From: Candidatus Binatia bacterium
GTDB lineage: Bacteria > Eisenbacteria > RBG-16-71-46 > SZUA-252
DNA: 57,239 nt
Reading direction: 5' to 3'
Assembly: GCA_035631035.1 (NCBI GenBank)
Contig: DASQJL010000114.1
Coordinates: 1-57,239 of the forward strand
The position numbers and the translations under genes were made by a program. How positions within the stretch are numbered: position 1 is the stretch's first letter; each line of letters opens with the position of its first letter. The notes beneath the pieces are model-generated. The model made no database searches, was not told the origin of the DNA, and worked only from the letters and a program-made list of their open reading frames with translations. Shown here piece after piece: positions 1-57,239 of the stretch.

Positions 1-1
1 A

Positions 2-148
2 ATTGCGTTCCCCCTCACCCTGATCACGATCGGCATCGTTCTGCTCCTCAAGGAATTGGGCTATCTGCACGGCAACATCCTCCGCTACTGGCCGGTGCTC
101 CTGATCGTGTGGGGGATCGGAATGATCTGGGCCGCGCGGAAAGGTTGA
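2..148 (+). CDS. C-terminal fragment of a LiaI/LiaF-like transmembrane-domain protein
   Basis: Only the last 48 residues are in the window; the gene begins upstream of base 1. The fragment has two short hydrophobic segments (around FPLTLITIGIVLLL and YWPVLLIVWGIGMIW) separated by a loop with the LGYLHGNILRYWP signature. This pattern is typical of the LiaI-LiaF-like transmembrane region (DUF5668-type), where helical pairs are joined by a loop ending in a YWP or FWP motif. These proteins sit in the inner membrane and are often linked to envelope-stress sensing. The function of this member cannot be fixed from the tail alone. It ends about 100 bases before the metal-uptake locus and may be unrelated to it. 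Confidence 0.6.
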   Translation: MAFPLTLITIGIVLLLKELGYLHGNILRYWPVLLIVWGIGMIWAARKG

Positions 149-249
149 AACGGGCGCGCGCCAGCGCGACACCAGGGGCTGCGGCCCGGTGGACTCACTC
201 AAAAATGTTGTCTCGGAACCATGAGTCGTTTGGTACGGTTGAACGCGTG

Positions 250-522
250 ATGAATCTCGTCCGAACCGACCTCCGCCGTATTGCCCTGGTTGCCCTTGCG
301 CTGCTGTTCTGCTGGGTAGCCACGGGAGTCGTCCATCAGCACCGGGAAGACGTCACCTGCGAGATCTGCAAGCTGCTGCACAGCGGCACGGTGGCGGTGG
401 GCCGTCCTCCCGATTCACCGGCGCCGAGCGAGCGCTATGAGCGCATCTCCTCGGTAACGATCGAGCAGCCCTCCGCACCGAGTCTATCTCCCACGCACGT
501 CCGCGGTCCTCCCCTCGGCTGA
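250..522 (+). CDS. Small secreted or membrane-anchored His/Cys-rich protein, possible metal binder
   Basis: The ATG at 250 gives 90 residues; an upstream ATG at 205 is possible, and no strong ribosome-binding site settles the choice. Residues 7-27 are a hydrophobic signal or anchor segment. Directly after it come H29-x-H31 and a CxxC pair (C37, C40) followed by H44, a cluster suited to binding a transition metal. The rest is Pro/Ser-rich low-complexity sequence without further Cys. Small proteins of this layout occur beside metal transporters. The next genes encode an outer-membrane barrel, a ZnuA-like binding protein and a permease, so a role in periplasmic metal handling is inferred, not shown. 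I do not recognise a named family with certainty. Confidence 0.55.
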   Translation: MNLVRTDLRRIALVALALLFCWVATGVVHQHREDVTCEICKLLHSGTVAVGRPPDSPAPSERYERISSVTIEQPSAPSLSPTHVRGPPLG

Positions 523-653
523 TTCTTCCAGCAGTCCCCGAAGACATTTTCGACGACGAGGGCGCCCGTCTCGCCTGACGAGGCGCGGCCCGGCCCGTGG
601 TCCCATGCTCGGAATGGGACCGTTGCCGCATTCGACTGGAGGATCTTGCCGTC

Positions 654-1817
654 ATGCTGCGACGAGCGTTGATCAGCGTACTCGTGTTGTCATCGTTCGC
701 GAGCATTGGCACGTTCGCGAGCGTTGCATCCGCTCAGGAGGGGGACAGCACTCAGGTGGTTGGCGAAGGCGGGGCGTCCACTTCCGAAACCGGGTCATCC
801 ACTTCGATGTTCTCGAACCTCGCCAATCCGGCGATCGGGATGAACGCGCTCTTTTCCGTGCAGGCCGCGCACAATCTGGCGCGAGCCTACGGGTTCGACT
901 TCGACGAGGCCGAGATCAGCCTGCTCTCGGTCGTGGATCCCTACTGGACGTTCACGAGCAACATCGTGTTCCTGCCGGACCACACGATCGATCCCGAGGA
1001 GGTGTGGGTCCGCAATACGAGCCTCACTTCGATTCAGCTCAAGCTTGGCCAACTTCGCGGGACGTTCGGGAAGCACGGCCTCCTTCACACCCATGCCTTT
1101 CCCTTCATTCAGGCGCCGATCATGATGGCCAACACGATCGGGGAGGAAGGATTCAAGGACCCTGGGCTCGAGGCATCGTGGTTGACGCCCCTTCCCTGGT
1201 ACGCCGAGCTCACCGGGGGCGCCTACAAGGCCGTCGGGGTTGATGATGACCATCCTCTGGACCTCGGCTCCACGCGGCACGACAACATCCCGTGGCTCGG
1301 TCATTTCAAGAGCCAGTTCGACCTCAACGATGAGACGACGATGGAGCTCGGCCAGTCGATTCTCGAGGGCAGGGGCTCCGATGGGCATCGCCACGCCGCC
1401 TACGGCGCGGACGCCACCATCCGGAACGTGCCGGCACGCAGCTCGAACCGAAAAGGCTGGATCCTCCAGGGGGAGTACATCCAGAAGGCGTCCTACCCGG
1501 GAGGCTCGTATCACCGGGAGGCGGACGGCGGCTACGCCTCGTTCCAGTACCGGTTCTCGCAGGTCTGGTGGGGCGGGGTACGCGGCGAGCGGGCCCGCCG
1601 CAGCTTCACCGATTTCATGGTCGACGAAGCGGGCGATCCGATTCCCGGGACCGTCAACCGAGGGTCCGTGAACATCGCATGGACGCCCTCGGAGTTCTCG
1701 TTCATCCGGCTGGAATACAGCCACGCCAAGGCGGATCGCGGCACTCATCCCACCGACGACCGCATCATGGTCCAGATGAGCTACACCATTGGGTTCCACC
1801 CAGCCCATGCCTACTAG
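654..1817 (+). CDS. Outer-membrane beta-barrel protein of a metal-uptake locus (porin-like)
   Basis: 387 residues from the ATG at 654, which follows a GGAGG at about 638 and opens a clear signal peptide (MLRRALISVLVLSSFAS, cleavage near ASAQ). The mature part has alternating polar/hydrophobic strands and ends in aromatic-rich strands (VQMSYTIGF), as expected for an outer-membrane barrel. No TonB plug motif was evident. The LGQLRGTFGKHGLLHTHAFPF region resembles proteins annotated as zinc-regulated outer-membrane receptors or porins found next to ZnuAB genes. It probably passes a metal or metal complex across the outer membrane to the binding protein encoded 52 bases downstream. Substrate is inferred from context only. 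Confidence 0.6.
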   Translation: MLRRALISVLVLSSFASIGTFASVASAQEGDSTQVVGEGGASTSETGSSTSMFSNLANPAIGMNALFSVQAAHNLARAYGFDFDEAEISLLSVVDPYWTFTSNIVFLPDHTIDPEEVWVRNTSLTSIQLKLGQLRGTFGKHGLLHTHAFPFIQAPIMMANTIGEEGFKDPGLEASWLTPLPWYAELTGGAYKAVGVDDDHPLDLGSTRHDNIPWLGHFKSQFDLNDETTMELGQSILEGRGSDGHRHAAYGADATIRNVPARSSNRKGWILQGEYIQKASYPGGSYHREADGGYASFQYRFSQVWWGGVRGERARRSFTDFMVDEAGDPIPGTVNRGSVNIAWTPSEFSFIRLEYSHAKADRGTHPTDDRIMVQMSYTIGFHPAHAY

Positions 1818-1869
1818 AAACCCGCTCGATATCCGATTGAAGAACCCTCACGTACGCTGGAGGAAGTCC

Positions 1870-2802
1870 ATGAAGTCCATCGTTCGACTTGCCCTGTTGC
1901 TCAGCCTCGGTCTGGGGCTCGCGTCTCCCGCCCGCGCCGACCTCAAGGTCGCGACCTCATTGACGGATCTGGCCTCGGTGGCGCAGTTCGTGGGCGGGAA
2001 GCACGTGACCGCCCAGAGCCTCTGCCGGGGGTTCGAGGATCCGCACTTCGTCCCCGCGAAGCCGAGTCTCATGAAGGCGATCCAGCACGCCGACGTCTAC
2101 GTTTCGACCGGCCTCGAGCTCGATGGCGGTTGGCTCCCGCTCGTCTTGCCGGGGAGCCGCAATCCCAAGATCCAGCAAGGCGCCAAGGGATTCGTCGATG
2201 CGTCGCGCGGCGTGTCCGTGCTGGAAAAGCCTACCGGCACCGTGAGCCGGGCCGCGGGAGATATCCATCCCCTCGGCAACCCTCATTACTACCTGGATCC
2301 CAAGGCGCTCGAAGTGGTCGCCGATCACCTGGCCAACGTCTTCTCCGGACTGGATCCGGCAAACGCAGCCGAGTACGCGGCGAACGCAAAGGCGTTCGAC
2401 GAACGGATGGAGACTTCATTGAAGAAGTGGGAGAAGGAGATGGCGCCGTACCGCGGCGCGACCATCGTGCCCTACCACCTGAACTTCATCTATTTCGCAG
2501 ACCGGTTCGGGCTCAAGCTCTTCGGCACGGTCGAGCCCAAACCAGGCATTCCGCCCAACGCGCACTACATCGCCCAGCTCTCGGACAACATGAAGAAGTC
2601 GGGCGTCAAAGTCGTGACCTACCAGCCGTACTACAACGCTGACGCGGCCAAGCAACTCGCGAAGCGAGCTGGAGGCGTCGCCGTGGAGGTGCCGACCGAG
2701 GCGGGGGGCATGCCTGGAACGGATGACGTCTTTTCCAAGTTCGACTTCATTGTCTCGTCCCTTTCCCGGGCTCTGTCCGGCAGCCAGGGAGGATCGCGAT
2801 GA
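1870..2802 (+). CDS. znuA: Metal ABC transporter periplasmic binding protein (ZnuA/TroA family)
   Basis: 310 residues from the ATG at 1870, with a GGAGGAAG ribosome-binding site at 1859-1866 and a signal peptide ending at ARA-DLKVATSL. Family features are the N-terminal KVATSLTDLASVAQFVGG, a metal-ligand His in the DPHFVPAKPS block, another in GNPHYYLDPK, and a C-terminal Glu/Asp region in VPTEAGGMPGTDDV. The His-rich loop typical of high-affinity ZnuA is lacking, so Zn(II), Mn(II) or another divalent cation is possible. It should deliver metal to the permease encoded next, whose start codon overlaps this stop (ATGA at 2799-2802). Confidence 0.85.
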   Translation: MKSIVRLALLLSLGLGLASPARADLKVATSLTDLASVAQFVGGKHVTAQSLCRGFEDPHFVPAKPSLMKAIQHADVYVSTGLELDGGWLPLVLPGSRNPKIQQGAKGFVDASRGVSVLEKPTGTVSRAAGDIHPLGNPHYYLDPKALEVVADHLANVFSGLDPANAAEYAANAKAFDERMETSLKKWEKEMAPYRGATIVPYHLNFIYFADRFGLKLFGTVEPKPGIPPNAHYIAQLSDNMKKSGVKVVTYQPYYNADAAKQLAKRAGGVAVEVPTEAGGMPGTDDVFSKFDFIVSSLSRALSGSQGGSR

Positions 2803-3674
2803 CGTTTCTCAGCGTTATGGCACTGCCGCTCCTCGCGTGCGCGCTCCTCGCCTTGATCCTCCCCTCCCTCGGCCAGCACGTGCTGGCCCGCGGGGTGATC
2901 TTCGTGGACCTGGCGCTCGCTCAGATCGCCGCACTGGGTCAGAGCGTCGCGTTTCTCATGGGGGCGGAGCCGCACGATCCAAGCACGTACCTGTGGTCGT
3001 TCGGGTTCACGCTCCTCGGAGCCGCGCTGTTCAGCTTCCTTTGGGATCGCGAGCACTCCGTCCTGCAGGAGGCCTTCATCGGAATCTCGTTCGCCTTGGC
3101 CACGGCCTCCACGCTGCTCCTTCTCTCGAATGCCCCTCATGGGGCGGAGCATGTGAGCGGTGCCCTGAGCGGGGAGGCGCTTGGATGGGTCACCTGGAAA
3201 GACATCGCCATCATGGCGACGCTGTTCGCGGCCATTGGCCTCTTCCTGTTCCTGGCACGGCGGAAGCTGCTGCTCTGCTCCGAAGATCCCAAGGCCGCGA
3301 GAAGGATGGGGCTCTCGGTGAAGAAGTGGGACTTCCTCTTCTACGCGTCCTTCGGTCTGGTGGTTACGACTGCAGTGCGGGTATCCGGTGTCCTGGCGGT
3401 TTTCTCGTTCCTCATCGTTCCGGTGGTCTGCTCGACGCTGCTCGGCCGCAGGGGAGCGGCCCGCCTCTATTGGGCCTGGGCAATCGCGTTCGTCGCATCC
3501 ATGCTCGGCGCGGGGCTCTCCTACCTCAAGGACTGGCCCATGGGGGCAACGATCGTCTGCCTCTTCGGAGCCACCGTGGCCGTCGTCTCCCTGTCCGTGC
3601 GCATGAAGTATGTTGACGATCGGGCGACCGGGACGGAGCCGCCGGAGGAGATCCGCTTCACGGGCACCCGGTGA
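2799..3674 (+). CDS. znuB: Metal ABC transporter inner-membrane permease (ZnuB/TroC family)
   Basis: 291 residues with about eight hydrophobic segments. The start GVIFVDLALAQIAALGQSVAFLMG is a hallmark of the ABC-3 metal permease family, and the LAVFSFLIVPVVCSTLLG segment near residue 205 matches the conserved C-terminal half. The start codon overlaps the stop of the binding-protein gene, so the two are translationally coupled. No ZnuC-type ATPase lies between, before or after these genes in the window, which is unusual because this family normally needs one. The ATPase may be encoded elsewhere. Confidence 0.85.
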   Translation: MTFLSVMALPLLACALLALILPSLGQHVLARGVIFVDLALAQIAALGQSVAFLMGAEPHDPSTYLWSFGFTLLGAALFSFLWDREHSVLQEAFIGISFALATASTLLLLSNAPHGAEHVSGALSGEALGWVTWKDIAIMATLFAAIGLFLFLARRKLLLCSEDPKAARRMGLSVKKWDFLFYASFGLVVTTAVRVSGVLAVFSFLIVPVVCSTLLGRRGAARLYWAWAIAFVASMLGAGLSYLKDWPMGATIVCLFGATVAVVSLSVRMKYVDDRATGTEPPEEIRFTGTR

Positions 3675-3749
3675 CAAATGGATGGAACCGCCTCCTCGCC
3701 GGGGGCGTATTCGGCCCAGAGAGCCCCGTCGCCCTGCTCAGGAGGCCCC

Positions 3750-4172
3750 GTGACGCGCAAGCAGACGATTCTCGGCGTGAGCCTGCTTTTCCTCGCATGT
3801 CTCGGCATCGGCGTGATCTGGACGCTTCGAACGGAACCTCCCTCCGCGCACCCCTGGTGGGCCGGGAAGGACGCCAAGGTCCGCATGGAGGTCTGGGAGC
3901 CCGGGAAGGACATGGCCACGTTCGGCATGACCCTGCCCAAGAAGACGGTGGACGGCATGGTGGCGCTGGGCCTCAAGAGCGTCGTGCAGGTCGGCCACAC
4001 CGACGTCGACTTTCGCCGCTACTGGAGGCAGATCCAGGCGCTTCCGCCGGGAGAGAAGCTGCGAATTGCGGGAGACGAGGGAGCCACGACGTACGTGTGG
4101 ATCGAGACGCCCGACGTCAACGCGCCCCCGGTCCGTCCCCCGGCTGCGGCCGCCGAGTCCACCGGCACCTAG
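3750..4172 (+). CDS. Small membrane-anchored protein of unknown function
   Basis: 140 residues from a GTG at 3750, chosen because GGAGG sits at 3741-3745; an ATG at 3678 would add 24 residues with no obvious ribosome-binding site. One hydrophobic helix (ILGVSLLFLACLGIGVIWTL, residues 6-25) is followed by a soluble region of about 100 residues and a Pro/Ala-rich tail. The block MTLPKKTVDGMVALGLKS is the most structured part. I recognise no family. It lies 75 bases after the permease gene on the same strand, so it could be the last member of the metal locus. Confidence 0.6.
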   Translation: MTRKQTILGVSLLFLACLGIGVIWTLRTEPPSAHPWWAGKDAKVRMEVWEPGKDMATFGMTLPKKTVDGMVALGLKSVVQVGHTDVDFRRYWRQIQALPPGEKLRIAGDEGATTYVWIETPDVNAPPVRPPAAAAESTGT

Positions 4173-4201
4173 GCGGGTCGCACCGGCCCGGGGCGACCCG
4201 C
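4173..4201. terminator. Perfect GC-rich hairpin between convergent genes
   Basis: GCGGGTCGC and its exact complement GCGACCCGC (9 bp arms, 11-base loop) fill the 37-base gap between two genes that end toward each other. There is no T-run on either side. It fits a bidirectional transcription barrier or mRNA 3'-end stabiliser better than a classical intrinsic terminator. Confidence 0.5.
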
Positions 4202-4209
4202 GCCCGGGA

Positions 4210-6081
4210 TTACGGCGCGACGCCCGAGGCGGCGGAAAGCGATGCCTTGGGATTCAGCAGCCGGATCGTCTTGTCCCCCGCCTTCTTCTCCTCGGCGCTC
4301 TGCACGATGTACTGCTTCACCTGCTCCACCGTCAGCTTCGGATTCAGGGCCCAGAGCTTCGCCGCCAGGTTGGTGACGTTCGGCGCGGCCATGCTCGTCC
4401 CGCTCAGCTTCATGCGGTCCCCGCCGGGCACGTAGCTGTCGACCTCGAACCCGCTGGAGTAGACGTCCACGTTGCCGAAGCTGGTGAACGAGGTCTGGTC
4501 TCCCGCCTGGTCGACGGCGCCCGCGACGAGAACGTTCGGCAGCTTGAACGAGCTAGGCATCACCTCGTCGAATTTCACGTTGTTGTCCGAGTTTCCGGCC
4601 GCGATGACGAAGAGCGTGCCGGGAGCGCCCTTCACGGCGTCGAAGAGCTTCTTGTAGTCGATGTCGTAGAGCTTGCGGGCCAGCGCGCGCCGCTGCTCCG
4701 GCGTGCCGCCGGCGTGATTCTGCTCGAGGGCCCGGTCGATCGACTTGAGATCGCCGCCCCAGCTCATGTTGACCACCCGGGCGCCGTTGGCCTTGAAGTA
4801 GGCCACCGACTTCGCCATGGCGTCCCCGTCCTTCACCGCCTGCTCGACGGTCGGCTTCTCCGGAACGGAGTGATAGTCGAACGTGATGCGACAGGCGAGC
4901 ACCCGCGCCGCCGGATTGCCCCGCGTCGCGATCCCCGCGACGTGCGTTCCGTGCGCGTATTGCGAGTAGGCGGTGAGCCCCTCCAGGAACGGCTGCACCT
5001 GGTCGCGCGTGAGGCCGCTGAGCTTCTGCTTCAACGCCGTCGCCTCGGGCGTATCCAGGTTCGCCTGCAGGTCCTCGAATCCCTTGAGGTCGCCCTTGTA
5101 GACGTCCTTGTTCGGGACCGCCTTGTCGACGTCGAAGAGGAGCGCGGTCTCCTTGTCGGAGTGGAGCGACCACGCGATGCCGTTCACATCGTCGACGTAG
5201 CCGTCCTTGTCGTCGTCCTTGCCGTTCCCCGGGATCTCCTTGGCGTTCACCCAGAGCTGCTTGGGGTAGAGCGACACGTCGACGCCGGAATCCCAGATGC
5301 CGACCACGACCGGCGTGAGCTTGCCGGAGTCGTCCAGCGTCACGTCGCGAGCCGCCCAGATGTCAGCCTTCTGCTCGGCCTTGTTCGCGTCGAGGACGGC
5401 CGCGTACGCGGCCACGACGTCATCCTTGATCGGCAGGATGTCGATCGCCGCGTACCCGGCGGAGACCACGCCGCTCGCCAGGTCCTGGCTGATCGTGCCG
5501 TTCTGATACGCGGGATCGACGTTCGCCTGGATGCTACCCTGCATGAGACTGAGCGAGGTGATCTCGAAGCTCCCCTTGGTCGACTTGAGGACCTCCTGCA
5601 CCTCCGTGTAGGGAAGCGCCCGGAGCGACTGCTCGAGGTTCGCGCGAACGGCGGCGTGCAGGTCGGCGGCGCCCGACTCGTGCGCCTTCATGATCGCCTC
5701 GGCCAGGAGTCCCGACGTCAGCTTCTGCGCCGGCTTGTCCTGGAGGTCGCGGACCTGAGCCACGAGCTGCTTCGCCGCGGGGTAGTCCTCCTTCAGCATC
5801 GCGATCGTGAGGAGCGTGCCGTACATGCGCCGCACCGCGGTCGGGTCCTGGATGTCGTACTTGTCGAGATCGGCCCTCATGTCCTTCTCGACGGCGGCGG
5901 CCAGCTCGAGGATCGCGGCCTTGTTGGTCACGAGCGCGCTCGGCTTGTCGGGGATCTTGTAGGTGTGCGGCGGCAGGTCGGCGAGCTTCGTGATGGGGAT
6001 CTTCCCCGCCGCGAAGGCGGGGGCCCCGGGCGCGAAAAGGAGAACTGCGGACAGCGCGGCGACGGCGGCAAGGTGTTTCAT
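4210..6081 (-). CDS. Secreted S8 (subtilisin-like) serine peptidase
   Basis: 623 residues from the ATG whose complement is at 6079-6081; the start follows a GAGG and opens a signal peptide (MKHLAAVAALSAVLLFAPGAPAFA). The catalytic triad is visible: Asp264 in VVVGIWDSGVD, His380 in HGTHVAGIATRG, and Ser563 in GTSMAAPNVTNLAA, with oxyanion Asn497 in AAGNSD. About 225 residues precede the catalytic Asp, a long N-terminal propeptide-like region without a recognised domain. Between the Asp and His is an insert rich in Asp and Gly (GNGKDDDKDGYVDDVNG, residues 285-301) resembling a calcium-binding loop. It ends soon after the catalytic domain, with no sorting domain, so it is likely periplasmic or released. 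Confidence 0.9.
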   Translation of the reverse strand: MKHLAAVAALSAVLLFAPGAPAFAAGKIPITKLADLPPHTYKIPDKPSALVTNKAAILELAAAVEKDMRADLDKYDIQDPTAVRRMYGTLLTIAMLKEDYPAAKQLVAQVRDLQDKPAQKLTSGLLAEAIMKAHESGAADLHAAVRANLEQSLRALPYTEVQEVLKSTKGSFEITSLSLMQGSIQANVDPAYQNGTISQDLASGVVSAGYAAIDILPIKDDVVAAYAAVLDANKAEQKADIWAARDVTLDDSGKLTPVVVGIWDSGVDVSLYPKQLWVNAKEIPGNGKDDDKDGYVDDVNGIAWSLHSDKETALLFDVDKAVPNKDVYKGDLKGFEDLQANLDTPEATALKQKLSGLTRDQVQPFLEGLTAYSQYAHGTHVAGIATRGNPAARVLACRITFDYHSVPEKPTVEQAVKDGDAMAKSVAYFKANGARVVNMSWGGDLKSIDRALEQNHAGGTPEQRRALARKLYDIDYKKLFDAVKGAPGTLFVIAAGNSDNNVKFDEVMPSSFKLPNVLVAGAVDQAGDQTSFTSFGNVDVYSSGFEVDSYVPGGDRMKLSGTSMAAPNVTNLAAKLWALNPKLTVEQVKQYIVQSAEEKKAGDKTIRLLNPKASLSAASGVAP

Positions 6082-6203
6082 GGGTGCCTCAAAGTCCTTT
6101 GCTGGAGGGTGAAACGGCATCGATCGTTTAACTTCCGCAACTCTACCAAACGGCGCTCCGAAGGTCCTAACGACGATCGTCGGGGGCCGCTTTCGCGCGC
6201 CGG

Positions 6204-6239
6204 TTGTCCCGAATTAAGCGTTGTCCTAGTTTTTAGGAC
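6204..6239 (+). promoter_or_regulatory. Candidate promoter and operator of the AbiE-like pair
   Basis: TTGTCC (6204-6209) and TAGTTT (6227-6232) are spaced by 17 bases like -35 and -10 boxes. Across the -10 lies a perfect inverted repeat, GTCCTA-5 bases-TAGGAC (6223-6239). Another GTCCTA occurs at 6164-6169 and TTGTCC recurs at 6221. AbiEi antitoxins are known to repress their own operon by binding inverted repeats at the promoter, which fits this position 17 bases before the antitoxin start. Promoter assignment is by eye. Confidence 0.5.
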
Positions 6240-6256
6240 GGGCCAGAATACAGGCC

Positions 6257-7306
6257 ATGAGTGGGACGGATCTGACCCCGCAGCTGGAGCGCCTGGCCGA
6301 ACTTCCCTTCGTCGAGAAACCCCGCGAGGTTCGGTGTGCCGGGCGGGGCGGGCGACCCTTGCCCGATGCATGTATCGAGCTCACCGTGGGGGGGAGGAAG
6401 CGGGTCCTCGCGGTCGAGTTCAGGCGGTCCGATCCGATCAGCCGGATCTCAATCGATCACTGGATCGCGCGAATCGGAGCATCGCGGCAGGATTGGATCC
6501 TGTTCGCGAACCATGTCGGCCCCCGTCTCGGCAAGGAGCTGCGGGAGCAACGGATCAATTTCGTCGACCGGGAGGGCAACTGCCACCTCTCGATCGATGA
6601 GGGACACGTGGCCTACATCGAAGGACGGAAGCGATCCTCTCCAGCCTGGGAATCTCACGGTATGGGTCGCGCCGGGTACCAGGTGCTGTTTGCCTTGCTG
6701 GCGAATCCCGGACTCACGGCAGGCACGGTACGGGAAATCGCGTCGTCATCCGGTGCGAGCAAAACGGCGGCTTCCTCGGTTCTGAACCGGCTGGAACGCG
6801 ACGGCATCGTCGTAGATCGCAACCTCCTGCATCCCGACACCTTGCTTCAGCGCTGGTTGAGCGGTTACGCCGACCGGGTTCGTCCCCGGCTCCTGTTCGG
6901 ACGATACGAGTCGAAGATCCAGGATCCGAACGAACTGGACCGGTTCCTGGAACGCGAGCTTTCCAGTCAAGGTGAGGATTCGTTCGTGGATGGGTCCAAG
7001 ACGATCCGATGGGCCTGGGGGGGCAGTGCGGCCGAACATCGACTTCTCCATTATTATCGTGGAACGATCACGGTCATCCACTTCGACCCAGCGCCGTCGA
7101 CCGCCGCCAAGCGGTGGGGCCTGGCTCCGGCACGAGCGGGGGCGATCACGTTCCTCGGCATTCCCGGCCCCCTCGCGTTCCAAGGTGCGGAGCCCAATAC
7201 GGTGCATCCGCTCCTGATCTATTCGGAGCTGCTGGCCACGGGCGAGGAGCGCGCCCGCGATGCTGCAGCCCGGATCCGGGAGCGCTATCTTCAGCACCTG
7301 TCATGA
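6257..7306 (+). CDS. Type IV toxin-antitoxin AbiEi-family antitoxin
   Basis: 349 residues. The N-terminal half (about residues 20-130) has an endonuclease-like layout (VLAVEFRRSDP) followed by INFVDREGNCHL, a block typical of long AbiEi-family antitoxins. A winged-helix region follows (GTVREIASSSGASKTAASSVLNRLERDGIV, about 155-190), fit for DNA binding. The C-terminal half is probably the antitoxin domain. The usual PD-(D/E)XK lysine position appears to be Arg here, so nuclease activity is unlikely. The stop codon overlaps the start of the nucleotidyltransferase gene (ATGA at 7303-7306), the normal antitoxin-then-toxin order. Palindromes just upstream suggest autoregulation. Confidence 0.75.
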   Translation: MSGTDLTPQLERLAELPFVEKPREVRCAGRGGRPLPDACIELTVGGRKRVLAVEFRRSDPISRISIDHWIARIGASRQDWILFANHVGPRLGKELREQRINFVDREGNCHLSIDEGHVAYIEGRKRSSPAWESHGMGRAGYQVLFALLANPGLTAGTVREIASSSGASKTAASSVLNRLERDGIVVDRNLLHPDTLLQRWLSGYADRVRPRLLFGRYESKIQDPNELDRFLERELSSQGEDSFVDGSKTIRWAWGGSAAEHRLLHYYRGTITVIHFDPAPSTAAKRWGLAPARAGAITFLGIPGPLAFQGAEPNTVHPLLIYSELLATGEERARDAAARIRERYLQHLS

Positions 7307-8079
7307 TCCGCCTCTCGGAAAATCATCTGTCGACCTTCCGCGATCTCGCCCGGCTCGGGCCTTCGGTCGACTTCAGCCTCATCGGCGCGCTGGCGCTGGC
7401 CTGCGCCCTGCCCCGCTTTCGCCGGCAGACGAACGACGTCGATATCACGACCGCGCTCCCCCTGGACGAGGCCAACGCGGCTCTGGCGCGATTGCCTGGG
7501 TGGAGCCGGACCGGCAGGGTGGAGTACGAGTGGCGCAGCGCCGGTGGGACCCTGGTGCACGTCTTTCCCATCGACGCGTCGTCTCGGGAACAGGGTTTTC
7601 TGGTGTGGTCCAAGGGCGGGCGGCGGATGAGCCTCGTGGGGATGAGACACGCGTTCGAGAAGACGAACCCGCTGAACGTGGCTCCCGGCGTCACGGTGCG
7701 ATCGGCATCGGTACCGGCGGTGATCCTCATGAAGTCCGTTGCCTATCAGGACCGGCCGCGGGAGCGGGAACGGGACGTCGACGACTTCGCGACCGTGATG
7801 GACGTCTACATCGACGATCGGGACGCGCGACGTTGGGCCGCGGGCCCGGGCGTGATTCATGAGGACGTCGGCGCCCATTGGCTGGGGCGGGACATCGCGG
7901 CGATCGCGAACGATGCCGAACGGAAGAGCATCGAGAGGTTCGTCGACATTCTGCGCGGCGGAGCGGCACTGGCCACGCTGACTCGGGTGTCGCCGCCGAG
8001 CCTGCGCGCGAATCCGAGAGATGTGCTGGCGCGATTGGAAGCGTTTCGAGCGGGGCTCGGCTCGGGAGGGTCCGCGTGA
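7303..8079 (+). CDS. AbiEii/AbiGii-like nucleotidyltransferase toxin
   Basis: 258 residues, start overlapping the antitoxin stop. The N-terminal part has a minimal nucleotidyltransferase signature: LIGALALAC, then RQTNDVDI with the Asp pair D45/D47. The later conserved block LMKSVAYQDRPRERERDVDDF (Lys, Arg and Asp residues) is typical of AbiEii toxins and related nucleotidyltransferases. AbiEii homologues such as MenT modify tRNA 3' ends and stop growth; that activity is not proven here. The gene ends 13 bases from the convergent pheA stop. The pair is visibly less GC-rich than the genes to its right, which fits mobile defence cargo. Confidence 0.75.
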   Translation: MIRLSENHLSTFRDLARLGPSVDFSLIGALALACALPRFRRQTNDVDITTALPLDEANAALARLPGWSRTGRVEYEWRSAGGTLVHVFPIDASSREQGFLVWSKGGRRMSLVGMRHAFEKTNPLNVAPGVTVRSASVPAVILMKSVAYQDRPRERERDVDDFATVMDVYIDDRDARRWAAGPGVIHEDVGAHWLGRDIAAIANDAERKSIERFVDILRGGAALATLTRVSPPSLRANPRDVLARLEAFRAGLGSGGSA

Positions 8080-8092
8080 GCGCGGCCGGGAT

Positions 8093-9226
8093 CTAGGGCT
8101 CGGCGCGCGGATAGGTCCCGAGCACACGCACCTCGGTGGTGACCGGTTTCAGCTCCTCCAGCGCGGCGCGGACAGGCTCCGACGCCGCATGCCCCTCCAG
8201 GTCGAGGTAGAACCGGTACTGCCATGGCGATCCCAGGACCGGGCGCGACTCGATCCGCGTGAGGTTCACGCCGCGCGCACCGAACCGGGCGAGCACGTCC
8301 CCCAGCGCGCCGGGCTTGTGGGCGAGCGCGATCTGGAGCGACGTCTTGCACGACGCCCCAGGCGGGCACGCCACGGCCTCGCGCGCGATCTCGACGAAGC
8401 GGGTGTAGTTCCCCTCCTGCGTCTGGATGCCGCGCCGCAGCACTTCCAATCCGTAGAGCCGCGCCGCCGACTCGCTGGCGATGGCCGCCACCGTCGGATC
8501 GTTCCCCTCGCGCACCTTCCGCGCCGAGCCCGCCGTGTCGAACTCGGTGCGCGTCACCGCCCAGGGAATCGTGCGGAGGAACGCCTCGCACTGCGCGAGC
8601 GCCTGGGGATGGGAGATCACGGTGCGCAGCGACTCCAGCTTCGCGCCCGGCAGCGCGAGCAGGCAGTGCTCCACCCGGCTCACCACCTCGGCCGTGATCG
8701 TCACCCCACCTTCCGCGAGCAGGTCGTAGGTCTCGTGGACGCTCCCCGCCGTCGTGTTCTCGATCGGCATCAGGGCGAAATCGGCGGAGCCGTCGCGCAC
8801 CGCGTCCACGGCGCCGCGGAAGGTGTCATGGCCGGTCAGCAGGACGCCTCCCTCGCGGCCCGCGTAGCGGCGCTGCGCCGTGAGGTGGCTGAACGAGCCC
8901 TCCACGCCCTGGTAGGCGACCCGCAGCGGCACGCCCTCCAGGGAGCGCACCAGCGCCTGCTGGTGGGCCACCGACATCTCCATGATGTCGCGGTAGAGCC
9001 GCTCGATCTCGTGCGCGTCGAGGCCGAGCTCGGTGGCGGCGTGGCGGATCCGGTCGATGATCTGCTCCTCGCGCCGGCGGTCGCGGAAAGGGGCGGCGCT
9101 CTCGATCTTGGCGCGCGCGACCTGCTCGACCAGATCCATGCGCCGCTTCAGCGCGGCGAGGATCTCGCGATCGACGCCTTCGATGGCTTCACGGACGGCC
9201 TGGAGGTCGGGGCGTTTCGCGTTCAT
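8093..9226 (-). CDS. pheA: Bifunctional chorismate mutase / prephenate dehydratase
   Basis: 377 residues in the usual P-protein order. An AroQ-type chorismate mutase (about 1-95, with RRMDLVEQVARAK) is followed by prephenate dehydratase (about 100-285, with YQGVEGSFSH, NTTAGSVHETYD and NYTRF) and a C-terminal ACT domain (about 290-370, with the ESRP motif in RIESRPVLGSPWQYRFY). It converts chorismate through prephenate to phenylpyruvate for phenylalanine synthesis in the cytoplasm. The GNYTRF and ESRP motifs suggest a functional enzyme with phenylalanine feedback control. It lies 64 bases after the topoisomerase VI A gene on the same strand and could be read through from it. Confidence 0.95.
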   Translation of the reverse strand: MNAKRPDLQAVREAIEGVDREILAALKRRMDLVEQVARAKIESAAPFRDRRREEQIIDRIRHAATELGLDAHEIERLYRDIMEMSVAHQQALVRSLEGVPLRVAYQGVEGSFSHLTAQRRYAGREGGVLLTGHDTFRGAVDAVRDGSADFALMPIENTTAGSVHETYDLLAEGGVTITAEVVSRVEHCLLALPGAKLESLRTVISHPQALAQCEAFLRTIPWAVTRTEFDTAGSARKVREGNDPTVAAIASESAARLYGLEVLRRGIQTQEGNYTRFVEIAREAVACPPGASCKTSLQIALAHKPGALGDVLARFGARGVNLTRIESRPVLGSPWQYRFYLDLEGHAASEPVRAALEELKPVTTEVRVLGTYPRAEP

Positions 9227-9290
9227 GACGGCGCGATCGCGCCCATCGCGGCGGGTCCGGCCGCGCGCGCCCCGGCCCGGGGCGCCGCGG

Positions 9291-10376
9291 CTACGGCAGG
9301 AACCGCTCGGGGTGCGCGATCTTCTCCGGAAGGTAGGTGTCCATCACGTAGTTCAGGCCGTGCGCCGCCAGCGCCTGCTGCTCGGCGCGGACGCCCATCG
9401 AGATCAGCTTTTCCATGGCCGCGGCCCACGGCTTGTGGTGGTGGAAGAACGGGTCGTTCTTGATGGCGTCCTTGGCGCGCTTCACGTCCACTTCCTTCAG
9501 CGGATGCGTGGGCAGCTTGTAGTCGACGATGTCCTGCGGTGTGATGCCCAGGAACCGGGCCTGCGGCACGCAGAAGAACTCGTTGATGTGCGCCGCGTTG
9601 CCCGATCCCACCTTGAACGTGCGGTAGATGTTCGTGATCCCGTAGGGGTCGCCGTCCACGAAGACATAGACCGGGATCTTCTTTGCGTCGGCGAGACGGC
9701 GGATAAAGCGCCGGCAGGCGCGGGTGGGCACGCCCCCCATCGAGACCAGGATGCAGTTTGCCTTCTTGGCGTAGCCGTGCTTCACCAGGCGCTGGAACAT
9801 GCCGGCGGTCTCGATGACAAGGATGAACTTGGCCTTGGTCTCGAATTCCAGGTCCTCCACCGAGATCGGAATGGAGTAGGCGCCGCTCCCGAACTTGGTG
9901 CAGTCGATGTGCAGCGCCCGGCCGGTCTCCGGATCCTTGTCCACCACGGTCAGGGCGCCCGATACGTCGCCCCCCTTTTCCTCGGGGACGAAGCCCATCT
10001 GCTCGCGATTCACCTCGAAGAGCGCCTCGACGTCGTCCATCACCGTGTCCGACTCGGTCTGCTCCAGGAAGCGCGCGTCGCCCCAGTTCTTTGACACGTA
10101 GTAGGCCTCCCGCTTGGTCGCGATGTCGTCGGTTTCGACGAGCGACTTGGAGAGCGCCATCATCCGGAGCGTCTGCGCGAAGGACTTCACCGTGTTCACG
10201 GTCAGCGTGCGCTCCTTCTTCTTCCCCCGGATCTCGAAATACCCCTCCTTCTCGAGGTAGCGCACGTTGGCGAGCGAGCGGATGGGGAACTTCAAGACCG
10301 GCTTCTTCTTCTTGAGGATCGACTCCTCGACCGCCTTGGCTTCCTTCTTGATCTTGGGGACGACCTTGTCGCTCAC
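9291..10376 (-). CDS. top6A: DNA topoisomerase VI subunit A (Spo11-like)
   Basis: 361 residues from a GTG whose complement is at 10374-10376; it overlaps the top6B stop (GTGA), so the two are translationally coupled. The 5Y-CAP winged-helix domain carries the catalytic tyrosine motif [10 protein letters not shown], with Tyr93 the probable DNA-attacking residue. The Toprim domain supplies Glu in VIETAGMF and the Asp pair in VFVDGDPYG. Together with subunit B it forms a type IIB topoisomerase that relaxes and decatenates DNA. The enzyme is standard in archaea and plants but sporadic in bacteria. The basic N-terminus (many Lys in the first 30 residues) may aid DNA binding. Confidence 0.93.
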
Positions 10377-12022
10377 TGTCGGCTCCGTTCGAGGGTGTCC
10401 TTCAAGGTGTCGCACACCTTGTCGCGCTCCTTGTCCGAGATCGCGAGGATCTCCTGGAGCGCGATGCCGATGTGCGGGATGTATTTCTCGATGTACGAGC
10501 GCTTCTTCTCGGCGTCCGCCTCGCGCAGCCCGCGGCGAATGTAGATGCCCAGCTTCCGCCCGACGTCCTGCAGCGCGAGCCGGATCTCCTTGGCGATCTC
10601 CGGGTAGGACGCGACCGATTCCTTGCTCTCGGACGTGAACGGCACCCAGACCGACGCGATGTGCACGATGAGGATCATCGGCGCCGCGGGAAGCGCGCCC
10701 TTCGACTGCTGCAGCCCGTACGCCTTCCAGTTCGTCCCGACGACCGCTTTCGTGACCGCGCACGCCGACTGCTGGTAGAGGAGCGGCACGCGGTTGGCGA
10801 AGCGGAGCATCGTGATCAGCTCGTCGGCGGGGAGGCTCTCGGCGCCGTAGGCGAGCGCCGCCTCCACGAGGAAGGGGTTTCCGCGGTAGACGGACGGGGA
10901 GCGCGAGGTCGCCGCGTAGAAGCGGGCGTCGATCTGCTTCTTCAGCCCCTCGAGCAGCAGCTCCTCGCCGATCGGCGAGAGCACGTTCGAGGGCGGCGCC
11001 ATCAGCTTGGTCGCCTGGATCGCGTTGTAGAGCGCCTCGGCCTGGTCGCGCGCCGCCTTGTGCGGCGAATAGCCCGCCGAGAGCCCCGCGGCGCGCGCAA
11101 TCTCGTCGGCCACCGTCGGCCCGACGCGGGAGAACTCTCCGCTCAGGAAGGCTCCCAGGTTCTTCGCCTTGGTCTCGTGGAGCATCTTCAGAAGAATGCC
11201 CAGCTCCACGCCGTGCGGGTGCGGCTTGATCTCCAGCGGCGCCTTCGGCATCTCCTCGGCCACGCGCTCCAGCTCGAGCCGCTCGCCGTTGGGGGCGACG
11301 TACGTGATCCGGGCGTGCGGATTCGCCATCGCCGTCTGCTCCACGTAGCCGTCCACGGAGTGGCGGCCCTTCTTGTAGGTCGCCTCGATCTCCAGCTCGA
11401 CCCGCGTGCCGTGCTGCGGCATCCACTCCACTTCGTGGTCGGCCACCACGACCGGCCGGTTCACGCGCGTGTCGATCTGGATGTCGAACTTGTGCGCCGG
11501 CTTCCCGGCGCCCGGACGCGAGATCACGGTGATCGGCTTTCCGGTCGTGAGCTGGCCGTACATGCCGGCCGCCGAGATGCCGATCCCTTGCTGTCCGCGC
11601 GACTGGCGCAGGCGGTGGAACTTGGACCCGTAGAGGAGCTGGCCGAAGATGCGCGGCACCTGCGCCTTCACGATCCCCGGACCGTTGTCCTGGACGGCGA
11701 TGCGGTAGCGCGTCTCGGAGATCTCCTGGATCTCGATCAGGATGTCGGGAAGGATCCCCGCCTCCTCGCACGCGTCGAGCGCGTTGTCGACGGCTTCCTT
11801 CACGGTGGTGAGGAGCGCCTTCGCGGGGCTGTCGAATCCGAGAAGATGGCGGTTCTTGGTGAAGAACTCGCTGACCGAGATCTCGCGCTGCTTCTCGGCG
11901 AGATCGGCCGCCGTGAGGTGGATGATCTTCTTCACGCCCTTCGGCACCTTGAGCGGCGCCGGTTTCCGGGCGATCGGCGTGGACGTGGCTTTCTTCGTGT
12001 CCTTCTTCAATGCTTGCGCCAT
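10373..12022 (-). CDS. top6B: DNA topoisomerase VI subunit B (GHKL ATPase)
   Basis: 549 residues. The GHKL ATP-binding fold shows the N-box in [14 protein letters not shown], the G1 box VQDNGPGI, and the G2 lid [15 protein letters not shown], all intact. The H2TH and transducer regions follow ([19 protein letters not shown] and onward), and the C-terminus is the expected helical tail. ATP-driven dimerisation of B gates the DNA cleavage done by subunit A. The ATG follows a GGGAGG. This is the first gene of a minus-strand run B-A-pheA, with its promoter in the 320-base divergent gap beyond 12022. Confidence 0.93.
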
Positions 12023-12342
12023 GGCCTCCCTCTCCTCCCCCCTGCCCTCAGGAACGCAAGTTCGCCGAGAATCTAACCGCGGGGCTCCCCGGGCGGCAAG
12101 GATTGAGCCGCAGGGGGTCCGACGGGGGAGGGTCGTGGGTTTAGATGCCGCGGGGCTCTCGCAGGACGAATCCCGGGAGTAACCGCAGCCGATACAGGTA
12201 CTTTGGGCGGTTCCACCGCCGCAAAGCCGCCCCCCCGCCGCCTTCCGCGCGCGCCGAGGGCGCGCGCGGCATGTGGATTGCCCTTCCCACCTCCGATCGG
12301 TATCCCGAACGTCGTCCTCGACCGAAAGCGAGGTATCCCCCC
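12023..12342. other. Divergent intergenic region between top6B and the pilus-type ATPase gene
   Basis: This stretch of 320 bases separates two genes transcribed away from each other, so it should hold both promoters. I could not find convincing -35/-10 pairs for either gene. An open frame runs through it in phase with the plus-strand gene (possible ATGs at 12145 and 12271), but the encoded Arg/Pro-rich sequence does not look like conserved protein. Confidence 0.4.
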
Positions 12343-13776
12343 GTGGCCCCCTTTCCGCATTCCACGCGCACGCTGACCTCCATCCTGGTCGAGTGCGGGA
12401 TCGTCACCGACGAGCAGGTGGCGCAGGCGCTTGCGCGCCAGCGCGACACCGGACTCCTGATCGGCGAAACGCTGGTCGAGCTGGGGTTCACGACCGAGGA
12501 GAACATCGGCTGGGCCCTCTCGCGGCAGCTCGGCTTCCCGTATGCGGACGTTCACCCCTCCTCGGTGGATCCGGACATGGTGAAGCGCTTTCCCGAGGGG
12601 CTCCTCCGGCGCATTCAGGCCGTACCGCTCTTCGGGACCGAAGAGGAGATCACCTTCGCGATGGCCGATCCGACCGACGTGGATGCCGTGGCCGAGCTGA
12701 AGGGGGCCGCCGGCATCCCCGCCTCGCTCGTGATCGGAGGACCGGCGTCCATCCGGCGCGTGCTCGATTCGGTCTACGGGCCTCCCGAGTCGGGATCGCC
12801 GCACGCGGCACCGCCGCCCACCAGCCGCCGCGACATCGTCTGGGACCGCGCGGGCACGAACTTCCTGGCCTACCATCTCCACGCGGCCATTCAGGCGCGC
12901 GCCTCCGAGATCCATTTCATCCCGGCGGGCGCCGACCTGACGGTAGCGTACCGCACCGACGCGGGGCTGGTGGCGCAGACCCCCGAGCAGCCGGAGACCT
13001 CGCTCTACCTGCGCGCGCGGCTCGGCGTGCTCGGCATCGCCGACGTGGACGACGGACGTGCCTCGTCCTGGGGCGCCGCCATCGTGGAGCTGGGTCCCGA
13101 CCGCATCGCGGTCTCCGCGTGCCATAGCCGGACCGACGCGGGTGTCGCCACCGTGCTTCGCCTGGCCCCGGCGCCGGCGGAGACGCCGGATCTCTCCCTT
13201 CTCGGGCTCTCTCCGCTCGGCGAGGCCGAGATCCGCGAGTTCATCGACGGCCCCGAGGGGCTCGTCGTCGTGACCGGCCCTCCGCGGGCGGGAGGCTCCC
13301 TGGTGCTCGCCTCCCTCGCCGCGCTGGCGGCACGCGCCGACCGCCGGACGCTGGTGTTCGAGCCGGCCCATCTGCTCCCCTATCCCCCCGGCACGATCCG
13401 CATCCCGGCGACCGACCCGGCGCGCTGGGAGCAGCTCGCGGTCGGATTGGGCGCCGACGTCGTCGCCCTGGACGGCGTGGTCAACGGCGAGCGGGTCGAA
13501 ACTCTGTTCCACGGGGCCGCCGTGGGCCGTCTCGTCTTCGCGCGCACGGACTGGCTCGACCCCAAGGCACTCCTCGCCCATCTGACCCGGAGCCGCGCCG
13601 GCCGCGCCGCTCTGCGCGACCGCCCCTTCGCCTTGATCGCCCTCCCCGCGGCCCGCCGCGAGGGCTCCGCCGTCTGGGTGGACCCGTCGCGCGCCGAGAT
13701 CCAGGCGGGAAGCCTGCAGGTCACGATCCTCTCGGATGAGAAACGGGACGCGCTCGCGAAGGACGGAGGCCGCTGA
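12343..13776 (+). CDS. MshEN-domain protein fused to a degenerate PilB/GspE-like ATPase
   Basis: 477 residues from a GTG at 12343 preceded by AAAGCGAGG at about 12325-12333. The N-terminal part (about 5-140) is an MshEN/T2SSE-N domain with the repeated pattern [21 protein letters not shown] and [14 protein letters not shown]. The rest aligns by eye with the secretion-ATPase core. However, the Walker A position reads GPPRAGGS (residues 312-319), where GPTGSGKT is expected, so the Lys is lost. The Walker B area reads VVALDGV, not LVGE. It is therefore likely a catalytically dead regulatory or structural partner. Its stop overlaps the start of pilT (TGATG), so it is translationally coupled to an intact motor ATPase. 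Confidence 0.75.
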
Positions 13777-14888
13777 TGCCGCTCGACGTGAAGACCCTGC
13801 TCCAGGCGACGGTCGAATCCGGCGCTTCGGATCTCCACATCTCCTCCGGCATGCCCCCGATGATCCGCCTGCGCGGCGAGATGGTGCGCTCGCAGTCGCC
13901 CTCGCTCTCCGACGCCGACGCGCGCGCGCTCCTCTCCCCCCTGATGAACGACGGCCAGCGGAAGCTGTTCGAGGAACGGCGCGAGATCGACTTCGCGTTC
14001 GAGATCCCGGGACTCTCGCGGTTTCGCGCCAACATCTTCGAGCAGCGGCGCGGGATCGGGGGCGTGTTCCGGGTGATCGCGACCAAGATCCGCACGCTGG
14101 ACGAGCTCGGCGCGCCCAAGATCCTCCGCGACCTGGCGCTCAAGGAGCGCGGGCTGGTGCTGGTGACCGGTCCCACGGGCAGCGGCAAGTCGACGACGCT
14201 CGCCGCCATGATCGATTTCGTGAACTCGAGCCGCGCCGGGCACATCATCACGATCGAGGACCCGATCGAGTTCGTGCACGAGTCCAAGAGCTGTCTCATC
14301 AACCAGCGGGAAATCGGCGCCCATACCGATTCCTTCGCGGCCGCGCTCCGGAGCGCCCTGCGCGAGGATCCGGACATCCTCCTCGTGGGCGAGCTCCGCG
14401 ACCTCGAGACGACGGCGCTCGCGATCACGGCCGCCGAGACGGGACACCTCGTCTTTGGCACGCTTCATACGAACTCCGCCGCGAAGACGATCGACCGGCT
14501 CATCGACATCTTCCCCGCGGATCGCCAGTCGCAGGTGCGGACGATGGTGAGCGAGTCGCTGGAAGGGGTGATCGCCCAGAGCCTGATCCCCACCGCCGAC
14601 GGCAAAAGCCGCGTCGCCGCCCTCGAGATCCTGGTCGGGGTCCCCGCGCTCCGGAACCTGGTGCGGGAGGACAAGACGACGCAGATCCAGAGCGTCATGC
14701 AGGTCGGGGCGCAGCACGGGATGCAGACCCTGGACCAGGCGCTCAAGGATCTCGTGATCGCAGGGAAGATCACGCGCGAGGCGGCGGCCGAGCGCTCGAC
14801 CAATCCGAAGCTCTTCGAGGGGCCGCACGGGGGCACGCCGGGAGCGCCCGCGGGAGCCGGAGCGGCCGCGGCGGCGTCGCGGGCCTAG
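13776..14888 (+). CDS. pilT: Type IV pilus retraction-type ATPase PilT
   Basis: 370 residues. Intact motifs include Walker A GPTGSGKST (132-140), the Asp box IITIEDPIEF, Walker B DILLVGELRDLET, and the His box GHLVFGTLHTNSAAKTIDR. The N-terminal PAS-like region begins with SGASDLHISSG, as in PilT. It powers pilus retraction as a cytoplasmic hexamer at the pilus base. The Ala/Gly-rich C-terminal tail is low complexity. It is coupled to the upstream pseudo-ATPase; other pilus genes are not in the window. Confidence 0.92.
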   Translation: MPLDVKTLLQATVESGASDLHISSGMPPMIRLRGEMVRSQSPSLSDADARALLSPLMNDGQRKLFEERREIDFAFEIPGLSRFRANIFEQRRGIGGVFRVIATKIRTLDELGAPKILRDLALKERGLVLVTGPTGSGKSTTLAAMIDFVNSSRAGHIITIEDPIEFVHESKSCLINQREIGAHTDSFAAALRSALREDPDILLVGELRDLETTALAITAAETGHLVFGTLHTNSAAKTIDRLIDIFPADRQSQVRTMVSESLEGVIAQSLIPTADGKSRVAALEILVGVPALRNLVREDKTTQIQSVMQVGAQHGMQTLDQALKDLVIAGKITREAAAERSTNPKLFEGPHGGTPGAPAGAGAAAAASRA

Positions 14889-15010
14889 GGCAGAGCCCGC
14901 GGTCGAGAGGCTGTGGTACACTCGATGGAAGAAGCTCATCCGCCACTCCAACGAACGTGTCCGCCATCGAAACCGACAAACGCACCCGCCTCGAGCGCCG
15001 GTCCCGGTCC

Positions 15011-15697
15011 ATGCGCCTCGTCTTGTTCGACATCGACGGCACCCTGCTCCGCGAGGGGCTCGCGCCCAAGATCGCCTTCGCGCGCGCGCTCCGCGAGACC
15101 TACGCCACCACCGGACCAATCAACGATTTCAAGTTCGCGGGCATGACCGATCCGCAGTGCGTCACCGAGATCATGCGGCTCGCCGGGATCGACGACGACG
15201 TGATCCACTCCCGGCGCAAGGAATGCCTCCGCCGCTACGTCGAGCACCTCCACGTGGAGATGCCGAACCACGACGGCGCCCGGCTCTTCCCCGGCGTGCG
15301 CGAGCTGCTCGAGCGGCTGAACAAGCTGGACGACGTGATGGTGGGGCTTCTGACCGGGAACATCCTGCGCGGCGCCGAGCTCAAGCTGCGCCGCTGGAAC
15401 CTGGAGCCCTATTTCCGCTTCGGCGCCTACGGCGACGACCACGAGGACCGCTCCGTGCTGGCCCAGATCGCTCTGGAGAAGGCGCGCGCGCTGACCGGGC
15501 GGGTCTTCAGCGGCGCGGACACGACGGTGGTGGGCGACACGCCGCGCGACGTCTCCTGCGCGCGCGCGATCGGAGCCCGCGCGGTCGTGGTGGCCACCGG
15601 CCAGGTCTCGCGGTCCGAGCTGGCCGAGTCGGCGCCGGACGCCATCCTCGATTCCTTCGAGAATCACGAAGCCGCGCTTCGCGCGATCTTTCCGTAG
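15011..15697 (+). CDS. HAD-superfamily phosphatase (phosphoglycolate-phosphatase-like)
   Basis: 228 residues from the ATG at 15011; an in-frame GTG at 14957 would add 18 residues, and neither has a clear ribosome-binding site. HAD motif I is LFDIDGT (Asp nucleophile and Asp+2), motif II is the Thr in LLTGN, and motif IV is VVGDTPRDVSCA. A helical cap between motifs I and II places it in the Gph-like subfamily. It probably dephosphorylates a small phosphorylated metabolite in the cytoplasm; the substrate cannot be read from sequence. It starts 122 bases after pilT, and the possible -10 TACACT at about 14914 may give it its own promoter. Confidence 0.82.
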   Translation: MRLVLFDIDGTLLREGLAPKIAFARALRETYATTGPINDFKFAGMTDPQCVTEIMRLAGIDDDVIHSRRKECLRRYVEHLHVEMPNHDGARLFPGVRELLERLNKLDDVMVGLLTGNILRGAELKLRRWNLEPYFRFGAYGDDHEDRSVLAQIALEKARALTGRVFSGADTTVVGDTPRDVSCARAIGARAVVVATGQVSRSELAESAPDAILDSFENHEAALRAIFP

Positions 15698-15804
15698 CCG
15701 CCCGTAGCCGCTCCCGGCAACTTTTCCTGGCCGACGCGCTGTCGCTCCTTCATTCTGCAGCCCAGCCTCCTTTCCGCCGATAACGCGCGCAAGGAGGAAC
15801 ACCG

Positions 15805-18186
15805 ATGCCCATCACCATCGAGGCCGTTCTCTCGATCCTGATCACGGCGGTCAGCTGGCTGGCCGCGCCCGCCCAGGCCGCGCCGGCGCGCGACGCCGCC
15901 GTTCCCGCCGCGTTCATCCGCGCCGCCGGGGACCGCTTCGAGATCGTGCGCGGCGGCGTCGCGCGTCCCGTCTTCTTCCGCGGGGTGAACCTCGGGGCCG
16001 GCGCGCCGGGTCACTTCCCCGGAGAGTTCGCCTTCACCAAGGACGACTACCGGCGCTACATCCGATTCGCGCGCGATCTCCACGCCAACGCGATCCGGCT
16101 CTACGCCGTGCACCCTCCGGCGTTCTATCAGGCCCTGCGCGAGGAGAACGCCGCGCACCCCGACCGGCCCGTCTGGCTCTTCCAGGAGGTCTGGACCGAG
16201 CTGCCCGAGTCGGACGACTTCTGGGATCCCGCGTTCACCGCCGGGTTCGACGCCGACGTGCGCTCCGCCGTGGACGCGGTCCACGGCAACGCGCTGGTCG
16301 CGCCGCGGCCGGGGCACGCCTCGGGGCGCTACGACGCCGACGTCTCACCGTGGCTCGCGGGCTGGCTCCTGGGGCGCGAGTGGGAGCCCTACGCCGTGCG
16401 GGCGACCGAGCGGAGCCATCCCGAGAAGACCTCCTTCCGCGGCGCCTTCTTCGCGGTGGAGGCGGGCACGCCCATGGAGACCTGGCTCGCGCGCGCGTGC
16501 GAGACCTCGGCCTCGTACGAGGCCACGCGCTACGGCGCGGCGCACGCCGTCTCGTTCGTGAACTGGCCGACGCTCGACGTGATGCGCCACCCCACGGAGA
16601 CCGAGCGGGGCGGACGGGAGGCGGAGCACGACGAGGACGCCTATTCCGTCGATCCCGTGCGCATCCGCCCCGTGAAGAACGCGGCGCTCGATCGGACGTT
16701 CCGCGGCTACTTCGCGAACTACCACGTCTATCCCTACTACCCGGACTTCATGAATCTCGACCCGGGCTACGCGGCCACGCGCGACCGCCACGGCGCCTGC
16801 TCCTACGCCGGATACCTCCGGGACCTGAAGGCGCACACGCGCGGCATCCCGCTGATGATCGGGGAGTACGGGGTGCCGACGAGCCGCGGCATCGCGCACC
16901 GGCAGCCGCAGGGGATCGACCATGGCGGCGCCTCGGAGCGCGAGCAGGGGGAGCGCGACGTGCGCATGCTCGAGGACATCGCGGACACGGGATGCGCCGG
17001 ATCGCTCCTCTTTGCGCTGTTCGACGAGTGGTTCAAGGTGAACTGGCTGGTCGCAAGGATGGAAGCGCCGCGCGAGCGCGACCCGCTCTGGCACAACCTC
17101 CTCGATCCCGAGGAGAACTACGGCCTGATCGCGTTCGATCCGCCCCCCAGGATCCGCGTGGACGGCGCGACGGCGGACTGGCGGGGCGTCGCTCCGTACG
17201 CGAGCGACCCGGGCGGCGCCTGGCTCAAGGCCCTCTATGCGACGTGCGACCAGGATCGCCTCTACCTTCGCTTCGACGTCGATCCCCATGCCTCGCGTCC
17301 GCCCGCGGCGGTCGGCGCCGCGATCGACGTCCTGGATCCCGGCCGCGGGGACACGCGGCTTCCCGCGCCGCTCCGCGCGGTCTGGTCGCGGGGGGCGGAA
17401 TTCCAGCTCGTGATCGAGCCCGGCGACCCGCGCCGCAATGGCGAGGGCGCGCGGGCGGAGCTGTTCGTCGACCGGAGCACCAACTGGTCGGGCTGGTCGC
17501 GCCTTCTGGATCACGGCCTCTTCGCCGGAAACCGGGCCCCGTTTCGCCCGGTGGCCAACGACGACGGCCGCTACGTCCCGCTCCTGATCGAGACCAATCG
17601 CGAGCGCGTGGCCCGGAATGGAACGGTCTCCCCGGCGCTCCACCTCGACTGGGGGCGCCTCTCCTACGGCGCCGAGCGCACGCCCGCCGGCGCCGCGCCC
17701 GGGGATTCGAGCGTGGCCTACGACCCGCACACCGAGTGGTGCATGGACCGCGCGCGCGGCGTCATCGAGGTCGCGATCCCGTGGGGACTCCTCAACGTCT
17801 CCGACCCCTCGAGCCGCTCGGTCCTGGACGACGACCCGGCCACCCGCCAGACCGAGGTCTCGCCCACGGCCGGGATCGGGTTTCTCGCCTGGGGCACCTC
17901 CGCCCGTGGATTCGAGGCCGATTCCCTGGGTCCCTCGCGGACGGGCGTCCGCGCCGCCAACCGCATGGAATGCCAGTACCTGGGACCCCCGGGCACCACC
18001 CAGACCGCCGCCGGCGAGGAGGTCCGGGTCGCGACGCCCCCCCGCGTATCTCTACTTTGGAACGGCTGGGAGCAGCCGATAACGCGGGAAAGGGCCAAGG
18101 AATCGTCGGCCCTCGTGCGTCAAGCCTTCGAGGGAATGGAGTCCCGTGAGTCGGAAGCCAACCGGAATCAGGACGCGCTCCGCTAG
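15805..18186 (+). CDS. Secreted glycoside hydrolase (clan GH-A-like barrel) with C-terminal carbohydrate-binding-like domain
   Basis: 793 residues; the ATG follows AAGGAGG and opens a signal peptide (ILITAVSWLAAPAQA). Residues about 50-410 look like a TIM barrel. NAIRLYAVHPP is an early strand, GREWEP holds Glu192 or Glu194 as acid/base candidate, NYHVYPYYPD is a substrate-loop pattern, and MIGEYGVP holds Glu354 as probable nucleophile. From about 450 on, a beta-rich region (LYATCDQDRLYLRFDVD) resembles DOMON/CBM9-type domains. It is the first gene of a four-gene exopolysaccharide locus, where such hydrolases commonly trim or release polymer. The last 41 bases overlap the next gene. Confidence 0.72.
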   Translation: MPITIEAVLSILITAVSWLAAPAQAAPARDAAVPAAFIRAAGDRFEIVRGGVARPVFFRGVNLGAGAPGHFPGEFAFTKDDYRRYIRFARDLHANAIRLYAVHPPAFYQALREENAAHPDRPVWLFQEVWTELPESDDFWDPAFTAGFDADVRSAVDAVHGNALVAPRPGHASGRYDADVSPWLAGWLLGREWEPYAVRATERSHPEKTSFRGAFFAVEAGTPMETWLARACETSASYEATRYGAAHAVSFVNWPTLDVMRHPTETERGGREAEHDEDAYSVDPVRIRPVKNAALDRTFRGYFANYHVYPYYPDFMNLDPGYAATRDRHGACSYAGYLRDLKAHTRGIPLMIGEYGVPTSRGIAHRQPQGIDHGGASEREQGERDVRMLEDIADTGCAGSLLFALFDEWFKVNWLVARMEAPRERDPLWHNLLDPEENYGLIAFDPPPRIRVDGATADWRGVAPYASDPGGAWLKALYATCDQDRLYLRFDVDPHASRPPAAVGAAIDVLDPGRGDTRLPAPLRAVWSRGAEFQLVIEPGDPRRNGEGARAELFVDRSTNWSGWSRLLDHGLFAGNRAPFRPVANDDGRYVPLLIETNRERVARNGTVSPALHLDWGRLSYGAERTPAGAAPGDSSVAYDPHTEWCMDRARGVIEVAIPWGLLNVSDPSSRSVLDDDPATRQTEVSPTAGIGFLAWGTSARGFEADSLGPSRTGVRAANRMECQYLGPPGTTQTAAGEEVRVATPPRVSLLWNGWEQPITRERAKESSALVRQAFEGMESRESEANRNQDALR

Positions 18187-19840
18187 ACCGCGCATGGCCG
18201 CGGCGACGGCGGCATTCCTGGCCGCGTCCGCGCTCGCCGCTCTGTTCGCCTCGCCGTCCGTTCCGGCCGCGCGCGCCGATCCCGACCCCGATGCACTCTC
18301 CGCCGCCAAGACGCTGGAGCGCCGCGCGGCGGAGGATTCGTCCGATGCCGAGTCGGCGCTCGCCGAGGCCCGCCGCCTGGCCGACGCGAAGAAGTTCAAT
18401 GAGGCCGCGACCGTGCTGCGCGGCCGGCTCGCGGCCGATCCCCACGACGCCGACGCGCGATCGCTGCTCGCGCGCGTGCTCGCGTGGGGCCGCCATTACG
18501 ACGAATCGATCGCCGAGTATCGGACGCTGCTCGCGCAGCGCCCGGACAATGCGTTCGACCGCGCCGGCTACGCGCGGGTGCTGGCCTGGTCGGGGCGCTC
18601 CGAGGCTTCGCTCCGCGAGTTCCGCCGCGCCGTTCGCGCCGACTCCACCGATCTCGAAAGCCGCGTGGGCTACGCGCGCGCTCTCTCCTGGGCCGGCGAC
18701 CTTCCCGGCGCTTCCACGGAATACCGCGGCATCCTGAGCTCGAATCCGGCGTACGGCGACGCGTGGCTCGGCTATGCGACGGTCGCCCGCTGGCGGGGGG
18801 CCCCGGCTTCGTCGGACCGCTTCCTCGAGCGCGCGGCCCACGGCAGCGCCGACACCGAAGCGATGGACCAGGAGCGCGAGGCCGTGCGGGACGCGCTCGG
18901 CCCCTCGATCGGCGCCGGCGTCACCACGGCGCACGAGCGCCAGTACGTGGCCGCCGCGCCCGATTTCACGATCGAGAGCACGGGCCCCTTCGCGCAGGCG
19001 CGCGCGACCCTCGCGCACGCGGCGACGGTCACGGCGCGCGTGTCGCGCCTGGCGCAGTTCGAGCGCCGCCTGGGTCCCCCCGTCGCGGGGACGACGCTCA
19101 ACTACGACGTGGACATGACCGTGCTGCGCGCCGACGCCGCGCTGACCCGGGCCTATCCGTTCCTGCTGAGCGCCGGCGTCGAGAGCCGCGCGATCGAAGC
19201 GGGAAGCCCCAACGTGATCTACCCGCTGCGCGGCGACGACCGCTTCTTCGGCTGGAACGCGCGCGCCTGGGGATTCGCGGGGCGCTGGACGCCCAGCGTT
19301 TCGATCCGCCGCGACTACGTGCCGATCAAGGACGACGCCGGACTGCCGGAGATCCAGGCGGGGCGGCAGACCGTGGCGGCAGGCGACCTGGCTTATCAGG
19401 GGAACGCGCGCGCCACCCTGAGCGCGGGCGCCGAGCACGGCTCCTATTCGGACGGGAACGACCGGAATACCCTGCACGCCGGCGTTGCCTATCGGCTGCG
19501 CCCGGCCCGTCCGGGCCTGACCGCCGACTACGGCATCTCGTTCACCGATTTCGACACGTCGTCGGCCTCCTACTTCACGCCGCTCAAGAGCACGCGCCAC
19601 GCCGCGGGCCTGGCGCTCACGGGATACTCCGAGAAGGCGTCGCTCGACTGGGGGGCGCGCTACCAGTTCTCGGCGGTCCTCTCGTCCAACTTCGAGAACA
19701 TCTACACGAGCACCTGGTCGGGCTGGGTGAACCTGGTCGCGGGCGGGTCGGTCCCGCTCGGCCTCGAGGGCTCCTACTCGAGGGACAACAACGCCTACGA
19801 GACCTGGTTTGTCGGGGTCTCGGGAGCCGTCCGATGGTGA
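18146..19840 (+). CDS. TPR protein with C-terminal YaiO-family outer-membrane beta-barrel
   Basis: 564 residues from a GTG at 18146 that overlaps the preceding gene. A signal or anchor segment (residues 17-45) leads to about four tetratricopeptide-like repeats ([21 protein letters not shown] and similar, about 65-240). From about 255 to the C-terminal aromatic residue (SGAVRW) it consists of amphipathic beta strands typical of YaiO-type barrels. The TPR-plus-barrel layout parallels the BcsC/AlgK-AlgE export arrangement, so it probably guides polysaccharide through the periplasm and outer membrane. Its neighbours are a glycoside hydrolase and a GT2 synthase. Confidence 0.78.
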   Translation: MSRKPTGIRTRSARPRMAAATAAFLAASALAALFASPSVPAARADPDPDALSAAKTLERRAAEDSSDAESALAEARRLADAKKFNEAATVLRGRLAADPHDADARSLLARVLAWGRHYDESIAEYRTLLAQRPDNAFDRAGYARVLAWSGRSEASLREFRRAVRADSTDLESRVGYARALSWAGDLPGASTEYRGILSSNPAYGDAWLGYATVARWRGAPASSDRFLERAAHGSADTEAMDQEREAVRDALGPSIGAGVTTAHERQYVAAAPDFTIESTGPFAQARATLAHAATVTARVSRLAQFERRLGPPVAGTTLNYDVDMTVLRADAALTRAYPFLLSAGVESRAIEAGSPNVIYPLRGDDRFFGWNARAWGFAGRWTPSVSIRRDYVPIKDDAGLPEIQAGRQTVAAGDLAYQGNARATLSAGAEHGSYSDGNDRNTLHAGVAYRLRPARPGLTADYGISFTDFDTSSASYFTPLKSTRHAAGLALTGYSEKASLDWGARYQFSAVLSSNFENIYTSTWSGWVNLVAGGSVPLGLEGSYSRDNNAYETWFVGVSGAVRW

Positions 19841-19859
19841 GGGCGGCGAGGAGGATCGC

Positions 19860-20933
19860 ATGATCGACTACCAGTCGCTGGTGATCACGCTGGGGCTCCT
19901 GCTCGGAATCCTGGCGCTCACCACGATGGCGGCGGTCGTGAACAAGATCCACTCGACCCGGGAGGAGGATTCCCGGAAGCGCTTCCTGGACCGCCTGCGC
20001 CAGCAGTTCCTCCTCCTGGCTTCGGACGGGGACCGGCCGGCCTCGTATCGGGAGATCGCCAACGGGCTCACCGGCCGCTGGTCGCAGCTCGCCGCCGAGG
20101 AGGTCAGCCAGCTCGAGCTCTCGCTCCGCCTCGACGTGATCCGCTCCCTCGAGGAGCAGGGCGTGATCGCCCATTACCTGCGCGAGACGAAGAGCCCCCT
20201 CAAGTGGTCGCGCGCCCATGCGCTCCGCCTCCTGGGCGAGCTCAAGGTGCCGGCGTCGGTGCCCGCGCTCCTGGCCGCGCTCGAGGACAAGGACCCCGAC
20301 GTGCGCAACGTCGCCGCGCGCGCCCTCGGCAGGATGAAGCTCCAGGCCGCCGAGGAGGCGCTGGTCGGGCTCTTGGGCAAGCACGAGCAGTCGGTCTCGG
20401 CGCGCATCGCCGCGATCTGCATCGAGATGGGCGCCCGCACCGCGCCGCTCCTGATCCGCGCGCTCCGCGACGGAACGCCGAAGGCGCGCTTCTGGGCCGC
20501 CCGCATCCTGGGCGAGATCCGGGAAGGCCGCGCGGCGCGCTCCCTGGGCGACGCCCTCCTCGATCCCGAGCCGGACGTCCGCTCGGCCGCGGCATGGGCG
20601 CTGGGCGCAGTGGCCGACCGGTCCACGGCCGGGATGGTCGAGGCGGCGCTCCGCGATCCGGTCTGGTTCGTTCGCGCGCACGCCGCCGAGGCGCTGGGCA
20701 AGATCGGCGACTCCACGATGGCCGGGGCGCTGGGCCGGATGCTCGAGGACCGCTCCTGGTGGGTGCGCAAGAACGCGCTGGACGCCCTGGTGCTGCTGGG
20801 CGAGGCGGCCAAGCCGGCGCTTCACCTGGCCCTGCAATCGAACGACCGGTTCGCGCGCGACTGCGCCGCGGAGGGCCTGGCCACGCTGGGCGTGCCCGCG
20901 GTCCCGCCCCAGCGGGCCGCGACGGGAGGCTGA
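19860..20933 (+). CDS. Membrane-anchored HEAT-repeat protein
   Basis: 357 residues from the ATG at 19860, preceded by GCGAGGAGG. One N-terminal transmembrane helix (SLVITLGLLLGILALTTMAAVV) is followed by a linker and at least five HEAT repeats of about 30 residues (for example LLGELKVPASVPALLAALED and ALGKIGDSTMAGALGRMLED). Such repeats form a curved scaffold for protein contacts. No catalytic motif is seen. Its place between the outer-membrane barrel gene and the glycosyltransferase gene (1 base gap) suggests it assembles or regulates the synthase complex at the inner membrane. That role is inferred. Confidence 0.82.
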   Translation: MIDYQSLVITLGLLLGILALTTMAAVVNKIHSTREEDSRKRFLDRLRQQFLLLASDGDRPASYREIANGLTGRWSQLAAEEVSQLELSLRLDVIRSLEEQGVIAHYLRETKSPLKWSRAHALRLLGELKVPASVPALLAALEDKDPDVRNVAARALGRMKLQAAEEALVGLLGKHEQSVSARIAAICIEMGARTAPLLIRALRDGTPKARFWAARILGEIREGRAARSLGDALLDPEPDVRSAAAWALGAVADRSTAGMVEAALRDPVWFVRAHAAEALGKIGDSTMAGALGRMLEDRSWWVRKNALDALVLLGEAAKPALHLALQSNDRFARDCAAEGLATLGVPAVPPQRAATGG

Positions 20934-20934
20934 C

Positions 20935-22386
20935 ATGCACGCGATCGACGCTCCGACCTGGCTCTTCCCGACGCTCAACGTCGTGAGCATCGTCGTGCTC
21001 GTCTACTTCACGGCGCTCCAGCTCGTGCTCTTCACGCTGCTCATCGTCTCGTTCTTCGACATGCGCCGGCGGCTGGCCCAGAACTTCTACGCCGACTACG
21101 AGGCGGTGGCCAAGTCGCACTTCACCTTCCCGATCAGCGTGCTCGTCCCCGCCTTCAACGAGGAGACCACGGTGGTCGAAGCGGTGCGGTCCGTGCTCTC
21201 GCTCGACTATCCCCAGCACGAGGTGATCGTCATCAACGACGGCTCCTCCGATGGAACGCTGGCGCGGCTGACCCGCGAATTCGGACTCGTGCGCCGCGAG
21301 ACGATCGTGCGCCGGAGCATCCCGACCGACACGGCCCTCCGGGGCATCTACCGCTCGCCGACGATCCCGAACCTGGTCGTGGTGGACTTGGAGCACGCGG
21401 GTAAGAGCGCTGCGCTGAACGCGGGCATCAACGTCTCGCGCTATCCCCTCTTCTGCACCATCGACGCCGACTCCGTATTCCAGGAGAACGCGCTGCTCCG
21501 GGTGGTGCGTCCGTTCCTGGAGGATCCCGATCGCGTGATCGCGGTGGGCGGCCAGGTCCGCGTCGCCAACGGCTGCAAAGTGGAGCGCGGCCGCGTCGTG
21601 GACCCGCACCTGCCGCAGAACATCCTGGCCGCGTTCCAGGTGGTGGAATACCTGCGCGCCTTCGTCGCGAGCCGCCTCGGGCTCTCGGCCATGAACAACC
21701 TGCTCATCCTCTCGGGCGTGTTCAGCCTGTTCCGGAAGGACGTGGTCGTGGAGGTGGGGGGCTACCGCTCCGACGTCGTGACCGAGGACATGGAGCTGGT
21801 CCTGCGGCTCCACCACGCGATGCGCGAGCAGGGGAGGCCCTATTCGGTGGTGTTCCTGCCCGATCCGATCTGCTGGACCGAGGTGCCGCAGGGGGTCCGC
21901 ACGCTGGCCCGGCAGCGGGGGCGCTGGCACCGGGGGCTGCTCCACTCGCTCTGGCTCCATCGCTCGATCTTCTGGGAGAAGAAGTCGGGGTCCCTCCGCT
22001 GGCTCGGCATGCCCTACTACGTCCTGTTCGAGCTGCTCGGGCCGGTCGTGGAGGTGATCGGCTACATCGTGCTCCCGATCGCCTACTTCATGGGCTTTCT
22101 CTCCCCCCTCTATTTCTGGGCGTTCCTCTTCCTGTCGGTGACGTCCGGGGCCTTCCTGTCGATCTCGGCGGTCTTCCTGGAGGAGCTGTCGTTCGGGCTC
22201 TACCGCTCCTGGGGCGACTTCGCCCTGATGATCGCGATCGGCGTGATCGAGAATTTCACCTACCGCATCCTCACCCTCTTCTTCCGCCTGGGCGCCATGG
22301 TTGATATCCTCTTGGGACGTGGCGGCTGGGGGAAGCAGGAGCGCGCCGGCTTCGGGCGCGCGGAGGCCGCTTCCGTCAAACCCTGA
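20935..22386 (+). CDS. Processive family 2 glycosyltransferase (exopolysaccharide synthase)
   Basis: 483 residues. N-terminal transmembrane helices (about 13-42) precede the GT2 domain, with Asp102 in NDGSSDG, the DAD-type motif at 177-179 (TIDADS), TED at 283-285 and QRGRW at 327-331. That D,D,D,QxxRW set marks processive synthases such as BcsA and PgaC. Four or so C-terminal helices (about 350-450) would form the export channel. No PilZ domain is present, so direct c-di-GMP control is not apparent. With the upstream hydrolase, TPR-barrel and HEAT genes it makes a compact synthase-dependent secretion system. The sugar is unknown. Confidence 0.88.
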   Translation: MHAIDAPTWLFPTLNVVSIVVLVYFTALQLVLFTLLIVSFFDMRRRLAQNFYADYEAVAKSHFTFPISVLVPAFNEETTVVEAVRSVLSLDYPQHEVIVINDGSSDGTLARLTREFGLVRRETIVRRSIPTDTALRGIYRSPTIPNLVVVDLEHAGKSAALNAGINVSRYPLFCTIDADSVFQENALLRVVRPFLEDPDRVIAVGGQVRVANGCKVERGRVVDPHLPQNILAAFQVVEYLRAFVASRLGLSAMNNLLILSGVFSLFRKDVVVEVGGYRSDVVTEDMELVLRLHHAMREQGRPYSVVFLPDPICWTEVPQGVRTLARQRGRWHRGLLHSLWLHRSIFWEKKSGSLRWLGMPYYVLFELLGPVVEVIGYIVLPIAYFMGFLSPLYFWAFLFLSVTSGAFLSISAVFLEELSFGLYRSWGDFALMIAIGVIENFTYRILTLFFRLGAMVDILLGRGGWGKQERAGFGRAEAASVKP

Positions 22387-22426
22387 TCGGCGCCACGACC
22401 CATCCCTGCCGGAGGGAGCTCCTCGT

Positions 22427-25390
22427 TTGCGCGCCGTCTTGGGGATCGCGCTGGCCTGCCTGATGATGTCGGCGGGCCGGGCATCCGCCGCTCCACCGCT
22501 CTATCCTTCGAATCCCGCGCGCGGACGCTCCACGGCGCTCCAGGCGCCGCGGATCCCCCCGAAGCAGCCCGGGCTGGACGCGCCGTCCCAGGTCCGGACG
22601 ACGGTGGGCAGCAAGTACAAGGTCCTCGTCATCCTCCTCCAGTTCACCGATCACCCCGCGGACACGCTGAACCACACGACGGCCGATTTCGCCGATCTCC
22701 TGTTCTCGAAGGGAACCCGTCCCGGCGGAAGCCTTCGCGACTACTACAACGAGGTGTCGGGGGGCGCCTTCGACGTCGACGGCGTCGTGACCCGGTGGTA
22801 CACGGCCCCGCGGCCCTACACCGACTACGTCGGCACGGATGGCGGGCAGGGCCCTGGCCCCCTCAACGCGCAGGTGATGGCGCTCGACGCCATCCGTCTC
22901 GCGGAGCCCGACGTGGACTTCACCCAGTTCGACAATGACGGGCCCGACGGCATCCCGCACGACGGCGATGACGACGGCGAGGTGGACGGAATCTTCGTCG
23001 TCCATGCGGGTCCGGGCGCCGAGGAGACGGGCATCCCCACCGCGGACATCTGGTCGCACAAGTGGAACGTGCCGGGACCGCGGGGAGGAACGACCGCCGA
23101 CGGCGTGGTCGTCTACGACTACACCACGGAGCCCGAGGAATGGTCCATCAACTCGCCCTGGACCACGAAGGGCGAGCTGATGACGATCGGGGTCTTCTGC
23201 CATGAATTCGGGCACGTGCTCGGACTTCCCGACCTCTACGACACGAGTGGCCTTCCCGGGGCGAACGAGGGGCTGGGCGAGTGGGATCTGATGGCCTCGG
23301 GACTCTTCAATCACCTTCCCGGCAAGACGGTGGGAAGCTGCCCCGCGCATCTCTCGGCGTGGTCCAAGGAAGCTCTCGGCTGGCTCCAGCCCACGTGGGT
23401 GACCCAGGACAGCACCGGCGTGACGATCCCCCCGGTGGAGACCTCGGGACGCGCGTTCCGTCTCTGGACCAACGGGGTCGAGGCCGGAGAGTACTTCCTC
23501 GTGGAGAACCGCCAGCCGATCGGGTTCGACGCCGCGCTCGTGAAGTCCACGATGGAGCGGGATTCGACCGCGGCGCACGGTCTCATGATCTATCACGTCG
23601 ATACCGGGATCATCGGGAACAACACGGCATCCCACAAGCAGGTGGACATCGAGGAAGGAGGCGGCATCGAGGCCGCGTCGGGCTTCACCGGGGTCCAGAA
23701 TCTCGACCTGGCGCGCGGATCGGCGGCCAGCGAGCCGGCGTGCGAGGGGCAGGTGATCGTGGTCGGAAACCGCGGCGATCTCTACGATCCCTGGCCCGGC
23801 GCGGGAGCGCGCGGCGCGTTCGACGCGAACAGCTGCCCCAACAGCGACTCCTACTGCGGCGGAATCTCGCAGGTGGCGATCCGGAACATCGCCGAGGCGG
23901 CAGCGCAGCCCCGGGACGTGACGGCCGACTTCTTCGTCAGCGGGACCTCGGTGCGCCGAGGGGCCGTCACGGTGGACGACTCCCCCTTCCTCGGGAACAC
24001 CAACAATGGAAACGGGCTCGCCGAACCGGGTGAGACCGTCCGGATCCACATCCCTCTGCAGAACCTGGACACCACGCCGACGGGCGTCCTCACGGCGCGG
24101 GTGGCCGTCACCGAGCCCTACGCCGGACTCCTGGCCGACTCGGTCTACTACGGCGCCCTGGGCGGGGCAGCCTCGGACACCGGCTCGGTCATCTTCGCCG
24201 CCATCAACCCGACTCCCGATCCGCGCGGCTGCAACATCACCATCGCGGTCTCCGATCCCGCCGGCCTCGTCCTGGCCGACAGCGTGCAGATCCTGATCGG
24301 CCAGCGCAGCGGCCTCTGCGAGGACTTCGAGAACGGCACCGTGCACCGGTGGGTTTCCGTGCCGCTCGGCTGCGGAGGCGTCAGCGAGTGGCACCGCGAG
24401 GCGGGCGTCAACCACACCCCCGGCGGCTCCTGGGCCTGGAGACTGGGGCCGTTCGGCTTCATCGGCCACTACGCCGCGTCCCAGGACGCGCGCCTCGTGA
24501 GCCAGCCGGTCCGGCTCACGGGCACGAGCGATACCCTCTCCTTCTGGCAGCGCTACGACAGCGAGTTCGCCTTCGACGGGCTGACGGTCGAGATCTCGAC
24601 CAATTCCGGGGCCACCTGGACGCCGCTCAACCCGGTGGGCGGCTACAACACCGGGGACCGCTTCAGCGGCACCCAGACCACGTTCACGCGCGTCGACGTG
24701 CCGCTCACGGGCTATTCGGGAATCGTCCAGTTCGCGTTCCGGTTCCGCTCCGAGCCCCCCAACGAGGGCCTGGGCTGGTGGATCGACGACGTGCTCGTGG
24801 GAGGCACCTCCGCTTGCGCGGCCACGGCGATCGCGATCGCGAGCTTCGACGCGGCGGCCGAGCCTCCCGGCGGCCCCGCCGCGGTCCGCCTGTCGTGGAG
24901 CGTTGCCGACCCGGCCGCAACCTCGGTGGGGATCGACCGGGAGGGCGACGATGGGCCGCGGCGGCGGATCGCCACGGTGCCCGCCTCCGACGGAGGCTAC
25001 CGCGACGCCGACCTCGCCGCCGGCGCCTACCGCTACTGGATCACCGCCTCCCGCGAGGGAGAGCCCGCCGCCGAGGCGGGCCCGATCGCGGTGACGGTCG
25101 GCGAAGCGCCGCGGGTGCTCGCGCTCTCGTCCGTGCGGCCGAACCCCTTCCGCGCCGGCGCTTCGGTGGCCGTCTCCCTGGACCGGAGCGGCCCCTTTAT
25201 GGTACGCGTGTTCACCGCGGACGGACGGCTCGTCCGCACGCTGGCCCGCGGAGCGGGCCGGCCCTCCGATCTTCGGCTCACCTGGGACGGAACGGACGGG
25301 CGGGGACGCCCGGCGGGAGCGGGGATCTACTTCTTCGAGCTGCGCTCCGGAAGCCGGACGCGCGTGCAAAAGGCGGTGCTCCTGCGATGA
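22427..25390 (+). CDS. Secreted M6-family metallopeptidase with FlgD-like C-terminal sorting domain
   Basis: 987 residues from a TTG at 22427, chosen because GGAGGGAG lies at 22411-22418 and the signal peptide (LRAVLGIALACLMMSAGRASA) starts there. The upstream part of the frame overlaps the synthase gene. The zinc site is HEFGH (259-263) with the M6 follow-on GEWDLMASG. Residues about 650-800 are jelly-roll-like (TDTLSFWQRYDSEFAFDG), then comes a fibronectin-III-like segment. The end matches FlgD-Ig or type-A sorting tails: PNPFRAGASV, GTDGRGRPAGAGIYFFEL. Such tails target proteins to the surface in FCB-group bacteria. No secretion-system genes are nearby. Confidence 0.88.
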   Translation: MRAVLGIALACLMMSAGRASAAPPLYPSNPARGRSTALQAPRIPPKQPGLDAPSQVRTTVGSKYKVLVILLQFTDHPADTLNHTTADFADLLFSKGTRPGGSLRDYYNEVSGGAFDVDGVVTRWYTAPRPYTDYVGTDGGQGPGPLNAQVMALDAIRLAEPDVDFTQFDNDGPDGIPHDGDDDGEVDGIFVVHAGPGAEETGIPTADIWSHKWNVPGPRGGTTADGVVVYDYTTEPEEWSINSPWTTKGELMTIGVFCHEFGHVLGLPDLYDTSGLPGANEGLGEWDLMASGLFNHLPGKTVGSCPAHLSAWSKEALGWLQPTWVTQDSTGVTIPPVETSGRAFRLWTNGVEAGEYFLVENRQPIGFDAALVKSTMERDSTAAHGLMIYHVDTGIIGNNTASHKQVDIEEGGGIEAASGFTGVQNLDLARGSAASEPACEGQVIVVGNRGDLYDPWPGAGARGAFDANSCPNSDSYCGGISQVAIRNIAEAAAQPRDVTADFFVSGTSVRRGAVTVDDSPFLGNTNNGNGLAEPGETVRIHIPLQNLDTTPTGVLTARVAVTEPYAGLLADSVYYGALGGAASDTGSVIFAAINPTPDPRGCNITIAVSDPAGLVLADSVQILIGQRSGLCEDFENGTVHRWVSVPLGCGGVSEWHREAGVNHTPGGSWAWRLGPFGFIGHYAASQDARLVSQPVRLTGTSDTLSFWQRYDSEFAFDGLTVEISTNSGATWTPLNPVGGYNTGDRFSGTQTTFTRVDVPLTGYSGIVQFAFRFRSEPPNEGLGWWIDDVLVGGTSACAATAIAIASFDAAAEPPGGPAAVRLSWSVADPAATSVGIDREGDDGPRRRIATVPASDGGYRDADLAAGAYRYWITASREGEPAAEAGPIAVTVGEAPRVLALSSVRPNPFRAGASVAVSLDRSGPFMVRVFTADGRLVRTLARGAGRPSDLRLTWDGTDGRGRPAGAGIYFFELRSGSRTRVQKAVLLR

Positions 25391-25896
25391 GCGGCTCCAC
25401 CACGACCCGGATCGACGGCCCCCTGGTCACCCTCGAGGTGCCGGGGCCCGAGCATCTCCCGGCCATCTGGAAGGTCTACCTGGACGCCCCCGACTACTTC
25501 GAGGCGCTGACCGGCTCCTCCGATTTCGACCCGACCGACGTGGAGATGATGTACGAGGAGGCGATCGCCGACGAGAGCCGCTTCTACTTCGCGGTCCGGC
25601 GCACCGACACGAAGAGCCTGATCGGCACGATCGAGATCGAGTCGGGCTCCGACGAGCACCCGGCCGCGCTCCGGGGCCTCGTGATCGCCCAGGGAGAGCG
25701 GGGCCGGGGCTACGGCCGCGCCGCGCTGGAGATGGCGGAGCAGTTCCTGGGAGACGAGCTGGGCGTTCCTTCGATCGCGGCGGAGGTGCCGGAGGGGTAC
25801 GACGACGGCGAGCGCTTCCTCGAGGCGATGGGCTACCGCCAGCGGCGGCTCAGGTCCGGCGACGTCCGTTGGGTGAAGCGCCTGTCGGAGGAATAG
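25387..25896 (+). CDS. GNAT-family N-acetyltransferase
   Basis: 169 residues, start overlapping the peptidase stop (ATGA). The acetyl-CoA-binding motif A is GERGRGYGRAALEMAEQFL, preceded by the beta strand LRGLVIAQGE. The N-terminal sequence HLPAIWKVYLDAPDYFEALTG suits a RimJ/RimL-like subfamily. The acceptor substrate is unknown. The last 47 bases overlap the 3' end of the convergent histidine kinase gene, so the last 15 codons are read on both strands. Confidence 0.8.
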   Translation: MSGSTTTRIDGPLVTLEVPGPEHLPAIWKVYLDAPDYFEALTGSSDFDPTDVEMMYEEAIADESRFYFAVRRTDTKSLIGTIEIESGSDEHPAALRGLVIAQGERGRGYGRAALEMAEQFLGDELGVPSIAAEVPEGYDDGERFLEAMGYRQRRLRSGDVRWVKRLSEE

Positions 25897-28255
25897 CCGG
25901 GGCTTCGGCCGCCCCGTTCGGGCCCTGCTTCGTCTCGATCGCGCGGTTGGTGCGCGCGATCAGGTCCTCCACGTCGAACGGCTTCGCCACCACGAAATCG
26001 ACGCCGTGCCCCACCACCATCTCTTGGCTGATCGTGGCCCCCCATCCGGTCACCAGCCCCAGGACGACCGAGGGGCTCCCTTCCTGGCGCACGGTCCGCG
26101 CCAGCTCCCACCCGCTCACGTCCGCCATGCCCAGGTCGGTCAGTACCACGTCGAAGGCCCCTTCCCGGAAGCGCTCGATCCCTTCGAGGCCCGAGGAGGC
26201 GGCGGTCACGACGTGCCCGGCTGCCGCCAGCGCCTCTTCCAGGACGTGGAGCAGCTCGAGCTCGTCGTCCACGACCAGCACCCGCGCGGATCTCCGGCTG
26301 GGGTCGGCCTGCCGCGGGGACGCCGGCCGATCGAGCCGATCGGTCACCGGGAAGCGCATGCGCACCACGGTGCCGCGGCCCACCCCGGTCTCCACCTCGA
26401 TCGTCCCCTGGTGGCGCGACACGATGCCGTAGACCATCGAGAGCCCCAGGCCCGTTCCGGAGAGGCCCTTCGTCGTGAAGAAGGGCTCGAACATGCGGCT
26501 CCGCACGTCCTCGTCCATGCCGATGCCGTCGTCCGCGACCTCGATCACGGCCTGTCCCCCCTCGGCGCGGCAGCGCACGTCGATGCGCCCTCCGCGCGGA
26601 AGGGCGTCCACGGCGTTGAAGATCAGGTTCGTCATCGCCTCCCGGATCTCGGCGCGCGAGCCCAGGATCGAGGGGGCGTCGGCTGCCTCGATCCGGACCT
26701 CCACCTTGACGCCTCGCCGCTCGGCGTCGTTCTTCCACTTGCCGCGCGTGATCTCGACCACTTCCTCGGCGATCTCCGCCAGCTCCAGCGACTCGTGCGC
26801 GCGATCCTCGCGCACGCGGCTGAACTGCTGGATGCGGCGCACCGCCTCGCCGCCGTCCATGGCGGCCTGCCGGATCACGTTGAGCCCGGAGACGAGCGCC
26901 GGATCGCCGGTTCGAGACAGGAGGAGCTGCGTCCGGCCGAGGATGATGCCGAGGTTGTTGTTGAAGTCGTGCGCCACGCCGGCCGCCAGCTCGCCCAGGG
27001 CGCGCAGCTTCTCGCCCCGCACCAGCCGGTCTTGAAGGTCCCGGAGCGCGGAGACGTCGGAGACCAGGACCATCGCCGCCGGACGATTCTGGAAGACGAG
27101 CGGAGCCGTCTGCACCTCGACCGGAATCCGCCGGCCGACCGGCTGGACGATCTCGGTCGTCCGCTGCGTGGCCGCGGCGTTCGTGCCTTCGAGGGCTTCG
27201 CGCAGCGGCTCCTGCGCCTCGCCGTCGAAGAGGACGAGCGGGTCGAACCCCGGATGGAGCAGCTCCGACTCGAGCCGGTCCGCCATCTGGGCGATGGCGC
27301 GGTTCGCGAAGACCGCCTTCCCCCTCTGCACGATGAGGAGCCCTTGCGGGCTCGACTCGACCAGCACGCGGTACTTGGCCTCGGACTCCGCGAGCGCGTG
27401 GGTCCGCGCCTCGACGGCGACCTCCAGCGACTGGTTCAGGCGCGCAAGATTCTCGCGGCTCGCGAGCACCTCCGCCTGCTGGCGCTGCACCTCGTCCGAC
27501 ATCCGGTCGAAGTGCCAGGCCAGGGTCTCCAGCTCGTCGCCCGTCTGGAGGTTCACGCGCTGGGAGTAGTCCCCCTTCGCCACCGCGCGCGTCGCCGAGA
27601 CGAGGCGGTCGATCGGTCGGGTGATGCTCCGGGCGGCGGCGCGCGCCGCGAAGAGGCAAAGGATGGCCGCGAGGATGCCCGCCACCACGAGGTGCTGCCC
27701 GAGCGCGGCGATCTCCTGATCCATGCTCTCGAGCGAGACCCCGACGCGCACCGTGCCCCACTTGACCCGGTAGCCGTCCACGTAGACGGGAAGCAGGATC
27801 TCCAGCACGCGTGGGCGGCCCGGGGCCGCGGGCGGGATGAACTTCCACTGCTCCTCCCGCACGGCGTGCGCCGCGTAGTCGTCGGCATCGCGCGGCGGCT
27901 GCCCGAACGAGTTCCGCACGCGGCTGTCGGCGGCGATCTGCCCCTCCTTGTCGTAGATCACGACGTAGGCGATCTCGCCCCCCGCCTGCGACCGGCGAGC
28001 GGCCTGGTTCAGGGCGATGTAGTTGTAGGAGAGGAGTGAGGGGGTGGAGAGCCACGCGATGCTCCGGGCCACGGCGAATCCGCGCTTCCGGGTCTCTCGG
28101 AGGAGCGAGTCGCTCTCGCTTCGCACGAAGAAGGTGACCGCCGCCGCCACCAGGCCGACCACGATGATGCCGAACGTGAGGAAGATGCGCGCGTGAAGCC
28201 CGGCGCGCGGCCGGCGCGGGGCCCCCGCGGGCTCCGTCTCGTCGATCGGGGTCAT
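25850..28255 (-). CDS. Hybrid sensor histidine kinase with PAS and receiver domains
   Basis: 801 residues from the ATG with complement at 28253-28255. Helix 1 (about 25-45) and helix 2 (about 190-212) bracket a periplasmic sensor region, followed by HAMP (SITRPIDRLVSATRAVAKGDYSQ... region), a coiled coil, PAS (about 290-400), and HisKA with His429 in GVAHDFNNNLG. The HATPase follows (N-box NLIFNAVDALP, G1 VADDGIGM, G2 GTGLGLSMVYG). The C-terminal receiver has phospho-acceptor Asp707 in VVLTDLG. The start overlaps the stop of the solute-binding-protein gene (ATGA), so the two are coupled and the binding protein may supply the ligand signal. No separate DNA-binding regulator is adjacent. Confidence 0.9.
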   Translation of the reverse strand: MTPIDETEPAGAPRRPRAGLHARIFLTFGIIVVGLVAAAVTFFVRSESDSLLRETRKRGFAVARSIAWLSTPSLLSYNYIALNQAARRSQAGGEIAYVVIYDKEGQIAADSRVRNSFGQPPRDADDYAAHAVREEQWKFIPPAAPGRPRVLEILLPVYVDGYRVKWGTVRVGVSLESMDQEIAALGQHLVVAGILAAILCLFAARAAARSITRPIDRLVSATRAVAKGDYSQRVNLQTGDELETLAWHFDRMSDEVQRQQAEVLASRENLARLNQSLEVAVEARTHALAESEAKYRVLVESSPQGLLIVQRGKAVFANRAIAQMADRLESELLHPGFDPLVLFDGEAQEPLREALEGTNAAATQRTTEIVQPVGRRIPVEVQTAPLVFQNRPAAMVLVSDVSALRDLQDRLVRGEKLRALGELAAGVAHDFNNNLGIILGRTQLLLSRTGDPALVSGLNVIRQAAMDGGEAVRRIQQFSRVREDRAHESLELAEIAEEVVEITRGKWKNDAERRGVKVEVRIEAADAPSILGSRAEIREAMTNLIFNAVDALPRGGRIDVRCRAEGGQAVIEVADDGIGMDEDVRSRMFEPFFTTKGLSGTGLGLSMVYGIVSRHQGTIEVETGVGRGTVVRMRFPVTDRLDRPASPRQADPSRRSARVLVVDDELELLHVLEEALAAAGHVVTAASSGLEGIERFREGAFDVVLTDLGMADVSGWELARTVRQEGSPSVVLGLVTGWGATISQEMVVGHGVDFVVAKPFDVEDLIARTNRAIETKQGPNGAAEAPAIPPTGASPNGRRRT

Positions 28256-29940
28256 CGAGCGGCGCTGCGTGGGTCGATGGAGGCGTCGGGCCCGGTGAAC
28301 CGGAGCTTCTCCATCTGGATCGTCGAGATCCCGAGCGGGTTCATCTCCAGCCCGAGAACGTCGTCGCGGATCCCGATGAAGCTGGCGGTGTGGTAGAGCG
28401 GGATGAAGGGCGCCTCGCGCACGATCGCTTCCTCGGCGCGGCGATAGGCGGCCGTGCGACCGTCCGGGTCGGCGGAGTTGCGTGCGACGTCCAGCAGCGA
28501 GTCCACGCCGCGGCTCCGGAAGCCGAAGTAGTTGGTCGAGGAGGTGGAGTAGCCGAGGGCGCGGAGGAACGTGTCCGGGTCGGGAATGTCGGCGACCCAC
28601 GAGAGCGCGAAGAGCGCGGCCTTCCGGCCCGTGATCAGGCTGTCGAGGACGCCCCAGGGCTCGTAGCGCAGCCCCACCCGGATCCCGGCCTCGGCGAGTG
28701 AGCGCACCATGATCGTGTCGGCGAGGCGGCCGCTCACCGAGCTGTTCGATTTCCAGAGCGTGAGCGGCGGGAGGGGGTGCGCGGGACCGTAGCCGGCGGC
28801 GGCGAGGAGGGCGCGGGCCGTGACGAGGTCGCGCATGTAGGCTTTCTGGGACGGACCGTAGCCGGGCAGCCCCGGCGGCAGGATTCCGGTCGCGAGCGAT
28901 TTCCCCTCGGGGCTCGAGCTCAGCATCGCCTGCCGGTCCATCGCGAGCGCGATGGCGCGGCGCACGCGCGCGTCGTCGAGCGGCTTGATCCGCGTGTTCA
29001 TGCCGACGAAGGCGAGGCTCAGGTCGTTCCACTTGAGGACCGCGATCCCGGGTCGCGCGCGGAACTCCTCGATGCGGGAGAGCGGGAGCTGGCTCAGGGT
29101 GGCCTGCCCGTCGAGGAGCGCGTCGGCGCCCTGGGCCGTCACGTCGCCCGGCGGCGCGAAGAAGACGAGCGTATCGATCCCCGGCGGCCCCATGAAGTAG
29201 CCCGGATCGGCCGCGAGCACGATCTGGTGCGCGTCGCGCCGCACGAACCGGAAGGGCCCCGTTCCGACCGGATGGCGTTCCAGCGCCGCCCGTCCCTCGC
29301 CGGCGATCTCCCGCGGGACGGCCGCGGTCTGGTCGAGGGCGAGCGCGGTGAGGAGCGCGCTGTAGGGCCGCGTCAGCGTGATCTCCAGCCGGCTCCGGTC
29401 GAGCGCGCGGATGCCGCGGATCCGGGTCGCCTTGCCGCGGGTGAACTCGGCGACCCCCGCGATCGCGTCGAGGTAGTTCGCGGCGAGCCCTTCCGACCGG
29501 AACGGCTCGCGGAAGACGCGGGTCAGCGAGTATTCGAAATCCTGGGCCGTCACCTCGCGCCCGTTGTGGAAGCGCACGCCGGGGCGGATGTGGAAGACGT
29601 AGCGCAGGCCGTCGCGGGAGATGGTCCAGCTCTCGGCGATCTGGGGCGTCGGCTCGAGATCGGAGGTGAGCCCCACGAGGGGGCTGTAGATCTGGGCGAC
29701 GATGCTGGAGGAGTAGGAGTCGGAGGCGAGCGCCGGATCGAGGGTGCTCGGGTCCTCCTGGTAGAAGCGGAAGGTCGTGGCGGCGTGGGCAGCGGGCGGA
29801 TGCTTGGCCGTTTCCGAGCGTTCCTTCCCCTTCCGGCGCTGATGCTCCACGAGCGCCGGAACCGCCAGCGCGGCCAGAACAGCGAGGAATACGGCCCCCG
29901 TCAGGAGCTGGGCGCCGGATGGACGGATCCGGGGAGTCAT
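28252..29940 (-). CDS. Family 5 (DppA/OppA/NikA-type) solute-binding protein, orphan
   Basis: 562 residues with an N-terminal hydrophobic helix (LLTGAVFLAVLAALAVPALV) and no lipobox; it may stay anchored. Class C binding-protein signatures are present: FYQEDPSTLDPALASDSYS, then GLRYVFHIRPGVRFHNGREVTAQDFEYS, and VRRAIALAMDRQAM. Ligands of the family are peptides, nickel complexes and other organics. No permease or ATPase gene lies near; the partner is a coupled sensor kinase. A sensory role rather than uptake is therefore plausible. The 123-base gap before the gene should contain its promoter. Confidence 0.85.
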   Translation of the reverse strand: MTPRIRPSGAQLLTGAVFLAVLAALAVPALVEHQRRKGKERSETAKHPPAAHAATTFRFYQEDPSTLDPALASDSYSSSIVAQIYSPLVGLTSDLEPTPQIAESWTISRDGLRYVFHIRPGVRFHNGREVTAQDFEYSLTRVFREPFRSEGLAANYLDAIAGVAEFTRGKATRIRGIRALDRSRLEITLTRPYSALLTALALDQTAAVPREIAGEGRAALERHPVGTGPFRFVRRDAHQIVLAADPGYFMGPPGIDTLVFFAPPGDVTAQGADALLDGQATLSQLPLSRIEEFRARPGIAVLKWNDLSLAFVGMNTRIKPLDDARVRRAIALAMDRQAMLSSSPEGKSLATGILPPGLPGYGPSQKAYMRDLVTARALLAAAGYGPAHPLPPLTLWKSNSSVSGRLADTIMVRSLAEAGIRVGLRYEPWGVLDSLITGRKAALFALSWVADIPDPDTFLRALGYSTSSTNYFGFRSRGVDSLLDVARNSADPDGRTAAYRRAEEAIVREAPFIPLYHTASFIGIRDDVLGLEMNPLGISTIQMEKLRFTGPDASIDPRSAAR

Positions 29941-30015
29941 GTGGTTATCTATCGGTGCGATGACGCGGGTTCTTGAGACTGGCCGCCGACGGGGCGGGAA
30001 AAGCAGGCCGGCAGG

Positions 30016-30033
30016 GCTACCCGGCTAAGTAGC
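30016..30033. other. Short inverted repeat in the leader of the binding-protein gene
   Basis: GCTAC and GTAGC arms (5 bp) enclose an 8-base loop. It lies 76-93 bases upstream of the solute-binding-protein start and just beyond the arfB stop. It could be part of a terminator for the operon coming from the right or a regulatory site. There is no T-run, and the conserved core of a known riboswitch was not found. Confidence 0.2.
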
Positions 30034-30063
30034 TATCTGGAAATCGGTTCCATGGAGTCGCCG

Positions 30064-30477
30064 TTACTCCTCGGGACCCCCTCCGGGCCCGGACCGGGCG
30101 CGTTTCGTCTCGCTTCGGCGCCGCTTCGCCTGAAGGCGCGCCTCGACGGCCCCGCGCGTCGCGGTCGTCCGCCTCCGCCGCTTCCGCGGCACCAGCGCGG
30201 CGCCCACCATCGCGCGCAGCCTCTCGATCGCCGCTTTCCGGTTTCCGCGCTGCGTCCGCTCGGTCCGGCTCACGACCCGCACCGTGCCGTCCTCGTGCAG
30301 GCGCCGGCCGAGCGCGGCCCGGAGCCGCTCCTTCTGCTCCGCGCTGAGCGCGCCGGAGGCCTCGACGTTCCAGAGCGCCTCGACGCGCGTCTCCACCTTG
30401 TTCACGTTCTGGCCGCCCGGACCGCCCGAGCGCGACGTCCGGAAGACGATCTCGGCCAGCGGGGGGATGCCGGTCAC
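30064..30477 (-). CDS. arfB: ArfB-type peptidyl-tRNA hydrolase (alternative ribosome rescue)
   Basis: 137 residues from a GTG with complement at 30475-30477, overlapping the M24 peptidase stop. The release-factor GGQ motif is intact in SGGPGGQNVNK near residue 22, followed by ETRVEALWNVEAS. The long basic C-terminal tail (RKRRRR, many Lys and Arg) is the feature that reaches into the mRNA channel of stalled ribosomes. The domain 1 and 2 parts of full release factors are absent, which separates it from PrfA and PrfB. It is last in a probable operon whose other translation-linked member is hflX. Confidence 0.9.
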   Translation of the reverse strand: MTGIPPLAEIVFRTSRSGGPGGQNVNKVETRVEALWNVEASGALSAEQKERLRAALGRRLHEDGTVRVVSRTERTQRGNRKAAIERLRAMVGAALVPRKRRRRTTATRGAVEARLQAKRRRSETKRARSGPGGGPEE

Positions 30478-31736
30478 GACAGCAGCGCCGGGAGCTCCCG
30501 CTGGATCGGCTCGGCGGTCACCACCGCTTCCCCCCGGTCGAGCAGCAGGTTCACCTCGGTGCGCACGCCGAAATCCTCGAAGTAGACCCCCGGTTCCACC
30601 GAGACGAGCGTCCCCTCGAGGAGGCGGCGCTCGTCGCGCGTCTCGAAGTTGTCCAGGTGCACGCCGTTTCCGTGAACCTCGCGTCCGATGGAATGCCCCG
30701 TCCGGTGCAGGAACCGGGCACCCAGGCCGCGCGCCTCGATCACCGCCCGCGCCGCGTCGTCCACGTCGGCGCCGCGCACCGGCGTCTTCGACGCGAGCGC
30801 CTCGCGCACGCGCGCGATGGCCGCGTCCCGCGCGTCGCGCACGGCGAGGAACGCGGCGCGGTGGCGCTCCGGGGGCGAGGGCCCGAGCCAGGCGACCTGC
30901 GTGTAGTCGGCATAGACCGCGCGCGGCCCCTTCGCCTTGGCCCAGAGATCGATCAGCAGGAAGTCCCCGGCGCGGATCGGCTGGTCGGTGGCCGGCGACG
31001 TGGCGAAGTGGGGATCGCCCGAGTGCGCGTTCACCGCGACCGCCGGGGGGTCGCCGAAGACCAGGTCGTGCTCGGCCAGCCGCTCGATCAGGAATCGCTG
31101 GAGCGAGACCTCCGTGAGCGCCGTTCCCGCGCCCTCTTTGGCGCGGGCCGCGTCGCGCGCGCGCGCGAACGCCGCGGCCAGGATCCCGCTGAGGAGATCT
31201 CCCGTGCGGCGGTGGTCCCGGCGCGCGTCGGGATCCAGCACGCCGTCGAAGCGCTGCGCGAGATCGGCCGAGGAGACGACCTGCGCCCCGGCGGCGCGCA
31301 CCTGCTCCAGCGTCCCTCCGTCCACGCGCGAAACGTAGGGCAGCCGAGCCGACGGGGAGTACTCCATGGCGAGCGCGGGAGCGTAGCCCCCGCTCGAGCC
31401 GTGCTGGCGCACCGCGTCCTGGACCAGGCCGGCCAGGCCGCGGTCCAGCTCCTGCCAGGTGAGATAGACCACGGCGCTCCCGGGCAGGTGGTCCAGGGCC
31501 CGCGGCTCGATCCGGTGCACCAGCTTCCGCGGCTCGCCGCGCGCCGGAACCAGGTAGAACCAGCGTCGCGTGGTCTTCGCCGCGTTGGGCGCCGACTCCA
31601 TCCCGAGCACCGCGCGGGCGATCGGGTTCGTCCCGTGGAAATCGAAGAGGAGCCACCCCGCGAGGCCGTCCTCGCGAAGCGCCTCCTGGATCCGGTCGAC
31701 GAGCGCCGCCGCGCCGGAGCCGGGCAGCGCGCTCAT
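30474..31736 (-). CDS. M24-family Xaa-Pro peptidase-like protein
   Basis: 420 residues, start overlapping the hflX stop (ATGA). The C-terminal pita-bread domain keeps the metal ligands: Asp in LLIDLWAK, Asp in VYADYTQ, His in HRTGHSIG, Glu in VSVEPGVYF, Glu in RTEVNLLL. The N-terminal creatinase-like domain is present but divergent (GWLLFDFHGTNPIARAV). It would remove N-terminal residues next to proline in the cytoplasm. A second M24 gene lies on the far side of hflX; the two differ substantially, so this is not a recent duplication. Confidence 0.85.
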   Translation of the reverse strand: MSALPGSGAAALVDRIQEALREDGLAGWLLFDFHGTNPIARAVLGMESAPNAAKTTRRWFYLVPARGEPRKLVHRIEPRALDHLPGSAVVYLTWQELDRGLAGLVQDAVRQHGSSGGYAPALAMEYSPSARLPYVSRVDGGTLEQVRAAGAQVVSSADLAQRFDGVLDPDARRDHRRTGDLLSGILAAAFARARDAARAKEGAGTALTEVSLQRFLIERLAEHDLVFGDPPAVAVNAHSGDPHFATSPATDQPIRAGDFLLIDLWAKAKGPRAVYADYTQVAWLGPSPPERHRAAFLAVRDARDAAIARVREALASKTPVRGADVDDAARAVIEARGLGARFLHRTGHSIGREVHGNGVHLDNFETRDERRLLEGTLVSVEPGVYFEDFGVRTEVNLLLDRGEAVVTAEPIQRELPALLS

Positions 31737-32887
31737 TCCGGCTCCGCCGCCGCGCTGCCGTTTTCGTGGGCGGCTTCCCCGCGCAGGCGGCGCAGGGTCT
31801 CCTCGCGAAGCTCCGCGATCCCCTCGCGCTTCGCGGCCGACACGAGCACGGCGCCGGGATAGCGCGCCCGCAGCCCGTAGCGTTCCTCCTCGGGAATCGC
31901 GTCGATCTTGTTGAACACCAAAAGCCGCGGCCGGGAGAGCGCGCCCAGGGACTCCAGGACGGCCTCCACGGCTTCGATGTGCCCGTCGGGGTCGGGCTCC
32001 GCCGCGTCCACCACGTGCATCAGGAGGTCGGCCTCGACCACTTCCTCGAGGGTCGCGCGGAACGAGGCGATCAGATGCGGCGGGAGCTTCCGGATGAACC
32101 CCACCGTGTCGGTGAGCAGCGCCCGCTGCTTCCGGGCGCCCGGGCCCTCGGCCGCGAAGGCGCGCGTCGTGGGATCGAGCGTGGCGAACAGCTGATCCTC
32201 GACGTAGACCGAGGCGCGCGTGAGGGCGTTGAAGAGGGTCGACTTGCCGGCGTTGGTGTAGCCGACGAGCGATACCTTGAAGCAGTCGCGGCGCCCCTTC
32301 CGCTGCACGCGGCGCTCGCGCACCACGCCCTGGAGCTCGCGCTTCAGCTTGGCGATCCGCTCGCGGATGCGGCGGCGGTCCACCTCGAGCTGCGTCTCCC
32401 CCGGCCCCCGGGTGCCGATCCCACCGCCGAGACGCGACAGGTGCTCCCACATGCGGGTGAGCCGCGGCAGGAGATATTCCAGCTGCGCCAGCTCGACCTG
32501 GAGCCGCGCCTCCCGCGTGCGGGCGCGCCGGGCGAAGATGTCGAGGATGAGGCCGCTCCGGTCGACGACCTTGAGCTCGAGGTCCTGCTCGAGATTCCGG
32601 GCCTGGGCCGGGGAGAGGTCGTCGTCGAGGAGGAGGAGCGAGGAGCGGGTCTCCCCCGCGATCTCCCGCACCTCGTCGATCTTCCCCTTGCTGAGGAAGG
32701 TGGCGGCCCGCACGGGGCCGCGCCGCTGGAGCACTTCGCCCGCGACGCTCGCGCCCGCCGTCTCCGCGAGGAGCCGGAGCTCCGTCAGCTCTTCACCGGG
32801 CGGGGCACCCCGTCCCGAGCGCCCCGCGAGCACCGCGCGCTCGTGGCGCGCCGCGGCGCGGGAGGCGTATTTCGGGGCCATGCTCAC
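31733..32887 (-). CDS. hflX: Ribosome-associated GTPase HflX
   Basis: 384 residues from a GTG at 32887; an ATG six bases further in is equally possible. The N-terminal HflX domain has FLSKGKIDEV and LLLDDDLSPAQARNLE. The coiled linker contains the diagnostic GGGIGTRGPGETQLEVDRR. The G domain has G1 GYTNAGKST, G3 DTVGFI, G4 NKID and G5 SAA. HflX splits stalled or heat-damaged 70S ribosomes. Its place beside arfB links both to ribosome rescue. Confidence 0.95.
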   Translation of the reverse strand: MSMAPKYASRAAARHERAVLAGRSGRGAPPGEELTELRLLAETAGASVAGEVLQRRGPVRAATFLSKGKIDEVREIAGETRSSLLLLDDDLSPAQARNLEQDLELKVVDRSGLILDIFARRARTREARLQVELAQLEYLLPRLTRMWEHLSRLGGGIGTRGPGETQLEVDRRRIRERIAKLKRELQGVVRERRVQRKGRRDCFKVSLVGYTNAGKSTLFNALTRASVYVEDQLFATLDPTTRAFAAEGPGARKQRALLTDTVGFIRKLPPHLIASFRATLEEVVEADLLMHVVDAAEPDPDGHIEAVEAVLESLGALSRPRLLVFNKIDAIPEEERYGLRARYPGAVLVSAAKREGIAELREETLRRLRGEAAHENGSAAAEPE

Positions 32888-32890
32888 GGG

Positions 32891-34123
32891 CTACGCGGGC
32901 GCGACCTCCAGCTCGTAGGGAATGTTCGTGAGGTTCTCGACCGAGCCGTCGGGCTTCACCCAGGCCACGTCCTCGATCCGGATGCCCAGGCCGCGCGAGG
33001 GATAGTAGAGGCCCGGCTCGACGGTGAAGAGGCTCCCCGCCTCGATCCGGTCCCTGTTCGCGGCGTTCCCGCTCAGGTTGGGCCGCTCGTGGATCTCGAG
33101 CCCGATGCCGTGTCCCAGTCCGTGCACGTATCCCTCTTCCAGCCGCTCGTCCTGGCGGATCGTCTTGTGCCCGCGCGCCTCGAACAGGTCGCAGACCTGC
33201 TCCTGGTAGGTGCGCCCGGGGCTCCCCTCGTGGATCGTCTCCATCGTGCGGTCCACCGCTTCGCGCACCAGCGCGTGCAGGTCGCGGAGCTCGGAAGGCG
33301 CCCTGCCGACGCAGATCGTCCGCGTCACGTCGAAATAGTACCCTCCGCCGCTCTGCACCGGGAAGAGGTCGATGACGATCGGCTTCCCCTCCTCGAGCAC
33401 GTCGGCGTCGTTGCCGGAGTTGTGCGGCACGCCCGCGTCCCGTCCCATGGCGATGATGTTGCCGTGCGGCTCCTCGAGGCCCGCCTCGAAGAAGACGCGG
33501 CGCACCTCGGCGCGAAGCCGCCCGATCGTGACCCATCCCTGCGCGTCCTTGAGCTTCGCGCCCTCGAGGCGCCCGCCGGCGATGACCTGGCGCACGCGCG
33601 CGAAGGCCCGCTCGCACACGCGTCCCACGGCGCGCACCGCCTCGACCTCGTCCGCGTCCTTGGTGAGCCGCGCCTTGAGGAAGAGTCCGGGATCGGTGTC
33701 CTCGGCCAGGGTGATCCCCGGCATCAGCTCGCGAAGACGGTTCAGCACGTGATAGCCGCGCCCGACGTCCATGATGCCGCCGATCAGCACAGGGCCGTTC
33801 GTCACGCCGGCCCGGTCGAGTACGCGCTCGATCAGGCGCGCGTAGGCGCGCAGCGAGGAGGATTCCTCGGCGAGGATCTTCGAGTAGGCGAAGTCGCCGT
33901 ACTCGGCGCGCTCGAAGCCGGTTTCGACGGCGGCGTCGCGCTCCATCCCGCCGTGCAGCAAAAACGGCGTCGCCCCCGCGCGGCAGACGATGATGCCGGT
34001 CGTCATGTGCGCCGCGGGCGGGCCCGCGACGTAGCGGAACGTGGGATTGGGGAACTCGCCCTTCAGGACGACCGCGGCCGCCAGGCCGCGCTCGCGCAGC
34101 AAGAGATCGATGTCGCGCTTCAC
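32891..34123 (-). CDS. M24-family Xaa-Pro aminopeptidase-like protein
   Basis: 410 residues from a GTG with complement at 34121-34123 preceded by GGGAG. Metal ligands are visible: Asp in VIDLFPVQ and in YFDVTRT, His in GLGHGIGLEIHE, Glu in FTVEPGLYY and in RIEDVAWV. The N-terminal domain is creatinase-like. Likely role is cleavage of Xaa-Pro peptides in the cytoplasm. It ends 3 bases before the hflX start and begins 45 bases after the ABC permease gene, so it probably shares their transcript. Confidence 0.88.
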   Translation of the reverse strand: MKRDIDLLLRERGLAAAVVLKGEFPNPTFRYVAGPPAAHMTTGIIVCRAGATPFLLHGGMERDAAVETGFERAEYGDFAYSKILAEESSSLRAYARLIERVLDRAGVTNGPVLIGGIMDVGRGYHVLNRLRELMPGITLAEDTDPGLFLKARLTKDADEVEAVRAVGRVCERAFARVRQVIAGGRLEGAKLKDAQGWVTIGRLRAEVRRVFFEAGLEEPHGNIIAMGRDAGVPHNSGNDADVLEEGKPIVIDLFPVQSGGGYYFDVTRTICVGRAPSELRDLHALVREAVDRTMETIHEGSPGRTYQEQVCDLFEARGHKTIRQDERLEEGYVHGLGHGIGLEIHERPNLSGNAANRDRIEAGSLFTVEPGLYYPSRGLGIRIEDVAWVKPDGSVENLTNIPYELEVAPA

Positions 34124-34168
34124 GGTGGTTCTCCCGTGCGCGCCGTCACGCGGCGGTGCGGCGGCGGT

Positions 34169-35359
34169 CTAGGTGCGGAACAGCACGCTCTCGTTGGAGA
34201 AGAGCCGCACGGCGACGACCAGCATGAGCGCCGCGAGCGCGCAGCTCGTTCCGATGGCCGTGACCGCGTGCAGCGAGTTCACGGTGTCGGTGAGGATTTC
34301 GCGCTGCAGGAGCGCGGTGTTCAGGACCGGGATGAAGAAGCGGGAGGGCGCCGGAGTCTGCTGCCCGAAGCTTCCCAGTCCCAGGAAGATGGTCGCCATG
34401 TAGAAGTACGAGGCATAGGCCTGCCCCTCGCGCATCCCCCGGGCGAAGCAGCCGATCGCGACGAGCGTCGCCGAGATGAACACCGCGGCGGGGATCATCG
34501 TGAGGAGGAGGAGCACCGCCTTGTCGGGCCCGACCAGGAACTGCATCGACTGGCGCTGCGCGCCCGGGATGAGCGGCGCGATCACGTTGAAGGTCAGGAA
34601 GAGCCCGGTGATCCCCGTGAGAGCCCCGGTCAGGGACGCCGTGAGCACCGCCATCGTCTTTCCCAGCACCAGCTCGGTCCGCGTCGCCGCGGTCGCGAGG
34701 ATGGTCTCGAGGGTGCTCCGCTCCTTTTCGCCGGTCGTCGCGTCCACGGCCATGTGCATCGAGCCGGCCGCGACCAGGAAGACCAGGAGATACGGGATCA
34801 GGAGCGCGGCGAAGAAGCGCCCCATCTCGTCCTTGGAGGAGACGTCGCGCTTCTCCACCGTGAAGGCCGGCGGCGCCTGCGCGTTCGCGCCGAGCGACCG
34901 CGCCCAGTCCACCGTGAGCGCGCGGCGCACCTGGTCCAGCACCGGCTCGAGCCGCTCCGCCGCCTGCGACGAGCGGTTCTCCGACTCCTTGTAGACGAGC
35001 TGGACCTTGGCGCTGTCGCCGGCGGCGACGCGCGCCGCGATCCCCTCCGGAACCTCGAGCACGGCGTCCACCTTCGCGCTCTCCAGACGCGCGGGGACCG
35101 CCGGGAGCGAGACGGCCTCCACGCCCGGCACGGCGCGAAGGGAATCGGCCAGCCCGGGGATCTGCGCCTCGCCCACCATGCCGATGCGGAGCGCGAGCGC
35201 CCGCGCGTCCTCGGCGTTCTTGTTCTGGATCCAGGACATGAAGCCCATCATCGCGGGATAGAGGATGAAGGGGAACACGAAGATGGCGAAGAGCGAACGC
35301 CCGTCGCGCAGCGCGTCGATGATCTCCTTGCGATAGACGGCGAGAGTCTTGGAGGTCAC
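34169..35359 (-). CDS. ABC-2 type exporter permease (NatB-like)
   Basis: 396 residues. One N-terminal helix (LFAIFVFPFILYPAMMGFM) is followed by an extracytoplasmic domain of about 150 residues and five or six C-terminal helices. The block TTGEKERSTLETILATAATRTELVLGK after the second helix is the NatB/ABC-2 coupling signature. The start overlaps the ATPase stop (ATGA). NatAB exports sodium in Bacillus; other members export other substrates, so the cargo here is open. Confidence 0.85.
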   Translation of the reverse strand: MTSKTLAVYRKEIIDALRDGRSLFAIFVFPFILYPAMMGFMSWIQNKNAEDARALALRIGMVGEAQIPGLADSLRAVPGVEAVSLPAVPARLESAKVDAVLEVPEGIAARVAAGDSAKVQLVYKESENRSSQAAERLEPVLDQVRRALTVDWARSLGANAQAPPAFTVEKRDVSSKDEMGRFFAALLIPYLLVFLVAAGSMHMAVDATTGEKERSTLETILATAATRTELVLGKTMAVLTASLTGALTGITGLFLTFNVIAPLIPGAQRQSMQFLVGPDKAVLLLLTMIPAAVFISATLVAIGCFARGMREGQAYASYFYMATIFLGLGSFGQQTPAPSRFFIPVLNTALLQREILTDTVNSLHAVTAIGTSCALAALMLVVAVRLFSNESVLFRT

Positions 35360-36111
35360 CGCCGGCTCTCCGCGGCGGCGGTCGCTCCGACCACGTCCAC
35401 GAACACGTCCTCGAGCGACCGGCTGGAGGAACGGCTCCGCACGGTCTCGAGCGGCCCGTCGGTCAGGAGACGCCCCTCCTCGATGATCCCGATCTCGTCG
35501 CAGATCCGCTCCGCCTCCGTCATGATGTGCGTCGAGAAGATCACCGTCCGCCCCTTCCCCTTGAGGTCCTGGATCAGGCGCAGCACGTTCCTCGCGCCGA
35601 TCACGTCGAGGCCCGCCGTGGGCTCGTCGAAGATCAGCACCTCGGGGTCGTGGAACACGACGCGCGCGATCGAGACCCGCTGCTTCATGCCGGTGGACAT
35701 GCGCCCGATGCGCACGTCGAGGAGATCGGAGAGCCCGAACGGCTCCGTCAGCTCGGTCATGCGGGAGGCGATCGCGCTCTTCGGCATGCCGGCAAGCGCG
35801 CCGAAGTACTGGAGCAGCTCCTTCCCGGTCAGGCGGTCGTAGAGCTTGGTGTCGCCGGAGAGATAGCCGATCCTGCGCCGCACCTCCGCGGGCTTCTGCA
35901 CGATGTCGTAGCCCGCCACGGTGGCGGTGCCGCTCGTCGGAACCAGGATCGTCGCGAGCATGCGCAGCGTGGTGGTCTTGCCGGCGCCGTTTCGTCCGAG
36001 GAGGCCGAAGACCTGTCCGGGGCGGGCCGTGAACGAAACGCCGCGCACGGCGGGGATGTCACCCTTCTTCCGATCGTGGAACGTTTTCGAGAGCTCGGTG
36101 ACCTGGATCAA
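35356..36111 (-). CDS. ABC transporter ATP-binding protein (NatA-like)
   Basis: 251 residues. Walker A is GRNGAGKTT, the signature is MSTGMKQRVSIA in place of LSGGQ, Walker B is VLIFDEPTAGLD, and the switch His is in FSTHIM. The order and length fit NatA/CcmA-type exporters. It pairs with the permease gene that overlaps its stop. It opens a probable six-gene minus-strand run down to arfB, with a promoter in the 196-base gap before trxA. Confidence 0.92.
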   Translation of the reverse strand: MIQVTELSKTFHDRKKGDIPAVRGVSFTARPGQVFGLLGRNGAGKTTTLRMLATILVPTSGTATVAGYDIVQKPAEVRRRIGYLSGDTKLYDRLTGKELLQYFGALAGMPKSAIASRMTELTEPFGLSDLLDVRIGRMSTGMKQRVSIARVVFHDPEVLIFDEPTAGLDVIGARNVLRLIQDLKGKGRTVIFSTHIMTEAERICDEIGIIEEGRLLTDGPLETVRSRSSSRSLEDVFVDVVGATAAAESRR

Positions 36112-36212
36112 GGATTCTCCCGGTGGCGTGGGGGACGGCCGCGGGCGCGGCCGGTGGCGGGCGAGTCTAGGGGAGCCGTCGCCGCGGTGTCAACGCGCGC
36201 CGGAATCCCGGC

Positions 36213-36241
36213 TTGAAGCTTGGCGTCTAAAGGGTTACGAT
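36213..36241 (+). promoter_or_regulatory. Candidate sigma70-type promoter of trxA
   Basis: TTGAAG (36213-36218) and TACGAT (36236-36241) are separated by 17 bases, a good vegetative promoter match. Transcription would start near 36249, leaving a leader of about 60 bases that ends in the AAGGAG ribosome-binding site at 36293-36298. Confidence 0.6.
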
Positions 36242-36307
36242 CGGGCACCGACGCGAAGGGTTCCCGTAACCACAACGTAATCAAGCACTTCGAAGGAGCC
36301 GGACTGA

Positions 36308-36637
36308 ATGGCCGACACCATCACGCAGGTTACCGACAGCACATTCGACGCCGAAGTGCTGAAATCCAACATCCCGGTCCTGGTCGATTTCTGGGCCGAA
36401 TGGTGCGGCCCCTGCCGCATGGTGGCTCCGGTCGTCGAGGAAGTCGCCCGGCAGTATCAGGGCAAGGTGAAGGTCGCGAAGGTGGACGTGGACCAGAATC
36501 AGCGCATCGCGGTCCAGTTCCAGATCCGCAGCATCCCCAGCCTCTACATCTTCAAGGACGGAAAAGTCGCGGGCGCGATCGTGGGCGCCGTGCCGAAGCA
36601 GCAGATCACGTCGGCGCTGGACAAGGTTCTCGTCTAG
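36308..36637 (+). CDS. trxA: Thioredoxin
   Basis: 109 residues, the normal length. The redox motif WCGPC is at about residues 32-36 in [11 protein letters not shown], with the cis-proline in [10 protein letters not shown]. It reduces protein disulfides in the cytoplasm with electrons from thioredoxin reductase. The ATG has an AAGGAG 9 bases upstream and its own promoter. It stands alone on the plus strand between two minus-strand blocks. Confidence 0.96.
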
Positions 36638-36649
36638 GGGACCCGTCCG

Positions 36650-36678
36650 GGCCGCCGCGCCACGGAGGGCGCGCGGCC
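36650..36678. terminator. GC hairpin between convergent trxA and helicase-nuclease genes
   Basis: Arms GGCCG-C-CGCGCC and GGCGCG-CGGCC (11 bp with one bulged C) enclose a 6-base loop in the 51-base gap between two converging genes. No T-run follows, so it is a probable bidirectional terminator or stabiliser by position rather than a classical intrinsic one. Confidence 0.45.
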
Positions 36679-36688
36679 GCGCCGGCGT

Positions 36689-39640
36689 TCACACCGCCGA
36701 TTCCCTGCAGATCGGCCGGCACGCGCAGCGCCGGCACGCATACTCGCTCGGGCGCGCCTGGAATGCTCCCGCGCGGATCGAGCCCGAGACGGCGGCGATC
36801 TTCTCCCGCGTCTTCTCGATCCGCGCCTCCGTCATCGTCGCCGCGCCCGACGTTCCGGCCGTGACGAACCGAAGCTCCACGCGATCGGGCATCCGCCCGG
36901 TCATCTCCCGCCAGGCCAGGGCGTACACCGAAAGCTGGAGATCCTCTTTCGCGCGCTGATCGGCCCGCTCCTCGTCGTCCATCTCCGCCGTCTTGTAGTC
37001 CACGAGCACCGTTCCTTCCGCCCCCTCGTCCACCCGATCGATCCGCCCGGTCAGCAGGACGTCGCCGAGGCCGAGCCGGAACGGCCGCTCCACCGCGGCC
37101 GGCATCGGCCCCGCCTCGATCTCCCGCTCATGAAAGGCCCGCAACGCCAGGACTCCCTGCTGGAAGCGCGCCGCCTCGTGCTCGGGGGAGAGGTGCCCGG
37201 CGCTCCGCCACGAGGCGCGGAACATCTCGAGCGTCTCCTCCAGCGCGGGGGGCGCGCCCGCCATGCGGCGCGCGAGCGCGAACGCCGCGGCGCGATGGAC
37301 CGCCTGGCCGAAGTTCACGCGCGGATCGGGCGGCAGGATGGCGCCGACGCCGAGCACGTGGAGGAAGCGGTAGCGGAGCGGGCAGGCCGCGTAGTCGTCG
37401 AGCCGGCGGAAGGAGAGCGCAAGCGGCGCGCCGGCGGGCTCGGGCGGCGCTTCCGGCGCCGCCCCGCGCTCGCGGTGCTCCTCCAGCATCTCGACGGCGC
37501 GGCGGCGCGTCCGGGCCGGGACCGGCTTTCCCAGGTCGAACGCTTCCGAGAGGAAGAGGCTCCGCGTCCGCTCGGATTGCGTTCCATAGTCGCGGGCGTA
37601 GGTGGCGACCAGCTCTTCCCGCGCGCGGGTGAACGCGACGTAGCAGAGGCGCCGCTCCTCCTCGCGATGCTGCGCGGCGCGGCCGAGCTCGGCGCGCTCC
37701 GCGGCGCGCGATTCCTCCCCTTCGGCGGGCAGCTCCGGCGAGCGGCTCCGGTACTTCGTCGGAAACCGATCGGTCGCGGCCTGCACCAGGAACACGACCG
37801 GAAACTCCAGCCCCTTCGCCTTGTGGATGGTCAGCACCTGGACCACGTTCGAAGCCGCGTCCAGGTCGGCCACCGCGGGATCTTCGCCGTACTGCTGGAT
37901 CGCCTCGAGGTGGCGGAGGAAGAGCGCGACGCGATCGGCCAGCGCGACCTTCTCGAAGGACCGGATGATGTGGAAGAACTTCACCAGATTGCGGGCCCTC
38001 CCCTCGTCCTCGTACGAGGGGGACGCCATGAGGTCCCGCAAAATCCCCCTCCGTTCGAGATAGCGGTAGAGCACCTCGCCGGTGCGGCGCCCCTTCGCGT
38101 ACGACTCCAGGTCGTCCAGGTCGCGGAGGAGCTCGTCGATCCGGGCGACTCCGGCCTCGGACAGATCGGCCACGCCGCCGCGCGTCGCGCTCCGGAAGAG
38201 TCCGCGCAGGGTTCCGGGCGTGTCCCGGAGCCGGTGCATCAGCCGCCCCAGGTCCTCGTCGGGCACGCCGTATCCCTCCGACGCGAGGAGATAGAGGTGC
38301 TCGGGGCGCGAGTCCTGGTAGAGGGACTGGAGGAGCGCCACGAGCTGCTTCACCTCGGGGCGCTGGAAGAGGCCGCGGCTGCCGGAGAACCAGTAGCTGA
38401 TCCCGCGCTCGTCCAGAGCGCGCAGGAACGGCTCGGCGTGCTCGTTCGTGCGGACGAGGATGGCGTAGTCGCGCCAGCTTCGCCGCCCGTCGGCCACGCC
38501 GCGCTCGATGGCGTCGGCCACCCACCGCGCCTCCTCCGACTCGGTCGCGAACTCGCGGCACTGCGGTGCCATGCCGCGGCTGTGCGCGGTCAGCTCCTTC
38601 GCGATGCCGTAGCGCACCTCCAGCCGCTCCCGGTTCATGAGGATCAGCCGGCGGGCGACCGTCAGGATCTCGCTCGTGCTCCGGTAGTTGTTCCGGAGCA
38701 CGATCTCGCGCGTGTCGGGATAATGCTGGCGGAACTCGAGGATGTTCTTCAGATGGGCGCCGCGGAAGCGGTAGATGCTCTGATCGTCGTCCCCCACGAC
38801 CACGAGATTTCGGTGCCGCTCGACCAGCCGGCGCACGATCTTGAACTGCACCGGGTTCGTGTCCTGGAACTCGTCGACGAGCACGTACCGGAAGCGCTCC
38901 TGGAACCGCCGCAGCACCGCCGGGCTCTCCTCGAAGAGCCGGTGCGTCAGCGCGAGGAGGTCTCCGAAGTCGAGGAAGCCGGCTTCCCAGAGCATCCGGT
39001 TGTAGGCGTCGTACGCGAGCGCCAGCTCGAGGTCCCGCTCGGCCTGGTCGCGCACGGCGGGGTCGGGGTCGCCGAGCCGCGCCTCGGCGCGGACGCGAAG
39101 CTCCTCGGCGCTCCAGGGCTCGTCCTTGGCGCGGCTGAAGTAGTCGGCGAGCGCGTGGAGGTAGCGCGTGGGGTCGGAGAGCGGCGCGTAGCGGCGAAGC
39201 GGAAGCTTCTCGATCCGCTCCGCCAGGAACAGCGCCTGCGCGGTCTTGTCGAGCACCGTCGAGCCGGGCGCGATGCCGATCTCCAGGCCGTGCCCCGCGA
39301 GCACCTCCTCCCCGAACGCGTGGAAGGTGGCCACGCGCACGTCCGAATAGCCGTAGGGGACCAGCAGGTCCACCCGTTCCTGCATCTCGGCCGCCGCCTT
39401 GTCGTTGAACGTCAGGGCCAGGATCTCGGAGGGGCGCGCGCGGCCGGTGGTAACGAGGTGGGCGATCCGGCGCGCGATGACGGTGGTCTTGCCGGTGCCC
39501 GCCCCGGCCACGACGAGGAGCGGGCCGTCGCAGTGCTCGACGGCGGCGCGCTGATCGTCGTCCAGCGCGACCGGCGCTTCGCCGGGCGCGGGGCCGTCTT
39601 CCGGCGGAGCGGCCGGGGTCGGAATTGGAGTCGGGGTCAT
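36689..39640 (-). CDS. UvrD/Rep-type helicase fused to a Fe-S RecB-like nuclease
   Basis: 983 residues. The SF1A helicase core has Walker A GAGTGKT (46-52), Walker B LVDEFQDTNPVQ, motif III GDDDQSIYRFRGA, motif V-like LTIHKAKGLEFPVVF and motif VI YVAFTRAREEL. The C-terminal quarter is a PD-(D/E)XK nuclease with GRIDRVD, VDYKT and QLSVYALA. Four Cys (one in AACPLRYR and three in ACRRCACRPIC at the end) have the spacing of the AddB/Cas4 iron-sulfur fold. It likely processes DNA breaks as an AddA- or AdnAB-like enzyme. No addB-like partner gene is seen beside it. Confidence 0.9.
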   Translation of the reverse strand: MTPTPIPTPAAPPEDGPAPGEAPVALDDDQRAAVEHCDGPLLVVAGAGTGKTTVIARRIAHLVTTGRARPSEILALTFNDKAAAEMQERVDLLVPYGYSDVRVATFHAFGEEVLAGHGLEIGIAPGSTVLDKTAQALFLAERIEKLPLRRYAPLSDPTRYLHALADYFSRAKDEPWSAEELRVRAEARLGDPDPAVRDQAERDLELALAYDAYNRMLWEAGFLDFGDLLALTHRLFEESPAVLRRFQERFRYVLVDEFQDTNPVQFKIVRRLVERHRNLVVVGDDDQSIYRFRGAHLKNILEFRQHYPDTREIVLRNNYRSTSEILTVARRLILMNRERLEVRYGIAKELTAHSRGMAPQCREFATESEEARWVADAIERGVADGRRSWRDYAILVRTNEHAEPFLRALDERGISYWFSGSRGLFQRPEVKQLVALLQSLYQDSRPEHLYLLASEGYGVPDEDLGRLMHRLRDTPGTLRGLFRSATRGGVADLSEAGVARIDELLRDLDDLESYAKGRRTGEVLYRYLERRGILRDLMASPSYEDEGRARNLVKFFHIIRSFEKVALADRVALFLRHLEAIQQYGEDPAVADLDAASNVVQVLTIHKAKGLEFPVVFLVQAATDRFPTKYRSRSPELPAEGEESRAAERAELGRAAQHREEERRLCYVAFTRAREELVATYARDYGTQSERTRSLFLSEAFDLGKPVPARTRRRAVEMLEEHRERGAAPEAPPEPAGAPLALSFRRLDDYAACPLRYRFLHVLGVGAILPPDPRVNFGQAVHRAAAFALARRMAGAPPALEETLEMFRASWRSAGHLSPEHEAARFQQGVLALRAFHEREIEAGPMPAAVERPFRLGLGDVLLTGRIDRVDEGAEGTVLVDYKTAEMDDEERADQRAKEDLQLSVYALAWREMTGRMPDRVELRFVTAGTSGAATMTEARIEKTREKIAAVSGSIRAGAFQARPSEYACRRCACRPICRESAV

Positions 39641-39773
39641 GGAGATCGGGGTGCCTCGAACGGGAGCGCGTGAACCCCGATTCTATCGCGGGAAGCGCCC
39701 GGACGCGAGGCGGACGAGCGGCTCGAAATCCGGAGCTTGGGGGCCCGGGGGCATGGGCGTACAATCCGCCCCC

Positions 39774-40718
39774 ATGGCCACGGACGCTCCGGCCTCCGCG
39801 CCGTCTCTCCCGCCGATGGGAGCCTATCTGCGCTCCCTCTTCGCCCTGGGGCGCCGCTCGATTCCGCCCGCCCTTCCGGCCCTGGTCTTTCTCTGGTTCT
39901 ACCATTTCGGCACGGCGCTCTACCTGGAGCTGGCCGGCGGGGGAACCTCGCCGCTCGGCTATCGCGACAACGACGCCCTGATGATCCACGCGCTGATGAA
40001 GGTCTCGGCCTACCTGCCGCTGCTCGCCCTGGTCTATACGCCCTTCCTTCCCCTTCAAGACGCGCTCCTCCACGGCGAGCGGCGCAGCTTCGTCAGCGCG
40101 ATCCGGCACGTCCTGGAGCGGATGGTGCCTTTCGTGCTTTCGGTCATCCTCCAGATCCTGGTCGTCGCGGGGCCGATCGTCCTGATCGCGGGCATCCTCG
40201 TGGCGGCGATCGCGCCCTTCCCCGACCTGCCCAAGGAGATCGTCGCCGTGATCGCGGTGGCCGCGGTCATCCCGCTCCTGATCTGGCTCATGCTCTCCGG
40301 ATTCTTCCTGATCTTCGCGATCCCCGGCGTGGTGCTGTCCGGTCTCGGCGCCACACGCTCCGTCTCCGCGAGCGCGCGGCTCGTGGGCTCGCATTTCGGC
40401 GGGCTGCTCGTCCGCCTCATCGTGTTCTTCGTGATCCTCTTCCTGATCGTGCTCGTCGCCACCATCCCCGCGATGCTCCTCGGGACCATCGCCGCGTGGG
40501 CGACGCACGCGGACCGGGTGTTCCGCATCCTGAGCATCCTGTGGACCAGCCTGGTGAGCGCGCTCACCTTCCCGTTCTGGGTGGCCGCGGTCCTCGTGCT
40601 CTACCGCGCGCTCGTCCCCGCGGGAGCCGTCGAAGGGGTGCCGGAGGCGGTGATCGACGCCGCGCCGGGTCCGCTCCGCCCCCAGGGCGAGCACCCCACC
40701 CCCTTCTCCTTCGAATAG
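39774..40718 (+). CDS. Polytopic inner-membrane protein of unknown function
   Basis: 314 residues from the ATG at 39774; an ATG at 39753 is an alternative. Five to six hydrophobic helices are clear (for example FVLSVILQILVVAGPIVLIAGILVAAIA and LIVFFVILFLIVLVATIPAMLLG). The layout with a conserved SVSASARLV segment in the middle recalls DUF4013/glycerophosphoryl-diester-phosphodiesterase-like membrane domains, but I cannot assign it firmly. A TACAAT element at about 39760 could be a -10 box very near the start. It ends 4 bases before the deacetylase-family gene, so they are likely co-transcribed. Confidence 0.75.
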   Translation: MATDAPASAPSLPPMGAYLRSLFALGRRSIPPALPALVFLWFYHFGTALYLELAGGGTSPLGYRDNDALMIHALMKVSAYLPLLALVYTPFLPLQDALLHGERRSFVSAIRHVLERMVPFVLSVILQILVVAGPIVLIAGILVAAIAPFPDLPKEIVAVIAVAAVIPLLIWLMLSGFFLIFAIPGVVLSGLGATRSVSASARLVGSHFGGLLVRLIVFFVILFLIVLVATIPAMLLGTIAAWATHADRVFRILSILWTSLVSALTFPFWVAAVLVLYRALVPAGAVEGVPEAVIDAAPGPLRPQGEHPTPFSFE

Positions 40719-40722
40719 CCCG

Positions 40723-41667
40723 GTGACCCGAAGCCGCGGCGCCGAGGGCCCCGCCATCGTCTACACCGGCCGCTACTACGCCGACATCGGCGTCCACGTC
40801 TTCCCGATGCGCAAATTCGAGCTGATCCGGGACGAGCTGGTGCGGCGGGGCGTGGTGCGGGAGGAGGAGATCCTCGAGCCCGAGCCGGCCACCCTGGAAC
40901 AGGTGCAGCGGGTCCACGACCGCGAGTACATCGACAAGCTGCTGCACGGCCGCCTCTCGGTCCTGGAGGAGGCGATCCTCGAGCTTCCCTACTCCGAAGC
41001 GCTCGTCGAGGCGTCGTTTCTCTGCGCGGGCGGGAGCATTCTCGCCGCCCGCGAGGCGCTGGCGCGCGGCGCCGCGGCCAACCTGGGCGGCGGCTTCCAC
41101 CACGCCTTTCCCGACCATGGCGAGGGCTTCTGCGTCTTCCACGACGTGGCGATCGCGATCCGCGAGCTGCAGGCGAAGCGGTTGATCCGCCGCGCCGCGG
41201 TGATCGACGTGGACGTGCACCAGGGGAACGGCACCGCGGCGATCTTCCGCGACGACCCCTCCGTGTTCACCTTCTCGGTGCACGAAGAGGAGAACTACCC
41301 CGCGATCAAGCCGCCCAGCGATCAGGACGTGGGCCTGGAGACCGGCGCGGGCGGGGCGAGCTATCTCGCCGTGCTCGAGCACTGGGTGCCGCGTATCCTG
41401 GAACGGCACCGCCCCGACCTGGTCGCCTACGTCGGAGGCGCCGACCCCTTCGAGAACGACCAGCTCGGCCGCCTGCGCCTCACGCGCGAGGACCTGCGCG
41501 CCCGGGACCGCTACGTGTTCGGCGCGTGCGCCGCCCGCGGGATCCCGGTCGCGGTCTTCCTGGCCGGAGGCTACGCGCGCGACCTGAACGACACGGTCGG
41601 GATCCAGGCCGACATGGTGGACGAAGCGATCCGAACCGCCGGCTCGTCCCGGCCCGAACCCGCCTAG
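40723..41667 (+). CDS. Histone-deacetylase-family (AcuC-like) hydrolase
   Basis: 314 residues from a GTG at 40723. The arginase/deacetylase fold shows the His pair at 126-127 in GGGFHHAF. The zinc site has Asp164 and His166 in IDVDVHQGNGT with charge-relay Asp162, and the third ligand is in GGADPFENDQLG. GGYARDL is in place of the usual GGY loop. The compact size matches bacterial class IV-like members. It probably deacetylates proteins or small amides in the cytoplasm. No acetoin genes are near. Confidence 0.9.
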   Translation: MTRSRGAEGPAIVYTGRYYADIGVHVFPMRKFELIRDELVRRGVVREEEILEPEPATLEQVQRVHDREYIDKLLHGRLSVLEEAILELPYSEALVEASFLCAGGSILAAREALARGAAANLGGGFHHAFPDHGEGFCVFHDVAIAIRELQAKRLIRRAAVIDVDVHQGNGTAAIFRDDPSVFTFSVHEEENYPAIKPPSDQDVGLETGAGGASYLAVLEHWVPRILERHRPDLVAYVGGADPFENDQLGRLRLTREDLRARDRYVFGACAARGIPVAVFLAGGYARDLNDTVGIQADMVDEAIRTAGSSRPEPA

Positions 41668-41681
41668 AGGAGGACGACACG

Positions 41682-42176
41682 ATGCGCCATGCCCTGATCC
41701 TCGCGATCCTGATCGCGGTCGTGCCCGCGTGCGGCACGCAGCAGTCGCTCGACACCACCGTCCAGGCCGCCACGGTGCGCGCCACGATCGACTCGCTGTG
41801 GTCCCAGTACGCGGTCGCCGCCAACCAGAGGGACAGCCTCACGTTCGGCACCCTGTTCCACGACGACGCGGTGCTGGTCTTCTCGGGGGCGCCGACCATC
41901 TCGGGAAGGGCGGCCGTCGAGGAATTCCTCCTCGCCCTCTATACGCCCGTGTCGGTGACACGGCTGCGCGTGGTCCCCGACGACCTTCGCGTGCACGGCC
42001 CCCTTGCGGTCGAGACCGGAACGTTCGAGGAGGACTACCTCGAGGCGGGCGCGTCCAGGACCGAGGCGGGGCGATTCACGCTGATCGCGGAGCAGGCGCC
42101 CGGGAAGCGATGGCTGATCCGGCGTCTCGTGATGCTCGCCGACTCGGTGCGGGCGGGAGCGGCGGGCGGCGCTTGA
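41682..42176 (+). CDS. Lipoprotein with SnoaL/DUF4440-like (NTF2-fold) domain
   Basis: 164 residues from the ATG at 41682 after a strong AGGAGG. A lipoprotein signal peptide ends at the lipobox VPAC (Cys17). The remainder has the NTF2-like pattern: helix VRATIDSLWSQYAVAANQRD, LTFGTLFHDDAVLVFSG, GRAAVEEFL, and a C-terminal beta sheet with a KRWLIRRLV strand. Members are often small ligand-binding proteins or isomerases; no function is claimed. It sits in the periplasm by prediction. Its stop overlaps the recQ start. Confidence 0.8.
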   Translation: MRHALILAILIAVVPACGTQQSLDTTVQAATVRATIDSLWSQYAVAANQRDSLTFGTLFHDDAVLVFSGAPTISGRAAVEEFLLALYTPVSVTRLRVVPDDLRVHGPLAVETGTFEEDYLEAGASRTEAGRFTLIAEQAPGKRWLIRRLVMLADSVRAGAAGGA

Positions 42177-44101
42177 GCGCGACGCGCGCGGCCTCCGCTC
42201 CTCCGGCGTTCGAGGAGGCCCTCCGGACCTTCGGGTTCCCTTCGTTCCGCCCGGGCCAGCTCGAAGCCCTCGAGACGCTCCACCGCCGGCGCCGGCTGCT
42301 CCTCGTCGCCCCCACCGGAGGTGGAAAGAGCCTCATCTACCAGCTGCCGGCGACGATGCTTCCCGGCACATCGCTCGTGATCTCGCCGTTGATCTCGCTC
42401 ATGCACGATCAGGTCGACGCGCTCGAGGCGAAGGGAATCCGCGCGACCTATCTCGCCTCGACGCTGGATGACGGCGAGGCGATGGAGCGGCTCTGGCAGA
42501 TCCGCGGCGGCGAGTACCGGATCGTCTACGTCGCGCCGGAACGGCTTCGCTTCCCCGGCTTTCGCGATCTCGTGCGCGCCATGGGCTGCCCCCTGATCGC
42601 GATCGACGAGGCGCACTGCATCAGCCAGTGGGGGCACGATTTTCGCCCCGACTACCTCCAGATCCGCGGCTTCCTGGAGCTCCATCCCGAAGCGCTCGTG
42701 CTCGCCTGCACCGCCACGGCCACGCCGGTCGTGCGCGATGACATCCTCCGCCAGCTCGGGTTTCCGGCGGACACGCCGCAGATCGTGCGCGGGTTCGCGC
42801 GTCCCAACCTGGCCCTTCGGGCGCGGAGCGTCGCCAGCGCGGCCGAGGCGGCGCGGGCGGTGGACGACACGCTCCGCGAGGCTCTGGGGGGTGCGGCGGC
42901 GCCGCGCGGCGGGGCGATCGTCTACTGCCTCTCGCGCAAGGACGCCGAAGAGGAGGCAAAGCGGCTCCGCGAGGAGGGGTGGAGGGCGGGCTGGTACCAC
43001 GCGGGCCTCTCGGGCGACCACCGCAGCCAGGTGCAGCGCCGCTTCATGCGCGGCGAGCTCGCGGTCGTCGCGGCCACGAACGCCTTCGGCATGGGAATCG
43101 ACCGGGCGGACGTGCGCGCCGTGATCCATCGCTCGCCGCCCGATTCGATCGAGTCCTACTACCAGGAGGTCGGCCGCGCCGGCCGCGACGGCGAGGACGC
43201 CTCGGGGCTCCTCCTGCTCCGCGCGCAGGATATCCCGCGGCGCCGCCATCTCCTCGAGCGGAGCGCGTCGGAGTCGGCGGCGGGGGAGGCGATGTTCGAG
43301 CACAAGTGGTCGATGTTCCTGGACCTGATCCGCTGGGCCGAGGGGGGCTCCTGCCGCCACGACGCCATCCTCCGCTACTTCGGCGACGAGGCGGAGACGC
43401 TGCACGGCTGCGGCCGCTGCGACGTCTGCGCCGAGATCGCCCAGGGCGGCGCGGTCGGGGGAAGCGCCGAGGAGAGCGGGAGGATCGTGATGGCGGTGCT
43501 TGGGGCGGTGGCGCTGGTGCACGAGCGGCTGGGCCCCAAGGCGACGGCCAAGTTCCTGCGCGGCGAGGACGACGAGCGGCTGATCCGCGCCGGCCTCGTG
43601 GGCCGGCCGGGCTGGGGCGCGCTCGCCGGCGAGACCGAGGCCTGGCTGGGACAGGTGATCCAGCGCTGCGTCGCCGCCGGATGGGTGGACTTCACGCCGG
43701 GCGAGTACTCGCTTCTGGTGCTCACGCCGTCGGGGCGCGCGGTGCTCGACGGAAGACGGCCCGGGTCGCTGATCCTGCCGCCCCGGGGGACCGGGGCCGC
43801 AAAGCCCCGTTCGCGCTCCCGCCGACGGGATGCGGCGCCGCCAGCGGGCGGCGAGACCGACTTCGACGAATCGCTTTTCGAATCGCTGCGCGAGTGGCGG
43901 CGCGCCGAGTCGCTCGCGGGCGGGGTGCCCGCGTTCGTCGTCGCCACCGACCGCGCCCTGCGCGACATCGCCGCGGCGCGCCCCCGGACGGCCGAGGAGC
44001 TCCTCGCCTGCCACGGGATCGGCCCGCAGAAGGCCGTGAAGTACGGAGACTCGATTCTGGAGGTGGTGGCGCGGTCGGGTCAGCCCCGGCGCCGCGTGTA
44101 G
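42173..44101 (+). CDS. recQ: ATP-dependent DNA helicase RecQ
   Basis: 642 residues from a TTG at 42173 that overlaps the lipoprotein stop (TTGA). The SF2 helicase has Walker A APTGGGKS (Lys52), DEAH in AIDEAHCISQWGHDF, and motif VI QEVGRAGRDG. The RecQ zinc domain has Cys residues in GSCRHD and HGCGRCDVC. A winged-helix RQC region follows, and a C-terminal HRDC domain ends the protein (about 555-630). It unwinds DNA 3' to 5' in repair and fork processing. The 3' end overlaps the convergent small gene by 22 bases. Confidence 0.93.
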   Translation: MSATRAASAPPAFEEALRTFGFPSFRPGQLEALETLHRRRRLLLVAPTGGGKSLIYQLPATMLPGTSLVISPLISLMHDQVDALEAKGIRATYLASTLDDGEAMERLWQIRGGEYRIVYVAPERLRFPGFRDLVRAMGCPLIAIDEAHCISQWGHDFRPDYLQIRGFLELHPEALVLACTATATPVVRDDILRQLGFPADTPQIVRGFARPNLALRARSVASAAEAARAVDDTLREALGGAAAPRGGAIVYCLSRKDAEEEAKRLREEGWRAGWYHAGLSGDHRSQVQRRFMRGELAVVAATNAFGMGIDRADVRAVIHRSPPDSIESYYQEVGRAGRDGEDASGLLLLRAQDIPRRRHLLERSASESAAGEAMFEHKWSMFLDLIRWAEGGSCRHDAILRYFGDEAETLHGCGRCDVCAEIAQGGAVGGSAEESGRIVMAVLGAVALVHERLGPKATAKFLRGEDDERLIRAGLVGRPGWGALAGETEAWLGQVIQRCVAAGWVDFTPGEYSLLVLTPSGRAVLDGRRPGSLILPPRGTGAAKPRSRSRRRDAAPPAGGETDFDESLFESLREWRRAESLAGGVPAFVVATDRALRDIAAARPRTAEELLACHGIGPQKAVKYGDSILEVVARSGQPRRRV

Positions 44102-44355
44102 ATCGCGCGGAACCCGAGCGCGACCGCCGCGCGGCAGTCGTGGCACCCTTCCGGCAACAGCTCGGGCCGGAGCGGATCGGCGCAGGCCTCGTAGCCGAGC
44201 GTTTCGTAGAGCCGCACGAACGATTCCGCGCGAAGCCCCTCGACGACGAAGCGCAGGGCCCACCCCTGCGCGATCCGCTCGGGGTCGGGCTCGGCGGAGA
44301 CCTTCGAGAGCGGACCGACCCGCTCGCCGCGCCCGAATCCGGTATCGGCGATCAT
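44080..44355 (-). CDS. Small conserved CxxC protein coupled to the benzoyl-CoA reductase genes
   Basis: 91 residues, start overlapping the stop of the upstream reductase activase gene (ATGA at 44352-44355). The central block GWALRFVVEGLRAESFVRLYETLGYE and the C-terminal IYTRR resemble small uncharacterised proteins in other bacteria. Cys71 and Cys74 form a CxxC; Cys58 is a third. There is no signal peptide. Two or three Cys are too few for a normal ferredoxin, but binding of a metal or a redox role is possible. The overlap suggests production together with the reductase. Function unknown. Confidence 0.7.
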   Translation of the reverse strand: MIADTGFGRGERVGPLSKVSAEPDPERIAQGWALRFVVEGLRAESFVRLYETLGYEACADPLRPELLPEGCHDCRAAVALGFRAIYTRRRG

Positions 44356-45206
44356 GTCCGGGGCGCCGTGGAGGCGAGCGCCGCGCCCGCCGCTCCGCCC
44401 GCGATCTTCGAAAGTCGCTGCTGCCCCAGCCACGCCGCGCCGAGCGCGGGGACGAACTGGGGGAGGTCCCCCTCGGGCACGTGCACCACGCCCGCGAGCG
44501 ACTCGCGCGCCACGCGCGCCATCGTCTCGTAGCGGAGGATCCCCCCGATCAGCGTGAAGGGCCCCTCCATCCGCGCGCGCTTCATCAGCTGGACGGAGCG
44601 TCCCACCAGCGACACGATCGCGCCGTGCATGATGTCCGCGGGCGCCACCCCCTGCGAGAGGTGGTTGATCACCTCCGATTCCGCGAACACGGCGCACACG
44701 CCGGAGATCGGCGGGAACTCCTTCGAGGTCGCCACCAGCGGCCCGATCTCCTCGGTGGCGTAGCCCAGGTAGCGGGCCGTCTTCTCGAGGAAGGCGCCCG
44801 TCCCCGCGGCGCACTTGTCGTTCAGGCGGAAGGTCTTCACCTTGCCGCGCTCGTCGATGCGGGTCGCCTTCATCGTCTGCCCGCCGACGTCCAGGACCGT
44901 CTGGGTATCGGGGAAGAGCAAGCGGGCGCCGCGCGCCGAGGCGGTCAGGTCGGTGACGTGGATGTCGGCGAAGGGAGCCTGATGGCGCCCGTAGCCGGTC
45001 GCCACGACGTACCCCACCTGCTCGCGGTCGAGGCCGGCGTTCGCGATGAGCCGCGCGAGCGAGCCCTCGGCCACCTCGGTCAGGCGGAATCCGGTCGGCT
45101 CGAGGGCGCGGCCCAGGACCGCGCGGTCCTCGCGCAGGAGCAGGACCTTCGTGTAGGTGGAGCCGACGTCGATGCCGGCGGTGATCCGCAGGGCCCGCGC
45201 GCTCAT
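44352..45206 (-). CDS. bcrD: Class I benzoyl-CoA reductase, activase-type subunit D-like
   Basis: 284 residues of the BadF/BadG/BcrA/D ASKHA ATPase family. The phosphate-1 loop is [10 protein letters not shown] and the phosphate-2 region LDVGGQTMK. The iron-sulfur ligands are Cys132 in NDKCAAGTG and Cys171 in [12 protein letters not shown], which bridge a [4Fe-4S] cluster between two such subunits. It couples ATP hydrolysis to electron transfer to the B/C catalytic pair. [10 protein letters not shown] is closer to BcrD than BcrA. It is fourth in the C-B-A-D order and overlaps the third gene. At this length it lacks the extension of Thauera BcrA. Confidence 0.85.
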
Positions 45207-46021
45207 GGGCGGCCCTTCCCCGCGCGCGCCGGTTCCCGGCTCGCGAGGATCTGATCGCGCGCGAAGAGCGCGGCCCCGAGCGCGCCCATGTAGTGCGACT
45301 CCTCGCTCACGTTGACCTTGAGCCCGAGCTGCCGGTTCAACGCCTCGACCATCGCCACGTTTCGCGCCACGCCGCCGGTGAAGGTGACCTCCTCCTCGAT
45401 CCCGACGCGCCAGAGCAGGCTCACCGCCCTCGAGGCGATCGACTCGTGCACGCCCAGGAGGACGTCGCCGATCTTCTTCCCCTTGCCCAGCCACGAGAGG
45501 ACCTCCGACTCGGCGAACACCGTGCAGGTGGTGCTGATCTTGACCGGCCGCTCGCCCGTGAGCGCGGTGGGCCCGAGCTCCTCGAGCGGGATGTCGAGCG
45601 CGGAGGACGCCGCGCCCAGGAAGCGCCCCGTTCCCGCGGCGCACTTGTCGTTCATGCAGAAATCCGCGATCTCGCCGCGGCCCGAGACCTTGATCGCCTT
45701 GGTGTCCTGGCCTCCCATGTCGACCACCGTGCGCGTGGCCGGGAACATGTGCACGGCGCCGCGACCGTGGCAGCTGATCTCCGTCACCTGCGTGTTGCCG
45801 AACGTCACCTTGTAGCGCCCGTAGCCGGTGCCGACGACGAACTCGACCTCCTCCTCGCGCAGCTTGCCGTCGGCGAGCGCGCCGCGAAAGGCGTTCTCCG
45901 CCGCGCGCATCACGTTCGCTCCCGTTCCGATCAGGGCGCGCCCCGCGATGACGCCCGACTCGTCCACCACGACCGCTTTCGTCTGCGTCGAGCCGACGTC
46001 CACCCCTGCCGCGTAGGCCAT
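45203..46021 (-). CDS. bcrA: Class I benzoyl-CoA reductase, activase-type subunit A-like
   Basis: 272 residues of the same ASKHA family. Motifs are [22 protein letters not shown], Cys127 in NDKCAAGTG and Cys166 in [11 protein letters not shown], and [13 protein letters not shown] near the C-terminus. It should pair with the next subunit around one [4Fe-4S] cluster and two ATP sites. Both activases are short, as in the Azoarcus (Bzd) and 3-methylbenzoyl-CoA reductase subtypes. A lone member would suggest 2-hydroxyacyl-CoA dehydratase, but two different activases next to two HgdB-like subunits favour an aromatic-ring reductase. Confidence 0.85.
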
Positions 46022-46025
46022 GTCG

Positions 46026-47333
46026 CTACCTCCCCGCTCCGGCGCCGCCGGCCGGGGCCAGGCGGCGCGACACCAGTCCCTCGAAGAACGCGTCGATCCG
46101 GTTCTTGAGCTGCGCCTCGGAGACGACGCGCTGATCCATCATGTCCGACTCCACGAACAGGGTCGCCACGTCCCGCCGCTCCATGAGGGCGCGGCGGTTG
46201 TCGGCCAGCCCCGTCGAGACGGTGCGGCAGCTCTTGATCGGGTGGAACACGACGCCGTCGACCGCGTAGGTGTCGACCATCTCGGCCAGCGCGGTCGTCG
46301 GGTAGAACATGCTGTCCATCGCGTCCCGCACGCTCACGAGGAGCCCCTCGGCCAGGCTCTCGACCGGATCCCTCGGATCGTACTCGAACGCGCGATTGGC
46401 GCCCCCGGAGGCGAACCAGAGGTAGGTGGAGTTGACGAACGTGCCGCCGTGCTCGGTGAAGAGCTCGGTGAACCGCCGGAAGATCGGATAGCAGGGCACG
46501 CCCACGAACACGAGGCGGAAGCGCTCGTCGACCAGGGTCCCGATCCCCTCCCGCTGCTTCAGCTCCATCTCCTCCACCAGCTGCTCGAAATAGGTGGCGC
46601 CCTCGGGCGCGCCGCGGAATCCGTTGCACACGCCGAGGTAGATGGTGCCGTCCGAGAGTGCGTTGAAGAGCGAGGGGCGGCTTCGGTTCAGCTCCAGCAC
46701 CCGCTTCCAGCCCCGTCCCAGGCGGTTTGCGTTCTGGAGCGACTCCCGGAGGCGGTCGATGTCGAACTTCTTCCCGGTCACCTGCTCCAGCAGGGCGATC
46801 AGCTCGCGGATCTGCGCCGCGACGTAGCGGCGGTCGTTCTCGAAATCGCGGTCTCCGCGCCAGGTCTGGGCGCCGTCGGCGCGCGTCCCCGGCACGTCGA
46901 GCACGTAGCAGGGCATCCCGTACATCCGCTCCCAGATCTCGGCCCACTTCACGTAGGTGTTGCAGGCGTTCGTGAGCACCGCGATCTTGGGCGGCGGGAT
47001 CCGGCCCATCGGCAGCTCGCCGCCGCGGCGCTGCGTCGCCACGTCGGCCTTCACGTAGCCGCACAGGTCCGAGGAGTAGCCCAGGTCCTCGGCCTCGTTC
47101 AGGTACTCCTGCGCCACGTGGCGCACGGCGGTCTGGAGCGAGTTGATCTCGGGGAACACGAGCGGCAGGTCGAAGACCCGAAGCAGCTCGCCCAGGCTCC
47201 CCATGACGAACACGTACGCGCCGCCCCGTCCGTCGACCGCGGCGCGGCCCAGGTCCTCGAACCACTCGCGGAAGAGGCGCGCCCCGTCGCGATTCCCCCG
47301 TCCCACGATTTCGGCCAGCGCGGCAGGCACCAT
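46026..47333 (-). CDS. bcrB: Class I benzoyl-CoA reductase subunit B-like
   Basis: 435 residues, HgdB/BcrB family (2-hydroxyacyl-CoA dehydratase D-component fold). Cys residues that could ligate a [4Fe-4S] cluster occur in [19 protein letters not shown] and PIKSCRTVS. The N-terminal [16 protein letters not shown] and the [14 protein letters not shown] block resemble BcrB/BzdO. Length equals that of known B subunits (about 435-450). It forms the substrate-binding heterodimer with subunit C. The gene begins 9 bases after the C-subunit gene ends. Confidence 0.87.
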
Positions 47334-47342
47334 GTTCGGCTC

Positions 47343-48554
47343 CTAGTCGAAGAGGAGGTTCTCGACGAAGGTCTCCAGCTGGATCTCGATCTGCTCGAAG
47401 GAGGTCATGTTCTCCTCGAACTCCGTGACGAAGTAGGGGAGGCGGGCGGCGTCCAGCGCCTGCACGTACGCGACCTGCTCCTCCAGCCCCGGCTCGCACA
47501 TCTTGGCCGCGGCGATGATGACCGCGCGGGCGCCCGAGCGCTCCACGCGCTCGAGGAGCATCCGCTCCTTGGGCTTTCGAGGGTCGTGCTGCACCGGGCT
47601 GTAGCTGGACCGGTCGAGGTAGGCCGCGGCCAGGTCGGCCAAAGGGTCCTCGCCGGCCCGCACGTCCTCCAGGATCCAGCGGAGGCCGATCAGCAGATCG
47701 TCGTCCACGACGTAGCAGGAGCGGCCGACGGCGCGGATCAGGTCGAGCGGCGGCTGCTCGCAGAACCCTCCCTCGAAGACGACCCGGATCCGGTCCTGCG
47801 CGCGCGCCGGACGCGACTCCAATCGTGGCAGCACGGCGCGGAGCACCTCGTTGTGCTCCTCGCGCGGGACCAGCCCGCCCACCGCCGTGAGCGCGTACGC
47901 TTCGTGCGCGGCCACCAGCCAGGGACGCTCGCGGCGGATCGCATAGAGGCCGCGCAGGAGCCTCCGGTTCTCGTTGAAGACGCCGATGGAGCGGCGGAGA
48001 TCCTCGTCGCGAACCTTGCGCTCGGCGACCGCCTCGATCGCGCGGCGCAGGCGGTCGTACTCGCCGCGCAGGTAGGGCGCGGCGCTCGGCGAAGCCGCGT
48101 TCTGGGGCAGGTAGAGGATCTGGCAGGGGTAGGCGAAATTGCGCCCCCAGACCGCCGCCAGGTTTCGCGCGGCGTCGCAGATCGGATGGGTCACGAACAG
48201 CTCCAGCGTCACGACCTGGGTGAGCGCCAGCTCGAGCGAGGTCTTGATGATGGAGCAGAGATAGGAGCCGAACCGCGACTCGGCGTGCCCCGCCTCGATC
48301 GGCGCGCCGCGCACCTTGAACGGGAGGAGTCCCGCGGCGTTCGCGATCTCCTCCGGGAAGTAGACCTGGAAGTGACCGACCACGCGGCCGCCCCCCTCGC
48401 GCCAGCGGCGCACCGTCGGGAAGGAGACGTCCTCGACCAGGTCCTGACAGGCCGAGAGCATCCCTTCGAGGTCGTGCCCCTTCCACTCGGGGAAGACCGG
48501 GGTCGCGGCCGCGCGCGCTCCGCTCGATGCCGCGCGGGCGGGACCGGCGCTCAT
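47343..48554 (-). CDS. bcrC: Class I benzoyl-CoA reductase subunit C-like
   Basis: 403 residues, HgdB/BcrC family; start overlaps the dch stop (ATGA). Typical elements are [21 protein letters not shown], the Cys in [13 protein letters not shown], and [12 protein letters not shown] close to the C-terminus, followed by [19 protein letters not shown], which is very like BcrC/BadD/BzdN. The Cys set should bind a second [4Fe-4S] cluster at the active site. With B it holds benzoyl-CoA, which is reduced by two electrons to a cyclic dienoyl-CoA at the cost of ATP. The reductase is oxygen-sensitive, implying anaerobic growth. Confidence 0.88.
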
Positions 48555-49315
48555 CGGTGCTCCCACGCGGGCGTCCGCTTCTCGGTGAAGGCGCGCAGCC
48601 CCTCCAGCGCGTCGCGCGTCTCCATGACCTCCTCGACGTAGATCGCAGCCGCGGCCTGGAGCGCATCGGGCCTCGTGCGGCCGACCGCCGCGCGGAGCGT
48701 GCGCTTGGTGAGCCGGAGTGCGGCGGCGCTGTGGCGGGCGCAGCGCTCCGCCAGCGAGCGCGCCTCGGCCTCGACGGCGTCGTCGGGGACGACGCGCTGG
48801 ACCAGCCCCGCCTCGGCGGCGCGCCGGGCGGCAATGGCGTCGCCGGTGAAGAGGATCTCGGCCGCGTGGCCGTAGGGGCCGCGTCGCGGGAGGAGGGCGC
48901 AGGCGATCGGCGCGGTGACGCCGAGCAGGATCTCCGGCTGGCCGAAGGAGGCGCCCTCGCCGGCCACGACGATGTCCGCCGCCTGGACCAGCTCGAACCC
49001 GCCCCCGAGGCAGCGGCCGCGCACGGCCGCGATCACGGGGACCGGAAGCGAAGCGATCGCTTCGACCGTGCCCACCATCTCGGGAATCAGGTCGCGGAAG
49101 GACGGCGGCAGGTGCTCTCCGACGTCCGCGCCCGCCGAGAAGTGCCTGCCGGTCGCAGCGAGGACCACGGCCCGTACGCCCGGCTCGTCGCGGAGCCGGA
49201 GCGAGGCCTCGCGCAGCTCGCGAAGGACCGCGCGCGTCAGCACGTTGAGCGGCGGGTGATCGAGCGTGAGGGTCGCGATGCCCGCGTCCACTTCCATCCG
49301 AACGTTCATGCCCAC
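48551..49315 (-). CDS. dch: Cyclohexa-1,5-dienecarbonyl-CoA hydratase (Dch-like enoyl-CoA hydratase)
   Basis: 254 residues of the crotonase fold. The oxyanion-hole segments are [14 protein letters not shown] and [13 protein letters not shown]. The EH after GADVG and the LGQPEI-like [23 protein letters not shown] stretch match known dienoyl-CoA hydratases (Dch, BzdW), not general fatty-acid hydratases. It adds water to the dienoyl-CoA made by the reductase, giving 6-hydroxycyclohex-1-ene-carbonyl-CoA. Neighbours supply the steps before and after. A general enoyl-CoA hydratase is the fallback reading. Confidence 0.82.
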
Positions 49316-49324
49316 GGCCTCCTT

Positions 49325-50074
49325 CTAGACGTACTGCCCGCCGTCCACCTTGAGGACCTGTCCCGTCACGTGCCGCGCGCCCGCCGAGCAGAGCCACGCC
49401 ACGGCCGACGCGCAGTCCTCGGGCTCGGCGATCCTCCCCACCGCGCTCTCTTCGATCGCAGCCTCGACGAAGCGGTCGGGCAGCGGCGCGGTCATCGGGG
49501 TCTTCACCATTCCCGGCGCGACGACGTTCACCGTCACGCCCGACCGACCGAGCTCCTTCGCCAGCGACTTCGAGAGCGCGACCATGCCCCCCTTGGAGGC
49601 GGCGTAGTTGGCCTGCCCCGCCTTCCCCCGAAGGCCGTTGATCGAGGCGATGTTCACGATGCGCCCCCATCCGCGGTCCCGGAGCACCGCGCCGGCCGCG
49701 CGGCTCCAGAGGAAACAGCCGGTGAGGTTCACGCCGATGACGTCGTCCCACTGGGCGGGCGTCATCTTCCAGCTCACCGCGTCGGCGGTGATCCCGGCCG
49801 CGCAGACGAGGATGTCCAGGCGGCCGAACGCGGCCACGACGTCCTGGATCGCCCGCTCGGCGAACGCCGCGTCACGGACGTCCCCCTGCAGGCGCAGCCC
49901 GCGCCGCCCGGCGGCTTCGATCCCCTGGAGCACTCGCGACCCGGCGGCCTCGAAGCGCGCGTCCATCACGGCGACGTCGCACCCCTCGCGCGCCAGCGCG
50001 AGCGCGATCGCCGCTCCGATTCCCGAGGCGCCCCCGGTCACGACCGCGGCGCGCCCTTGGAGGCCCAGGTCCAC
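49325..50074 (-). CDS. Short-chain dehydrogenase/reductase (FabG-like) in the benzoyl-CoA operon
   Basis: 249 residues from a GTG with complement at 50072-50074, just after the oah stop. The Rossmann motif is TGGASGIG, followed by CAAGI, catalytic Ser in NIASINGL, and YAASK with Tyr and Lys. It ends with the SDR tail LKVDGGQYV. Likely NAD(P)-dependent oxidation of a hydroxyacyl-CoA, such as 3-hydroxypimeloyl-CoA after ring opening, in the manner of the SDR found in Azoarcus bzd clusters. The exact substrate is inferred from context. Confidence 0.8.
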
Positions 50075-50079
50075 GGCCC

Positions 50080-51204
50080 TCAGCTCCCCGCCGGCTCCGG
50101 AATGGCCGGCGCCGCCGGCGGCTGGCACTGCGGCGAGATCGCGCGGTAGAGCTCGTCGTCCCAGGGATGCCCCTCCGCCAGCATCTGGCGGAGCTTGATG
50201 AAGTCCACCTCGCGCTTCCCCTTGGGCCCTTCGTGGAAGGCGCGGAACCCGGCGCGCGCCTCGGTCATCATGTTGAGCGCGAGCCAGTCGCGATTGGTCC
50301 CGCTGTTCGCCTGCCAGTGGTGGAGCTTGTGCTTGCGGAGGCTCGCGATCGTCTTCGCGGTACAGTCGGGCATGAGCATCAGGAGCTTGGCGCAGAGCGA
50401 CTCGACGGCCTTATCGAGGAGCGAGAGATCGGTCTTCGCGCGCGCGAAGGTCTCCTTGGCGAGGATCAGGTCGGGCCCGGTGCGGAAGTCGCCGTAGACG
50501 ATCCGTCCCATCTCGTCCAGGAAGCGGTCGGTGACCACGAGCGGATTCGGGATCCACCGCCCGTCCAGGCGCAGGACCGGCACCACTTCGTTCACGAGGC
50601 CCAGGAACATCGCGCGGTGCGCGCTCCAGGTCTCGCAGAGCACCGCGCTCTCGATGGCGCGGCCGAAGCCGACGTAGACGGGGAGGAAATCGGTCGACCC
50701 GCCGTCGGGCGCCGAGCCGTGCTTCGGGCCCGCCTGTCCGAAGCGAGCGGTGTCCACGGCGACGCTGAAGTCGCAGGCCATCCCGATCTCCTGGCCGCCG
50801 CCGATCCGCATCCCGTTCACGCGGTTCACCACCGGCTTGTCGCACGCGAGGATCGCGTCGATCATGTCGTTGAAGACCCGCATGTACTGCTTGTACTCCT
50901 GCGGATTCCCCGCGTAGTAGGTCGCGTACTCCTCGGTGTTGCCGCCCGTGCAGAACGACTTGTCCCCCGTCGCCGTGAAGACGACCGAGACCACGCGCCG
51001 GTCCAGGCTGGCCTGCCGGAACGCGATCCCCACCTCGCGCGCCATGTCCGTGGTGTAGCTGTTCAGCTGCTTCGGGTTGTCCAGGACGATCCACGCGTGG
51101 AACAGGCCGTCGGCGGCGCGCCCGCACGGATCGAGGGCGGGGCGCATCTCGTAGCCGATGTGCTGGAAGCGGTACTCCGGAAACAGCGTGTGGTCCTTCA
51201 GCAT
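50080..51204 (-). CDS. oah: 6-oxocyclohex-1-ene-1-carbonyl-CoA hydrolase (Oah/BamA-like)
   Basis: 374 residues, the usual length for Oah (about 375), much longer than a plain crotonase. The oxyanion-hole segments are KSFCTGGNTEEYATYYAGNP and GMRIGGGQEIGMACDF. The pattern GNTEEYATYYAGNPQEYKQYMRVFNDM is the standard diagnostic for BamA/BzdY/Oah. It adds water and hydrolytically opens the ring to 3-hydroxypimelyl-CoA. This is a widely used marker gene for anaerobic aromatic degradation, and its presence strongly supports the operon call. Confidence 0.93.
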   Translation of the reverse strand: MLKDHTLFPEYRFQHIGYEMRPALDPCGRAADGLFHAWIVLDNPKQLNSYTTDMAREVGIAFRQASLDRRVVSVVFTATGDKSFCTGGNTEEYATYYAGNPQEYKQYMRVFNDMIDAILACDKPVVNRVNGMRIGGGQEIGMACDFSVAVDTARFGQAGPKHGSAPDGGSTDFLPVYVGFGRAIESAVLCETWSAHRAMFLGLVNEVVPVLRLDGRWIPNPLVVTDRFLDEMGRIVYGDFRTGPDLILAKETFARAKTDLSLLDKAVESLCAKLLMLMPDCTAKTIASLRKHKLHHWQANSGTNRDWLALNMMTEARAGFRAFHEGPKGKREVDFIKLRQMLAEGHPWDDELYRAISPQCQPPAAPAIPEPAGS

Positions 51205-51259
51205 CGTTCTCTCCCGCGCGCCGCGCGCGCTCGTGCGGGGCGGCTTCCGCCCCGCGACC

Positions 51260-52303
51260 CTAGGGCTCGAGGATGGCCCGCTTCTGGATCTCGTGATCGG
51301 CCACGCGGCGCACGACCTCGGGGCCGTCGCGCAGCGGATGCCGCTCGATGAACGGATGGAGCGTGACGCGCCCCGACGTGACCATGCGAAGCGCCTCGGG
51401 GTAGAGCTCGGGGCGGCAGCCCCAGGTGCCCTGCGCCGTCGCGTCGAAGGCCATGAGGTTGCTCAGCCGGAGCTGGACCTTGTCGAGGGTGAACCCCACG
51501 ACCATCAGGATTCCCGCCGTTCCGAGGAGGCCGAACGCCGTCTCCTGCCCCGCCGCCGTCCCGGAGCATTCGAAGATCTTCCAGCCGTGCGGGGCCACGC
51601 CCCACGCCTTGGCGCGCGCCGCGATCTCCTTCTTCAGCGCCTTGAAGTCCGTCGCCGAGGGATCGAGCGCCAGGCTCGCGCCATGCGCCGCGATCCCCGC
51701 AAGCTTCGCCGCGTCCACGTCCAGCACCACCACGCGCGCGCCGAAGGCGGCCGCGATCTGCACCGCGTAGCCGCCCACGCCGCCCGCGCCCACGACGATC
51801 GCGAGATCGCCGGGACGGAGACCGCTGCGGACGATCGCCTGGTAGGGCGTCGTCACGGCGTCGGCCACGACCGAGAGGTCGGCCAGCGAATAGCCGTTCC
51901 GCTCCGTGACGGGGCAAAGCCCGCGCGCGGGGACGGCGACCCGCTCCGCGAACCCCCCATCGAGATCGTTCCCCGGCATGATCTGGCTCCGGCACGCGTT
52001 CCCCCGCCCCGAGCGGCAGAGGTCGCATTCGCCGCACGGGATGACGGAGGGAACGATCACCTCGCGTCCGATCCACTCGCGGCACTCCGGCGCCGCCTCG
52101 TCCACGACGCCGCTTACCTCGTGGCCGAGCGTGATCGGGAGCGGATGGCGGGTCGGAACGCCGTCCCGCCAGAAACCGATGTCGGTGTGGCAGACGCCGC
52201 ACCCGGCGACGCGCACGACGACTTCCCCCGCGCGCGGCTCGGGTTCGGGAACGTCGACGACGGCAAGTGGCGCGCCGGAGGCGTTGAGACGGATCGCTTT
52301 CAT
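51260..52303 (-). CDS. had: 6-hydroxycyclohex-1-ene-1-carbonyl-CoA dehydrogenase (Had-like zinc alcohol dehydrogenase)
   Basis: 347 residues, start overlapping the TetR-gene stop (ATGA). Catalytic zinc ligands are Cys in GCGVCHTD and His/Glu in LGHEVSG. Structural zinc Cys are in PCGECDLCRSGRGNACR. The NAD-binding motif is VGAGGVGGYAVQ. VCHTDIGFWRDGVPTRHPLPITLGHE and MPGNDLDGGFAE resemble Had/BamQ/BzdX. It oxidises the Dch product to the 6-oxo compound that Oah opens. The 55-base gap to oah is the only sizeable one in the operon. Confidence 0.88.
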   Translation of the reverse strand: MKAIRLNASGAPLAVVDVPEPEPRAGEVVVRVAGCGVCHTDIGFWRDGVPTRHPLPITLGHEVSGVVDEAAPECREWIGREVIVPSVIPCGECDLCRSGRGNACRSQIMPGNDLDGGFAERVAVPARGLCPVTERNGYSLADLSVVADAVTTPYQAIVRSGLRPGDLAIVVGAGGVGGYAVQIAAAFGARVVVLDVDAAKLAGIAAHGASLALDPSATDFKALKKEIAARAKAWGVAPHGWKIFECSGTAAGQETAFGLLGTAGILMVVGFTLDKVQLRLSNLMAFDATAQGTWGCRPELYPEALRMVTSGRVTLHPFIERHPLRDGPEVVRRVADHEIQKRAILEP

Positions 52304-53004
52304 GGCTTTCTCCGGGAACGGTTCGGCGCGGCGGGGCTCTTGGAGTTCTTGGGGTTCTTGCGGTTGTCGAGGCCCGCCAGGAACAGGTCCGTGAAGCGGT
52401 CGCCCAGCTCCGCGGCCTGCAGCGATCCCTCGGGCCGGTACCAGCGCGCGATCCAGTTGATCGCGCCGAGCATGGCGAACGCGGCGACCTTGGGGTCGGT
52501 CTTCCGGAACGCTCCGGCGCGGATGCCGGACGCCAGGATCCGGCGGAGCTCGCGCTCGTAGCGGTCGCGGGCCGCGATGATCTCCGCCCGCGGCCCTTTC
52601 GAGAACGCGGTGACCTCGAAGGCGAGCGGCGACCCCTCGAGCGTGTCGGTCATGACGCGCACGTGCTCGCGGATCACGTGCCCCAGCCGCTCGCGCGCGG
52701 TCGGTAGCCGCCGGGTCTCGGCGAGGATCCGGTCCAGCTCGGCGAGCGAGTCCTTGTGGCACTCGTACAGGATCGCTTCCTTGTCGGGGAAATAGTGGTA
52801 GAGCGCCGTCTTGCGCACGCCCAGGCGGCGCGCGATGTCGTCGAGGGTGGTTCGGTGGTAGCCGCGATGGCGAAAGGCCCGGAGCGCGGCGTGGAGGATC
52901 TCCTCCCGGCGGCGCTCGCGCTTGGCGCGAATGCGCGGGGAGCGCGTTTTCGCGGCGGGGGTGCGCATGGTGCGCACGGAACGTACGGCGGCGGCTTCGG
53001 CCAT
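52300..53004 (-). CDS. TetR-family transcriptional regulator of the benzoyl-CoA operon
   Basis: 234 residues; ATG after GGGAGG. The N-terminal helix-turn-helix is clear (REEILHAALRAFRHRGYHRTTLDDIARRLGVRKTALYHYFPDKEAIL region, about 33-78). The C-terminal ligand domain is of the TetR_C_17/KstR2-like kind, frequently responsive to CoA thioesters. It is the first gene of the operon and overlaps had, so it likely represses its own operon until an aromatic acyl-CoA binds. This differs from BzdR of Azoarcus, an XRE-type regulator. The C-terminal tail is basic (NRSRRKP). Confidence 0.88.
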   Translation of the reverse strand: MAEAAAVRSVRTMRTPAAKTRSPRIRAKRERRREEILHAALRAFRHRGYHRTTLDDIARRLGVRKTALYHYFPDKEAILYECHKDSLAELDRILAETRRLPTARERLGHVIREHVRVMTDTLEGSPLAFEVTAFSKGPRAEIIAARDRYERELRRILASGIRAGAFRKTDPKVAAFAMLGAINWIARWYRPEGSLQAAELGDRFTDLFLAGLDNRKNPKNSKSPAAPNRSRRKP

Positions 53005-53045
53005 CGGTCACCCTCCCGAAGAAATTTGAACCGATGGTCGAAGAT

Positions 53046-53086
53046 TGAATCCGGGTTCAGGGCCTGTCACCTGACAAGGTGTCAGG
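53046..53086. promoter_or_regulatory. Two inverted repeats upstream of the TetR gene, candidate operators
   Basis: A near-palindrome TGAATCCGGGTTCA (53046-53059, six of seven pairs) and a perfect CCTGACA-3 bases-TGTCAGG (53070-53086) lie 42-82 bases upstream of the regulator start in the otherwise empty 142-base gap. Reading the minus strand, TTGTCA within the second repeat could be a -35 box. Spacing and position fit TetR binding, which normally covers a short palindrome over its own promoter. Confidence 0.45.
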
Positions 53087-53146
53087 GATACCAAAGGAGG
53101 ATGCGGCGTCTGCGCCGCTGGAGACGGGGTTGGAGGAGCGGCCCGG

Positions 53147-55810
53147 CTACAGCCCCAGCCAGTACGTCGCCTTGATGGCGACGATGTTCTCCGGGGACTG
53201 GTCGAAGACGGCCCGCACGTCGCGCGAGAAATCGAAGTCGCCGAAGGGCTGCGCGCCGTTTCGGTTCTGCTGCCACACGAGGAAGAGGACCGATCCGGGG
53301 CGGTACTCCCAGCGGAGCACCGCGTTGCCCAGCAGCGAGCGGAAATTGAAGTTGGGATCGCCGAGGGCGAAGGAGGACGAGGGCCCCGGGCCGTCGGGAT
53401 CGATCGTATAGGTGCCGGCCGGGTCCCGCGTGATCGTGCCGCGGCTTCCTCCGTAGACGTCGAAGTCGTACGTGCTCGGCGCCCGCAATTCCTTGAGCTC
53501 CCGGAAGAGGGCGGAGACCACGTAGGGCTGCAGGTAGAGCTGGAACGAGAGCCGGGGCGAGAAGGTCCAGTCCAGCCGCGTGTCCAGGCTGACCACGTGC
53601 TCGTCGAGCGTCGCGAAGACGTAGCGGCTCCCGTAGGTGGCGGTCGCGTTCGGGTCGGGCACGGTCGTCACGTACTGAGCCATGTCGCGGATCTTCTGGA
53701 TGCTGGGCTCGACGCGGACGAGCATCGACGGCGCCGGGTGCAGCGTCAACGACGGCGAGTACCGCTGCGCGTTGGCGCCGGCGTCGTTCCACGAGAAATC
53801 GGAGTGCAGGCTGAAGAAGTAGCTCTGGCGCGAGTCGGTGTTCACCGTGGCCGCGACCCGTCCTCCGGAGGGAATTCGGGTGAGCGGTCCCCCGCGGGTC
53901 AGCCGGTCGTCGTACGCCTTCGGATACCACGACCCCCGCAGATCGCCGTACCAGTAGTTGGCGAACGTGCCCGACCCCTGCGCCTCGTAGCCCTGGTACT
54001 GGAGATTCCCCCCGTGATTCCAGGCGTTGTTGCTGAACGCCATCACGTACCAGTTCCGGAACAGCCGGCTCGGCTTGTCCTCTTTGTACATGCCCAGCGT
54101 CGAAACGCCCCAGGTATCCACGTTGCTGATGTAGCCCATGTCGTTGCTCTCGAACCCGGGCGACAGGTCCTGGTACGTGATGTTGCCCTTCCAGTGCTTC
54201 CCGCCCAGCTTGTTCAGGGAGATCAGGTCGGAGATTCCGGTGAGATGGGTCCGGGTGGGATCGAACTCGACGTGATCGGCGTCGGGGCGCTGGAAGTAGT
54301 GCGCGCTGGAACGCTGGGTGGCCGCGATCGCTTCCGCGCTCCCCTCGATGCGGCTCCCCTGCACGTAGCCGTCCAGCGACCAGCGCCGTCCCGCCCAGTA
54401 GTGCATGAAGTCGATCCCCGCCACCGTGGCGCGCGAACGGAGCATCGATTCCAGCCCCGGGTCGGACAGGTCGCGCGAGACGTTGGTGACGATCGCTCCG
54501 ATCCGCGTGTTCCCGCCCCCCAGCTCGCGGCGGACGCGCGCGACGGCGTAGTTCGTGAGCGGCTCCACGGGCAGCCGGCGCTCGACCCCCAGCGTATCGA
54601 GATAGCGCGCCCGCTCTTCGGTGGTCACCGCGTCCAGGGCGCCGACCGACCACCCGCTTCGGGTCTTTCCGGTCAGCTTGGCGGCGGCCGCGATCGTCGA
54701 GAGCGACGGCGTGTCCAGGAAGGGATAGTCGAACGGGGAGAGGGATCGCTGCGGCGCGCGCCCGATGCGCCGCGCGTGGAACGTCGTCGGCACGCTGAAG
54801 TAGTTGGAGCTCTGCGTCTGGCCGAAGTTGAACAGCTCCGAGCGTTCGACGAAGAAGGGCCGCTTCTCCGGGAAGAAGGTCTCCGTGGCCGTGAGGTTTA
54901 CGACCGCCGGGTCCACTTCGACCTGGCCGAAGTCGGGATGGACCGTCGCGTTCAGCGTCAGGTCGTCCTTGATCCCCCACTTGAGGTCGGCCCCGACCGA
55001 GCCGCTCTGCTCCGAACCGTCGTGGAAGGGATCGCCCGGAGGCGCGAAGGTGTTCTGCGCCTTGGCCAGCCCATAGGGCATCAGCTCGATCTGGCGCCGC
55101 GCGTGCAGCGCGCCCAGGCCGGCCAGATGGCCGTAGCGGCTCACGTCGGCCTGCTCGTTTTTCGGAGTGAAGGAGAATTCGGCAAGCTCCTGCTTGCGAT
55201 CGATCCAGCGCCGGAACTGGATGCCCCAGATCCCGTCGGCGGAGGGGTTGAAGCGGAGCTGGGAGAGGGGGATCTCCATCTCGGCCGTCCATCCGGTCGA
55301 ATCGATCGTGGCGTGCACGTGCCAGACCGGGTCCCAGGAGAAGTCGTGGTTGCCGCGCGCGTCGATCGTGGCGTCGTCGAACGAGCCCGCGGGGTTGACC
55401 CGGAACCGGAACGCGGTCAGATGGTCGTGGTAGGAGTCGATCAGCACGGCGAAGTAGTCGGAGGCGAGATCCTCGTCGCGGCGCACGAGGCGGCGGCGGA
55501 TTTTCGAGGGCTCGCGGTCGTAGAGGCGCGCGCCGACGTAGAGCGCGTCGTCCCCGATCAGGACCCGCACCTCGGTGCGCTCGGAGACGGGCCTCCCCTC
55601 GTCGGGGTCGCGCTGGGTGAACCGGTCCACCGGGGTGGCGTCCGCCCAGGCCGGGTCGTCCAGCTTGCCGTCGATGCGGACGTCGCCGCGGAGCGGCGCC
55701 GCCTGGACCACGGGGGCGTCCGCGTGGCGATAGGCGTGGGTGGTGTCGGCGGACTGGGCGAGCGCCGAGGGCGCCAGAACCATCAACGCGAGCGCGACCA
55801 GGACGATCAT
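53147..55810 (-). CDS. DUF5916-type outer-membrane protein with N-terminal CBM9-like domain
   Basis: 887 residues from the ATG at 55810, after GGAGAG, with a signal peptide (MIVLVALALMVLAPSALA). Residues about 40-210 form a CBM9/DOMON-like domain (VRIDGKLDDPAWADATPVDRF, then DALYVGARLYD). The rest (VDPAVVNLTATETFFPEKRPFFVE onward) is the DUF5916 beta-barrel-like region, ending in an aromatic and Leu tail YWLGL as outer-membrane barrels often do. Substrate and role are unknown; members occur widely in FCB-group and Gemmatimonadota genomes. It lies upstream of the benzoyl-CoA operon on the same strand but 142 bases away, so it is probably a separate unit. Confidence 0.85.
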   Translation of the reverse strand: MIVLVALALMVLAPSALAQSADTTHAYRHADAPVVQAAPLRGDVRIDGKLDDPAWADATPVDRFTQRDPDEGRPVSERTEVRVLIGDDALYVGARLYDREPSKIRRRLVRRDEDLASDYFAVLIDSYHDHLTAFRFRVNPAGSFDDATIDARGNHDFSWDPVWHVHATIDSTGWTAEMEIPLSQLRFNPSADGIWGIQFRRWIDRKQELAEFSFTPKNEQADVSRYGHLAGLGALHARRQIELMPYGLAKAQNTFAPPGDPFHDGSEQSGSVGADLKWGIKDDLTLNATVHPDFGQVEVDPAVVNLTATETFFPEKRPFFVERSELFNFGQTQSSNYFSVPTTFHARRIGRAPQRSLSPFDYPFLDTPSLSTIAAAAKLTGKTRSGWSVGALDAVTTEERARYLDTLGVERRLPVEPLTNYAVARVRRELGGGNTRIGAIVTNVSRDLSDPGLESMLRSRATVAGIDFMHYWAGRRWSLDGYVQGSRIEGSAEAIAATQRSSAHYFQRPDADHVEFDPTRTHLTGISDLISLNKLGGKHWKGNITYQDLSPGFESNDMGYISNVDTWGVSTLGMYKEDKPSRLFRNWYVMAFSNNAWNHGGNLQYQGYEAQGSGTFANYWYGDLRGSWYPKAYDDRLTRGGPLTRIPSGGRVAATVNTDSRQSYFFSLHSDFSWNDAGANAQRYSPSLTLHPAPSMLVRVEPSIQKIRDMAQYVTTVPDPNATATYGSRYVFATLDEHVVSLDTRLDWTFSPRLSFQLYLQPYVVSALFRELKELRAPSTYDFDVYGGSRGTITRDPAGTYTIDPDGPGPSSSFALGDPNFNFRSLLGNAVLRWEYRPGSVLFLVWQQNRNGAQPFGDFDFSRDVRAVFDQSPENIVAIKATYWLGL

Positions 55811-55846
55811 GACTCTCCGACCGGTGTCGAGAACGATGGCGCGAAC

Positions 55847-55894
55847 CAACGGTGCGCCGACTCCGTTGAGACAGGGGAATCGCTCTCAACGTTG
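55847..55894. promoter_or_regulatory. Cluster of CAACG palindromic half-sites in a divergent promoter region
   Basis: CAACGG (55847-55852) and CCGTTG (55863-55868) form an inverted repeat with a 10-base spacer. CAACGTTG (55887-55894) is a perfect 8-base palindrome with the same core. All fall in the 191-base gap between the divergent DUF5916 and hydrolase genes, where a shared regulator could bind. Confidence 0.35.
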
Positions 55895-56001
55895 GAAGCC
55901 GACACGCAGTCTACGCTATCGGGCGAACGGAGGTTTCGGAGGCCCTGCCGTCCCCCGGACGATGGCGTCCCGTTTCGCCTGACCCTTGGAGGTGCCCGTC
56001 C

Positions 56002-57102
56002 ATGGCTCTGGAAGCTTCACGCGGCGGCGTGCGCGCCGCGATCGCGCTGGCCCTGCTCGTGCTTCCTGCCGCCGGCGCCTCGGCCGCTGACCGGACCCCC
56101 TCCGTCGTGACCCGCGAGCGTTCGGTGGAGCGCATCGCCGAAGGCGTCTACGTGATCCGCCATCAGGACGCCCCCGACACCAACCCGCAGGGAAACACGA
56201 CGGTGGTGATCGGCACGGAAGGCGTCCTCGTGGTGGACTCGGGCTACCTGCCGTCCAGCACGCGGGAGGATATCGCGCAGATCCGCCGCTGGACCCGGCT
56301 GCCGGTGCGCTATCTGGTCAACACGCACTGGCATCCCGACCACATCCGCGGGAACGCCGCGTACGTCCGGGCGTTCCCGGGAGTCGCGATCGTCGCTCAC
56401 GAGAAGACGCCGGAGCTGGAGCGGGGATTCGACGAGCCGAACCTGGCCCGATACCGCGCGCGAATCGAGACCCTCCGCCGCGAGCTCGACCGGGGGCGCG
56501 ACGAGGAGGGAAAGCCCCTGGAGCCCAAGGCGCGGGCCGAGGCGGCGGCCGATTTGGCCAGGCGAACCCCGGTGGCCCGGGAATTCGAGGGCTACCGGCC
56601 CGTCTACCCCTCGGTCACCTTCACGGGGGCGATGACCCTCGACCTCGGGGGCCGGAGCGTCCAGCTCCGGGACCTCGGCCGCGGGCACACCGTGGGCGAC
56701 GTGATCGCCTGGCTGCCCGAGGAGGGAATCGTGATCGCGGGCGACCTGGTGGCCCATCCCGTTCCGTACTTCTTTGCGGGCTGGCCCTACGACGAGATCG
56801 GGACCCTGGAGCGCCTGGACGCAATGAACGCCCGCATCATCGTCCCCGGCCACGGCCAGGTCCTGCACGACGGCGCCTACGTCCGGGAGACGCTTCGGCT
56901 GATGCGGGACGTGCGCGACCAGGTCGTGGCCCAGGTCCGGAAGCGGGGCTCGCTCTCGGCGAAGCTCGAGGACGTTCGCAAGGCGATCGATTTCGGAACG
57001 GCGGAGAAGCGCTTCGCCGGCGACGATCCGGACAACGTGGAGTTCTTCCGGGAGTCGATGGACGGCCTGGTGAAGACCCTCTTTTACCAGATCGCGGAGT
57101 AG
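56002..57102 (+). CDS. Secreted metallo-beta-lactamase-fold hydrolase
   Basis: 366 residues from the ATG at 56002, which follows a GGAGG at about 55986, with a signal peptide (ALALLVLPAAGASA). The zinc motif is HWHPDH in VNTHWHPDHIRGN; further ligands are His in GRGHTVGDV, Asp in IAGDLVAHP and His in VPGHGQV. A helical insert of about 50 residues (ELERGF to ARRTP) splits the fold. The family spans lactamases, glyoxalases and quinoprotein-relay hydrolases; the substrate is unknown. It is periplasmic by prediction. Confidence 0.88.
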   Translation: MALEASRGGVRAAIALALLVLPAAGASAADRTPSVVTRERSVERIAEGVYVIRHQDAPDTNPQGNTTVVIGTEGVLVVDSGYLPSSTREDIAQIRRWTRLPVRYLVNTHWHPDHIRGNAAYVRAFPGVAIVAHEKTPELERGFDEPNLARYRARIETLRRELDRGRDEEGKPLEPKARAEAAADLARRTPVAREFEGYRPVYPSVTFTGAMTLDLGGRSVQLRDLGRGHTVGDVIAWLPEEGIVIAGDLVAHPVPYFFAGWPYDEIGTLERLDAMNARIIVPGHGQVLHDGAYVRETLRLMRDVRDQVVAQVRKRGSLSAKLEDVRKAIDFGTAEKRFAGDDPDNVEFFRESMDGLVKTLFYQIAE

Positions 57103-57201
57103 CCCTGTGATGCGGTAGAATAGAGGCTCCCACGACGTCCGGCCGCATCCCTGTTTTCCGCTCCCGAGCCGGGGCCGTCGCGTGGCGTCGAGGAGGTCCG
57201 C

Positions 57202-57239
57202 ATGCAACGCTCCCCATCTCCCCGCGTTCCCCGGATCGT
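57202..57239 (+). CDS. Start of a gene cut off by the window end
   Basis: An ATG at 57202 follows a strong AGGAGG (57191-57196), and the frame (MQRSPSPRVPRI) stays open to the last base. A TAGAAT hexamer at 57116-57121 could be its -10 box. Only 12 full codons are visible, so no product can be named. Confidence 0.45.
   Translation, partial: MQRSPSPRVPRI

What the first reader, a model, noticed from the sequence alone, without database searches (positions are those of the whole stretch)
15805..22386. Compact four-gene synthase-dependent exopolysaccharide system with a HEAT-repeat component
Secreted hydrolase, TPR plus YaiO-type barrel, membrane HEAT-repeat protein and processive GT2 are consecutive with overlaps or short gaps. 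The set covers synthesis, periplasmic passage, outer-membrane export and polymer trimming. It differs from the Bcs, Alg, Pel and Pga systems in having a HEAT-repeat scaffold, no PilZ domain and a YaiO-type barrel. It may represent an undescribed or little-studied secretion type.
Basis: partly seen in the sequence, partly recalled or inferred. Interest (0 to 1): 0.65.

Follow-up and report, generated by a model that had tools for sequence, protein, structure and literature searches.

The report
HEAT-partnered exopolysaccharide synthase operon
A bacterium of the candidate phylum Eisenbacteria carries a compact four-gene machine that looks built to make, trim and export a sugar polymer, and its core (the polymer synthase plus a membrane-anchored HEAT-repeat partner) turns out to be a widespread, apparently unnamed pair shared by many bacteria and some archaea.

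Summary
The four genes are real and consecutive: a secreted hydrolase, a TPR plus outer-membrane barrel, a membrane HEAT protein and a processive GT2. A profile of the GT2 finds a discrete family: true members score at least 346 bits, and the next full-length matches score 184 bits or less. It occurs in 39 of 385 sampled genomes and on plasmids from Bacteroidota, Bacillota, Deinococcota, Pseudomonadota and haloarchaea. A HEAT gene lies directly upstream of the GT2 in 48 of 49 loci. Of 19 control loci only one has it, and that GT2 falls inside the clade. The hydrolase matches no Pfam family; its 19 host genomes are all HEAT-GT2 genomes, even where the genes are unlinked.

Corrections: the barrel here is not YaiO-type. 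AlphaFold gives TPRs plus 16 strands, and its best solved matches are BcsC, PelB and PgaA; YaiO barrels occur in other branches. The HEAT domain faces the cytoplasm, not the periplasm. One claimed gene overlap is a start-codon artefact.

Most likely this is a synthase-dependent exopolysaccharide system without PilZ or BcsB, in which a cytoplasmic HEAT partner (near a REC gene in about half of relatives) replaces the usual co-subunits. The polymer is unknown. I found no paper naming it.

The parts
15805..18186 (+). HYD: signal-peptide-bearing, predicted (beta/alpha)8 clan GH-A-like glycosidase (793 aa) with a C-terminal beta-rich domain; no Pfam family
   Evidence: ORF; no family match; alignment of 14 homologues with invariant E192, E354, D407-E408-W409; AF2 pLDDT 75; Foldseek best matches GH157, GH2, GH5; SD AAGGAGG just upstream
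16378..16380 (+). codon of invariant E192 (candidate acid/base, GxE motif)
   Evidence: invariant in 14 homologues; role inferred from clan GH-A
16864..16866 (+). codon of invariant E354 (candidate nucleophile, ExG motif)
   Evidence: invariant in 14 homologues; role inferred from clan GH-A
18146..19840 (+). OMP: signal peptide, TPR array, C-terminal 16-strand outer-membrane barrel (start GTG 18146 or ATG 18194)
   Evidence: Pfam TPR; AF2 pLDDT 89.5, TPR-type helix pairs then 16 strands; Foldseek top 5 = BcsC, BcsC, PelB, PgaA, BcsC; start-site context
18905..19837 (+). barrel part of OMP (strands 1-16 of the model)
   Evidence: residue 1 of the model = codon 18278
19860..20933 (+). HEAT: one N-terminal TM helix then HEAT repeats, predicted N-out/C-in (cytoplasmic repeats)
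   Evidence: PF13646 124 bits; repeats at 20190-20816; start codon and SD; topology; adjacency to GT2 in 48/49 loci
19884..19940 (+). predicted transmembrane helix of the HEAT protein (ITLGLLLGILALTTMAAVV)
   Evidence: mean Kyte-Doolittle 2.35; +3 net charge in the 25 residues after it, -4 in the 15 before
20935..22386 (+). GT2: membrane-embedded processive family-2 glycosyltransferase (483 aa), the polymer synthase
   Evidence: PF13641/PF00535; below PgaC, CelA and XrtG cut-offs; catalytic residues conserved across 49 family members; 1 bp gap and SD GGGAGG
21463..21927 (+). GT2 catalytic motifs D177xD179, E284-D285, Q327xxR330W331 (D102 of NDGS at 21238-21240)
   Evidence: 48-49 of 49 members conserve each catalytic Asp, Gln, Arg and Trp, E284 in 47

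Best explanation
A synthase-dependent exopolysaccharide operon of a distinct type. The GT2 polymerises an NDP-sugar on the cytoplasmic side and threads the chain through its own membrane channel. The HEAT protein, held by one TM helix with its repeats in the cytoplasm beside the GT2 domain, is an obligatory partner or regulator: it takes the place of PilZ/BcsB, PgaD or MshEN and in about half of relatives probably listens to a REC protein encoded close by. The chain then passes a periplasmic TPR platform and the 16-strand barrel. HYD, a retaining clan GH-A-like glycosidase, cuts or trims the same polymer. Shown here by computation: gene set, deep co-conservation, barrel type, HEAT topology, conserved catalytic residues. 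Inferred: polymer product, HEAT-GT2 contact, REC control, HYD substrate.
For: HYD-OMP-HEAT-GT2 order kept in family f1 and in f6 (40% HEAT, 61-63% GT2 identity). GT2 family discrete: members at or above 346 bits, next full-length matches at or below 184 bits. HEAT directly upstream in 48/49 loci, with hits elsewhere in the same stretches only in L065 and L066. Controls: of 19 loci only L088 has HEAT, and it falls inside the 50-row clade with SH-aLRT 99. REC on the same strand upstream in 25/49. HYD linked in 16 loci including Paenibacillus, Deinococcus and Planococcus. HYD genomes are a subset of HEAT-GT2 genomes: 19/19, and outside the phylum 7/7 where 26/338 would be the background, about 7e-9 by hypergeometric reckoning, with HYD on another contig in three. 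OMP: AF2 pLDDT 89.5, 16 strands, five best matches all polysaccharide exporters. HEAT topology. Processive GT2 residues conserved. Named loci carry sugar-nucleotide genes: a nucleotide sugar dehydrogenase plus epimerases in Legionella, GlmS plus nucleotidyltransferase in Halosolutus.
Against: No polymer, expression data or protein contact is shown. REC is absent beside this locus and beside most HYD-type loci. The HYD model has only moderate confidence (pLDDT 75). Adjacency also fits simple co-regulation without a HEAT-GT2 complex. No nucleotide-sugar gene sits in the window cluster to name the substrate.
Confidence: 0.72

Rival explanations
1. A divergent PNAG (Pga/Ica-type) system: the GT2 makes poly-GlcNAc and the HEAT protein and hydrolase are lineage extras.
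For: PgaC_IcaA is the best NCBIfam model for the GT2 (146 bits) and also for a distant relative (146 bits); the barrel resembles PgaA; the haloarchaeal locus has GlmS next to it.
Against: 146 bits is far below the 422-bit PgaC cut-off. E. coli PgaC scores 118 bits against the family model and falls outside the clade. HYD matches no Pfam model, hence not the PgaB domains.
Confidence: 0.12
2. The HEAT protein is a passive assembly scaffold or an unrelated operon passenger; the synthase works alone as HasA-type enzymes do.
For: Single-subunit processive GT2s exist (hyaluronan synthase appears among the PDB matches). No contact is shown. HEAT sequences diverge faster than GT2 (40% vs 61-63% in f6).
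Against: 48/49 adjacency across bacteria and archaea at synthase identities down to about 30-40%, and restriction to one GT2 clade, is not what a passenger shows.
Confidence: 0.12
3. The GT2 is not an exopolysaccharide synthase but glycosylates a lipid or surface protein, and HYD removes that glycan.
For: The family also occurs in cells without an outer membrane, where no exporter is needed. The substrate is unknown.
Against: DxD/ED/QxxRW residues of processive synthases are conserved, and a BcsC/PelB/PgaA-type exporter is encoded in the same gene cluster.
Confidence: 0.04

Closest known systems
NfrBA-YbcH exopolysaccharide system of E. coli (PMC8669469)
   Same: Minimal operon: processive GT2 with DxD/TED/QxxRW plus TPR outer-membrane barrel; dedicated cytoplasmic control element; rare monoderm versions without the barrel reported.
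   Different: Control there is an MshEN c-di-GMP domain fused to the GT2; here a separate HEAT protein. NfrB gave no hit to the family model. No HYD in nfrBA-ybcH.
Pga/Hms PNAG system
   Same: GT2 next to a TPR-16-strand porin and a periplasmic polymer-cutting enzyme; PgaC is the nearest curated synthase model.
   Different: Below PgaC cut-off; no PgaB match; HEAT instead of PgaD; HYD is a different glycosidase.
Bcs cellulose secretion system
   Same: Overall logic (synthase, TPR-barrel BcsC, glucanase BcsZ). The barrel's best structural match is BcsC.
   Different: No PilZ in the synthase, no BcsB anywhere in this genome, CelA model 50 of 699 bits, hydrolase unlike BcsZ by profile.
YaiO-family outer-membrane proteins (PF19413/TIGR04390)
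   Same: YaiO proteins accompany the same HEAT-GT2 pair in Emticicia, Mesorhizobium, Legionella, Erythrobacter and Bacteroides.
   Different: The window's barrel does not match YaiO models or profile; it is a 16-strand barrel.
Clan GH-A glycosidases (GH157, GH2, GH5)
   Same: HYD is predicted as a TIM barrel of this clan with two invariant Glu.
   Different: No sequence-level match to any Pfam or PDB family; TM-scores low (0.3-0.47).

Membership tests
Bcs (cellulose) system | synthase with PilZ domain | tested here: not met
   Pfam scan of the GT2 shows no PilZ; the genome's only PilZ is on another contig
Bcs (cellulose) system | BcsB subunit | tested here: not met
   PF03170 absent from the own genome, controls ring
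Bcs (cellulose) system | TPR plus 16-strand BcsC-type barrel | tested here: met
Pga (PNAG) system | synthase over the PgaC/IcaA cut-off | tested here: not met
   146 vs 422 bits
Pga (PNAG) system | PgaB-type deacetylase/hydrolase | tested here: not met
   hydrolase homologues match no such Pfam model
Nfr system | GT2 with C-terminal MshEN domain | tested here: not met
   no MshEN in the GT2; NfrB not hit by the family HMM
YaiO outer-membrane family | match to PF19413 or TIGR04390 | tested here: not met
   hhalign probability 18%
Synthase-dependent exopolysaccharide secretion (general kind) | inner-membrane processive GT2 encoded with a TPR-linked outer-membrane barrel | tested here: met
Synthase-dependent exopolysaccharide secretion (general kind) | a secreted polysaccharide that depends on these genes | not testable with these tools
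   needs an experiment
HEAT-GT2 pair (family defined here) | GT2 over the gap in score with a HEAT gene directly upstream | tested here: met
Clan GH-A glycosidase | (beta/alpha)8 fold with two catalytic Glu | tested here: inconclusive
   Foldseek E 6e-11 to GH157 but TM 0.33-0.47 and pLDDT 75; E192 and E354 invariant
Alg and Pel systems | their synthase and accessory families | not tested
   only indirect: no Alg or Pel model among NCBIfam matches up to E 0.01 for the GT2

The most novel reading that the evidence does not exclude
HEAT-GT2 is a separate class of polysaccharide synthase found in bacteria and archaea, in which a cytoplasmic HEAT partner, switched by a phosphorylated receiver protein rather than by c-di-GMP, gates the synthase, and onto which different lineages bolt different exporters (BcsC-like or YaiO barrels, or none) and different polymer-cutting or modifying enzymes (the HYD glycosidase family, or sulfatase/LTA-synthase-type domains).
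Probability: 0.4. Interest if true: 0.8.

Novelty: new variant of a known kind. Interest (0 to 1): 0.62.

Why it matters
Synthase-dependent exopolysaccharides build biofilms, and the textbook systems are mostly switched by c-di-GMP. A synthase class present in about 8% of the sampled genomes outside this phylum, including on haloarchaeal and Gram-positive plasmids, with a constant HEAT partner and frequent receiver-domain neighbour, implies another control principle and probably unknown polymers. The linked hydrolase family, which lies outside Pfam yet occurs only in HEAT-GT2 genomes in the sample, is a ready probe for the polymer's chemistry.

Tried and rejected
YaiO identity of the window barrel: rejected. 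HYD by PDB or Pfam sequence profile: nothing. Arabinose-containing polysaccharide (aps) operon of Sinorhizobium meliloti as a described member: the original papers are not held; a scan of pSymB 470-500 kb gave no GT2, HEAT or YaiO hit, but I could not confirm that the stretch holds the aps genes, so this stays open. A simple terminator after GT2 or sigma-70 promoters: none above chance, so operon limits are undecided. A WWVRxNA motif as general HEAT signature: in only 17 of 48, mostly HYD-type loci. Regex counts of GT2 motifs were too strict (27 of 49) and were replaced by alignment columns. Synteny inside family f1 was not used as evidence by itself, because unrelated neighbours (HAD, pilus ATPases, M6) are conserved there too. 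Papers holding both 'HEAT repeat' and 'exopolysaccharide': nine found by keyword. I looked up the passages in four of them and none describes this system; the other five were judged by title and abstract only and not opened.
Full report
What is there. The HEAT start is better placed at ATG 19860, which has a strong Shine-Dalgarno and lines up with homologues. The OMP-HEAT overlap is then an artefact of taking the first start codon, with a 19-bp gap instead. HEAT and GT2 are 1 bp apart. The M6 peptidase that follows probably starts at TTG 22427, 40 bp after the GT2 stop; it is conserved there only in the window's own family. The window lies in a 3.35 Mb genome; close relatives in the named collection are Candidatus Eisenbacteria MAGs plus one filed as Latescibacterota.

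Is it conserved as a unit? Within the family (f1) the four genes are always together where the contig allows it to be seen, but unrelated neighbours are too, so the test lies outside it. Family f6 (GT2 61-63%, HEAT 40%, barrel about 24% identity) keeps hydrolase-barrel-HEAT-GT2 in order. f8 keeps the hydrolase upstream of HEAT-GT2, and Lujinxingiaceae keeps HEAT-GT2 with the hydrolase divergently next door. A profile of 12 GT2s (A1) over 385 genomes gives 39 positive genomes, 26 of them outside the phylum. A looser search in 241 genomes shows a gap: members at or above 417 bits in that set (346 bits in the larger set), the next full-length match at 184 bits, then 123 or less. The one row in between (256 bits) matches only a C-terminal piece (profile 295-458), in a genome whose family copy ends at its contig end.

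The HEAT partner. I fetched the surroundings of the positives and of named plasmid hits. With a HEAT model iterated from the set, 48 of 49 loci have HEAT immediately upstream of the GT2 (43 of 49 already with the seed model from this phylum), and other HEAT hits in the same stretches occur in only two loci. The exception, L066, has HEAT hits 8-9 kb upstream. Of 19 control loci (13 with the next-best GT2s, two HEAT-less plasmid GT2s, and the E. coli PgaC, NfrB, YaiP and BcsA loci), only L088 has HEAT, and the tree puts it inside the clade: one branch with SH-aLRT 99 holds 50 rows, 49 with HEAT. The tree is a quick one with some long branches, L088 among them, so its inner order is not used. The 48 HEAT proteins share one N-terminal TM helix (45 of 48), with mean net charge +3.6 just after it and +0.1 before it. 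By the positive-inside rule the repeats are cytoplasmic. A REC domain is encoded on the same strand within 4.5 kb upstream in 25 of 49 loci, often directly before HEAT.

The hydrolase. No Pfam, NCBIfam, PHROGs or PDB sequence match exists for it, and only weak scattered single-member Pfam hits for its homologues. Homologues sit next to or near HEAT-GT2 in 16 loci, including Paenibacillus (two copies), Deinococcus (annotated only as a TPR protein) and Planococcus. They rarely coincide with REC (1 of 16 against 24 of 33; Fisher p 1e-5, or 4e-4 after collapsing near relatives; phylogeny is not otherwise corrected). A search of the same 385 genomes for the hydrolase finds 19, and every one is a HEAT-GT2 genome. 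Outside the phylum that is 7 of 7 where 26 of 338 genomes have the pair, about 7e-9 by my own hypergeometric reckoning, with two of the seven from one family. In three of these the hydrolase is on another contig, so linkage alone does not explain it; one of the three (G284) is a partial match. E192, E354 and D407-E408-W409 are invariant in 14 homologues. The AlphaFold model (pLDDT 75) matches GH157, GH2 and GH5 enzymes. I read it as a retaining clan GH-A-like glycosidase of unknown substrate.

The barrel. The window protein fails both YaiO models and aligns poorly to a YaiO profile built from 19 family loci (hhalign probability 18%). AlphaFold gives pLDDT 89.5, TPR-type helix pairs and exactly 16 strands. 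The five best solved structures are BcsC (three entries), PelB and PgaA. In other lineages the same HEAT-GT2 pair is next to genuine YaiO proteins: Emticicia, Mesorhizobium, Legionella, Bacteroides and Erythrobacter. The haloarchaeal and Planococcus loci have no annotated barrel. The exporter is thus the exchangeable part and HEAT-GT2 the constant core.

Mechanism. The GT2 keeps the residues of processive synthases (D102, D177, D179, E284-D285, Q327, R330, W331; 47-49 of 49) and does not pass the PgaC, CelA or XrtG cut-offs. The most likely reading: GT2 polymerises and translocates, HEAT is its cytoplasm-facing partner or switch, the TPR-barrel exports, and the hydrolase trims or frees chains. 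The first two steps rest on conserved residues, deep co-conservation and topology, the third on structure prediction, the fourth on co-occurrence and fold. Polymer identity is open. Relatives carry a nucleotide sugar dehydrogenase and epimerases (Legionella), GlmS plus a nucleotidyltransferase (Halosolutus) or sulfatase/LTA-synthase-type domains, so the polymer probably differs between lineages.

Known or new. It works like Bcs, Pga and Nfr but fails defining features of each that were tested. The nearest published analogue is NfrBA, a GT2 plus TPR porin controlled by an MshEN domain (PMC8669469). No paper found in the open-access library describes a HEAT-GT2 synthase; subscription papers and preprints are not covered. 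NCBI annotation already labels such neighbours as 'HEAT repeat domain-containing protein' and 'glycosyltransferase', so the genes are known but the pair appears unnamed.

Noticed in passing
window 9291-12022, - strand: Topoisomerase VI subunits A (TOP6A/Spo11 Toprim, 199 bits) and B (transducer, 194 bits) next to each other, an uncommon enzyme in bacteria.
   Followed up: partly
window 22427-25390, + strand: M6-type metallopeptidase with a C-terminal FlgD/sorting-like domain, 40 bp after the GT2, conserved there in the window's own family only.
   Followed up: partly
window 25850-29032, - strand: Hybrid sensor kinase (sCache, HAMP, PAS, HisKA, HATPase, REC) convergent with the operon; REC-bearing opposite-strand frames lie nearby in the family relatives. 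It might supply a receiver signal to the HEAT protein, which is untested.
   Followed up: partly
L062 7237-10674 (-), L063 7315-10719 (-): GT2s of this family run on into a long C-terminal extension in one frame; in L062 it is a sulfatase-type domain (PF00884). In Emticicia (L069) an LTA synthase-like gene follows the YaiO gene. Suggests a phospho-substituted polymer.
   Followed up: no
L077 (Planococcus maritimus plasmid) 1-7260: HEAT-GT2 and a divergent hydrolase sit with polyphosphate polymerase-domain, DUF4956 and CotH genes.
   Followed up: no
L074 and L079 (haloarchaeal plasmids): Archaeal versions REC-HEAT-GT2 without any outer-membrane part; in L079 a sugar nucleotidyltransferase and GlmS follow directly.
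   Followed up: partly
HEAT proteins of HYD-type loci, e.g. window HEAT last repeat: A W-W-V-R-x-N-A motif in the last repeat, in 17 of 48 HEAT proteins and mostly those with the hydrolase; absent from other HEAT proteins of the own genome that were looked at.
   Followed up: partly

Follow-up and report, generated by a model that had tools for sequence, protein, structure and literature searches.

A probable class I aryl-CoA reductase and ring-opening operon akin to 3-methylbenzoyl-CoA reductase in a relative of Candidatus Eisenbacteria

The window, by which we mean the whole 57,239-nucleotide stretch of DNA analysed, carries ten tightly packed genes at positions 44080-53004, and an ORF check of the window found all of them open. 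They lie on the minus strand, as do all window features given below with coordinates, and overlap or are separated by short gaps as the preliminary description had it. The order is tetR, had, oah, sdr, a Dch-like crotonase gene, the reductase genes in the sequence C-B-A-D, again as first described, and a small last gene, with gaps from tetR onward of -4, 55, -49, 9, -4, 9, 4, -4 and -4 bp. The sdr start is uncertain, either GTG 50128 or GTG 50074, and the latter would make the oah-sdr gap +5 instead of -49. The operon had been called complete, which overstates a block that holds no ligase, ferredoxin or transporter gene and whose Dch-like product scores under its model cut-off.

Pfam recognized two HGD-D subunits, the HgdB-like proteins noted earlier, and two BcrAD_BadFG activases. 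These are the gamma subunit C (47343..48554, 403 aa), the active-site beta subunit B (46026..47333, 435 aa), the alpha activase A (45203..46021, 272 aa) and the delta activase D (44352..45206, 284 aa). C, B, A and D pair one-to-one with MbdN, MbdO, MbdQ and MbdP (E 3e-85 to 5e-162) of the MBR-type reductase MbdNOQP, whose source in PDB 9g87 and 9gai we take to be Aromatoleum sp. CIB. For each subunit the closest solved protein is its Mbd counterpart, namely 9g87_B for C (E 4.7e-162, 543 bits), 9g87_A for B (E 7.7e-149, 499 bits), 9gai_D for A (E 4.1e-119, 400 bits) and 9gai_C for D (E 3.4e-85, 289 bits). The early hint at a 3-methylbenzoyl-CoA reductase subtype, taken from the short activases, was right. 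All four fall under the bcr (TIGR02259-02263) and bzd (TIGR03190-03192) equivalog cut-offs, and no MBR model came up in the NCBIfam search of the operon proteins. Because the Mbd matches far exceed those to BzdNO or HadBC, the enzyme is placed in class I as kin of MBR and not with the 2-hydroxyacyl-CoA dehydratases.

Phylogenetic analysis covered relatives from 80 of 129 related places. An MBR-kin clade comprises 86 of the 96 rows of the C tree (SH-aLRT 99) and 72 of the 78 rows of the B tree (support 96.6). The BzdN/O, Thauera-type BCR and HadC/B rows fall outside it in both trees, the dehydratases being represented by one HadBC pair on long branches. Together with the cut-offs, the trees rule out a BCR or BZD subtype. 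The quick C tree puts MbdN inside the clade, within a set of support 99, suggesting that Mbd is nested among the environmental sequences; this nesting is not upheld by AU tests, in which holding the environmental rows together with Mbd as their sister gave p 0.52 for C and 0.89 for B, with one Mbd reference.

The accessible part of Fuchs et al. 2025 (PMC11971306) names Cys95/128/380, Tyr97, Tyr298 and Glu65 as active-site residues of BzdO. The cysteines and both tyrosines are kept in window B by alignment, the equivalent of Glu65 was placed by spacing because that part of BzdO lies outside the alignment, and BzdO His131 and Gln274 are replaced by Tyr127 and Val279. Cys91/124/369, Glu62, Tyr93 and Tyr304 of B are invariant in 72/72 rows, 14 of the 80 loci without a B of at least 380 aa having been left out. 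All 71 environmental rows share Met44/Thr121/Tyr127/Val279 where MbdO has Ala/Asn/Phe/Thr, and at 23 positions 70 or more of these rows agree with one another but not with MbdO. By alignment, the four signature positions are in the active site or nearby. At the sequence level, this signature suggests a separate subtype, probably one for unsubstituted benzoyl-CoA, and Met44 in place of Ala would make the pocket tighter for a substituted ring. In C, Cys100/126/353 and Cys265 are found in 86/86 clade rows. A double-cubane cluster as in BzdN was considered for C and rejected: Cys36/263/293 of BzdN are absent and Gln63 is present in 86/86 rows, and with the distal ligands missing no such cluster is expected. 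The NDKCAAGTG motif noted earlier in both activases is present at A124 and D129; it includes Cys127 of A and Cys132 of D, and outside the motif A has Cys166 and D has Cys171.

Two of the ring-opening proteins were identified by curated NCBIfam equivalog cut-offs. Had (51260..52303, 347 aa), a 6-hydroxycyclohex-1-ene-1-carbonyl-CoA dehydrogenase, scores 456.7 bits to TIGR03201 (cut-off 338.65), and Oah (50080..51204, 374 aa), a 6-oxocyclohex-1-ene-1-carbonyl-CoA hydratase/hydrolase, scores 545.7 bits to TIGR03200 (cut-off 464.45), scores that exclude a chance match. Oah carries the GNTEEYATYYAGNP stretch at residue 88 as described and falls among true Oah proteins, separate from the crotonases, which would have been the alternative home for this gene, in a tree from which one Oah-like fragment shorter than 300 aa (L084) was left out. 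The Had and Oah labels of the preliminary description therefore stand, but its Dch label is weaker than proposed: the Dch-like enoyl-CoA hydratase (48551..49315, 254 aa, alternative ATG at 49309 possible) does have the GADVGEH motif at residue 62, and it reaches 182.5 bits against a TIGR03189 cut-off of 292.5 and 193.5 against 400 for the EchA19 model, so its name is taken from operon position. The SDR (49325..50128), a probable 3-hydroxyacyl-CoA dehydrogenase, has TIGR01830 as its best model, below cut-off (254.9 versus 297.75 bits), and scores high enough for the FabG-like subfamily model NF009466 (231.6 versus 222). Its gene is kept in the operon across related loci, and in L027 1587 bp separate dch from sdr. 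A Thauera-type modified beta-oxidation is predicted, with Had and Oah above and Dch below the respective model cut-offs.

The first gene encodes a TetR-family regulator (52300..53004, 234 aa; PF00440 and PF17932). Orthology to MbdR is not supported, 4uds (E 3e-10) being 25th among the 38 PDB matches listed. Upstream of it, an operator-like imperfect palindrome (53026..53058) is the top-scoring site of the window and a probable TetR binding site. A palindrome lies upstream of tetR in 7/7 Eisenbacteria operons and beats all 100 mononucleotide shuffles in leave-one-out scoring, with seeds chosen by eye out of those same sequences. TetR may regulate its own operon through this putative site. A promoter and terminator scan gave nothing exceeding shuffles.

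The tenth gene encodes a 91-aa conserved protein with a CxxC motif (44080..44355). Homologues are present at 40 of the 80 related loci, and in 36 they follow D at a distance of no more than 700 bp; the gene is missing in 15 of the 54 loci having at least 700 bp after D. Trp32, Arg35, Tyr50, Cys71, Cys74, Tyr86, Thr87 and Arg88 are invariant in 35 sequences. Neither Pfam nor NCBIfam gives a match to the product at E 0.001, and its AlphaFold2 model (pLDDT 82.9, pTM 0.71) has no PDB fold match at E 0.001; a dynein docking protein, the best of four weak PDB profile matches (E 0.003), was taken as chance.

The nearest named relatives are Candidatus Eisenbacteria, where the preliminary description spoke of an FCB-like genome. 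C is found at 68% identity or more in 9 of 47 genomes of the phylum, and the other eight Eisenbacteria loci have the gene order in common, in whole or in part. Oah exceeds its cut-off in 8 of these 9 genomes versus 3 of the 38 others. The phylum also has BCR-type reductases, with L030, L031 and L033 over the TIGR02263 cut-off and L032 and L029 under it. All that the flanks of the Eisenbacteria loci share is a kinase-TPR protein (three loci), a pair of 29% similarity (two loci) and sdr/dch paralogues. The 80 fetched relatives come from nine named phyla, including Eisenbacteria, Gemmatimonadota, Acidobacteriota, Chloroflexota, Actinomycetota and Planctomycetota, plus unclassified entries, and include no named isolate. 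On plasmids, 15 records hold relatives of B alone, at 21-27% identity. Class I reductases have been studied chiefly in proteobacterial denitrifiers. Part of the proposed extension of the range of anaerobic aromatic degraders is already in print: the accessible part of PMC10936416 reports Krumholzibacteriota bcr genes and finds neither bcr nor bam in 37 representative genomes of the FCB group, and that of PMC13170169 describes bcrABCD, dch, had and oah in two MAGs of Acidobacteriota.

We then considered the genome around the operon, where a benzoate-CoA ligase and a 2-oxoglutarate:ferredoxin oxidoreductase had been suggested as things to look for. A single ligase exceeds the TIGR02262 cut-off, and it belongs to an aerobic tryptophan/anthranilate-type cluster, next to tryptophan dioxygenase and a PRK08255 CoA-hydroxylase, and this position weakens the reading of the host as a benzoate degrader. 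Across the phylum, ligases over this cut-off occur in 14 of 47 genomes and 5 of the 9 operon carriers (Fisher p 0.10), not clearly tied to the operon, and one similar to the genome's own is found at 3 of the 80 loci (L056, L084, L109). Genes of a 2-oxoacid:acceptor oxidoreductase lie beside Rnf genes on contig G000:C7, but the alpha subunit is under its cut-off (472 versus 482.75 bits). A ferredoxin two-cluster motif occurs in 5/85 loci, and only L066 and L103 have it no more than 2.5 kb from C. No 4-hydroxybenzoyl-CoA reductase alpha exceeds the cut-off in the 47 genomes (nearest G039, 964 versus 994.55 bits), and none is found in the genome itself at E 1e-50. The genome has NosZ and, among four genes of the COX1 family, three that are CtaD-like; no Nar/Nap-type nitrate reductase was found in it. 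For an enzyme regarded as oxygen-sensitive, COX1-family genes with no Nar/Nap-type hit are an odd setting. NosZ accompanies the operon in 5/9 carriers versus 3/38 non-carriers (Fisher p 0.0036), a lead only because kinship and completeness are uncontrolled.

Taken together, the operon very probably encodes a class I aryl-CoA reductase with ring-opening enzymes. That B-C-A-D is instead a 2-hydroxyacyl-CoA dehydratase with its activases and no aromatic role is hardly credible: the HGD-D and BcrAD_BadFG families are common to both, but HadB and HadC match at E 3e-31 and 3e-35 against 8e-149 and 5e-162 for MbdO and MbdN, A and D differ and are each nearest to another Mbd subunit, and the genes are linked to Had and Oah, both over cut-off. 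On these matches and the C and B trees we reject the dehydratase. The reductase might still act on 3-methylbenzoyl-CoA or another substituted ring, with Had, Oah and SDR handling the substituted intermediates, a change of substrate only that we consider unlikely. All four subunits have 3-methylbenzoyl-CoA reductase as their best solved relative and MbdN falls within the clade in the quick C tree, but the AU tests do not reject Mbd as sister, the uniform B signature and the 23 conserved differences set the environmental enzymes apart from MbdO, Met44 would narrow the pocket, and Had and Oah pass models for unsubstituted intermediates. Unsubstituted benzoyl-CoA is thus the likeliest substrate, a preference we hold with some reserve.

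A different doubt concerns physiology alone. The host could be mainly aerobic and, during brief anoxia, reduce aryl-CoA from aerobic amino-acid breakdown of the anthraniloyl-CoA type as an electron sink or for scavenging rather than grow on benzoate. The COX1-family genes, the placement of the only TIGR02262 ligase and the lack of a detected Nar/Nap-type enzyme all fit, yet NosZ provides for anaerobic respiration, and the presence of Had and Oah implies a carbon flow as far as 3-hydroxypimelyl-CoA, beyond mere reduction; we regard such a host as distinctly improbable. We favor use of the benzoyl-CoA pathway under anoxia, for which N2O may be one acceptor.

In the scheme we propose, TetR would control the reductase together with the enzymes that begin ring opening in the benzoyl-CoA pathway. 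Ferredoxin would be reduced outside the operon, with Rnf and the adjoining 2-oxoacid:acceptor oxidoreductase as candidates for this, and would in turn reduce a [4Fe-4S] cluster that bridges the two activases, A and D, whereupon ATP hydrolysis would push an electron onto B-C. By likeness to BzdNO, on which this electron path is also modelled, the water-bearing B cluster on Cys91/124/369 may pass a hydrogen atom to the ring, with Glu62 as donor of the second proton, and the product would be cyclohexa-1,5-diene-1-carbonyl-CoA. Its conversion to 3-hydroxypimelyl-CoA would fall to the Dch-like hydratase, Had and Oah, and SDR probably oxidises the latter compound.

More broadly, and tentatively, the clade could constitute a class I subtype of its own, the fourth, and act as a benzoyl-CoA reductase in at least nine phyla represented here by assembled environmental genomes. 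It has Tyr at the position of BzdO His131, which contacts the iron-bound water, is often accompanied by the small partner, and goes with one of two ring-opening sets, either true Oah plus Had or a sister family resembling Oah, in many cases together with SDR. In Eisenbacteria such an enzyme would couple aromatic breakdown to N2O as acceptor, with no reduction of nitrate. The close relatives of the MBR subtype in these nine or more phyla carry a uniform signature adjoining the catalytic cluster that is unlike the solved enzyme, and Tyr and Phe as natural variants make the role of BzdO His131 testable. The results also suggest that dearomatisers can escape annotation by the bcr and bzd models, and raise the question of aromatic degradation by N2O-reducing bacteria that do not reduce nitrate.

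Among known systems, MbdNOQP (PDB 9g87, 9gai) is closest, with four orthologous subunits, short activases and the cluster cysteines in common, and differs at B positions 44/121/127/279 and the 23 positions conserved in the environmental rows. BzdNOPQ (PDB 8s02), as far as the accessible part of PMC11971306 describes it, shares the active-site cluster ligands, Glu65 by spacing and the oxyanion tyrosines, whereas the BzdN distal ligands are absent here and Tyr127 takes the place of His131. The Thauera BCR type (TIGR02259-02263) has the same class I architecture, and Had adjoins BCR in L030, L031 and L033, with Oah over cut-off in L033; the window subunits are nevertheless far under its cut-offs and form a separate clade. 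HadBC and its activator (PDB 3o3m, 4eht) belong to the same fold family, each subunit likewise with three cluster cysteines, but match much more weakly and fall outside the MBR-kin clade. The Krumholzibacteriota and Acidobacteriota sets, whose subtype is not named in the accessible parts of PMC10936416 and PMC13170169, resemble the present operon in combining bcrABCD with pathway genes in uncultured phyla.

The ten genes that fill positions 44080-53004 of the window on the minus strand encode a TetR regulator, Had, Oah, an SDR, a Dch-like crotonase, the reductase subunits C, B, A and D, and a 91-aa protein. The window is an entire contig of its source assembly (3.35 Mb, 97.4% complete). NCBIfam searches placed Had (456.7 bits vs 338.65) and Oah (545.7 vs 464.45) above their equivalog cut-offs, as the preliminary description had assigned them, whereas its Dch assignment held only in part, with 182.5 bits against the model's own cut-off of 292.5. 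C, B, A and D all scored far under the bcr and bzd model cut-offs. Among solved structures, B, C, A and D best matched MbdO (E 7.7e-149), MbdN (E 4.7e-162), MbdQ (E 4.1e-119) and MbdP (E 3.4e-85) of 3-methylbenzoyl-CoA reductase (MBR), the subtype hinted at earlier; B and C matched HadB/HadC (E 3e-31/3e-35) and BzdO/BzdN (E 3e-25/6e-21) more weakly. With each subunit paired to one MBR subunit and Had and Oah over their cut-offs, the proposal of a class I reductase operon is borne out: this is a genuine operon for a class I aryl-CoA reductase, kin to MBR, in Eisenbacteria. Its substrate and physiology we infer.

The preliminary description had proposed trees to separate the subunits from 2-hydroxyacyl-CoA dehydratases, and these placed both B and C in the MBR clade with HadC/B outside. 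In the C tree, 86 of 96 rows, including the window and MbdN, formed one clade (SH-aLRT 99), and the B tree agreed (72 of 78 rows, support 96.6); both are quick trees with BzdN/O and HadC/B on long branches. BzdN, HadC, the Thauera-type class I proteins of loci L030-L033 and a divergent protein of L029 fell outside the C clade. L030, L031 and L033, from the same phylum, scored above the TIGR02263 cut-off and L032 below it. A constraint keeping the environmental sequences together, apart from Mbd, could not be rejected (B, p-AU 0.89; C, p-AU 0.52), with one Mbd pair as the reference in all trees. L030 and L031 carry, besides a Thauera-type BCR set, additional HGD-D and activase-like matches inside 20 kb. 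L029, a short contig (G043:C76) on which no subtype cut-off is reached, pairs a divergent class I C (41%) with an SDR (54%) and an Oah-like protein.

The operon is conserved and widespread among environmental genomes. C had a match at E 0.001 in 18 of 47 phylum genomes, and at 68-100% identity in nine, own genome counted. The block tetR-had-oah-sdr-dch-C-B-A-D-last is entire in the window, L022, L023, L026 and L027 (where 1587 extra bases separate sdr from dch); L028 has no dch at the usual position and carries a gene of 44% similarity upstream, on the opposite strand, and L024, L025 and L010 are broken by contig ends. Because the flanks of the Eisenbacteria loci have little in common, the ten-gene block looks like the unit. 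Directly upstream of it in the window lies a DUF5916 protein with a CBM9-like domain (53147-55849), for which comparison with other Eisenbacteria loci gave no homologue at E 1e-20. Two phylum genomes (G009, G013) have an Oah over cut-off but lack any class I C match, which could be due to a class II system.

A contig scan for relatives gave 129 places. The best 80 of these were retained and comprise Gemmatimonadota 20, Acidobacteriota 16, Chloroflexota 13, Actinomycetota 10, Eisenbacteria 4, Planctomycetota 4, Zixiibacteriota 2, Myxococcota 1, Calditrichota 1 and unclassified 9. Record titles name a MAG in 79 of these 80 and a bin in the other (L060, HRbin33). B, A and D were all found in 51 of 51 loci with at least 4.2 kb after C. 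The genome had been called FCB-like; the window's closest named relatives are Candidatus Eisenbacteria, a phylum (Candidatus Eiseniibacteriota) that NCBI places among candidate phyla and not under FCB. In the accessible parts of the respective papers, bcrABCD is reported in Krumholzibacteriota (all four genes in 12 of 40), and 37 representative FCB genomes are stated to have neither bcr nor bam genes (PMC10936416); also reported are bcrABCD with dch, had and oah in two Acidobacteriota MAGs (PMC13170169), bcrBC in UBA5794 actinobacteria (PMC12008989) and bcrC in one Effluviviacota MAG (PMC11323493); the accessible part of PMC10803450 yielded nothing on these phyla. In open-licence literature, 'benzoyl-CoA reductase' was paired with 'Eisenbacteria' only in PMC11323493, in whose accessible part Eisenbacteria is a tree neighbour, and the phrase '3-methylbenzoyl-CoA reductase' had no match.

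A 33-bp imperfect palindrome, a putative operator, sits 21 bp upstream of tetR and is shared by 7 of 7 Eisenbacteria operons. In 14 other loci with a tetR more than 50% identical, it scored above all 100 shuffles in seven and not in the other seven, among them L094, whose gene set is as in the window; seeds were picked by eye and shuffles preserved base composition only.

Companion genes vary among the best 80 of 129 loci. True Oah (at least 45%) occurs in 17, an Oah-like protein (32-39%) in 31 and neither in 32, many of the last being broken by contig ends; among the 32 loci with 6 kb on each side, the counts are 9, 14 and 9. The two kinds form separate clades in the Oah tree (true Oah, 22 rows, support 97; Oah-like, 32 rows, support 93), and none of four Oah-like proteins tested reached the oah, badI or menB cut-offs. 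This sister family of about 350 aa (e.g. L090:7479-8591) accompanies MBR-kin reductases, chiefly those of Gemmatimonadota, Chloroflexota and Actinomycetota. Homologues of the small last gene occur at 40 of the 80 loci, and at 36 of them the gene follows D by no more than 700 bp. Eight residues of its product are invariant in 35 sequences. The gene is absent from 15 of 54 loci having at least 700 bp after D and is therefore common but not obligatory.

The own genome has one benzoate-CoA ligase over cut-off, but it adjoins tryptophan dioxygenase, a PRK08255 CoA-hydroxylase/oxidoreductase and a protein that carries a C-terminal kynureninase domain. With an acyl-CoA dehydrogenase, a crotonase and an SDR, these genes form a cluster (578-10300 of L123, G000:C113:92000-111999) that would encode an aerobic anthraniloyl-CoA-type route. 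As to ferredoxin supply, the genome has four POR gamma domains. On contig C7, a TPP-binding protein and a 2-oxoacid:acceptor oxidoreductase alpha subunit (472 bits, below the cut-off of 482.75) adjoin Rnf-type genes and ApbE (6198-15703 of L126, G000:C7:32000-48615), a candidate ferredoxin-reducing unit; a second alpha subunit, on C76, is over cut-off at 569.5 bits. Among respiration genes, three of four COX1-family members are nearest CtaD and the fourth has no NCBIfam match, and the sole PF00384 match is NuoG. NosZ (G000:C47:21656-23377) exceeds the TIGR04246 cut-off (866 vs 625), a model we take to denote 'clade II' NosZ. Within the phylum, 5 of 9 operon-bearing genomes have NosZ vs 3 of the 38 others, kinship not being corrected for.

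According to the accessible part of Fuchs et al. 2025 (PMC11971306), the BzdO cluster is held by Cys95/128/380, conserved Glu65 is the likely proton donor, His131 lies at the iron-bound water, and Tyr97, Tyr298 and Gln274 lie at the thioester oxygen. In B, Cys91/124/369, Tyr93, Tyr304 and Glu62 are invariant across 72 aligned rows, the match of Glu62 to Glu65 and the Met44 neighbourhood being placed by spacing, as the BzdO alignment starts at residue 75. All 71 environmental rows have Tyr127 at the His131 position, where MbdO and L030-L033 have Phe, and the Gln274 position is Val279 in the environmental rows and Thr in MbdO. Met44 and Thr121 are fixed in the 71 environmental rows, whereas MbdO has Ala and Asn; 23 B positions behave this way, conserved in 70 or more of the 71 environmental rows and different in MbdO. 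The C subunit has Cys100/126/353 (BzdN 73/100/327) and Cys265 in 86 of 86 rows. Because BzdN Cys36/263/293, in contrast, have no counterpart in these rows, C would be expected from its sequence to hold a single cluster rather than the [8Fe-9S] form.
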